DNA from: Singulisphaera sp. GP187
Lineage (GTDB): Bacteria > Planctomycetota > Planctomycetia > Gemmatales > Gemmataceae
Direction: 5' to 3'
DNA: 36,308 bases
Assembly: GCA_945861245.1 (NCBI GenBank)
Contig: CAMAUE010000044.1
Location: 1 to 36,308, forward strand
This document shows positions 1 to 36,308 of the stretch, piece after piece (the first letter of the stretch is position 1; each line of letters opens with the position of its first letter). Below the pieces are notes generated by a model, which was not told the DNA's origin, ran no database searches, and saw nothing but the letters and a program-made list of their open reading frames with translations. The translations under genes were made by a program, and so were the position numbers.

Positions 1-2
1 TC

Positions 3-113
3 AAGCTCGCCGGCATGCGTTGGAGCGAAGAAGGCACGGATGAGATGTGTCATCTACGTGCCATGTTCCGCAGCGAAAGCAATCAGTGGGATGCGTTTTG
101 GACACGCACCTGA
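3..113 (+). pseudogene. C-terminal end of an ISKra4-like transposase (cut by window edge)
   Basis: An open frame enters from the left edge and ends at TGA 111-113. Its 36 residues include GMRWSEEGTDEMCHLRAMF and end in QWDAFWTRT. The pattern of a GMRW motif, then a helix with L-R-A, then a W-D-x-F-W ending is what I recall of ISKra4-family transposase C-termini. The rest of the gene lies outside the window, so it cannot be judged intact or broken. It sits about 95 bases from the end of a different insertion sequence (209-252), so two elements are nested or abutting here. The family is assigned from memory of a short tail and is moderately certain. Confidence 0.55.
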
Positions 114-622
114 ACAGGCGCTCTACCAACTAAAGTGACGCCTACCCCCCAGCCACGAATCACCCATGGCGAAAAGGGTTCAAGGAGAAGGAATAGGGAA
201 ATGGTTGCGGACATTTCTAATGCAACCAAAATGGGGACATTTCTATTGCGTTGCGACAAGCCGAGTTTGCCGTCCTTGACACGCTCTTCAAAGGTCTTGC
301 GGAAATCCGCGGGCCAAGCGGGGCCGTTGTAATTGCTGATGGCGACTTGATACTTCGTCAAATCGGGCGGGAATGGCACGGTCGGGACCTTGCCCGGCTT
401 GTCGTTGGGCTTCAAGTTTGACGAGACATCGACGGCGAAGCGACCATTCCTCTCCAGCACCTCTTTGAGAAATGCCGTCGTGTCGCGCCAGGCGTGATTG
501 TGCTGGCCGTCGATGATGAGCACGCGAATCTTGTCGCCCTCGCCTGCAAATGCGGGGACGGCGAGTAGAACAGACGTCAATACGAGAACGGTCGCACATG
601 GTAATTGCCGAAGGACCTTCAT
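83..622 (-). pseudogene. ThuA-like protein truncated by an insertion sequence
   Basis: The start at 622 has a good ribosome binding site (GGAGA, 5 bases upstream) and a signal peptide ending about AVPAFAG. Residues 31-122 align with the N-terminal half of the intact ThuA-like protein at 3866-4885: KIRVLIIDGQHNHAWRDTT matches KIRVVIIDGQNNHDWRSTT, and KDGKLGL matches KSAKIGL. After residue 122 the homology ends and about 57 residues are read from insertion-sequence DNA to a stop at 83. The missing half would carry the strand/helix with the VIVHAANN motif and the rest of the glutamine-amidotransferase-like fold, so the product is very unlikely to work. It is the last gene of the long minus-strand run and follows the PQQ gene by 39 bases. 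Confidence 0.8.
114..257. mobile_element. Insertion-sequence end region with ISNCY-like terminal repeat
   Basis: This non-coding stretch follows the transposase tail. Its right part has two imperfect tandem copies of GGACATTTCTA(A/T)TGC, at 209-223 and 235-249. The 18-mer AACGCAATAGAAATGTCC, read on the minus strand at 252-235, recurs exactly on the plus strand at 36193-36210, in front of an ISNCY-like transposase start. It is therefore read as the right end of a related element whose body lies to the left. The ThuA coding similarity stops at about 257, which marks the junction. The part from 114 to about 200 probably belongs to the ISKra4-like element's end; no inverted repeat partner for it is visible. 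Confidence 0.6.
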
Positions 623-661
623 GTTTCTCTCCAGTGTGTAAGCGGATGAATTCGCCTGGAA

Positions 662-3600
662 TCAAGGCGTTCCAAGACATACTACCGTGCCATTTTCGCA
701 TGAGACGAAAAGCCGCCCCTGGGCCGCGGCGAAGCCGCACTCGGTGACGCGGGCGGGCAGAGGGATTTCCTGAAGCAGCTTGCCATCGGCGGCGGAGACG
801 ATTTGCACGAATCCCTCGCTCCCGTCGCGTTTGCCGCCTCCCAGATACAGCTTCGAGCCGGCCTTGAGAAGGGCGCCATAGCTCTCCTTACGGCTCAACT
901 GCTCGGCCGTGGCGCGCCAGAGTTCCTTGCGGTCCTTGAACGCGCCTCCTTCGATTGCCGATAGGACTGCTGTCTTCGGTGCGTGCACGGGATGGTTTTG
1001 ATTGATCTGCGGATCGATCAACGCGTAGGCGGTGTCGCCGTCAGAGACAACGCGATGCGCTCGTGCGCCGCCTGCCGACATGGGCCGAACCCAACCGTGG
1101 GTCGAGCCGCCGCGCCAGTCGTGCGGGAAGCGGACGAATGCGGCATTGCGGTCGATGACCATGATCGGTGGTTTGCCTTCGACAATCGCCTGGCCGAGCT
1201 TGGTGCTCCGGCCGCGCGGATTGCCATCGATGCCCATGCCCACATCCTGGGCGAGCCAGCCTTGTTGATTGTCGGCGCTCGCGCACAGGATGTCGTTGAC
1301 CGCGGGCCGAGGCGTCTTGGGGCCGCCGCGCAGCTCGGTTTTCGCCAGGATTTTTCCGGACGCGGGATCGAGCACCCAGCCGTGGATACCGCCCAGGTAG
1401 TTGTGGAATCCGGCGGTAACGAGCAGCTTGCCATCGAGAACAAGCAGGCTGCCATGCACCGGAAACGCCGACGTCAGATGTCCGTGAATCACGGCCTTGC
1501 GTTCGAACGGAGCTGCCAGGAAACGCCAGGCGAGCTGACCATCGTTCAGACGCAGGGCGTAGACCCAGCCGTCGTGGCAGCCGAACAGCGCGAGGCCTCG
1601 ATACAAAGTCGGCGGCGAATCGACCTTGCTGCCGACGGGGAAGGCCCACTTCCTATCACCGGAAATCGCATCAAGCGCGACCACTTCGCCGGTTTCGGGG
1701 CACGCAACCACGACCGTGTTGTCCGCCATCGTCGGCGCGCTGAGGGCGCCGAGCCAGGTTTCGCTGTGGCGACGATCCTTGGCGACGAAGCCGGTTGGCA
1801 GCTCGGTCACTTTGCTTTCCCAAAGTACGCGCATTTTTTCAGGCAAGGCTTGTGGACTCGCTCCCGTTCGTTGCGAGTTTCCCAGGAAGATTGGCCAATC
1901 GCTGGGTGATGCGTCGGCTTTCGGCAAAACGCCAGACGCCGGTCCGCCGACCAATCGATCCTTGTCCGCGATCGGCCCCGGCAACGGCGTGCATGACATG
2001 CCCAAATAGCCGCGGCTATAGCTGATGCAATCGCAGCCAGTGGGAAGGGCGTAGATCATGCCGTTGGCCGGGATGACGCCGGTGCCGCATGCGCTGCGGG
2101 CGGCCCATGTTTCGGTGAGTTCGAGATCCTGGTTCCAGTAACAAAGTCCGTTGGAAATCAGCCAGTTCGAAGTGGCGCGCGATCCGCTGCATTCGCCGAA
2201 GCCGTTGAAGGCGTAGCGCGGCCGTTTGAGGAAATCAGTATTCGGCTTGCCGGTTTTCGCGTCGTAGGCGCGGATGCCTTTGCCGCCGAGGTAAAAGACG
2301 GTCCCGTCGCGGACGACGAGCCGGCTGGCCTCGACGGTGTTGTTCCAATCTTTCTCCGAAAAGGTGTGCCGCCAAAGTTCCTTGCCGTCCTTTGCGGAGA
2401 TGGCGGCGAGAAAGGCGCCGGGCGCCCGCGATTGATAACTCCCCGCGTGCAGGAAGACCATGCCCTCGGCGCCGATCAAAGGCGACAAGCTAGGCCGGCT
2501 GGTTACCTTGGTTCCCTTGATGTCCTCGGTCACCCAGGGCGGCAGCACGTTCTCCGTTCGCCAGCGTTGTTTGCCATCGGCGAGAGCGAAGGCCGTCAAC
2601 GCGCGGGCACTGTTGCTATTATCGAGCCGGGCTCGCTTGATCGGATTGTCGCATTCCGCGACGATCACCTGATCGCCGATGAGGATCGGAGCGAAATAGA
2701 AACCCTCCTTTAGAGTGTGCAGCCAACGCCGTTCGCCTGTCCGGGCATCGAGCACGCAAAGCTCGGGACCGACAGCCTCCACGATATTCTGCTCGTGGAC
2801 AATTGTCTGTGCGATGCTGTACTTGTCGGAACCTTTGGGCGAACGATTCTTGATACTCTGATCGAAGACGTGCAGCCGTTTGCCGGTGGCCAGGTCGAGA
2901 ACATGCAGAGGCCCGGCCTCGGCGCGATTGCGAGTTTTCTCGTCCGCGGCATCATCGACGTGGACATAGACCTTTCCATCCGTGACGACGAAGTCCGCCG
3001 TCTCGGAAAGTTTGAGGTCGGCACGCCACATCGGCAAGCCGGTGCTGGCATCGCGAGCGAAGAGCGCGCCATCGACACTATCGACGCACACAAAGACGCC
3101 GCCTGCGATGCGCGGCATCTTGCCGCCTACGGAACGATCCGCGAATGCGGGACCATGCACCCATTGCACCGCGGTCGGCGGGCCGGCGACCTTGTCCTTC
3201 GACACCGGATTGCCAGTCGGGTCATACCATTTATGCGACCAGTCATCGATCTGGCTGGATGCCGGCCGCTTGGTTGTGCGCCAGGTTCCCCCTTTGCGAA
3301 GCGTGGCAATGCCTCCCGGAACCAGCACGCGTTCGATTTCCTCCGCGCTTGGTCCTGCTCCCAAAGCATCGAGATCGGCGACCAAATGATGAACAAAGCG
3401 ATCGGGATACGGAAGCGCATGCCAATCTCTTACCCGTTCGACCGTGACGACGCTCGACACTTTTTCCTTCGCGAACCGAGCACGTAAACCGTCCGTGGTT
3501 TTTTGGTCGCTCGTCAGCGCATGAACCAGGGATACTCCCGATTTGGCCAGGCGAAGTTCGAGATCGCCGTCGGACGCGCCGAGATGAACAATCAGCGTGC

Positions 3601-3691
3601 CTGGCGATGCCGAAGGCAGTTGCTGTGCATAGGAGGTTTCTGTTTGCATTAGAAATGCAATCGCCAATACCAACCAAGTCGAACGTGACAT
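662..3691 (-). CDS. Exported PQQ-type double beta-propeller protein with N-terminal Rossmann-like domain
   Basis: The frame is open to 3853, but the start is placed at 3691, where AGGAAG precedes ATG and a signal peptide begins (MSRSTWLVLAIAFLMQ, cleavage near SYA-QQ). The product has 1009 residues. About 30-145 resembles a degenerate class I methyltransferase fold (LIVHLGASDGDL, later EIERVLVPGGIATL). Propeller blades of the type AxDxxTGxxxW follow from about 170. A second propeller starts near 598 with DWPIFLGNSQRTGAS, the usual opening of planctomycete PQQ-like propellers. Cysteine-rich loops (CGTG, GCDCISY) lie near 535-555. Some relatives are annotated as PQQ- or BamB-like, but cofactor binding is not shown. 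The fossil DUF1501 end upstream is in the same frame with no stop between, so an extended product is formally possible. Confidence 0.85.
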   Translation of the reverse strand: MSRSTWLVLAIAFLMQTETSYAQQLPSASPGTLIVHLGASDGDLELRLAKSGVSLVHALTSDQKTTDGLRARFAKEKVSSVVTVERVRDWHALPYPDRFVHHLVADLDALGAGPSAEEIERVLVPGGIATLRKGGTWRTTKRPASSQIDDWSHKWYDPTGNPVSKDKVAGPPTAVQWVHGPAFADRSVGGKMPRIAGGVFVCVDSVDGALFARDASTGLPMWRADLKLSETADFVVTDGKVYVHVDDAADEKTRNRAEAGPLHVLDLATGKRLHVFDQSIKNRSPKGSDKYSIAQTIVHEQNIVEAVGPELCVLDARTGERRWLHTLKEGFYFAPILIGDQVIVAECDNPIKRARLDNSNSARALTAFALADGKQRWRTENVLPPWVTEDIKGTKVTSRPSLSPLIGAEGMVFLHAGSYQSRAPGAFLAAISAKDGKELWRHTFSEKDWNNTVEASRLVVRDGTVFYLGGKGIRAYDAKTGKPNTDFLKRPRYAFNGFGECSGSRATSNWLISNGLCYWNQDLELTETWAARSACGTGVIPANGMIYALPTGCDCISYSRGYLGMSCTPLPGPIADKDRLVGGPASGVLPKADASPSDWPIFLGNSQRTGASPQALPEKMRVLWESKVTELPTGFVAKDRRHSETWLGALSAPTMADNTVVVACPETGEVVALDAISGDRKWAFPVGSKVDSPPTLYRGLALFGCHDGWVYALRLNDGQLAWRFLAAPFERKAVIHGHLTSAFPVHGSLLVLDGKLLVTAGFHNYLGGIHGWVLDPASGKILAKTELRGGPKTPRPAVNDILCASADNQQGWLAQDVGMGIDGNPRGRSTKLGQAIVEGKPPIMVIDRNAAFVRFPHDWRGGSTHGWVRPMSAGGARAHRVVSDGDTAYALIDPQINQNHPVHAPKTAVLSAIEGGAFKDRKELWRATAEQLSRKESYGALLKAGSKLYLGGGKRDGSEGFVQIVSAADGKLLQEIPLPARVTECGFAAAQGRLFVSCENGTVVCLGTP

Positions 3692-3736
3692 GTTGTTGCT
3701 TCCTGGTTTGTTACGGTACCTTTCGAGCACGATCCA

Positions 3737-3826
3737 GGCGATGATGCTCCTGATGACGTTGCCGTCAAGATCGGTCAGCCGGTAATCGCGGCTGGGGTGG
3801 CGGTAGGTCAGGCGTTCGTGGTCTAT
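3737..3826 (-). pseudogene. Fossil 3' end of a DUF1501 gene
   Basis: Read on the minus strand, this encodes IDHERLTYRHPSRDYRLTDL followed by DGNVIRSIIA. It matches the last 30 residues of the intact DUF1501 protein at 4905-6350 (IDHERLTYRYSGRDHRLTDV, then EGRLIHGILA). At the DNA level, GACCACGAACGCCTGACCTA and the next four bases are identical between the two. No DUF1501 sequence remains upstream, where the intact ThuA gene ends at 3866. The original stop is lost, and the frame runs on through WIVLERYRNK into the PQQ gene. This is a leftover of a duplicated DUF1501-PQQ-ThuA arrangement. Confidence 0.8.
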
Positions 3827-3865
3827 AGGCACGGTTTGGGGGAAAAACCACAAACCGGAGTCGTT

Positions 3866-4885
3866 TCATTTCTTTGCAGGCGGCAGGGAACTGACCTTGC
3901 TGGCCGTTGGGAAATTCGGCGGAATGGAAAGAGTCACGGCGCCCGTGGCAGCCCATTCGGTGCCGCGTTGCAGCGTGGACTGGAATCCCACGCAGAGCAT
4001 AGACGCGGCGGCGTGCCCCATCGGCGTGTGAAAAACGCGGCCCTTGCCATACGTCACGGTCCAGATCATCGGCTCGTGAGTTTTGGTTCCATTCGAGTAC
4101 GCGGTGGCCAGGAGGTGGACGTTCTCGATGGGGCCGCGCATGTTGTCGTACAATTCGTCTTGAGCGTGCATCCATTCGCCCGGCATCCCCTTGGTGATGG
4201 GGTGGTCGGCATCGCGAACGACAATGGCGAAGTTGCCGCCGGAGCGATGGCCTGACCCAAGGTCTTCGCCGGGTTTCACTTTGATCTGCTTGCCGGAATC
4301 ATCCAGCTTGAGGCGTGAGCCGTAGCTCGCGCCGCGCCAGCCCATGCCGATCATGAGATCGTATTCCTTCCATCCGCTGAAGGAATTATTGGCGGCGTGG
4401 ACAATGACGAGGCCGATTTTGGCCGACTTGAGATTTTCCTGCAAGCCATCATTGATTTGCTTGCTCCAGGCTTTCCCGTTGTAGTTGCTCACGACCACGT
4501 CGTACTTGCTGAAGTCGATCTGCCAGTTGGCAAGCTCGGCCTGAGCGGATTTTACCTTCTCCTGAAACTTGGGCAACTCAGCCTCGTATTTAGCGAGAGC
4601 TTCCTTGTACTTCGCCACGGCCTTTGCGTCGGTCTCGTCCTTGGGCTTGCCCGGCTTGGGGAGCGAAGGAACCTGCGGCGACGTCGCGACATCCACGGTG
4701 AAGCGGCCACAGTCCTCCAGGGCCTTCTTCATGATGGGCGTCGTAGAACGCCAGTCGTGATTGTTCTGGCCGTCGATGATGACGACGCGGATTTTGCCCC
4801 TGCCATCGCCTGCTGATGCCAGCATAGCGATCAGGACGGCAAGGCCGAGAAGTACAAGCACGAAGGTTGTTGCTTGTCGAAACAT
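3866..4885 (-). CDS. Secreted ThuA-like protein (trehalose-utilisation type fold)
   Basis: The start at 4885 follows a purine-rich GGGGGACC box and opens a hydrophobic signal segment (FVLVLLGLAVLIAMLAS). The mature part has the ThuA-like alpha/beta fold related to class I glutamine amidotransferases: KIRVVIIDGQNNHDW, KYDVVVSNYNG, IGLVIVHAANN, then RDADHPITKGMP, HAQDELYD and GKGRVFHTPMGH near the C-terminus. Residues about 72-120 form a lysine/glutamate/alanine-rich, probably coiled-coil insertion that the truncated paralogue at 622 lacks. The gene lies 19 bases downstream of a DUF1501 gene and is almost certainly co-transcribed with it. Family members are linked to sugar catabolism, but their reaction is not established and none is claimed here. 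Confidence 0.88.
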   Translation of the reverse strand: MFRQATTFVLVLLGLAVLIAMLASAGDGRGKIRVVIIDGQNNHDWRSTTPIMKKALEDCGRFTVDVATSPQVPSLPKPGKPKDETDAKAVAKYKEALAKYEAELPKFQEKVKSAQAELANWQIDFSKYDVVVSNYNGKAWSKQINDGLQENLKSAKIGLVIVHAANNSFSGWKEYDLMIGMGWRGASYGSRLKLDDSGKQIKVKPGEDLGSGHRSGGNFAIVVRDADHPITKGMPGEWMHAQDELYDNMRGPIENVHLLATAYSNGTKTHEPMIWTVTYGKGRVFHTPMGHAAASMLCVGFQSTLQRGTEWAATGAVTLSIPPNFPTASKVSSLPPAKK

Positions 4886-4904
4886 TGGGTCCCCCTTTTT
4901 GTGG

Positions 4905-6350
4905 TTATGCAAGAATACCGTGTATCAATCGTCCCTCGACGTCGGTCAGGCGATGATCGCGGCCGCTATAGCGGTAGGTCAGGCGTTCGTGGTCGATGCC
5001 CATCAGGTGCAACATCGTCGCATGCAGGTCGTGGACATGGACGCGATTGTCGACGGCCCGGAAGCCGAACTCATCCGTCGCGCCGTAGGCCAAGCCGCCT
5101 TTGACGCCGCCACCAGCCATCCACATCGAAAAGCCCCAGTGATTGTGATCGCGGCCGTTGCTACCTTCGGTCGCGGGTGTGCGGCCGAACTCGCCGCCCC
5201 AAACAACTAGCGTGTCTTCCAGCAGGCCCCGTTGCTTCAAATCTTGCAACAACCCGGCGATCGGTTGATCGACGATCCGCGCTAGCGTTCGTTGGCCCTC
5301 AGCATTGTTGCTGTGCGTGTCCCAGGGTTGCAGATTGCCACAATAAATCTGGATCACACGCACGCCCCGCTCAGCGAGTCGGCGTGCCAGAAGGCAGTTG
5401 CGAGCGAAGGTCGTGCGGCGGAAACCGCCATTGGTGTTGGCAGACAGATCGGCTCCTGGCCCCGACAGGCCGTAGAGACTGAGGCTTGAATTTGGTTCGC
5501 TGCGAATATCGAACGCCTCGGCAGCGGATGTCTGCATGCGGTAGGCCAATTCCAACGAGTCCATACGTGCGTTCAACGCGTTCTCGGCGCCGACCCGTTC
5601 GCGATGAAGGTTGTTGAGTTGTTGCGTGAAGTCAAGTTGCCTGCGTTGCGCGGCCGGAGAAAGGCTCGCGTTATGGAGGTTGGCGAGCACATCTTGCGGG
5701 CGATACTCGAAGGGAAGCACGACCTGGCAGCCCTGATAGATGCCGGGTAGGAATCGGCTGCTCCAATTTGAGGGGCCGTTGACCGGCTGACCCTCACCAA
5801 GGACGATGAAACCGGGCAGATTTTCATTCTCCGAGCCGAGGCCGTAGAGCAACCAGGAGCCGTAAGCAGGCCGAATCGGCTGCACGTTGCCGGTGAACAT
5901 CATCCAGTTGGAAGCTTCGTGGACAGGGACGTTGGTGTGCATGGAGCGGATGACGCACAGATCGTCCGCATGCTTAGCGAGGTTGGGAAAGATCTCGCTG
6001 ATCTCCAGGCCCGATTGCCCGTGGCGCGTGAAGCGGAAAGGCGACGGCATCAGCCCAGTGGTGCGCCGTTCGGTGCTGAGCCTGGCGGTACTCTCCGGGC
6101 GCTGCCCAGCATATCGTTCGAGCGCCGGCTTGGGATCGAAGGTATCAACCTGCGATGGGCCGCCGTTCATCCACAGATGGATGATGCGTTTGGCCCGAGC
6201 GCGAAAGTGCGGTGGCCGGGCAGCGAGCGGAGTGGTTGCCTCCGCGCGATTCGCCAGAACCGATGCAAGACCTACCATACCGACACCGTAGCTTGTCTGG
6301 GCGAGCATCTGACGGCGGGAAACGCGGTCGTTATCATCAAAGGCGGACAT
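4905..6350 (-). CDS. DUF1501 family exported protein
   Basis: The start at 6350 has a strong AAAGGAG site 7 bases upstream. The N-terminus has a Tat-type signal (SRRQMLAQTSYGVGMVGLAS), suggesting export as a folded protein. DUF1501 hallmarks are present: WMNGGPSQVDTFDPKP near residue 60, GEFGRTP followed by GRDHNHWGFSMWMAGGGV about 395-425, and the C-terminal HDLHATMLHLMGIDHERLTYRY. DUF1501 is distantly related to the alkaline phosphatase/sulfatase fold, but no member's reaction is firmly known. It follows a PSCyt1/DUF1549/DUF1553 gene by 26 bases, the usual planctomycete pair, and precedes ThuA by 19 bases. The 481-residue length is normal for the family. Its last 30 residues are echoed in the fossil at 3737-3826. 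Confidence 0.93.
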   Translation of the reverse strand: MSAFDDNDRVSRRQMLAQTSYGVGMVGLASVLANRAEATTPLAARPPHFRARAKRIIHLWMNGGPSQVDTFDPKPALERYAGQRPESTARLSTERRTTGLMPSPFRFTRHGQSGLEISEIFPNLAKHADDLCVIRSMHTNVPVHEASNWMMFTGNVQPIRPAYGSWLLYGLGSENENLPGFIVLGEGQPVNGPSNWSSRFLPGIYQGCQVVLPFEYRPQDVLANLHNASLSPAAQRRQLDFTQQLNNLHRERVGAENALNARMDSLELAYRMQTSAAEAFDIRSEPNSSLSLYGLSGPGADLSANTNGGFRRTTFARNCLLARRLAERGVRVIQIYCGNLQPWDTHSNNAEGQRTLARIVDQPIAGLLQDLKQRGLLEDTLVVWGGEFGRTPATEGSNGRDHNHWGFSMWMAGGGVKGGLAYGATDEFGFRAVDNRVHVHDLHATMLHLMGIDHERLTYRYSGRDHRLTDVEGRLIHGILA

Positions 6351-6376
6351 CTCGGCTCCTTTGCATTCTCATCGGA

Positions 6377-8737
6377 CTACGGCACGAAGCCAAACTCGTT
6401 GGTCGTCAACAGCGAATGACACAGTCGCACCCAGGGGCGCAGTTTCCCCTCTTGCGCGGCGTCGGCACCGAGGAATTCCGCGGCGATGGTCATCTCTCGT
6501 TTCGTCGGCGCTCGGCCGAATGCCAGCTGCCACGCGAGCAGCAAGCGCCGCTCGTCTGTTTTTTCCTCGGCCTCGACCCGTGCCGAGAACGACTGGGCCA
6601 TCTCCAACACAAATGGACTATTCAAGGCGAAAAGCTGCTGTTGCGGGATCGTCGTCGTGTTACGCTGATCGCTCGTCACGTTGGGCTCGGGGAAATCGAA
6701 CAGTGTCAGCGTCGGATTCGGCTTGAATCGGCTGATGAAACCATACACCGTTCGCCGCCGATTGGCGGGATCCTCCGGATGCAACTCCGCTTTTTGCTTG
6801 GGGCCTTCCTGGAAATGAGGCGATCCACCGAGCTTGGAATCGAGTTTTCCCGAGACCGCCAGCATGGCGTCACGCCAGGCCTCGAAGTCGAGCCGACGCG
6901 GGGACATGCGCCAAAGATAGTGATTGTCGGCGTCCTTGGCGGCGTTGACCGGACTAGCGGCGCTGCTGAGCCGATACGTTGCCGAGAGCATGACCTCGCG
7001 GTGCAGCCACTTGGTGGACCAGCCCGATTCCATGAAGCGGACGGCAAGCGTATCGAGCAGTTCAGGATGCGTTGGCCGATCGCCGAGTTGCCCGAAGTTG
7101 CCGAGCGTAGCAACGATGCCGCGGCCGAAGTGGTAATGCCAGACGCGATTGACATACACCCGTGCGGTGAGTGGATTGTCACGATGGGCGATCGCGTTGG
7201 CCAAATCGAGTCGAGTGAATGCGTCATTCTTCGCCGCGTTTGCCGGTCGAAGAATCTGCAGAAAGCCGGGCGGAGCGATTACACCGAGTATCTCAGGATT
7301 GCCCCGAACGTTGATCTGCATCGCTTTCCCGCCGCCGATGATCGTGGGGGCTTTCATCGGTGTAGGTGGCTGCGCCTTGATGACGCGATCTAGCTGGGCC
7401 TGAAGCTGGTCGTATTCCTTTCGCAGTTCCTCGCTGAGCAAAGTTATGGCCTCCTTGCTGGTCTTCTTTCCCAGTCGCTTTCCCTCGGCTTGAAGAAGCC
7501 GATCGACCTTTGCCTTGCGGTCGGCGACTTCCTTTTTCCACTGCTCAAAGGCGGCGAGCTGATGAGGCGACGCCAGATCGCGTTCCGACTTCCACTCCGC
7601 TCCGTTGTACGCTGCCGTCAGTGAGTAGTAATCGATGGTCGGAATCGGATCGAACTTGTGATCGTGGCAGCGTGCGCAGGCAACGGTCAGCCCCAGGAGA
7701 CTGCGCGTCACCGTGTCGGTGCGGTCGTCCAGTTCATCCGCGACCTTCTTTTTGACCATGCCGACGGCATTCCCACTGAACCGCTGACCGAGGCCCTGGA
7801 ACCCCAGTCCCGCGAGCCGTTCGACGTAATCGATTGCCGGTTCACTGATCAAATCACCGGCCAATTGCAACCGAATGAACTGGTCATACGGCATGTCGCG
7901 ATTGAATGCCTGGATCACCCAATCGCGATACCGGTAGGCATTCGGCGCCGGCACTGGCCCCACCGTACCGCCCAGGTCATCCGTGTATCGAGCCAGGTCC
8001 AGCCAGTAGCGGCCCCAGCGTTCGCCATAGTGAGGCGAGGCGAGCAAGCGGTCAACCACTTTGGCGAAAGCATCAGCCGAGCTGTCGTTTTCAAATACAT
8101 CTACCTCCGCGGGCGTCGGCGGCAGGCCGATGAGATCGAAAGTCGCGCGGCGAATCCACTCCTGCCTGGTCGTAGCACGAACGGGAGTCAGGCCGCGTTT
8201 TTCCAGCTCAGCAAGGACGAAGGAATCCATCTCCTTGCGAGGCCAATTGCCTCCTTTCACCTTCGGAGCTTTGTGTGTGACCGGCTTCTGAAATGCCCAC
8301 GCTTGCCGAGCCTTGTCCCAATCGATCTGGGCGACGAGCGGGATTAACTTGCCATCGCGCGGGTGGGGTGCGCCCATCGCCACCCATGCCTCGAAGTCGG
8401 CGATGACCGCGTCGGACAGCTTGCCCTTCGGCGGCATCCGCAAGTCTTCATGGCGAAGCGCCGCGATCAGCAGGCTGCCTTTTGCCTTGCCGGGAACCAA
8501 GGCAGGGCCGCTACGGCCGCCTTTGAGCACGCCCTCTCGGCTGTCAAGCCGCAACCCCGCCTTCAGATTCTTCGCTTTGTCCGCTTCGGCCGAGTGACAT
8601 TGGTAGCAATGTTCGACGAGGACGGGGCGGATCTTCTTTTCGAAGTATTCCACACCCGCGGGTGACTGCGCACGCGCAAACGGAGGCGCAGTCACGATTG
8701 CCGGGAGAGCGAACAGCAGCAAGGTTAGCAGTCGCAT
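6377..8737 (-). CDS. Planctomycete cytochrome c-like protein, PSCyt1/DUF1549/DUF1553 (PSD1)
   Basis: This 786-residue exported protein has a signal peptide to about residue 23 (ARA-QS). The N-terminal PSCyt1 domain carries a c-type heme motif, CYQCH at 44-48, with MPPKGKL further on as a possible source of the methionine ligand. DUF1549 spans roughly 160-370 (RRATFDLIGLPPTPAEVDVF, and a second CARCH in CARCHDHKFDPIPTIDYY). DUF1553 follows to the end (NPLTARVYVNRVWHYHFGRG, THPELLDTLAVRF). This order and size are typical of the planctomycete family, usually paired with DUF1501, which follows here after 26 bases. A role in electron transfer or in an unknown envelope reaction is inferred, not shown. 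The ribosome binding site is weak. Confidence 0.93.
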   Translation of the reverse strand: MRLLTLLLFALPAIVTAPPFARAQSPAGVEYFEKKIRPVLVEHCYQCHSAEADKAKNLKAGLRLDSREGVLKGGRSGPALVPGKAKGSLLIAALRHEDLRMPPKGKLSDAVIADFEAWVAMGAPHPRDGKLIPLVAQIDWDKARQAWAFQKPVTHKAPKVKGGNWPRKEMDSFVLAELEKRGLTPVRATTRQEWIRRATFDLIGLPPTPAEVDVFENDSSADAFAKVVDRLLASPHYGERWGRYWLDLARYTDDLGGTVGPVPAPNAYRYRDWVIQAFNRDMPYDQFIRLQLAGDLISEPAIDYVERLAGLGFQGLGQRFSGNAVGMVKKKVADELDDRTDTVTRSLLGLTVACARCHDHKFDPIPTIDYYSLTAAYNGAEWKSERDLASPHQLAAFEQWKKEVADRKAKVDRLLQAEGKRLGKKTSKEAITLLSEELRKEYDQLQAQLDRVIKAQPPTPMKAPTIIGGGKAMQINVRGNPEILGVIAPPGFLQILRPANAAKNDAFTRLDLANAIAHRDNPLTARVYVNRVWHYHFGRGIVATLGNFGQLGDRPTHPELLDTLAVRFMESGWSTKWLHREVMLSATYRLSSAASPVNAAKDADNHYLWRMSPRRLDFEAWRDAMLAVSGKLDSKLGGSPHFQEGPKQKAELHPEDPANRRRTVYGFISRFKPNPTLTLFDFPEPNVTSDQRNTTTIPQQQLFALNSPFVLEMAQSFSARVEAEEKTDERRLLLAWQLAFGRAPTKREMTIAAEFLGADAAQEGKLRPWVRLCHSLLTTNEFGFVP

Positions 8738-8791
8738 GAGTGTGTTTCTCGGAACGCCCTTGAAGTAGACGATGCATGCACTCGCCGGACT

Positions 8792-9703
8792 TTAGCCTTT
8801 GAGTCGGCCGCGCAGCGTCATGTGCAGGTGATTCTTACCGGCGGTTTGCCAATCGCATACGATCGCATCGCTGCCGATGCGCCAGTTGCCTTTTCCTCCG
8901 TCCAAGTGAGATTTGGTAATCTCGCCCCAGATGGCGACGCGAAGGTTCTCGACGCCGCCATCGCGTTTGACGATGTCATCGACGACCTTGCGCCGATCCG
9001 CGGAGAACACATCAAGCCGTTTCGCGAACAAGCTCGCAGCGAGCTTGCGCGATTTCTCGTTGAGGTCCGCGATACGCACGCCGGCTTTGCCCATCGCGCT
9101 GCCGGAACCCGATGACGCTCCTTTGTTGGCGTCCTGGATTTTCTTGAGTTCTTCGGGCGTCAGGGATGCATACAGCTCGATGGCGATTTTCTCTTCCGCT
9201 TCCCAGAGCGTTTTGGCCGGATTGCCGCCCAGCAAGATGGGGCCAAACTCGTTCGCCTTCGCGTCGCCAAACTCGGCGAACAAGAGTGTCAGATGGTGCA
9301 TGCCGATACGCCACGCAAAGGGCTTTTTCTCCGAGGGTTCGCCGAAGAACGTGAGGTAGCGGCTCCCTTCCGGCGTTTCCTTGGTGACTTCAAGGCAACG
9401 CTGGGCGCCATACGCGGAGGTCATCGCCTTGACCACATCGACGATCAACGCTTTCTGGTCCGCGGTCAAGTTGGTGTAGGGAATGCCGGGCCGTTTCGAG
9501 GCGGGGAAGACTTCCTTGTAGCGTTCCTTGTCGCCGAGGTCGAGGACGGCGAGTTTCTTTTGCTCATCCGTCAAGCTCTGAAACAGCTTGATGGCACTGG
9601 CCCGCACCGCTTCGTCGGCCGCATCCACCGGCGTGGGCCTGCCGACAAACACGGCGGTTCCAATCATCAGGAAGCTGACGCTAATCAGGAGAAATCTTTT
9701 CAT
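8792..9703 (-). CDS. DUF3500 family secreted protein
   Basis: The start at 9703 is preceded by AAAGGACC and opens a signal peptide (MKRFLLISVSFLMIGTAVFV, cleavage near VDA-AD). The mature protein has the DUF3500 pattern: SLTDEQKKLAVLDLGDKERY, a second helix pair LTADQKALIVDVVKAM, then YLTFFGEPSEKKPFAWRIGM followed by HHLTLLFAEF, GPILLGGNPAKT and EEKIAIELYASLTPEEL. The C-terminal part ends in GDAIVCDWQ-like and HLHMTLRGR segments, a common ending for this family in which His residues recur. The function of DUF3500 is unknown. A distant paralogue lies at 18773-19867 next to the polysaccharide lyase, which suggests the same substrate context. It lies between a DUF1080 gene and a PSCyt1 gene in the minus-strand run. 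Confidence 0.85.
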   Translation of the reverse strand: MKRFLLISVSFLMIGTAVFVGRPTPVDAADEAVRASAIKLFQSLTDEQKKLAVLDLGDKERYKEVFPASKRPGIPYTNLTADQKALIVDVVKAMTSAYGAQRCLEVTKETPEGSRYLTFFGEPSEKKPFAWRIGMHHLTLLFAEFGDAKANEFGPILLGGNPAKTLWEAEEKIAIELYASLTPEELKKIQDANKGASSGSGSAMGKAGVRIADLNEKSRKLAASLFAKRLDVFSADRRKVVDDIVKRDGGVENLRVAIWGEITKSHLDGGKGNWRIGSDAIVCDWQTAGKNHLHMTLRGRLKG

Positions 9704-9754
9704 GGGACAAGGGTCCTTTCGGTCGTGGAACAAATTCGAGACAAGTGTGAGTCG

Positions 9755-10501
9755 CTATTCCTTCATCGGCACGATCCAGATGTTGCGGAACTGCACCGGA
9801 CAGCCATTTTCCTGGAGAAGAATCGGTCCGAGCGTACATGGATCGCCGCCAAGGCCACGCAAGGAGTTGTCGGTGGTGATCTTGACGTTGTCGTGGATCT
9901 TGACGCCGTTGTGAAAAACCGTGGCGACGGCCGGGGCGACCTTTTTGCCCCCTTCGCACTTCGGAGCCGTGAACTCGACGTCAAAGCTCTGCCAAACGGT
10001 AGGCGCCTTGCAAACGTTTTCAAGCGGAGCCGCGATGCTGTAGAGGGCCCCGCAGTCATCTTTCTGTTTCTTGGAAGCGCCGTAGCTGTCGAGGATTTGC
10101 AGTTCATAGCGGCCCTGCAGATAGACTCCGCTGTTGCCACGCCGCTGGCCGGTCGCCTTCGGCTGATAGCCGACGCGGAATTCGACGTGCAGTTTGAACT
10201 TCCCGTCGAACTTCTGCTTGGTGATGATGTCGGCCGTCGGACTTTTCACTTCGAGGATGCCCCCGGGTAGCACTTTCCACAGCGCAGGATCTTTGCCGCT
10301 GCGGTTCAGCCAGCCGTCGAGGTTCTTGCCGTCAAAGAGGACGATCGCTTCTTTCGGAGCGGGAGTGGTGGGCACATCGACCTTGTCCTCGGCCTTCACT
10401 ATCTTCAGGCCGGTGATGTCTCCAAACGGGTCTTGAGCCGTGCTGAAAGATGTGGGAACAAGCCCCAGCAAGAGCGCCACAACCACCTGGTAATACTTCA
10501 T
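9755..10501 (-). CDS. DUF1080 (3-keto-disaccharide hydrolase-type) secreted protein
   Basis: The start at 10501 has AGGGAGT upstream and a signal peptide (YYQVVVALLLGLVPTSFSTA). The 248-residue protein shows the DUF1080 jelly-roll pattern: IVLFDGKNLDGWLNRSGKDP near residue 60, then LEVKSPTADIITKQKFDGKF, RRGNSGVYLQGRYELQILDS around 140, and FRNIWIVPM at the C-terminus. DUF1080 is a concanavalin/laminarinase-like beta-sandwich; the family is named for 3-keto-glycoside hydrolase activity, but many members are uncharacterised. The sequence supports carbohydrate binding or hydrolysis in the periplasm. It is followed by DUF3500 (51 bases) and preceded by the PQQ propeller (21 bases), consistent with one transcript. 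Confidence 0.9.
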   Translation of the reverse strand: MKYYQVVVALLLGLVPTSFSTAQDPFGDITGLKIVKAEDKVDVPTTPAPKEAIVLFDGKNLDGWLNRSGKDPALWKVLPGGILEVKSPTADIITKQKFDGKFKLHVEFRVGYQPKATGQRRGNSGVYLQGRYELQILDSYGASKKQKDDCGALYSIAAPLENVCKAPTVWQSFDVEFTAPKCEGGKKVAPAVATVFHNGVKIHDNVKITTDNSLRGLGGDPCTLGPILLQENGCPVQFRNIWIVPMKE

Positions 10502-10522
10502 GGAGAGACTCCCTGGGGACAA

Positions 10523-11800
10523 TCACTTTCGTTTGATGTCGTAGCAGAAGATTAAATCATTATCGCGCAGGTACAATCGGCCGTTGGCGATCACGGGAGG
10601 CGTCCAGATTTTGCCTTGCTTGCGCGGAATCTTGGTTTGTTCGGGGACCATGAAACGGCCTTTTTCGAGCCATCCTTTGGCCGATGCCTCGATCAACGCG
10701 ACTTCGCCCTTGGATTCGCCGTAACAATAAAATTGGCCTTCTGCGTAGGCGATGCTTCCCTTGTCGAACGTGAACCGCTCATCCCAGATCGCCTTGCCTG
10801 TGTCAAAGTCCTGGCATATCCAACCGTTCGGATCGGAGCTGCCGAAGATCATGCCTTCAACGAGAATCACGCCGCTGTGGTGGTTCTTCATGAGCTTGTT
10901 GCGATACACCACATCGACTTTGATGCCTTCGCCGTCGCGGCTGAGTTTGAGCAACCCGCAGCCCACGCCGTACGCGGCGGTCACGTAGATGCAATCCTGG
11001 AATGACACGGGCGTCGCCACCATAATCCAGGCGGCGGGCAGGCTGTTTTTCCAGAGGAGTCGTCCATCATCTGCGGCGACGCCAGCCACGCCTTTTCCCG
11101 TCAAATTCACGTACTGCCGAATGCCGTCGATTTCCACCAAAATTGGCGACGAGCAGACAGCTTCATCCGTCAAACCTTTGCTGTGCCAGATCACCTTGCC
11201 GGTCCTTTTGTCGAGGGCCGCCATCGTGCCGTTCTTGCCGCCGGGGGAGCAAATCAGGCGGTCGCCGTCGATGAGGCACGATTCCGTGTAACGACCATCA
11301 TGCAGGACCTTGCCACCGAGTTCATTCTTGAGGTGGACATTCCAGAGGCTCTTGCCCGTGGCACGCTCGATGCAATGCAATTCGCCGAGAATGCTGAGGG
11401 CGTAGAGGCGATCGCCATCGATTGTCGGAGTCGCACACGAACCGTCGCCCCAGCCGGTCGGTCGTCGCGGGCCGACCGCGGTGGACCAGAGGAGTTCACC
11501 GGTCCGCGTGTCGAGGGCGAAGACGTAGTCCTTGGTGTCTTTCGACCCCATGCAATAGAAGTGATTGCCCACAATGGATGGCGGCGAAAAGCCTGCGCCG
11601 GCATCGCGGTAGGTCCACAGGAGTTTCGGTCCTTCCTTCGGCCAAGATTTGAGCAGGCCCGTCTCCCGCGAGACGCCATCGCGTTTCGGGCCGCGGAACT
11701 GCGGCCAATCGTCGGCGCGTGCGAACGAAAACGCAAACGTCACGACCCAGAGAAGGCCGGCGCCAATCAGGGCACAGTGGAAGGAGGTTCTGGCACGCAT
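10523..11800 (-). CDS. Exported PQQ-like beta-propeller protein
   Basis: This 425-residue protein has a signal peptide (ALIGAGLLWVVTFAFSFARA-DD) followed by DWPQFRGPKRDGVSRETGLL, the standard opening of planctomycete PQQ-like (BamB/alcohol-dehydrogenase-type) propellers. Blades with ALDTRTGELLW, CIERATGKSLW, ALDKRTGKVIW and GVAADDGRLLW are clear, about six to seven in all. There is no cytochrome domain. PQQ binding is not shown; many relatives are probably scaffolds or substrate binders rather than dehydrogenases. No convincing Shine-Dalgarno precedes the ATG, but the gene starts 8 bases after the DUF1549/1553 stop, so translational coupling is likely. Confidence 0.9.
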   Translation of the reverse strand: MRARTSFHCALIGAGLLWVVTFAFSFARADDWPQFRGPKRDGVSRETGLLKSWPKEGPKLLWTYRDAGAGFSPPSIVGNHFYCMGSKDTKDYVFALDTRTGELLWSTAVGPRRPTGWGDGSCATPTIDGDRLYALSILGELHCIERATGKSLWNVHLKNELGGKVLHDGRYTESCLIDGDRLICSPGGKNGTMAALDKRTGKVIWHSKGLTDEAVCSSPILVEIDGIRQYVNLTGKGVAGVAADDGRLLWKNSLPAAWIMVATPVSFQDCIYVTAAYGVGCGLLKLSRDGEGIKVDVVYRNKLMKNHHSGVILVEGMIFGSSDPNGWICQDFDTGKAIWDERFTFDKGSIAYAEGQFYCYGESKGEVALIEASAKGWLEKGRFMVPEQTKIPRKQGKIWTPPVIANGRLYLRDNDLIFCYDIKRK

Positions 11801-11808
11801 GGTGATTT

Positions 11809-13461
11809 CTAATGATTGAAGCGAAACTCCGGACTGTTGATCAGCGCCCAGAGCATTTGCTGAAGCCCGGCGGCAGGGCGATCCTTTCGCTTTTCCAGGT
11901 AGGAATCAAAGAGATCGTAATCATCGGGAGTTGGCGGGCGGGAGAGAACGGCCCACACCGATTCCTCGATCTGCTGATTGCGATCTTTCGATTTCATCAA
12001 GACCGGAAGCAACTGGCCTCCAACGCTCTTGAGGATGGCAGCATCGTTGCTGAGCTTCAGCGACTCGGTGATCGGAATCTGCATGTCCTCGCGCGGATAT
12101 TCGAGAAGGTTCTCGAGACCTTTGCTTTGGGTTTCAATGGCCGCCAGGGACTTCTCCCGCAATTCACGGCTCAGGCCTTGCTTGATGAGCGACGGGTTGT
12201 TCGCCACAGCGAAAGACATTGCCCATTGCGAGGGGGTCAAAGGCCGAATTGTGGCAACCGCGAAAAGCTGCGGCGCTGGAGCTTCCTTGTCACTCCACTG
12301 GCTGCTCCGCGCGTACGCTTTGCTGGTGACCAAACCGCCGATCAAGCGTTTGAGATCGTATTGGTGGACGATGAAGTCGTGCGTGAGCCATTGCAGCAGT
12401 TCGGGATGGCTTGCCGGATTGTTGGCGTGCATTTGATCGGTTCGCATTACCAGACCGTAGCCGTAGAAGCGGTACCAAAGGCGATTGACGATCGCCTGAG
12501 CGAACATATCGCGATTCTCCGGTGCGAGCGCCAGTTCCGCCAGCTTGCTGCGCGGGCGGAAGGTGGCCGGCAGCGGCAGTTCCTTGGTCTTGGCGTACGC
12601 TTTGGCGAGTTTCTCGATCTCCTTCGATTCCTCCTGAATCGCTTTAGCGAGATCGGCGGCTAATACTTTTTCCCGCTCCACTGTCTTGCCATTGAGGAAC
12701 ATCAGCCTCACCGGCTGAACCTTCCCGTCCTTCGCTTTGAATTCCGAAGGCTTCACAAATCTGCGGTCGAGAAGGTTTCCCTGAAACTCGTAGGACGACG
12801 CGAAAAACTCGCGCATGCCGAAGAAGTAATCTTGCGTCAGCGTTTTGATATAGGGATGGCGATGACACTGAGCGCAACTGATGTTGAGCCCAAAGAAGAC
12901 GCTGCTGATATCGCGCGTGAGCGAATCGCGGTCCTTGAGCCGTTTCGTAACGTATTGTTCCGGCTTGGCGGGGTCCGGCTTCTCCGCAACGCCGAGCAGG
13001 TCGCGGAACATCTGGTCCCATGGGCGGTTGTCCTTGAAGGCCGTGAGGAGATAGCCACGGACACTGCCGGCCTCGGTGTTATCATTGCGAAGGAAGACAT
13101 CGAACTCCGTCGCATTATGCCGAATGAACTCGGGCGCGGCGACGAGTTCTTGGATCAGCTTGACACGCTTCTGCGGATCGGTGGAATTGACATAATCACG
13201 AGCTTCCCCCGCGGTTGGAATGCGCCCGGCGAGATCGAGATACAGACGTCGCACAATTGTCGCGTCGGTGGCTTGCGGGGCCGGCGCGACCTTCGCCGTC
13301 TTGAGTTTGAGATCGAGATAATGGTCGATGACCTCGGCGATCGGCCGATCGGGCGCAAGAATCTCTTGCCCCCTTGACGCACCGGCAACAGCAACCAGGG
13401 CAACTAGCGCGACAGCCCACAGGCATACCAAACGGGTCGAAATCGTTTTCATGGGATTCAT
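11809..13461 (-). CDS. Short DUF1549/DUF1553 protein with one CxxCH (module copy A)
   Basis: The start at 13461 overlaps the stop of the upstream WD40 gene in ATGA, with GGAGGAGG embedded in that gene's last codons, so the two are translationally coupled. A signal peptide (LVCLWAVALVALVAVAGASRG) is followed directly by DUF1549 (RRLYLDLAGRIPTAGEARDY), without the N-terminal PSCyt1 domain of the long family. One heme-type motif, CAQCH, is at 196-200. The DUF1553-like half has NRLWYRFYGYGLV and ends LWALINSPEFRFNH. A homologue with the same gene order and the same overlap is at 29815-31449. The protein may be a single-heme envelope protein; its activity is unknown. Confidence 0.9.
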   Translation of the reverse strand: MNPMKTISTRLVCLWAVALVALVAVAGASRGQEILAPDRPIAEVIDHYLDLKLKTAKVAPAPQATDATIVRRLYLDLAGRIPTAGEARDYVNSTDPQKRVKLIQELVAAPEFIRHNATEFDVFLRNDNTEAGSVRGYLLTAFKDNRPWDQMFRDLLGVAEKPDPAKPEQYVTKRLKDRDSLTRDISSVFFGLNISCAQCHRHPYIKTLTQDYFFGMREFFASSYEFQGNLLDRRFVKPSEFKAKDGKVQPVRLMFLNGKTVEREKVLAADLAKAIQEESKEIEKLAKAYAKTKELPLPATFRPRSKLAELALAPENRDMFAQAIVNRLWYRFYGYGLVMRTDQMHANNPASHPELLQWLTHDFIVHQYDLKRLIGGLVTSKAYARSSQWSDKEAPAPQLFAVATIRPLTPSQWAMSFAVANNPSLIKQGLSRELREKSLAAIETQSKGLENLLEYPREDMQIPITESLKLSNDAAILKSVGGQLLPVLMKSKDRNQQIEESVWAVLSRPPTPDDYDLFDSYLEKRKDRPAAGLQQMLWALINSPEFRFNH

Positions 13462-14531
13462 GGCGTACCTCCTCCAGAGTGCAACTGCCAGCGCAACGCT
13501 TTCTTGCGACCGACGCCAATGAGCGTGTCTGCCGATTCGTTCAGGGCGATGTCGAAAACAAGCGTGTTCGATAGGAATTCGTGCAGGACGGCTTTCTTCC
13601 GGAGATCGAGAATGAAGACCTTCTTCCCTTCGCCGGCGCCCACGGCCGCGATCAGCCAGGGTTGTTTCGGATGAAAGCAGATGCTCTCGAAGAAGCCATT
13701 GATCTTGATCGGAAAGTCATGAGTCTGCTTGTTCGCCTTCCAGTCAAAAAGCTGCACCAGCGCCTTGCTGTTGACAATGGTTGACGTGTCGCCCGCGAGG
13801 TTTCCGGAAACGGCTATGAGCAAACCATCGGGTGAGAACGCGATTGAGCGGATGCCGCCATAGGTGTGGCCATTGGTGTCGGAAGTATAAAGGTGAGGAG
13901 CGTGAATCTTGGCGACTTGCTTCCCCGATGCGGTGTCCCAGATCAGGGCGACACCAGCCTGATCGCCCGTCGCCAGGTACTTGCCGTCCGCGGAGAAGCG
14001 ACAGCAGTAGAGCTTGGAGATTAGCCCATAGGGCGTCAGCTTGTCGTGCCCTTTCAATTCACGAATTAGCTTTCCCGATTCAGCATCCCAGAGGCGACAG
14101 ATCATGTCGTCGCCTACACTCGCCAGGATTTTGCCGTCGGGCGAAAGAGCCACGCCGCGAATCCATTTCTTATCGTGAGCCTCCAGACTGTGGACTTTCG
14201 TTTTTGTCGAGACATCCCACCAGATGAGCTGGCGATCGGAGCCTGCCGAGATCAGGTGCTTCCTCGTTAACGCCAGTCCGCTGATGTAACTGACATGAGC
14301 ATCCCAGGCGATCGGCTTTGACTTGGCCTCGTCGAAATCAATGAGATAGATCTTGCCGTCCGTTCCTCCGGCATACGCTTTCGCCGTTCCAGGAATCGTC
14401 GCGACACAGAGCAAATCAGGTCCCACGCCGACTTCGCGCAACAGCTTGGCCTGCGGAACAGCCGACGCTTGCGCGAACACGCTTGTGGCCGCAAGTAAGA
14501 CGCTCAGCGCGGAGAGGGTACAGTGACTCAT
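13458..14531 (-). CDS. Exported WD40-repeat beta-propeller protein (module copy A)
   Basis: The start at 14531 has GAGG upstream and a signal peptide (TLSALSVLLAATSVFA-QA). The 357-residue protein is mostly WD40 repeats: AHVSYISGLALTRKHLISAG ending IWWDV, then AHDKKWIRGVALSPDGKILA ending CRLWD, then ADGKYLATGDQAGVALIWD, GGIRSIAFSPDGLLIAVSG and others, enough for about seven blades. It probably serves as a protein interaction platform in the periplasm. It sits between DUF1501 (53 bases upstream) and DUF1549/1553 (4-base ATGA overlap). The other WD40 gene, at 28727-29818, occupies the equivalent position in the second module, so the pair is expected to act with its flanking partners. Confidence 0.9.
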   Translation of the reverse strand: MSHCTLSALSVLLAATSVFAQASAVPQAKLLREVGVGPDLLCVATIPGTAKAYAGGTDGKIYLIDFDEAKSKPIAWDAHVSYISGLALTRKHLISAGSDRQLIWWDVSTKTKVHSLEAHDKKWIRGVALSPDGKILASVGDDMICRLWDAESGKLIRELKGHDKLTPYGLISKLYCCRFSADGKYLATGDQAGVALIWDTASGKQVAKIHAPHLYTSDTNGHTYGGIRSIAFSPDGLLIAVSGNLAGDTSTIVNSKALVQLFDWKANKQTHDFPIKINGFFESICFHPKQPWLIAAVGAGEGKKVFILDLRKKAVLHEFLSNTLVFDIALNESADTLIGVGRKKALRWQLHSGGGTP

Positions 14532-14584
14532 CGATGCCTCGCATCAGGTGGGACGGACGTTTCTCGGTGCGGAACCGTTCTGCG

Positions 14585-15931
14585 TTACGCCAGCACGGCA
14601 GCAACTGGTTCGGTGCCGTAATCGGTGAGCGGCACGGGTCGGCCGTCGGTGTTGTTGATTTCCTTCTGATGATCGATACCAACGGCGCGCATGACAGTGG
14701 CGAAGAACTGTTGCAAAGTAACGCTGCCGGTGACCGCCGCGGTGCCGTCGTCATTTGTGCTGCCATGCACCACGCCAGGCCTAATGCCGCAACCGGAAAG
14801 GGTCACGCTCATCCGCGGGTAATGATCTCGGCCTTGAGCGTTGTTGATGCCTGGGGTTCGGCCCATCTCGGAGAACGTGACGACGAGCGTGTTGCGGAGC
14901 AGGCCACGTTCTTGCAGGTCTTCGAGAAGCACGCTGAGAACGTAATCGAGTTCTGGGACCATTTCCTGGTGAAACTCGAAGTTTTGGCCATGATGATCCC
15001 ACCAGCCGCGATTGACGCGAACGTAGGGGACGCCCGCTTCAATGAGACGCCGCGCCACCAGCGCCTGCTGGCCGAACGGCGTGGAGCCGTACCGCGTCCG
15101 CATCTGGGTCGATTCCTGTTCGATGTCAAAAAGCCGGGCGCTATCCATCATGCCGCGCACGCGCTCGTAAGCCCCGCTATGGCTCAGAAGCACGCCGTCT
15201 CGGCTGCGTCCGATGCCGAACCGTTGGCTCAACTGAACCCGCAACGCTTCTCGCTCGCGATGGTCGGCATCGCTGAGCGAATCGGGCAACGAATTTGCGG
15301 GTGGGGCGAGCCGCACGCGGGAGTGGCCGACCGTGAAGGGAGCCGTCGGAGCGATTCGATCGGGTACGATATTTATCGGATTCCAGGTCGTACCCAGAAA
15401 GCCGGCCGACTCGAAGTAATTCGCGCCCAGGTAGTTCGTGAACATGACATGATGCGGAACCTGGCTGTTGGGATTCGCCAGTTCGCGTGCCAGCATCGGG
15501 CCCAAGGTCGGATAGCGCACTGGGCCAGTCTTGGGTTTGCCTCCATAGATTGTGAAATCGGTATGATCGCCGAACCCTTGCTGGCAGCGAAAAATGGCGG
15601 TGTGGCGATGAATGGAACTCGCCATGCGAGGCATCAATTCCGAAATGCGATAGCCCGGAATCGACGTCGGGATCGACATGAACGGTCCACCGGTCGGCCG
15701 GCACGGTTTGGGATCCCAACTCTCGAATTGGCTCATACCGCCATTGAGGAAGATCATCAGCACGCGTTTCTGGTCGCGCTGAAGCTGATTGGCAAAGGCT
15801 GGCGCGGCCAAAGCGTTCAAGCCCAGAGCGCCGCCAAGCAACGCGCCGCCGGTCGTGCCGAAGAACGCACGCCGACTAAGAAGATGCTCCGGCGAGCTAC
15901 ACACCACTGAACGTGAAGATGACGCAGGCAT
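14585..15931 (-). CDS. DUF1501 family exported protein (module copy A)
   Basis: The start at 15931 has a strong AAGGAG site. The N-terminus carries a Tat-like signal (SRRAFFGTTGGALLGGALGL, then APAFA). DUF1501 motifs are MIFLNGGMSQFESWDPKP at about 58-75, FSEMGRTPGINNAQGRDHYP around 370 and TLSGCGIRPGVVHGSTNDDG after it. The usual GEFGRTP reads SEMGRTP here. The length of 448 is typical. It is the first structural gene after the GntR regulator, 96 bases downstream on the same strand, and heads the DUF1501-WD40-DUF1549/1553 module. A separate promoter in the 96-base gap cannot be excluded, but none is convincing. Confidence 0.93.
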   Translation of the reverse strand: MPASSSRSVVCSSPEHLLSRRAFFGTTGGALLGGALGLNALAAPAFANQLQRDQKRVLMIFLNGGMSQFESWDPKPCRPTGGPFMSIPTSIPGYRISELMPRMASSIHRHTAIFRCQQGFGDHTDFTIYGGKPKTGPVRYPTLGPMLARELANPNSQVPHHVMFTNYLGANYFESAGFLGTTWNPINIVPDRIAPTAPFTVGHSRVRLAPPANSLPDSLSDADHREREALRVQLSQRFGIGRSRDGVLLSHSGAYERVRGMMDSARLFDIEQESTQMRTRYGSTPFGQQALVARRLIEAGVPYVRVNRGWWDHHGQNFEFHQEMVPELDYVLSVLLEDLQERGLLRNTLVVTFSEMGRTPGINNAQGRDHYPRMSVTLSGCGIRPGVVHGSTNDDGTAAVTGSVTLQQFFATVMRAVGIDHQKEINNTDGRPVPLTDYGTEPVAAVLA

Positions 15932-16027
15932 GACTGCACTCCTTGGTATGTGATTGTTCGTTCAGTTGGCAGGTAAACCAGGATCAACTGTCACGGGCGG
16001 ATTTACTGAATAGTCGGCGAGGCAAAA

Positions 16028-16771
16028 CTAGCAGGGTTTGCGCGTTTCATTTTTTACTTCGGCAGCGAGCAAGCGCTCGATCACCGCGTCCATGTGCCGT
16101 TTCATCGCTTGTTCGGCGGCATCGGGATCACCTTGGCGAATCGCTTCCAGGATTGCCGCGTGGATCGCTCGGCTGCGCGAACGATTGCGCGGCTGGGGTG
16201 TCGTGTGAACCATGCCAGCCAGGATGTAGCCGTGAAGGACCTCGATCAGGTTGCGCATCAACACATTGCCGCTCAATTCGACGATTTTTTGATGGAACCG
16301 GAAATCCGCTCGAACCGCATCGACATACTCTTGGTCTTCGCGATCAATTTCATCACACAAGGCAATGAGTTCCGCCAACCCTTCCGAGGTGATTTGTCCG
16401 GCCACCTTGCGGGCCGCAAAACACTCGATGACGGTGCGCAACTCCGCATAATGCAACAGGTCCTGAGGCGAGATGGCCAAGGCGGTATGGAGGAAGTCCA
16501 CACAGCTTCCGAGATGATCGCGGTTGGCAACGTAGGTTCCACTGCCTCGCTTAACATGCACAAGGCCGAGGCTTTCCAGGCGCCCAATGGCCTCCCGAAG
16601 CACCGGCCGACTCACCTGCAAGGCCTCGGCGATGGCCAGTTCTCCCGGCAATCGATCGCCCGGTTGCAGTTTCTCAGTGCCAATATAATCCCGCACGCGC
16701 TCCGCGACTTGTTCCACTCGGGAATGCGAGGGGAGCGGTTTCATCGATCTTCGCAGCGTCTTCAGGTTCAT
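16028..16771 (-). CDS. GntR-family transcriptional regulator, FadR/FCD subfamily
   Basis: The protein has 247 residues. The N-terminal winged helix-turn-helix spans about 33-83 (LQPGDRLPGELAIAEALQVS, then RPVLREAIGRLESLGLV and RGSGTYVA). The C-terminal all-helical FCD domain spans about 105-235 and carries the usual metal/ligand-site pattern: D-F-R-F-H in DFRFHQKIVELSGN, a later I-H-A-A-I, and a terminal M-K-R-H. FCD regulators often respond to uronates, lactate, gluconate or other small carboxylates. The protein is cytoplasmic. It diverges from the lyase gene and heads the long minus-strand run, so it is the obvious candidate regulator of both. The start is uncertain: ATG 16771 or 16744, neither with a strong ribosome binding site. 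Confidence 0.92.
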   Translation of the reverse strand: MNLKTLRRSMKPLPSHSRVEQVAERVRDYIGTEKLQPGDRLPGELAIAEALQVSRPVLREAIGRLESLGLVHVKRGSGTYVANRDHLGSCVDFLHTALAISPQDLLHYAELRTVIECFAARKVAGQITSEGLAELIALCDEIDREDQEYVDAVRADFRFHQKIVELSGNVLMRNLIEVLHGYILAGMVHTTPQPRNRSRSRAIHAAILEAIRQGDPDAAEQAMKRHMDAVIERLLAAEVKNETRKPC

Positions 16772-16814
16772 AAATACCCGACGGCAAGAAACCCAAACTT
16801 GAAAGATGTCTTAC

Positions 16815-16842
16815 ATGTTACCATGCGGGTGCACTGCGTCAA
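16815..16842 (-). promoter_or_regulatory. Candidate sigma70-type promoter of the GntR gene
   Basis: On the minus strand TTGACG (16842-16837) and TAACAT (16820-16815) are separated by 16 bases, a plausible -35/-10 pair giving a leader of about 40 bases. The -10 overlaps an imperfect palindrome, CTTACATGTTAC (16810-16821), that might serve for autoregulation. This is read by eye only. Planctomycete promoters are poorly defined, so confidence is limited. Confidence 0.35.
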
Positions 16843-16867
16843 GAGCTTCCATTCTTTTTTGGCTTTT

Positions 16868-16903
16868 TTGCATGCAGACTGGCACAGAATGTTGCATGCA
16901 GTT
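16868..16903. promoter_or_regulatory. Paired TTGCATGCAG operator candidates between the regulator and lyase genes
   Basis: Two copies of TTGCATGCAG, at 16868-16877 and 16892-16901, are spaced exactly 24 bases apart in the 226-base divergent control region. The second overlaps a possible -35 of the lyase promoter (TTGCAT at 16892, 16-base spacer, TATGAT at 16914-16919). The core is part of the palindrome CTGCATGCAG found exactly at 27328-27337 and with one mismatch at 19983-19992, both also in control regions. The two-turn-like spacing suggests binding by a dimeric regulator, most simply the adjacent GntR protein. The binding itself is inference. Confidence 0.5.
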
Positions 16904-16997
16904 CAGTCCTTCATATGATCACTGATGCTGGCCCTGCCGCTGAGATATTTCCGCTCCCAATCAGTGCTCGAACGTTTCGAATGATTGGAACCTCGCC

Positions 16998-18734
16998 ATG
17001 CTTCAGAAATACCTTTCTGCTCTGATGTTTCTCCTAGCGGCTCCTCTTGCCTTCGCGCAGGAGTCTCCCTGGCCTGCCATAGTCGCGGGTCACAAGGCGC
17101 CGGAGCCCGGTGAACATCCGCGCTTGCTGTTTCGCAAAAGCGATCTCCCCGCGCTGCGCGAGCGTGCCAAGACGCCCGAGGGAAAAGCAATCATCGAGCG
17201 ATTGCGAAAGTGTCTGAACGGCTCCGACGGCGAATCCATGCCCACATCGTTCAACCCCGAAAAAGGTCCCGTTGGCAGCGACGGCTCCGGCGAATTCGCC
17301 GTCAAGGCGCCGCTCGGAGCCTACACGTTCTCCCACATGGCTGGCTATGGCTTGCTCTACCATCTGACGGGCGACAAGAAATATGCGGAGTTGGGCAAGC
17401 AGTGCTTTGAGAAAGCCCTCGAAGGCTACCGCGATCGCGATCGCCGTTATGCGTTCAAAGCACCCTACGGGCCTCTGCGTGCGGGACCCGTCCTGGGTTG
17501 GACCGCCCTGGGCTATGATCTGTGCTACGACGGCTGGGATGACGAGTATCGCAAGAAGGTTTGCCTGGCCCTGGCGAACTATGACGAGAACGATCCGAAG
17601 AAAAATACAAATCTCCCCAAACTTGTGCAAAGCAGCATGCCGCCTTTCAGCAACCACTACGGCATGCAAGTCGGCGGTGCGGGTCTCGCCCTTCTCGCGA
17701 TCCGCAATGACCCGGGTGTCGATCCCAAGAAAATTGACGCCCTCCTGGCCCAAAGCGAAAAGAGCATGATCCGCAATCTCACCGAAGGCTTCGGCGACGG
17801 CGGTTTCTTCGCCGAGGGGGATGGCACCGGCTCGATGTCCTCGCACATCGTTTTTCTGACCGCACTCCAGGCATGGAGCGTCTCGGCCGGCAAGGACTTC
17901 GTCTCGCCTCGTCCGAACGCGCAGTGGGCTGCTCTCAAGTGGATCTTTCTCACCGTGCCTCGCAATGGCCAGATGGACTTTTGGCCCAAGCGCGGCGGCT
18001 ATCCGCAGAACATCTGGTCGCGCGAAGGCATCAGCGGCGCCGGCTACTTCGCCTATCCGTTCGGTGTTCTCCCCGACGATCAGAAAGCCGCGTTGCTGTG
18101 GTTCTACAATCACCACCTCAAGTCCAACGACGAGAAGAAAGGCACACCATTCGATACGTCGAACCCATATCCCCACCTCGCTGTCTGCTCGTTTGTGAAT
18201 TGGCCGACGAGTTTGAAGGAAAGAAATCCGGCGGAAGTGCTGCCGCGCTGCTACCGCGACAGCAAATGGAACTTCCACGCCTTCCGCAATCGCTGGCAGG
18301 ATGAAAACGACATCGTCATCTCGGTCCTCACTCGCAACGTCAAGGGCTACATCAAGGCCGACGGTGACGGCGGCTTGCAGGTCGCGGCGTTCGGCAAGAA
18401 ATCCAAGTGGGGCAAGGTCAAGGGGACCGAAAAGTACTGGAGGCCCGCCGCCGATGGTTCGGGCATTCTCACCCTCGCCGATGGAACCAGCCTGGCCGTC
18501 GATTTCTCGAAAGCCAGCGGCGCCGACGCGATGCTGGTAACCTCAGGGACGGCGGACGGTACGAAAGTGAAACTGGCCGGCACGACGTTGACCTTCAAGT
18601 TCCTGACGACCGGGAATGAACCAAAGCTGCAAGTGCAGGGCGAGCGCGTGGTGATCGGCCAGCAGGTGGTGTCCATCAAGGATGGCAACCTGGTTCTTGG
18701 CAAGATGGCCGACCCGTGGAAGGCTTCGCGCTGA
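16998..18734 (+). CDS. Secreted heparinase II/III- or alginate-lyase-like polysaccharide lyase
   Basis: A signal peptide (YLSALMFLLAAPLAFA-QE) opens the protein. After it comes EHPRLLFRKSDLPALRERAK, a phrase typical of (alpha/alpha)-toroid lyases of the heparinase II/III and alginate-lyase groups. The helical toroid spans about 30-400; NHYGMQVGGAGLALLAIRND near 218 and GDGGFFAEGDGTGSMSSHIV near 266 are likely active-site segments with His and Tyr. A beta-sandwich follows from about 410 (FHAFRNRWQDENDIVISVLT), as in PL8/PL12/PL15/PL17/PL21 lyases. The expected role is beta-elimination of a uronic-acid glycan outside the cytoplasm; the exact substrate cannot be told. It is divergent from the GntR regulator and 38 bases ahead of a DUF3500 gene, its likely co-transcribed partner. 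Confidence 0.75.
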   Translation: MLQKYLSALMFLLAAPLAFAQESPWPAIVAGHKAPEPGEHPRLLFRKSDLPALRERAKTPEGKAIIERLRKCLNGSDGESMPTSFNPEKGPVGSDGSGEFAVKAPLGAYTFSHMAGYGLLYHLTGDKKYAELGKQCFEKALEGYRDRDRRYAFKAPYGPLRAGPVLGWTALGYDLCYDGWDDEYRKKVCLALANYDENDPKKNTNLPKLVQSSMPPFSNHYGMQVGGAGLALLAIRNDPGVDPKKIDALLAQSEKSMIRNLTEGFGDGGFFAEGDGTGSMSSHIVFLTALQAWSVSAGKDFVSPRPNAQWAALKWIFLTVPRNGQMDFWPKRGGYPQNIWSREGISGAGYFAYPFGVLPDDQKAALLWFYNHHLKSNDEKKGTPFDTSNPYPHLAVCSFVNWPTSLKERNPAEVLPRCYRDSKWNFHAFRNRWQDENDIVISVLTRNVKGYIKADGDGGLQVAAFGKKSKWGKVKGTEKYWRPAADGSGILTLADGTSLAVDFSKASGADAMLVTSGTADGTKVKLAGTTLTFKFLTTGNEPKLQVQGERVVIGQQVVSIKDGNLVLGKMADPWKASR

Positions 18735-18772
18735 ACGTCAGTATCGTCAACCAGAAACAACACGAGGTTCCG

Positions 18773-19867
18773 ATGCACAGCACGCCACAGCCAGATCGCC
18801 GGCGCTTTCTTCAGCAAACCGCGGGGACCGCAGTCGCTGCTTCGTTGGCGGGAACGATTGGCGAGGCAAGTGCAGCGATACAGGAGCCGGCGAAGCAGGA
18901 CAGTCCGTCCGCAGCTCCCATTCGCGCGCTCTATGCTTCGCTCACGAAGGAACAGCGGAACACCATGTGTTTCGCCTGGGATCATATCGGCTTCACGAAA
19001 CTGCCGTTGCGCCTCCATGTGACCAACAACTGGGAAATCAGCAAGGCGGCGATCTCCAGCTTCACCAAGCCGCAACAGCGACTCATCGACGACATCCTGG
19101 CGAGCGTGCTGAGTCAAGGTTGGCCGGACCGTATCAAGCGCCAGGCGCGCGAAGACACGGGCCGCGCCTGGGGCAGTCAGAAAATCGCCATCTTCGGCTC
19201 CCCGGAGAAAGGCCCGTGCCAGTGCGTCATCACCGGCTTCCACCTCACGCTGCGGGCAACCTGTGAACGTCAGCCGACCGTCGCCTTTCATGGGGCGTTG
19301 TCGCACGGCCATCAGCCGAGCGGATTCAACGAAAAAGTCGGCCATCCCGATAATATCTTCTGGAATCAAGCCGTCCTGGCCAACAAGGTCTATCAGGCTC
19401 TCGACGAGAAACGCCGCCGGCAATCTCTGGTTGTCAAGGGCATGCCGTTTTACATGATCGACGGCCGAATCGACCGCCGCAACATTCTTCCCGATACCGT
19501 TCTGCCGGTGCCGCTCGAACCGGATGTTCGTTTCAAAGGGGCCAAGGGAACCTTCCCCGGGTTGCCAATCCGCGACATGACGCGCGAGCAAAAGAACGCT
19601 GTCGATCAGGTGCTCACCGGCATGCTGGAACCGTATCGCCGAGAATACCAGGAGCAAATCCGCCACTGCTTGCGGCGTCAGGGCGGGGTGGAAGCGTGCA
19701 ACCTGGCTTTCTATCAGGAGCACGATCTGGGCAACGACGGCGAATGGGACAACTGGCGCATCGAAGGGCCCTCGTTCGTCTGGTACTTCCGCGGCTTTCC
19801 GCACGTGCATGTCTGGATCCATGTGGCTGAGGACCCCAAGACACCGGTCACGTCGCATTTTGGTTGA
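18773..19867 (+). CDS. DUF3500 family protein with Tat-type signal
   Basis: The start at 18773 follows CGAGGT; a longer upstream frame overlaps the lyase end and has no ribosome binding site. Residues 8-35 form a twin-arginine-type signal (DRRRFLQQTAGTAVAASLAG). The body follows the DUF3500 plan: ALYASLTKEQRNTMCFAWDH, a helix pair QQRLIDDILASVLSQGW, IAIFGSPEKGPCQCVITGFH followed by LTLR, HGHQPSGFN, and NQAVLANKVYQALDEKRR; the final third contains GDGEWDNWRIEGPSFVWYFR-like and HVHVWIHV strands. It is more divergent than the copy at 8792-9703. Its function is unknown; co-transcription with the lyase suggests a part in glycan processing. DUF3500 assignment is by pattern and less certain than for the other copy. 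Confidence 0.75.
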   Translation: MHSTPQPDRRRFLQQTAGTAVAASLAGTIGEASAAIQEPAKQDSPSAAPIRALYASLTKEQRNTMCFAWDHIGFTKLPLRLHVTNNWEISKAAISSFTKPQQRLIDDILASVLSQGWPDRIKRQAREDTGRAWGSQKIAIFGSPEKGPCQCVITGFHLTLRATCERQPTVAFHGALSHGHQPSGFNEKVGHPDNIFWNQAVLANKVYQALDEKRRRQSLVVKGMPFYMIDGRIDRRNILPDTVLPVPLEPDVRFKGAKGTFPGLPIRDMTREQKNAVDQVLTGMLEPYRREYQEQIRHCLRRQGGVEACNLAFYQEHDLGNDGEWDNWRIEGPSFVWYFRGFPHVHVWIHVAEDPKTPVTSHFG

Positions 19868-19975
19868 GAGAGACAGCCGTTCGTCGTCATTCGACGCCGG
19901 CTGGCTTGCCAGCGGATCCGGTGAACAGCATAAGCAAGTTTTGAAGGACCCGCTACCAAATCGGCCTTTCGGGGT

Positions 19976-19992
19976 TATAATTCTGTATGCAG
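19976..19992 (+). promoter_or_regulatory. Perfect -10 box followed by CTGTATGCAG operator candidate
   Basis: TATAAT at 19976-19981 is a consensus -10; the -35 region (about 19953) is weak. One base after it comes CTGTATGCAG (19983-19992), one mismatch from the perfect palindrome CTGCATGCAG at 27328-27337. A protein bound here would cover the transcription start. It lies 24 bases before the ATG of the DUF1592/1588 gene and is the likely promoter of the 20016-25249 unit. Confidence 0.5.
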
Positions 19993-20015
19993 GTTCTGCG
20001 AGTCTGTATCCCGTG

Positions 20016-22232
20016 ATGGAGTCTTGCGTGATTCGGTCCAGATTTTTCTTGATGCTCGTGGTGGCTGCTTGTTCAGCAGTCGGCTTTGCGCTTTTGGTTG
20101 ACTCCGCGCTGACGCAGGAAAAGGCCGCCGAACGTAAGTTCACGTCGGCGGTCGAAAGCAAGGCGGAGTACGAACGGACCGTTGCGCCTTTCCTCAAGAA
20201 GCACTGCATCATGTGCCATGGCCCGAAGGTTGCCGAAGGGGAGCTGGCGTTTCATGAACTCGATATCGACATGAAAGCGAGCACGAGTTCCGGACGCTGG
20301 GCGATGGTGATTGAGAAGCTGGCTACTCGCGAAATGCCGCCGGAAGGACGCGCGAAGCCGAGCGACGATGAATTGAAGGCGGTCACCAGCTGGATTCAGG
20401 CTGAAATGAAACGCGCGGGCAAAAACTTCTCGCGCCGACACGCCATCGCCAATGGCAACAAGATTTCTCACGACAAGCTTTTCGACATCAAGCAAGCGGC
20501 TCCTTTTGACAATCCGATCCGCATTCGCGTTCTCAGCCCCGAGATCTACACGGGCTTCTCGACCGACATCGCCAAGGGACTCTCGCTCGGCCAACCGTTC
20601 ACGCCCGAGGGGCGGACGACCTTCAAGGACATGGGCGCTCCCAAGATCGATGAGCCGGTCGCCGTTCAACTTATGAACAACGCCCTGGTGATCGTCGAAC
20701 GCCAAACCGCCCACAAGATCGAGGGAGGCAAGCTGGTCGCGTTGCCTGGTGCGGTCAAGGACATGTTATCCTTTGTGGACGAGAGCGTGCCGCTCACGCC
20801 AGTGTTGATGGACAAGGCGATAAGCGGGCAATTTCAAAAGATTCTCAATCGTGCCCCGACCGTCGATGAAAAAGCCCGCTTCGTCAAGCTGATGCAAAAG
20901 AACGTGAAGGACGCTGGGCGAGCCACCGGCATGCGCTATGCCCTGGTCGCCGTTTATCTGATGCCAGAAGCAATCTTTCGCTACGAAATTGGCGCTGGCA
21001 AGGGCGACGACAGAGGCCGAATCCGCCTGGCGCCGCGGGAGATCGCTTATGCATTGGCCTACGCTCTGACCGACAAACGGCCTGACGCTAAGTTGCTGAG
21101 TGATGCGATTGAGGGGAAGCTCGACACAAAGGAAGGCGTCGCCGCTGCCGCTCGCCGGTTGCTTGATGAACCGAAGCTGGAAAAGCCGCGCATCTTACGA
21201 TTCTTCCGCGAGTACTTTGGCTACGATAAGGCGAAGGAGATTTTTCAGGAGGACAAGGCGAATCCGGAACACGATCCGCGCGCGCTCGTTGAAGATACCG
21301 ACAAACTGATCGAGTACATTCTCGCCCAGGACAAGAACGTGCTCTACGAGTTGCTGAGCACCAACAAGAGCTTCGTCGCCTACAAGACCGCGGCCGACAC
21401 CAAAAAGAAGCGAGCCGAAGCGATCAAGAAGTTCGAGGAACAAAAGAAAAAGGACCCGGCCAAATTCGCGAATAAGTTGCCGCAGAAAATAGGCCGCAGC
21501 GTCTACACGGCGTACAACCTGACCGACTTCCCCGATCAGCAACCCGTCGAGTTGCCAGCGGAAGAACGTGCGGGCATTCTGACGCAACCGTCCTGGCTGG
21601 CGGCCAACGCGAAGACGGACGAGAACCACGCGATCTTCCGGGGCAAGTGGGTGCGCGAACGGCTGCTCGGCGGCGTCGTGCCCGATGTGCCGATCACCGT
21701 CGATGCGCAGTTGCCCAACACGCCCGATAAGTCATTGCGCGAACGGATGAACGTTACCAGGCAGGAATACTGCTGGAAGTGCCATCAGTTCATGAATCCG
21801 GTCGGGCTGCCATTCGAGATCTACGATCACTTCGGCCGTTATCGCGACAAGGAACCCGTCGTCGATCCCGATGCGACGGCCAAGAAGGTCGACAAAAAGG
21901 GAAAATCGCTCGGCATCGTGTTGCGTGAAATTCCCGTCGATTCGACCGGCGGCATCAGCGGAACGCGCGACCCGGCCGTCGATGGTGACGTGAAGAATGC
22001 GGTCGCGATGCTGCGGAAACTTGCGAAGTCGGAGCATGTCGAACAGGTCTTCATTCGCCATGCCTTCCGCTACTGGATGGGCCGCAATGAGAACCTCGGC
22101 GATGCTTTAAGCTTGCAAACCGCCCAAAAGGCATACGGCGAAAGTAATGGCAGCATGAAAGCACTGATCGTTTCGCTGTTGAGTTCCGATTCGTTCTTGT
22201 ATCGCACCCCGACCGTTGAAAATAAGAAGTAA
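20016..22232 (+). CDS. Planctomycete cytochrome c-like protein with DUF1592/DUF1588/DUF1585
   Basis: This 738-residue exported protein has an N-terminal membrane/signal segment (FFLMLVVAACSAVGFALLV). A cytochrome domain with CIMCH at 64-68 follows, with REMPPEGRAKPS nearby. A DUF1592-type region spans about 260-420 (GMRYALVAVYLMPEAIFRYE, APREIAYALAYALTDKRPDA). DUF1588 spans about 525-620 (AGILTQPSWLAANAKTDENH, RGKWVRERLLGG) with a second heme-type motif CWKCH and FMNPVGLPFEIYDHFGRYR. DUF1585 forms the C-terminus (VEQVFIRHAFRYWMGR). This is the known partner of DUF1552, which follows after 23 bases. Alternative start: GTG at 20028, with GGAG 7 bases before it, is as good as ATG 20016. Biochemical role unknown; probably periplasmic electron transfer. 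Confidence 0.9.
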   Translation: MESCVIRSRFFLMLVVAACSAVGFALLVDSALTQEKAAERKFTSAVESKAEYERTVAPFLKKHCIMCHGPKVAEGELAFHELDIDMKASTSSGRWAMVIEKLATREMPPEGRAKPSDDELKAVTSWIQAEMKRAGKNFSRRHAIANGNKISHDKLFDIKQAAPFDNPIRIRVLSPEIYTGFSTDIAKGLSLGQPFTPEGRTTFKDMGAPKIDEPVAVQLMNNALVIVERQTAHKIEGGKLVALPGAVKDMLSFVDESVPLTPVLMDKAISGQFQKILNRAPTVDEKARFVKLMQKNVKDAGRATGMRYALVAVYLMPEAIFRYEIGAGKGDDRGRIRLAPREIAYALAYALTDKRPDAKLLSDAIEGKLDTKEGVAAAARRLLDEPKLEKPRILRFFREYFGYDKAKEIFQEDKANPEHDPRALVEDTDKLIEYILAQDKNVLYELLSTNKSFVAYKTAADTKKKRAEAIKKFEEQKKKDPAKFANKLPQKIGRSVYTAYNLTDFPDQQPVELPAEERAGILTQPSWLAANAKTDENHAIFRGKWVRERLLGGVVPDVPITVDAQLPNTPDKSLRERMNVTRQEYCWKCHQFMNPVGLPFEIYDHFGRYRDKEPVVDPDATAKKVDKKGKSLGIVLREIPVDSTGGISGTRDPAVDGDVKNAVAMLRKLAKSEHVEQVFIRHAFRYWMGRNENLGDALSLQTAQKAYGESNGSMKALIVSLLSSDSFLYRTPTVENKK

Positions 22233-22255
22233 CCCAAACCGATGGAGTTTCCAAA

Positions 22256-23653
22256 ATGGCCATGAATCGTCGTGACGTGCTGAAGGGAATGACGCTGAGC
22301 GCCGGCAGCGTGCTGTTGTCGCCAATCCTCGACAAGCTCCAGGCCCAAGCGGGAGGGCGAGCCATCACGCCGAAGCGATTCGTCTTCGTCGTCGAAAGCA
22401 ACGGCGTACGGCCCGAGCAGATCGCACCCGTCGGCGTCCAGCGAACCCCGCGCCCGCAGCAAGCACTCAACGGGCCGGCGGAATTCGTGGACCTCGCCTT
22501 GGCCGACCGCCGGCTGCCGATGTCGCTGGAGCCGATCAACGAGTTCAAGAATCGCGTCACGATCGTACAAGGGTTGTCGGGCCGAGTCTGCGGCGGCGGG
22601 CACTCTAACAACTTCCAGGCGCTCGGCGCCTTCGGAGCGGGCCGCGGCAACGGCGGCGAAAGCATGGCCATCGAGGGCGAAACGATCGACGGCGCCCTCG
22701 CCCGCACCATCCCAGGCATCTTCCCCCACATCGGCCTGGGTATCTCCAAACGCCTCGAAAACAACGTGATCTACAACATCTCGGCCATCGCCGCCAATCG
22801 CGCTTTGCCGACGATGTGCAAGCCCGATCAGGCCTACGCCAATCTGTTCGGCAGCGTCGCCGGCGGCAACGCCCAGCGCGAGTTCGCGGCCCGCAACAAC
22901 CTGCTCGACTTCATGCGTGAAGACGTCGGCCGCGCCCGTACCCGCCTGGCCGGTGAAGAACGCGAACAGCTCGATTCGTACCTCGAATCCTTCGAGACGC
23001 TGCGCAATCGCCAAAGCCGGCTCAACGAGATTCAACACACGCTGCGCGAACGCGGTCCGGTCGTGAACAACAAGTACACGAGCGCTGTTGAGACCGACCG
23101 TCTCGACGCCCAGTTTGATATCGGCGCGGCTGCTATCATTTGCGGCTTGACCAATGTGCTGACGATCTCGTCCGCCGCCGGCATTCGCGATTTCGACATC
23201 ACCTTCCGTGGGCTCGGCCTCAACATCGACAAGCACACGATCGGCCACGGCGGCAGCTTCCAGGGCCACACCTGGGCCGACCTCTACAACATGATCCGCC
23301 GTTACCACTTCACGCTGATTGCCGAGCTGGCCCGCAAGCTCGATCGCGTCCGTGAAGGCAATGGCACCATGCTCGACAACACGCTGATCGTTTATCTCAG
23401 CGACGGCGCCGAAGGCCATCACTCGCGCTGCTGGGAATGGCCGATGGTCCTCTTGGGTAACGTCGGCGGCCGATTGCGAACGGGCCGCTACGTCGATTAC
23501 CCCGGCTACGGTCGGCAGGGCCATCGCACGACTGCGAACATGTATGTGACACTCCTGCAACTCGCTGGCTCGAACCGCGACACGTTCGGCATGCGCGATC
23601 AGGGCTTGCGCGATCTTGACCAGACCGGCCCGCTGACGGAACTGCTGGCGTAA
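22256..23653 (+). CDS. DUF1552 family exported protein
   Basis: GGAG lies 10 bases before the start. The N-terminus MAMNRRDVLKGMTLSAGSVL is Tat-like with a single recognisable RR pair. The 465-residue body matches DUF1552, a family related to DUF1501 and the alkaline phosphatase-like fold: KRFVFVVESNGVRPEQIAP in place of the GGPSQ motif, RVTIVQGLSGRVCGGGHSNN near 105, NTLIVYLSDGAEGHHSRCWE near 380 and GHRTTANMYVTLLQLAG near the end. DUF1552 genes habitually follow DUF1592/1588/1585 genes, as here, and the two products probably form a complex. The following DUF1501 gene starts after 81 bases. Confidence 0.9.
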   Translation: MAMNRRDVLKGMTLSAGSVLLSPILDKLQAQAGGRAITPKRFVFVVESNGVRPEQIAPVGVQRTPRPQQALNGPAEFVDLALADRRLPMSLEPINEFKNRVTIVQGLSGRVCGGGHSNNFQALGAFGAGRGNGGESMAIEGETIDGALARTIPGIFPHIGLGISKRLENNVIYNISAIAANRALPTMCKPDQAYANLFGSVAGGNAQREFAARNNLLDFMREDVGRARTRLAGEEREQLDSYLESFETLRNRQSRLNEIQHTLRERGPVVNNKYTSAVETDRLDAQFDIGAAAIICGLTNVLTISSAAGIRDFDITFRGLGLNIDKHTIGHGGSFQGHTWADLYNMIRRYHFTLIAELARKLDRVREGNGTMLDNTLIVYLSDGAEGHHSRCWEWPMVLLGNVGGRLRTGRYVDYPGYGRQGHRTTANMYVTLLQLAGSNRDTFGMRDQGLRDLDQTGPLTELLA

Positions 23654-23734
23654 TCCTTTTCACGCTTACGGCGCAGCGCTCGCGCGACGCCATGCGATCG
23701 CCAATCCGCAAGCGGCAAACAATGAGGCCATTCC

Positions 23735-25249
23735 ATGCTCGACGTCACCAATGGCTCGTCGAATCTCATGTGTGATGGGATGCGCCGGCGCGACTTCTTG
23801 CGCGTTGCGAGCCTGGGGCTAGGCGGGCTAACGCTTTCTGACTTGATGCGCGCCTCCGCGGCACAGTCGCCCGGCGAAAGCTATGTTCGCGACAGGGCGG
23901 TTGTGCTGCTGTTCCTGGCCGGCGGACCGAGCCAGTTCGAAACGTTCGATCCGAAGCCCAATGGCCCGGAAGGCTGCACCAGCATCAATGGCCACATTCA
24001 GACGTCGCTGCCCGGTGTGCGTTTCTCGGGGTATCTACCTCGCCTGGCGCGGATGGCGGATCGACTGTCGATCGTGCGCTCTTTCCAGACGCATCACGCA
24101 GAGCACAACGGGGCACACAAGCAAATCATGACAGGTGACCTGTCGATAGGCGATGGTCAGCCGATCCGCGAACCGGGCATCGGGGCGATTTATGCACGTG
24201 CCGCCGGCGCGATCAACACCGCGACCGGAATGCCGCGCCACGCCTTGCTGCCGCCGACGACGCGCTACCCCGGCGCGGGACGAGGCTTCGCCGGCTCGTT
24301 TGAGTCGGTCGTGGAAGGCGCCCAGTCCGTGTACCTCGGGCCGTCGTTCGCGCCAGTGCAAGCGTTCGCGACGATGGCGGGCGGCGACCAGGCGATGCGC
24401 GCCCGCAACAATAACAACGCTCGCACTCGGCCCGAAGACGCGCCCAATCCGTTCCTCGACAGCCTCGAAGCCCGCATCCCTGGCGCGGAGCTTGACGCGC
24501 GCATGAATCTCCTCGACCAGATGGATCAACTCAATCGCCGGCTCGACAATCCCGCCACGGCGACATTTGGCGTCCATCAACGTCAGGCGGTCGAACTGCT
24601 CCGCAGCGGTACCCTGCGCCGGGCGTTCGACCTGAGCCAGGAGTCGCGCGCCACGCTCAATCTTTACGACACCGAACACTTCCGCAACTGGGATTGCGAT
24701 GACAACTCCCGATTCATGCGCACGTCGCCATCGATCGGTTTTTCGCTGGGCCGACAACTATTGCTCGCCCGGCGGCTGTGCGAGGCGGGCTGCGGCTTCG
24801 TCACCGTCGTCAACGCCAACTGGGATTTTCACGCTCGCCGCGGCATCCCGAACATTCCCGAAGGCATGGGCGTCTTCGCGCCGCCGCTTGATCATGCCGT
24901 CAGCGCCTTTTTGGAAGACATTCGCCAGCGCGGCCTGGAGGACAAGATTCTGCTCGTTATCACCGGCGAGTTCGGCCGCACGGCGCTGGATCGCAACGCT
25001 GGCCGACATCACTGGCCGCGCCTGTGCCCGCTCGTGCTCGCCGGCGGCGGCCTGCGCCACGGACAAGTGATTGGCGATTCCGACCAGCGTGGCCGCGAAC
25101 CGGCCACCGAGCCGATCACCATTGACGACCTGCACGCCACGCTCATGCACACCCTCTTCGATGTGGGGCGAATGCGGCTCGACGTGTCCCTGCCGGCGCG
25201 CATTCACGATCGCGCCCAGCGCGGCACGCCGATTCGAGAGCTCTTTTGA
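23735..25249 (+). CDS. DUF1501 family exported protein
   Basis: TGAGG lies upstream of ATG 23735; ATG 23780, just before RRRDFLRVASLGLGGLTLSD, is an alternative that would put the Tat-like signal at the very N-terminus. DUF1501 motifs are complete: LLFLAGGPSQFETFDPKPNG about 53-72, LVITGEFGRTALDRNAGRHH around 407-425 and LVLAGGGLRHGQVIGDSD. The C-terminal TIDDLHATLMHTLFDVGRMR is the usual family ending. It closes the 20016-25249 unit and converges with the ThuA gene, whose stop lies only 6 bases away, leaving no room for a separate terminator. Its function is not established for the family. Confidence 0.93.
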   Translation: MLDVTNGSSNLMCDGMRRRDFLRVASLGLGGLTLSDLMRASAAQSPGESYVRDRAVVLLFLAGGPSQFETFDPKPNGPEGCTSINGHIQTSLPGVRFSGYLPRLARMADRLSIVRSFQTHHAEHNGAHKQIMTGDLSIGDGQPIREPGIGAIYARAAGAINTATGMPRHALLPPTTRYPGAGRGFAGSFESVVEGAQSVYLGPSFAPVQAFATMAGGDQAMRARNNNNARTRPEDAPNPFLDSLEARIPGAELDARMNLLDQMDQLNRRLDNPATATFGVHQRQAVELLRSGTLRRAFDLSQESRATLNLYDTEHFRNWDCDDNSRFMRTSPSIGFSLGRQLLLARRLCEAGCGFVTVVNANWDFHARRGIPNIPEGMGVFAPPLDHAVSAFLEDIRQRGLEDKILLVITGEFGRTALDRNAGRHHWPRLCPLVLAGGGLRHGQVIGDSDQRGREPATEPITIDDLHATLMHTLFDVGRMRLDVSLPARIHDRAQRGTPIRELF

Positions 25250-25255
25250 GCCCAT

Positions 25256-26032
25256 CTACTTCTGCAGCGATTTTTCCTCGCGGTGGGCAGCCCATATGAT
25301 GGCCCGCGTCAACATGTCGCGAATCGGCGGGTTCTTGTCGAGGTCATTCGGGTCATAACGCGTGTAAAGCGTGCGTTGGTTGTCTCGCTCCTTGACGACG
25401 CGGGACCACATCTGCGGCATCTTGTCCTTGCCCGCGGGGCCGCCGACCATTAGCACCTCGACATCAGGCGCCACCTCTGTGTGCTGGTAAAGTCCGCCGC
25501 CCGGCACGAACGGTTTTACGCCGGCCAACAACGGGTGGTCCTTGTGCTTGTCCACGATCTCGATCATTACGTCCTTGCCGAAGTAGTGCCCGCGATAATT
25601 GACGCCAAAAACCTCCTTGCTGACATCGAGCCAGTTCTGGAAACCGTGGTGTGCCTTGCGCATGCCGACGACGGGTTTCGACAGAAACGCTTTCTTGAGA
25701 ATCGCCAGATGTTCCAGGGTCGGCGAGGTGCGGTAAAGGTTGGAGAGAATGACATCCGCATCCGCGAGCGCATCGAGGCCGACGAACGGCGTTTCGACGT
25801 TCTTCTTGTCCTTGTCCTTTTTGTCTTTCAACTCCTCAGGTCCGACCACACTGCAACGCACACGGTAGGTGTCCTCAAGGTACTTCTTGTACTTGAGTAG
25901 TTGCCCTTTGCCCTCCGTCACACAGATAACCAGATGCAACGGTTTCTTGTCGGCGGGCTGCCCGTGTCCCGGTGCAAGAAAGCCTGCGAGCATAATAAAC
26001 ATGACGGTCGAAGAAACCAACACGCGAAGCAT
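25256..26032 (-). CDS. Secreted ThuA-like protein
   Basis: This 258-residue protein has a signal peptide (VSSTVMFIMLAGFLAPGHG-QP). The ThuA-like core has HLVICVTEGKGQLLKYKKYL, DALADADVILSNLYR, KAFLSKPVVGMRKAHHGFQN, HPLLAGVKPFVPGGGLYQHT, and a C-terminal strand before IRDMLTRAIIWAAH. A lysine/aspartate run (KDKKDKDKKN, near 70) makes a charged surface loop. It is more distant from the two ThuA genes at the left of the window than they are from each other. It lies 117 bases downstream of the esterase gene on the same strand and probably shares its transcript. The ribosome binding site is weak (AGGC). A sugar-related role is inferred from family context only. Confidence 0.82.
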   Translation of the reverse strand: MLRVLVSSTVMFIMLAGFLAPGHGQPADKKPLHLVICVTEGKGQLLKYKKYLEDTYRVRCSVVGPEELKDKKDKDKKNVETPFVGLDALADADVILSNLYRTSPTLEHLAILKKAFLSKPVVGMRKAHHGFQNWLDVSKEVFGVNYRGHYFGKDVMIEIVDKHKDHPLLAGVKPFVPGGGLYQHTEVAPDVEVLMVGGPAGKDKMPQMWSRVVKERDNQRTLYTRYDPNDLDKNPPIRDMLTRAIIWAAHREEKSLQK

Positions 26033-26149
26033 ATTGAAGCCTATTCATGACTCCCCCAAAGGAACTCGAAAGAACGCGGACGGAATATCTGGTGAGATCG
26101 ACGCCAATTCAACACCGACAAAACCGTTGAGTAGTGCCACTTCTCACAG

Positions 26150-27283
26150 CTAACGGCGCAGCGGCACAAGATGCTTTTCGAACCACGCCGTCATCTCGGC
26201 TTGCATCTCTGGCAGATACTCATGCGCCGTGTTGGCGTACACGATACTGCGGAAACCGTCCTTCTTACCGTGGAGGTTGTAGACCGAGCCGAGCTTTTTC
26301 TCAAGGACCTCGATGCCGCTGAGCGGCAAGCCGCCGTCGCGGTCGCCGGAAAGAGCCAGGAATGGGCGCGGCGCGATGAGGGAGTAAATCGCTTCGGTGT
26401 CGAAATGGGCGAGCACGCCGGGCACCCAATAGTAGATGCCGTGGAGGCGAAAGTTGCCATGGGCGAACAGTTCCCGATAACGGGTGAAACCGGCGACGCA
26501 GACAGCCGCCTGCACGCGATTATCCACCGCAGCGAGCCACCAGGTTCCGGTACCGCCCATGCTCATGCCGCTGATGCCGATACGTTCGGAATCGATTTCG
26601 GGGCGTGTTTGCAAGTAGTCGAGCAAACATTGCTGATCGCGGATCATCAGGCCCCAGAGGGATCGGCCGTGGAGCAGATGCAGTTTGAAGAGGGTCGATT
26701 CGTCGAGTCCGCGTGCCAGTTCCTTGCTCTTGGGTGCCCGCGCGCCGCAGAAGTAGGAGTCGATGGCGGCGACGACGAAACCCTTGCGAGCGAGCATCGG
26801 GCCGACGCATTGCGGGTTGTTGACCTCGGTGCAGATCGTCGCCGCGCTGCCGCCGTGCCCGTGGAGGCCGATGACGGCGGGCAACTTGCCGACACGTTTC
26901 TTGGGAATCAGCAGAATGCCGGGGACGACGGAGTCGATGCCATTGTGAAATTCGAAACGCTCTTCGGTGAAATCGCCGCGATCTTCCTTCGCGATGATCT
27001 TCACCCCGAGCGGCCTTGGACGGGCCGGCATGTCGCCCAGGCAGCGCAGCACGATCGCGTGGGTCGCGGTTCGATCCTTGTCCTGCCAGCGTTTCAGGTC
27101 CGTCGGCAGCGGCCATTCAGGGAATGGGAACTTCCGATACTCCTCGGGCGCGTCTTTCCACATTTCGCCGAGCGGTTTGCCGCCGCGCGATTGCTTGGGC
27201 TCGACGCGCTCCTGAGCAAGAACAGATGAACCCGCCAGGCTACACAAAACCAGAACAAGCCCTGGAAAATGTGAGGATGTCAT
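26150..27283 (-). CDS. Secreted alpha/beta hydrolase, acetyl-xylan-esterase/dienelactone-hydrolase type
   Basis: The start at 27283 has AAGGAAAAAG upstream and a signal peptide (GLVLVLCSLAGSSVLA-QE). The 377-residue protein has a complete alpha/beta hydrolase set: oxyanion-hole HGHGG at 141-145, nucleophile elbow G-M-S-M-G with Ser241, acid in GDRDGG (Asp314 or Asp316) and catalytic His354 in TAHEY. The region before the hydrolase core (50-120) is typical of the bacterial acetyl-esterase-like AXE1/DLH proteins found in polysaccharide loci. The expected role is removal of acyl (acetyl or methyl-ester) groups from a glycan outside the cytoplasm. It diverges from the DUF1501 gene at 27399 across a control region with the shared palindrome. 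Confidence 0.85.
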   Translation of the reverse strand: MTSSHFPGLVLVLCSLAGSSVLAQERVEPKQSRGGKPLGEMWKDAPEEYRKFPFPEWPLPTDLKRWQDKDRTATHAIVLRCLGDMPARPRPLGVKIIAKEDRGDFTEERFEFHNGIDSVVPGILLIPKKRVGKLPAVIGLHGHGGSAATICTEVNNPQCVGPMLARKGFVVAAIDSYFCGARAPKSKELARGLDESTLFKLHLLHGRSLWGLMIRDQQCLLDYLQTRPEIDSERIGISGMSMGGTGTWWLAAVDNRVQAAVCVAGFTRYRELFAHGNFRLHGIYYWVPGVLAHFDTEAIYSLIAPRPFLALSGDRDGGLPLSGIEVLEKKLGSVYNLHGKKDGFRSIVYANTAHEYLPEMQAEMTAWFEKHLVPLRR

Positions 27284-27318
27284 TGTGGCACTTTTTCCTT
27301 GCCAAAGATAATTCAAGG

Positions 27319-27354
27319 TTGAAATTTCTGCATGCAGATATTAGTATACAATTA
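27319..27354 (+). promoter_or_regulatory. Promoter with a perfect TCTGCATGCAGA palindrome in its spacer
   Basis: TTGAAA (27319-27324) and TAGTAT (27342-27347) are 17 bases apart, a fair -35/-10 pair for the DUF1501 gene at 27399. The 12-base perfect palindrome TCTGCATGCAGA (27327-27338) fills the spacer, a classic repressor position. Overlapping the -10 is a second symmetric element centred on GTATAC (27344-27349), which resembles sites reported for some FCD-type GntR regulators. The 115-base region also serves the divergent esterase gene. Confidence 0.5.
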
Positions 27355-27398
27355 CCTGCCGATTTGAACTCCTTCCTGTTCCCATTCAGGATGAAACC

Positions 27399-28715
27399 AT
27401 GATCCCGAAATCCAAGAAACCTACCGGTTCGTGCAATCCTGACGAGCACGTACTTTCGCGCCGGCTGTTTTTGCGAGGCCTGGCGGCGGGAAGTGTGGCA
27501 CTGGGCGGCTTCGGGCAGTTGTTCTCGGCCGCGAATGCTCAGGAAGCCACGCGCCGGCAGAAGCACGTCATCCTCGTTTACATGAGCGGTGGGCCGAGTC
27601 AGTTCGAGACGTGGGATCCCAAGATCGGCCAGCGCACCTCCGGTCCACATATGACCATCCAGACGGCTGTGCCCGGTGTCCGTTTCGATGAGTACATGCC
27701 CAATTTCGCTCGGCTTGCCAATCGCATGAGCGTGATCCGCTCGATGACCACGCCTTCAAACGATCATGGGGTCGGTAGCCTGCACACCCAAAGCGGCTAC
27801 TTTCCCAGTCCGGCCATTTCCGCTCCCCCGCACTGGCTGTCGGTTTGCTCCCGATTGTTGCCACGAGAAAGTACGGACGGATTGCCGACGTATGTCATGC
27901 TGGGACGGCCTGACTTCACGCCTGGGCCGGGGTTCCTGGGCGCCGAGTATCAGGGCCTCGTGTTTCCCGGTAACGGCATGCCCCCGGCGGATCTTCCGCG
28001 AGCGAGTGAAGGCGATATCCAGGCGCAGGACCGCCGCGAAGGATTGCGGAGCCGACTGGGGGCGGCATTCAACGAAGGCCGACCGGCTCACCTCGTCGAG
28101 ACACACGACGTCTCATTTCGGCGGATGAGCAATTTGATGCGCACGCAGTCGGCCTTCGACATCTCGCGCGAACCTCGGCGCGATCACGATCGTTACGGCC
28201 CGAGTCCGCTTGCGAAGGACATGCTGCTGGCGAGGCGTTTTGTCGAGCAGGGGGTTTCCTTTGTGCGCGTTCAGCATCAAAACGGGCTGGCGTGGGACAA
28301 GCATCGTAACGCCTTCCGCAGTCAACGCTACATCACTGCCGAATTCGATCAGGCGGTCGGCGCCCTTGTCGATGACCTCGTCGATCGTGGTCTGTGGGAG
28401 CACACCCTCGTCGTGTGCATGGGCGAGTTCGGACGCACACCGATGATCAACGGTCAAGGAGGAGGCGGCCGCGATCACTGGCCCAGGAACTGGTCGATGT
28501 CGCTCGGCGGCTGCGGCATCCGCGGGGGCGTCGTCGTCGGGGCTACCAATCAGGACGGCACCGAAATTCAGAATCGGCCCGTCAGCATCCACGACCTGTT
28601 CTGCACGTTCTACAGAGCTTTGGGCATCAATCATCGCCGCCAGCTTTATCATCGCGATCGGCCGATTCCCCTGGTCGAAAATCAGCAAGGTCAACCCATC
28701 CAGGAACTGTTTTAA
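27399..28715 (+). CDS. DUF1501 family exported protein (module copy B)
   Basis: AGGA lies 8 bases before ATG 27399. A Tat-like signal follows a 20-residue polar lead (LSRRLFLRGLAAGSVALGGF). The DUF1501 motifs are LVYMSGGPSQFETWDPKIGQ near 50, VCMGEFGRTPMINGQGGGGR near 345 followed by DHWPRNWSMSLGGCGIRGGV, and SIHDLFCTFYRALGI near the end. Length 438. It starts the second DUF1501-WD40-DUF1549/1553 module, with the WD40 gene 11 bases downstream. It resembles the module A DUF1501 at 14585-15931 in details such as the SGGCGIR/LGGCGIR motif and the closing GINHRRQLYHRDRPIPL versus GIDHQKEI and GRPVPL. Family activity is unknown. Confidence 0.93.
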   Translation: MIPKSKKPTGSCNPDEHVLSRRLFLRGLAAGSVALGGFGQLFSAANAQEATRRQKHVILVYMSGGPSQFETWDPKIGQRTSGPHMTIQTAVPGVRFDEYMPNFARLANRMSVIRSMTTPSNDHGVGSLHTQSGYFPSPAISAPPHWLSVCSRLLPRESTDGLPTYVMLGRPDFTPGPGFLGAEYQGLVFPGNGMPPADLPRASEGDIQAQDRREGLRSRLGAAFNEGRPAHLVETHDVSFRRMSNLMRTQSAFDISREPRRDHDRYGPSPLAKDMLLARRFVEQGVSFVRVQHQNGLAWDKHRNAFRSQRYITAEFDQAVGALVDDLVDRGLWEHTLVVCMGEFGRTPMINGQGGGGRDHWPRNWSMSLGGCGIRGGVVVGATNQDGTEIQNRPVSIHDLFCTFYRALGINHRRQLYHRDRPIPLVENQQGQPIQELF

Positions 28716-28726
28716 CGAGGTGGTTC

Positions 28727-29818
28727 ATGCGATCCTGGATCATGCTGGTTGTCGGCGGTTTGTTCATCGTTTCCAGCGCCGATGCTCAAGACAATCCGAA
28801 GAGCCTCTTGTTCGAAAAGGACGAGCGGACCTTTTTCGTGCCAATGAACTATTCGCCGATTCGCACCGTTCGGCTACGTTTCCATCCGAGCGAGCCCAGA
28901 CTCCTCGCGCAGGTCAGTGATAAACGGTTGGCCGTCTGGGACCTGAACGCCAAGCCGCAAGCGACGAAGGGGCAGAAGGAACCTCGGGTGCTTCCTGATT
29001 ATGCGTGCGAACAGGCGGAAGGTTGGATCACCGGGTTCGATGTCCATCCCTCGGGCAAGTGGGTAATCACTGGTGGATCCGATCGCCAGCTGCGGCGCTG
29101 GGCCTGGAAGGATGCCAAACCGCTCCAAGTGATCGCCGGACATGACGGCTGGATCGAGGCCGTCGCCTATTCGCCCGACGGCAAGTTCGTCGCCACCGGC
29201 GGCGCCGATTTGAAAGTCAAAATCTGGGATGCGGAAAGCTTGAATCTTCTCGATCAGTTTTCCGGACATAGCCGTTTCGTTCGCGATCTGGCCTGGACAC
29301 CCAAGGGCGACTTCCTTTGCACCGGTGGTGAAGACGGCAAGGTGCTCGTCTATGATGTGCCCGGGAAAAAGGTCGCCCGAACGCTGACTTTCGGCAACAC
29401 CAACGAAGTGCAAGGACAGATCCCCAGCCACAGCGGCGTGTACCGCCTGGAGTGCAGCAACGACGGCAACTGGCTTTCCGTCACCGGCCAGGGGAAGTTC
29501 GGCCTTTACCACCTGCCGACCGGGAAACTCGCCGCCAGCGAAAATCTCTCCTTCGACTCTTGCTTTTATCCTGCGGGCCAGTTCTTGCTCGTCGGTTACA
29601 ACGACACCAAGGTTTTTCGCCTGAATCCTGCCAAGCTGGAAAAGGTATCGCTTGATACGCTGGGCAAAAAGGGGACGAGTAACAGCCCCGCGGGAGATGT
29701 CATCGCCAGCTTGAAACGCAACGATGGCTTCGGCATGGCCGTTCGGCGCGACGGCACCCTGGTTGCGGCCGCCGTTGGAGAATCGACCGTCGGTCTCTGG
29801 AAGGTGACGCAGAAATGA
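28727..29818 (+). CDS. Exported WD40-repeat beta-propeller protein (module copy B)
   Basis: The start at 28727 has CGAGGTGG upstream and a signal peptide (SWIMLVVGGLFIVSSADA-QD). The 363-residue protein holds WD40 repeats: TVRLRFHPSEPRLLAQVSDK ending LAVWDL, ITGFDVHPSGKWVITGGSDR, GHDGWIEAVAYSPDGKFVAT followed by KVKIWD, GHSRFVRDLAWTPKGDFLCT and later weaker blades ending GESTVGLWKV. It is the counterpart of the WD40 gene at 13458-14531, in the same position of a conserved three-gene module. It overlaps the following DUF1549/1553 gene by four bases (ATGA), again as in module A. A periplasmic scaffold role is inferred. Confidence 0.9.
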   Translation: MRSWIMLVVGGLFIVSSADAQDNPKSLLFEKDERTFFVPMNYSPIRTVRLRFHPSEPRLLAQVSDKRLAVWDLNAKPQATKGQKEPRVLPDYACEQAEGWITGFDVHPSGKWVITGGSDRQLRRWAWKDAKPLQVIAGHDGWIEAVAYSPDGKFVATGGADLKVKIWDAESLNLLDQFSGHSRFVRDLAWTPKGDFLCTGGEDGKVLVYDVPGKKVARTLTFGNTNEVQGQIPSHSGVYRLECSNDGNWLSVTGQGKFGLYHLPTGKLAASENLSFDSCFYPAGQFLLVGYNDTKVFRLNPAKLEKVSLDTLGKKGTSNSPAGDVIASLKRNDGFGMAVRRDGTLVAAAVGESTVGLWKVTQK

Positions 29819-31449
29819 ACACGCACGGAGTTCTCATGCACCGATTTTTGCTCTTCGTCGTCCTGGGGATCGCCGTGCCGACCTCGGTCTTTGCCCAGGC
29901 GAAATCGTTCGGCGATCCCAAGATCAGTGCCGCTCTCGACGCGGAGATCTTGGCGGTTCTCAAGGAGAACAAGCAAAAGCCGGTCGGCCCCGCCTCGGAT
30001 GCCGAGTTCCACCGCCGGGCGACGCTCGACTTGCTTGGCCGCATTCCGACCGCGGAGGAAACGCAGCGCTACCTGGCAGACAAAAACCCGGACAAACAGC
30101 GACAGCTCATTCACCGCCTCCTGGCGGACTGGGAGATGGCCGCGTATTGGGCCGATGTGCTGCATGTCGGCATGAATGGTCGCTCGGCCGACCCGGGTCT
30201 GGGCTACAAGGAATTCCGTGAGTATCTCCGACAGAGTCTCGAAGCCAACAAGCCGTGGGACAAGCTGGCCCGCGAACTTCTCCTGCCCGTGACAAACAGC
30301 CCGACACAGCCGGCGGCCTTCTTTCTCGGCAGTCGGCTCCGACGTGAAAACAAGGAAGATCAACTCGATGGCATGACAGTCGCCGTCGCCAGCACGTTCT
30401 TCGGCGTACGCATGGAGTGCGCCAAGTGCCACGATCATCCCCACGTCGATGAGTGGAAGCAAGATCATTACTACGGTCTGGCTTCATTCCTGAGCCGAAC
30501 GGAACTCCAGTTAGTCAACGCCAAGCCGAGCCTGCGTGAACGCGACACGGGTGACGTGACTTTCCAGAATCGCAAGCGGGACAGTTTCACCGCCAAGGTG
30601 ATGTTTCTGGATGACAAAGTCTTTCCCGAGCCGAAACCTGCCTCCAAGAAGATCGCGAACAAAAAGGATCTCCCCGATTTGGCCGAGAACAGCCGGCGCA
30701 AGCTTCTGGCGGACTACGCCCTCGTCGCGGACAATCGCTACTTCAAACGCGCCCTGGTCAATCGCGTGTGGAAGCAACTGATGGGTGTCGGTCTCGTAGA
30801 GCCGGTCGATCAGATTCATGACGGCAACACGCCGACGCATCCCAAACTTTTCGACCTGCTCGCGGACGATTTCGCGAAGAACGGTTTTGATCTGAAACGT
30901 CTCGTTGGCAACATCATGCTGACCGAGACGTATCGCCGTAGCAGCGTTTGGCCGGAGAAGGAACGGCCCAAGGAATCGCACTATGCCGTTTTCAATCTGC
31001 GTCCGCTGACGCCGGAGCAATTGGCCTTGTCGCTCGCAACGGCCACCGGCTACGTGGAAATACTGAAAGCGCAAAAGAAGAAGACCGAACCCAAAGACCT
31101 GCGCGCCGAGATGGAGAAGGACTACAAGCTGTTCATCGAGAACTATGAAAGCGAAAACGATCAATTCGCCGCCACGACTTCGCAGGCGCTGTTCATGACC
31201 TTCAACAAGACGACGCAAAAATACCTGCAACCGGTGGCGGGTAATCTCTCGGCTCGCCTGGTGAAGACAAGCGATACGGAGGCGCTTGCTCGACAGGCCT
31301 ACCTCGCTATCCTCTCGCGCACTCCCACGTCGGCTGAGAGCGAGGCGATCGCGAAGTACCTGCAAACCTCGGGCGCGGCGCGCGATCCGCTTGTGCGCGA
31401 TGTTTTGTGGGCGCTGCTGAACTCCACGGAATTTCGCTTTAACCATTGA
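29815..31449 (+). CDS. Short DUF1549/DUF1553 protein with one CxxCH (module copy B)
   Basis: ATG 29815 overlaps the WD40 stop (ATGA). ATG 29836, with GGAG five bases upstream, is an equally good start and gives a tighter signal peptide (MHRFLLFVVLGIAVPTSVFA). The DUF1549 segment is RRATLDLLGRIPTAEETQRY, the heme-type motif is CAKCH at 202-206 in ECAKCHDHPHVDEWKQDHYY, and the DUF1553-like half has RALVNRVWKQLMGVGLVEPV. It ends LWALLNSTEFRFNH, nearly the same ending as the module A homologue at 11809-13461. The PSCyt1 domain is absent. Length 544. The ECF sigma gene begins 104 bases downstream. Confidence 0.9.
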   Translation: MNTHGVLMHRFLLFVVLGIAVPTSVFAQAKSFGDPKISAALDAEILAVLKENKQKPVGPASDAEFHRRATLDLLGRIPTAEETQRYLADKNPDKQRQLIHRLLADWEMAAYWADVLHVGMNGRSADPGLGYKEFREYLRQSLEANKPWDKLARELLLPVTNSPTQPAAFFLGSRLRRENKEDQLDGMTVAVASTFFGVRMECAKCHDHPHVDEWKQDHYYGLASFLSRTELQLVNAKPSLRERDTGDVTFQNRKRDSFTAKVMFLDDKVFPEPKPASKKIANKKDLPDLAENSRRKLLADYALVADNRYFKRALVNRVWKQLMGVGLVEPVDQIHDGNTPTHPKLFDLLADDFAKNGFDLKRLVGNIMLTETYRRSSVWPEKERPKESHYAVFNLRPLTPEQLALSLATATGYVEILKAQKKKTEPKDLRAEMEKDYKLFIENYESENDQFAATTSQALFMTFNKTTQKYLQPVAGNLSARLVKTSDTEALARQAYLAILSRTPTSAESEAIAKYLQTSGAARDPLVRDVLWALLNSTEFRFNH

Positions 31450-31553
31450 GAGTAGCCCGTGGACGGCTGTTCCGGGTTTTGAGTCTTGGAGATTTTCTGA
31501 AATTCCTGTCAGGTTTTCCTCCACTCGCGGAAGAAGGAAGGAGGAGAACATGC

Positions 31554-32078
31554 ATGGCGACTTCCCCTGAACAATTCCTTACCTCGCTGTTGACGCATGA
31601 GTCGGACCTGAAGGCCTTTATCGGTTCGCTCATTCTCGACCGGCATGTGCGCGACGACGTCTTCCAAGAAGTCGCTTTGACGCTCTGGGACCGCAAGGAC
31701 GATTTCAATCCCGCCTTTTCCTTCGGTGCCTGGGCGCGCGGCATCGCGGCCAAAAAGATTCTCAAGCATCGCGAACGTGATGCACGTTTTCCCCTCTTGC
31801 TCAGCCCTGCGACGATCCAGGCGATTGCGGAAGCCTACGACCGTAACGAAGCCACCGCTCGCCCGGCTGCGGAAGCTCTGCGCCATTGCCTGGCAAAACT
31901 GCCGGAGAAATCGCGTCAGCTTCTACAACTTCGTTACGAGAAAAACCTGAAAGTCGAGCAGATCGCCGGACAGACGGCGAGCACACTCGATGCGATCTAT
32001 CAAGCTTTGTCGCGCCTTCGCGCCCGGCTTGAGGAGTGCATTCGCCAGAGGCTGGCCCTAGTCGAAGGAGGCCAGTGA
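31554..32078 (+). CDS. ECF-type RNA polymerase sigma factor
   Basis: The start at 31554 is set by a strong GGAGGAG site; an upstream in-frame ATG at 31446 overlaps the previous gene and lacks one. The 174-residue protein has region 2 (AFIGSLILDRHVRDDVFQEV followed by ALTLWDRKDDF, then FGAWARGIAAKKI) and region 4 (LPEKSRQLLQLRYEKNLKVE followed by QIAGQTASTLDAIYQALSRL). There is no extra C-terminal domain. The product is cytoplasmic and should direct RNA polymerase to a dedicated promoter set. The gene abuts a FecR-type gene with no spacer, so its activity is probably controlled by that membrane protein. Its target promoters cannot be told from the window. Confidence 0.93.
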   Translation: MATSPEQFLTSLLTHESDLKAFIGSLILDRHVRDDVFQEVALTLWDRKDDFNPAFSFGAWARGIAAKKILKHRERDARFPLLLSPATIQAIAEAYDRNEATARPAAEALRHCLAKLPEKSRQLLQLRYEKNLKVEQIAGQTASTLDAIYQALSRLRARLEECIRQRLALVEGGQ

Positions 32079-33437
32079 ATGGACCGCACACGCACGTTAA
32101 TCGAGAAATACCTGACAGGCATGCTCGAACCGAACGAGCTTGCCGAGTTGGAGAGGATGCTCCGCGAAGATCGAGCGGCGGCGGATTTGTTCGCCAGCAT
32201 GACACGACTGGAGAGCGAACTGCATGCTTGCTTCCAGCAAGAAGCGAATATCCAGGAAACGACGAGCGGATTGCAACAGGCAATCGATACCGCGTCAGTT
32301 GGCGAGAAAGGTAAGTGGAACCGTACGGCGGTCTGGTGGTCGGCGGCCGCAGTGGTTCTTGTCGCCGCTGGAGGGATTCTGTTTTCGCTTTGGAAAAACG
32401 GACAGCATGCTCCGCTGGAAGACGGGAACGGCTTCGTCAAGATTGAACCCAAAGACAACCCTCCCCAAGTTGACCCCAAATCGACCCAAGTAATCGCCGG
32501 CGATGTGCGCGTAAACGGTCAACTTGCCAAAACAGCCAACACCGGTGATCGGTTGCATGTCGTCAGCCAGCAGTCGGCGATCTTGTCTTTGCCGGACGGG
32601 TCGAAAGCGGAGTTCGAGTCCGCTAGCGAATTCGTCCTGCGCGGCGAGATGGCCGGCATGAGCCAGGTCGTCGAAATGGTGGACGGAACCGGAACTTTCA
32701 AGGTTGAACCCGCGGAAGGTGGTTTCCAGGTCGAAACGCCCGTGGGCCGGGTCACCGCTTTGGGGACAGAGTTCCGCGTCAAGTTGCGAACGCAAGGCGA
32801 TGCGAAAGAGCGAGTATTCCCAGGCACGAAGATCGCGGCCTTGGCGGTGCTCGTCATCTCCGGTGTCGTCGAGGTGGAAGTCGCCGGCAAAACATACACG
32901 CTGTATGCCGGCGACGATCGGCAATTTCCCGCGGGCCGTGAAAGCGGCAAGGCGCTGCGTGAAACGCTGACCGTTCTTGAGTCTATCGAGAAAGCTCAAA
33001 TCGTCGTGACACAGGGCGGGGATCGACCCAAGAAGACGACCGTGCCCTTGACCGACGACGTGCGCATCCTCATCGACGGAAAACCGGGCCGTGCGGACGA
33101 CCTTGGCAAAGGGATGATGGTGTACCTTCAGCGGTTTCAGGGAGACGATGAAGTGATCGCCTTGCGCGTCGAGGGTCCCACGATCACGGGAACGCTGAAA
33201 TCCGTTGCCCCCGACGCTCGCATGTTGACGGTGTCGTTACGCAAAGGCAAGGAAAGCAAGGTCCAGGAGCGTACTCTGGCATTGCGGCCGGACACGAAAA
33301 TTGAGATCGGCGGACGATCGATCCCCCTCGTGGAGTTGACCGTCGGTGCCACTGTTATCGTGAGATTGTCGGTGGATCAAAAATCGGCGCTGCAAATTAC
33401 GGTTCCGCGAAGCCGAGAAAGTGAACGACGCAAGTAA
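32079..33437 (+). CDS. FecR-type membrane anti-sigma/sensor protein with C-terminal DUF5666-like region
   Basis: ATG 32079 directly follows the sigma stop, with GGAGG inside the sigma gene's end. The N-terminal cytoplasmic part (1-80) includes LTGMLEPNELAELERMLRED, typical of FecR-type anti-sigma domains in planctomycetes. One membrane helix lies at about 86-105 (AVWWSAAAVVLVAAGGILFS). The periplasmic FecR domain spans about 135-290 (AILSLPDGSKAEFESASEFV, FQVETPVGRVTALGTEFRVK). The last 150 residues form an unusual extension with repeated beta elements: TVPLTDDVRILIDGKP near 330, then ITGTLKSVAPDARMLTVSLR with TLALRPDTKIEIGG. That pattern recurs in the next gene's product. The pair with the sigma factor implies cell-surface signalling. 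Confidence 0.9.
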   Translation: MDRTRTLIEKYLTGMLEPNELAELERMLREDRAAADLFASMTRLESELHACFQQEANIQETTSGLQQAIDTASVGEKGKWNRTAVWWSAAAVVLVAAGGILFSLWKNGQHAPLEDGNGFVKIEPKDNPPQVDPKSTQVIAGDVRVNGQLAKTANTGDRLHVVSQQSAILSLPDGSKAEFESASEFVLRGEMAGMSQVVEMVDGTGTFKVEPAEGGFQVETPVGRVTALGTEFRVKLRTQGDAKERVFPGTKIAALAVLVISGVVEVEVAGKTYTLYAGDDRQFPAGRESGKALRETLTVLESIEKAQIVVTQGGDRPKKTTVPLTDDVRILIDGKPGRADDLGKGMMVYLQRFQGDDEVIALRVEGPTITGTLKSVAPDARMLTVSLRKGKESKVQERTLALRPDTKIEIGGRSIPLVELTVGATVIVRLSVDQKSALQITVPRSRESERRK

Positions 33438-33493
33438 ACGTCTCAACCCTTCCGTTTCTTTACTGCCGCCGAGCGCGGCAAGGAGTAGCAGGT

Positions 33494-33904
33494 ATGAAAG
33501 GTTGCATGTTTGGTTTCGCACTGGTCGCGATGAGCATTTTGGTTGTCGCGGACACTGTCGGCCAGGAAAAAGGAAAGCCTCGCGCGCAGAGTGCCAGCGG
33601 GGTCGTGTCCAAGATCGACGGCACTTCGCTGTCGATCACGCAAAGCGGCGGCGACAAAGGTGGCGAGCGCTCGACAGTGTTTGCCATCGGTGCCCAGACA
33701 AAGATCCTCATTCAGACGAACGAGGACAACATCGTCAAGGGCGAAGGCGGGAACGAGCGCAAGGTTCCCAAGACCAAGGAGGGCAACATTGCCGACGTGA
33801 AACTCGATCAGCGCGTGACCGTTGGATACGCCGAAGCGGGCAAAGCCGACAGCGTTCTGGTCCTGCGACCAACTCCGCCCCGCAAGAAGGAAGGCGAGAA
33901 GTAA
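33494..33904 (+). CDS. Small secreted protein resembling the FecR C-terminal extension
   Basis: AAGGAG lies 8 bases before ATG 33494. The 136-residue product has a signal peptide (FGFALVAMSILVVADTVG-QE) and a short beta-rich domain: SGVVSKIDGTSLSITQSGGD, TVFAIGAQTKILIQTN, then VKLDQRVTVGYAEAGKADSV before a basic/acidic tail PRKKEGEK. The order (G-V-V-x-x-I-D, T-K-I-x-I, L-x-x-x-V-T-V) mirrors the C-terminal domain of the FecR protein encoded 56 bases upstream, and is like DUF5666-type domains. No function is known. It may be a soluble companion or ligand-binding partner of the sensor. It lies 43 bases before the G8-domain gene and probably shares its transcript. Confidence 0.75.
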   Translation: MKGCMFGFALVAMSILVVADTVGQEKGKPRAQSASGVVSKIDGTSLSITQSGGDKGGERSTVFAIGAQTKILIQTNEDNIVKGEGGNERKVPKTKEGNIADVKLDQRVTVGYAEAGKADSVLVLRPTPPRKKEGEK

Positions 33905-33947
33905 CCTGTGGAAGTTCTTCGTTGATACCCGAAAAGGAGATTCTGAA

Positions 33948-36080
33948 ATGCGCGTGTTCCATCGAAGTGCTGCATGGCTGATTGCCACGGCGTTCCTTTG
34001 CCAAACCTCGGCCAGCATGGCCCAGGCGCCCAAACTCGTTCGATCAACGCAAAGCGGGCCGTGGTCCGCGGCGGCAACCTGGGAGGGAGACAAGATCCCG
34101 TCTGCCGGCGTCCAGGTCCTGGTGAAAAAGGGGCACACGGTCACCTACGATGTTCAATCGAAGGATGTGATTCGCTCTCTGCACATCTCGGGCGTTCTCA
34201 CCTTCGCGCCGGATCGCGACACGCTCCTTGAAGTCGGCCTGATCAAGATCCAGCACGGCGACATCGTCGATGAAAGCGGGTTCGACTGTGCCGCCCACAA
34301 GGACGACACGGCCATCAAAACGAAGGGCAGCGACGCGGGCCTGAACGCCTATTGCCTCTGCTGCGAAGGCAAACCATCGCTGCTCGTCGGCACGCCCGAA
34401 CGGCACATCGACGCCGACAAGAAAGCCATCATTCGCCTGCACTACCTCGACGGCATGGACAAGGAATCGTGTCCCGCCATCATCAACTGCGGGGGCCGCA
34501 TGGACTTCCACGGCGCGCCCATGAGCCGCACGTGGGTTCGGCTCGGCGCTAACGTCAAGGTAAAGACGACCACCATCACATTGTCCGAGACGGTGAGCGG
34601 GTGGAAGGCTGGCGATCAGATTATCGTGACATCCTCGTCGCGTCCCGGCAAGGACAAGGCCGAGGAAGCCACGATCAAATCCATCGACGGGACCCAAGTC
34701 ACTCTCGACCGACCCCTGCTGCAAAATCATCTTGGCGACGGCGATTATCGCTCCGAGGTCGCCAACCTGAGCCGCAATGTCATCATCGAATCGGCCAACC
34801 CTGAGGGCATGCGCGGTCATACGATGTATCATCGCAAATCGGCCGGCTCGATCAGCTACGCCGAGTTCCGCCATCTCGGCAAAGAGGGCGTGCTGGGCCG
34901 TTACAACCTGCATTACCACCTGTGCGGCGACAGCATGCGAGGTTCGTCCATCATCGGCGCATCGTTCCACCATAGCAAAAATCGCTGGCTCACGGTCCAC
35001 GGCACCAACTACCTCGTCGTCCGCGATTGCGTCGGCTATCAGAGCATCGGCCACGGCTACTTCCTGGAAGACGGCACCGAAGTCTACAACGTCTTCGATC
35101 GCAACCTCGCCTGCCAGGCGCTGGAAGGTCGGCCGCTGCCCAAGCAAATTCTTCCCTTCGATCCCAACGACGGCGCGGGTTTCTGGTTCTCCAATGCTCA
35201 CAACACCTTCACCCGCAATGTGGCGGTGGAGTGTCGGCAATACGGCTTCCGTCTCGAAGCGACTCCGAAGGCGGGCTTGATTGGCACCGACGGCGCTCCG
35301 AAACGCGATTTCAAGTTCGGCGATGGCAAGACACCATTCGATCTGATCATGAACATTCGCCAGCCCGATGGCAGTCGAAAGCCAGTTGACATTCGCACGT
35401 TGCCGTTCGTACGCTTTGAAGACAATGAATCGCACAGCAACGGCTTCTGGGGCATCAACCTCGGCCTCGGCGTTCATGGCGTCGGACCTGATCCGTCCAC
35501 GCCGCACGTCATCAAGAATCTGAAAATCTGGTCCGTGGTCGGCGGCATCGGTATCGAATCTCCGTCCGTCTTGATGGAGGGTGTGACTCTCAACGACGTC
35601 ACCTACGGCATCCGCGGCTCCTCCTTCAAGGCCCAGGATTGGCGCAATGTGTCCATCAACTCGCGCGGCCTGACGATTGCCTCGGAATCGGAGTACATCG
35701 CCAAAGGCAACAGCCGGCGGCACCGGCAGCCAGGCTGGGCTGAAGGCAAGTTCGGCGACGGCGGGGCGAGGTATCAGTCGCCTGAAATCGAAGTCGCCAA
35801 GCTCAACCCCATCGACAAGCTGCCGCCCATCACCGCGATCACAGGTTTCAAGAAGGACGGCAACAAGCTGATCGTTCTTGGCACAACCTCCGACAACGGC
35901 ACGGTCACGAAGGTGCTGGTCAACGACAAGGAAGCTCGCGCGGTGACGCCCAACTTCGGCGAATGGGAAATCGTGCTCGAGGGAATGAGCGCTGGACAAA
36001 TCAACCTGACTGCATTCGCGCAGGACCAGGCAGGCAACGTTGAGCAGACCAAACACAACGTTACCGTGGTAGTTCGCTGA
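33948..36080 (+). CDS. Secreted G8-domain, right-handed beta-helix protein (CEMIP/TMEM2-like)
   Basis: The start at 33948 follows AAAAGGAG; a longer frame to 33822 overlaps the small-protein gene and is not used. Signal peptide: SAAWLIATAFLCQTSASMA-QA. A G8 domain occupies about 32-130 (SGPWSAAATWEGDKIPSAGV, with the usual W-x-x-x-x-T-W and later glycines). A parallel beta-helix follows from about 175 to 590. It contains GRYNLHYHLCGDS near 322 and SIGHGYFLEDGTEVYNVFDR near 366, matching the conserved H-F-H and GH-FFLEDG-E patterns of the CEMIP, TMEM2 and fibrocystin-like proteins. The final 85 residues look like an Ig-like domain. Animal CEMIP and TMEM2 are linked to hyaluronan breakdown; the activity here is only inferred. 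Confidence 0.82.
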   Translation: MRVFHRSAAWLIATAFLCQTSASMAQAPKLVRSTQSGPWSAAATWEGDKIPSAGVQVLVKKGHTVTYDVQSKDVIRSLHISGVLTFAPDRDTLLEVGLIKIQHGDIVDESGFDCAAHKDDTAIKTKGSDAGLNAYCLCCEGKPSLLVGTPERHIDADKKAIIRLHYLDGMDKESCPAIINCGGRMDFHGAPMSRTWVRLGANVKVKTTTITLSETVSGWKAGDQIIVTSSSRPGKDKAEEATIKSIDGTQVTLDRPLLQNHLGDGDYRSEVANLSRNVIIESANPEGMRGHTMYHRKSAGSISYAEFRHLGKEGVLGRYNLHYHLCGDSMRGSSIIGASFHHSKNRWLTVHGTNYLVVRDCVGYQSIGHGYFLEDGTEVYNVFDRNLACQALEGRPLPKQILPFDPNDGAGFWFSNAHNTFTRNVAVECRQYGFRLEATPKAGLIGTDGAPKRDFKFGDGKTPFDLIMNIRQPDGSRKPVDIRTLPFVRFEDNESHSNGFWGINLGLGVHGVGPDPSTPHVIKNLKIWSVVGGIGIESPSVLMEGVTLNDVTYGIRGSSFKAQDWRNVSINSRGLTIASESEYIAKGNSRRHRQPGWAEGKFGDGGARYQSPEIEVAKLNPIDKLPPITAITGFKKDGNKLIVLGTTSDNGTVTKVLVNDKEARAVTPNFGEWEIVLEGMSAGQINLTAFAQDQAGNVEQTKHNVTVVVR

Positions 36081-36096
36081 CCGAATTGCGAACCGG

Positions 36097-36123
36097 ATCC
36101 AGCGCTCATTTTGGGCGCTGGAT
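36097..36123 (+). terminator. Hairpin terminator after the G8 gene
   Basis: ATCCAGCGC (36097-36105) and GCGCTGGAT (36115-36123) form a perfect 9-base-pair stem with a 9-base loop, 16 bases after the G8 stop. It is followed by a short TCTTC rather than a long T run, so it is either a weak intrinsic terminator or an mRNA 3' stabilising hairpin. Confidence 0.6.
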
Positions 36124-36173
36124 TCTTCGGCAAATCGCCATCGATCCGCATTCCCTTCACCCTGTTGAACTAA

Positions 36174-36210
36174 AATAGAAATGTCCGGTCATAACGCAAT
36201 AGAAATGTCC
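36174..36210 (+). mobile_element. Left end of an ISNCY-like insertion sequence (terminal repeats)
   Basis: Two direct copies of AATAGAAATGTCC (36174-36186 and 36198-36210) are 24 bases apart. The inner one, extended to AACGCAATAGAAATGTCC (36193-36210), is an exact inverted match to 252-235 at the other end of the window. They precede a transposase gene by about 30 bases, as expected for an element end or its transposase binding sites. The exact outer boundary and target duplication cannot be fixed. Confidence 0.6.
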
Positions 36211-36240
36211 TCTTTCGCCCTTGGGCAAGGAGGACAGCTA

Positions 36241-36308
36241 TGAGCGTGCAACAAAAGGACCGGATCGAGATGAGCCAGCAAGAACGTGATCGACTGAAGG
36301 TGCTGCAT
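36241..36308 (+). CDS. N-terminus of an ISNCY-like transposase (cut by window edge)
   Basis: ATG 36241 follows a strong AGGAGGA site. The 22 visible residues read MSVQQKDRIEMSQQERDRLK followed by VLH, then run off the window. The phrase MSQ(Q/K)ERDRLKVLH is familiar from the start of ISNCY (IS1202-like) transposases, just ahead of their helix-turn-helix. The upstream repeats support an element end. Whether the gene is intact cannot be seen. Confidence 0.65.

Follow-up and report, generated by a model that had tools for sequence, protein, structure and literature searches.

In the 36,308-nucleotide stretch of Singulisphaera sp. GP187 DNA analysed here (contig CAMAUE010000044.1; hereafter the window), an FCD-type GntR regulator probably acts as the autoregulator of a single operon through the palindrome ATGTCTTACAT in its own promoter, while the octamer TGCATGCA, which recurs in several control regions of the window, would form a separate local cluster and not the main operator of this protein. 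In the proposed mechanism, a GntR dimer would bind ATGTCTTACAT at 16806–16816, covering the final bases of the gntR −10 box, and we propose that binding blocks transcription because the operator overlaps this box. The block would extend over the run of gntR, DUF1501, WD40 and PSCyt2 genes, which presumably constitutes one operon, and it would be lifted by a small, probably acidic, ligand on the FCD domain. Regulators of this type are predicted to serve one operon each, beside PSCyt/DUF1549 or DUF1501 genes.

The regulator (247 amino acids; 16028–16771, minus strand) belongs to the FadR subfamily of GntR proteins, as Pfam detected both an N-terminal GntR helix-turn-helix (4.5e-19) and a C-terminal FCD domain (2e-27). 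The first gene downstream of gntR is a DUF1501 gene (14585–15931, minus strand; Pfam 9.2e-80), which is likely to be regulated together with gntR, and the remainder of the run (9755–14531, minus strand) was assigned by Pfam to WD40, PSCyt2/PSD1, PQQ propeller and 3-keto-disaccharide hydrolase genes. When 149 genomes were searched with the GntR protein, 20 of them, including its own genome (G000), gave a match at E 1e-20. Among the six other genomes of the genus, only G003 did so, with 95% identity. This sibling has the same gene run as the window, aligning at 95% over 16876–10519, and the frame that follows its gntR can be aligned with the window's DUF1501 gene. The surroundings of gntR were also inspected in ten named loci (L110 to L119), nine of them under planctomycete names and one (L113) labelled only 'bacterium', where genes were called with a simple codon-score script, not a gene finder. 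PSCyt1/DUF1549 genes adjoin gntR in L111, L113, L114, L116 and L117, and lie one gene later in L118. In L112, gntR is followed by hydantoinase-like and kinase-like genes, with no PSCyt in the next two genes, while no gene was called between gntR and the locus end in L110, L115 and L119.

The predicted operator, ATGTAAGACAT when read on the minus strand, shares bases with the end of the −10 box in a gntR promoter that the promoter scan placed at 16815–16842 on the same strand (−35 TTGACG, 16 nt, −10 TAACAT). Its plus-strand form, ATGTCTTACAT, is the sole exact ATGT-N3-ACAT in the window and is unchanged in G003. The same dyad was found in 13 of 21 regions upstream of GntR orthologues, those of G000 and G003 included, a figure to be read with the near-identity, and hence non-independence, of the regions L029, L030 and L115, and likewise of L113 and L114. 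The orthologues used, G003 apart, share 39–53% identity with the regulator. In 200 mononucleotide-shuffled sets, the best dyad reached at most 4 regions; the count covered dyads of every sequence, the palindrome having already been noticed by eye beforehand. The usual operator core before the GntR orthologues is ATGTCTGACAT. Eight regions lack the exact dyad, of which L032, L034 and L111 carry a near form and L035, L036, L037, L038 and L118 none. With a looser pattern, a site was found in 18 of 22 regions (not in L035, L037, L038 and L118), and 13 of these 18 display a TTGA-type −35 box 16–17 nt before a −10 box ending in the operator, so that the layout seen at gntR recurs in the orthologues.

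A conserved palindrome with GT and AC 2–3 nt apart is therefore present at 16806, its dyad recurring in the 13 regions. The octamer TGCATGCA, by comparison, stands upstream of only 2 of 21 GntR orthologues, namely those of G000 and G003, and it is absent from nine of the ten named loci, its two copies there both being in L118 and one of them coding. The first-pass annotation had regarded the GntR protein as the simplest candidate reader of TGCATGCA, and this assignment is probably wrong: ATGT-N3-ACAT before gntR is, judged from its conservation, the likely GntR binding site and a better candidate than the octamer. The target of any binding experiments that would follow from the earlier reading is corrected accordingly, to ATGTCTTACAT rather than TGCATGCA.

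To what extent the operator reaches beyond gntR was assessed with the pattern ATGTMWKACAT, which occurs at 25 places in seven genomes (3 in G000, 6 in G003, 3 in G044, 3 in G027, 6 in G061, 2 in G089 and 2 in G100). Seven of these places are at gntR: one each in G000, G003, G061 and G100, and three in G044, where all copies of the pattern lie just upstream of the three close gntR paralogues of that genome. In G027 and G089 the gntR site does not fit the pattern exactly. The other 18 places, all of which were inspected, were classified by script as 12 coding and 6 noncoding, with matrix scores of 3.6–17.6, whereas on the same matrix eight of the ten named loci have a site before gntR that scores 20.4–29.8; as gntR sites served to train the matrix, this gap is partly circular. 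No place in L118 or L119 scored above 14. The best of the six noncoding places away from gntR (L256; score 17.6) is in G003, where it could represent a second target. The simplest reading of this distribution would be a one-operon autoregulator. The earlier proposal that four or five transcription units are tied to one regulator is not supported: the window has a single exact ATGT-N3-ACAT, located in the promoter of gntR, and one of the octamers, at 8773, is broken in the congener G006.

PdhR, GlcC, LldR and DgoR sit on their own promoters. As PMC4494728 describes them, these FadR-subfamily regulators share with our protein the GntR helix-turn-helix, the FCD domain and a palindrome in which GT and AC stand 3 nt apart, a spacing given there for most groups of the subfamily. 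The predicted pair of an FCD-type GntR protein and an ATGT-N3-ACAT site fits this description, while the core (ATGTCWKACAT) and the planctomycete cytochrome/DUF1501 neighbours distinguish it from PdhR, GlcC, LldR and DgoR.

As for the octamer, the four palindromic sites of the first-pass annotation were confirmed letter by letter: TTGCATGCAG at 16868–16877 and again 24 bp further on at 16892–16901, CTGTATGCAG at 19983–19992 before a DUF1592/DUF1588 gene, and CTGCATGCAG at 27328–27337, all given on the plus strand. Their intergenic position was upheld as well, as they lie outside the genes as drawn; the site at 19983 falls within a long open frame starting at 19809, but was taken as 5′ noncoding because an ATG at about 20019 opens an apparent signal peptide (by eye). 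We found a further site, a TGCATGCA octamer at 8773–8780 (no strand assigned) in noncoding DNA, with 35 nt separating it from the downstream ATG start codon of a PSCyt1/DUF1549/DUF1553 gene (the 8737 gene). Exact TGCATGCA octamers thus number four in the window (8773, 16869, 16893 and 27329), and all four are noncoding. With this extra site and the conservation in the sibling genome described below, the original observation is upheld and gains some strength.

The placement of the sites relative to promoters was only partly as first described. The TTGAAA-N17-TAGTAT pair (27319–27347) that holds CTGCATGCAG in its spacer did score in the promoter scan, but the TATAAT box at 19976–19981, just before the site at 19983, had no −35 partner in that scan and reads TACAAT in G003. 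The positions of the octamers relative to promoter-like pairs differ between sites, and two regions are devoid of any pair. The octamers at 16868/16892 lie about 97–121 bp from either start codon. About 26 bp separate the octamer at 16869 from the gntR −35 box downstream of it; since this octamer is also kept in G003, it could still matter for the gntR promoter. The lyase-like protein encoded on the other side of these two octamers matched no Pfam family and had no sequence relatives in the PDB.

The TGCATGCA cluster could be a chance accumulation of a palindrome with a higher frequency in noncoding DNA and repeats, its conservation in G003 reflecting close kinship only, and to this reading we give an even chance. 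The local counts speak against it. Within the noncoding DNA of the window (2328 bp by our own gene list, both window ends counted as noncoding), TGCATGCA occurs exactly in four copies and three regions, and over all palindromic octamers four copies were reached in only 3 of 1000 dinucleotide shuffles and three regions in 7 of 1000, so the claim of a palindrome recurring in local control regions was borne out. For CTGCATGCAG with at most one mismatch, the window holds 5 copies (the one at 5532 being coding) against 1.58 expected, and 2 of 100 shuffles reach 5; for TGCATGCA with at most one mismatch there is no excess in the whole window (14 versus 17.6 expected, with 88 of 100 shuffles reaching 14).

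The genome-wide counts lean the other way. The genome of 6.04 Mb (289 contigs) contains 67 exact TGCATGCA against 14 copies of the reversed control, from which about 0.4 would be expected in the window. CTGCATGCAG with at most one mismatch occurs at 200 places versus 186 for the reversed control, and this degenerate form is therefore without genome-wide excess. Of the 63 exact TGCATGCA outside the window, 49 were examined, and these comprised 28 coding and 21 noncoding copies; the noncoding share of 0.43 is somewhat high against the 0.327 expected from shuffling that preserves codon usage and dinucleotides, which is a point against a pure chance cluster. By eye, five of the 21 noncoding copies (L001, L002, L023, L102 and L106) belong to a common dispersed repeat that contains TTCGTGGCCAACACCC or a similar sequence, and two (L098 and L101) lie inside CGCTCGCCTTTGGCGAGCG GC hairpins. 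YTGCATGCAG was found exactly at 18 places in the genome, 8 of them noncoding, including 3 in the window. An apparently strong noncoding enrichment of TGCATGCA (25 of 53 with the window included, against 57 of 278 for other palindromic octamers with four GC) shrank against the codon-aware expectation, and a genome-wide TGCATGCA regulon is not supported by these near-expected, partly repeat-derived counts. No clear genome-wide promoter motif was seen in TGCATGCA.

Alternatively, TGCATGCA could be the operator of a local multi-operon regulon that is read by another DNA-binding protein, which we consider somewhat unlikely. The local excess and the noncoding position of all exact window copies are in its favour, as is part of the comparison with G003. 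There, the octamer at 16869 (although not the last base of its decamer) and the decamers at 19983 and 27328 are unchanged. In the same G003 control regions, however, 0.22, 0.26 and 0.63 of the equally long windows surrounding the respective kept sites show no change either, which makes the joint evidence modest; if the fractions are multiplied as independent, the joint chance is about 0.04. Before the G003 orthologue of the 8737 gene, TGCATGCA stands 37 nt from the ATG (35 nt in the window) where the flanks do not align, and this argues against kinship as the sole cause. The copy at 16893, on the other hand, has no counterpart in G003, because the segment 16877–19949, which carries the lyase-like gene together with a DUF3500 gene, is missing at that locus and about 150 other bases take its place. 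In G006, which encodes a 90% orthologue of the 8737 gene and gave no GntR match at E 1e-20, the control region can be aligned (50 of 57 positions identical) and the 8773 octamer is broken, reading AGCATGTA. Conservation in orthologous control regions, as called for in the first-pass annotation, was therefore found for three sites in G003 but failed at 8773 in G006 and at 16893 in G003. TGYATRCA was not found in the G003 stretch with the paralogous module (L224), nor upstream of eight further relatives of the 8737 gene besides those of G000, G003 and G006. Across its roughly 6.5 Mb, the G003 genome contains the exact octamer 47 times. The varied placement of the sites relative to promoter-like pairs, the broken 8773 octamer and the share of unchanged windows speak for a chance cluster, and a shared control circuit through TGCATGCA is at present unproven.

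Finally, the GntR protein might bind both sequences; ATGTCTTACAT would then be its main operator, and the TGCATGCA copies would be secondary sites. This amended form of our earlier model is improbable, though it has a precedent. Ms0535, a FadR/VanR-like activator of Mycobacterium smegmatis, has a footprint, CCTTGCATGCATTCTTGCATGCAAGG, that holds two TTGCATGCA copies according to PMC4609117, and on this comparison with the two octamers at 16868/16892 secondary TGCATGCA binding is conceivable. The regulator is also the only FCD match in the G000 genome. However, the Ms0535 octamers are 12 bp apart (by our own count on the published footprint), within one inverted repeat 19–44 bp before the start codon, whereas those in the window are 24 bp apart, do not show this layout and were not found with orthologues beyond G003. 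Moreover, the octamer does not resemble the GT-N3-AC form, no octamer stands upstream of the four orthologues that share the SRPVLREA stretch (L026, L044, L027 and L033), and G003, which keeps three of the sites, has three FCD proteins. It is less probable still that one FCD GntR protein would silence itself through ATGTCTTACAT and read TGCATGCA before several cytochrome/DUF1501 operons, its relatives having only the first function, at one operon each.

The preferred reading, that of a one-operon autoregulator acting at ATGTCTTACAT, concerns gene families on whose regulation no title appeared among those listed in the literature searches; among the titles listed for the ATGTCWGACAT core or for DUF1501 with GntR, none dealt with this system either. 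Members of these cytochrome/DUF1501 families seem to be numerous in the genomes compared, and the predicted operator on the gntR −10 box would offer a handle on when one of their operons is switched on. A DUF1501 query in eight genomes gave 66–191 unconfirmed first-look candidates per genome.

Alignment of the window with G003, a sibling genome of the same genus that shares the gntR gene run, showed that ~3.07 kb of the window (16877-19949) is missing from the corresponding place in G003. There, ~150 other bases replace this segment between the blocks matching the control region of gntR and that of the DUF1592/DUF1588 gene. The segment contains a lyase-like gene, the product of which had no match in Pfam and none in the PDB, and a DUF3500 gene. 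Upstream of the gntR orthologues in two near-identical regions (L113 and L114), a pair of operator-like sites was observed at 7877 and 7915, spaced by 38 bp, the outer of which adjoins the TTGACA that forms the -35 element of the inner promoter.

The window carries two modules with a similar gene order (DUF1501, WD40, DUF1549/1553), located at 9755-15931 and 27399-31449. An additional copy of the second module is present on a separate contig of G003 (locus L224), with ~71% DNA identity. In the window, this module is followed by an ECF-sigma-like gene and then a FecR-like gene (31446-33437). Another FCD GntR gene was found in G003 at L226, and the frames after it resemble, by eye and without a family search, an ECF sigma factor and a FecR-like protein.

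Pfam identified a protein with G8 and CEMIP-type beta-helix domains, known mainly from animal proteins, at 33822-36080. Lastly, visual inspection indicated that five of the loci of the window's own genome holding exact copies of the octamer palindrome (L001, L002, L023, L102 and L106) have in common a noncoding dispersed repeat, which includes TGCATGCA and ends near TTCGTGGCCAACACCC.
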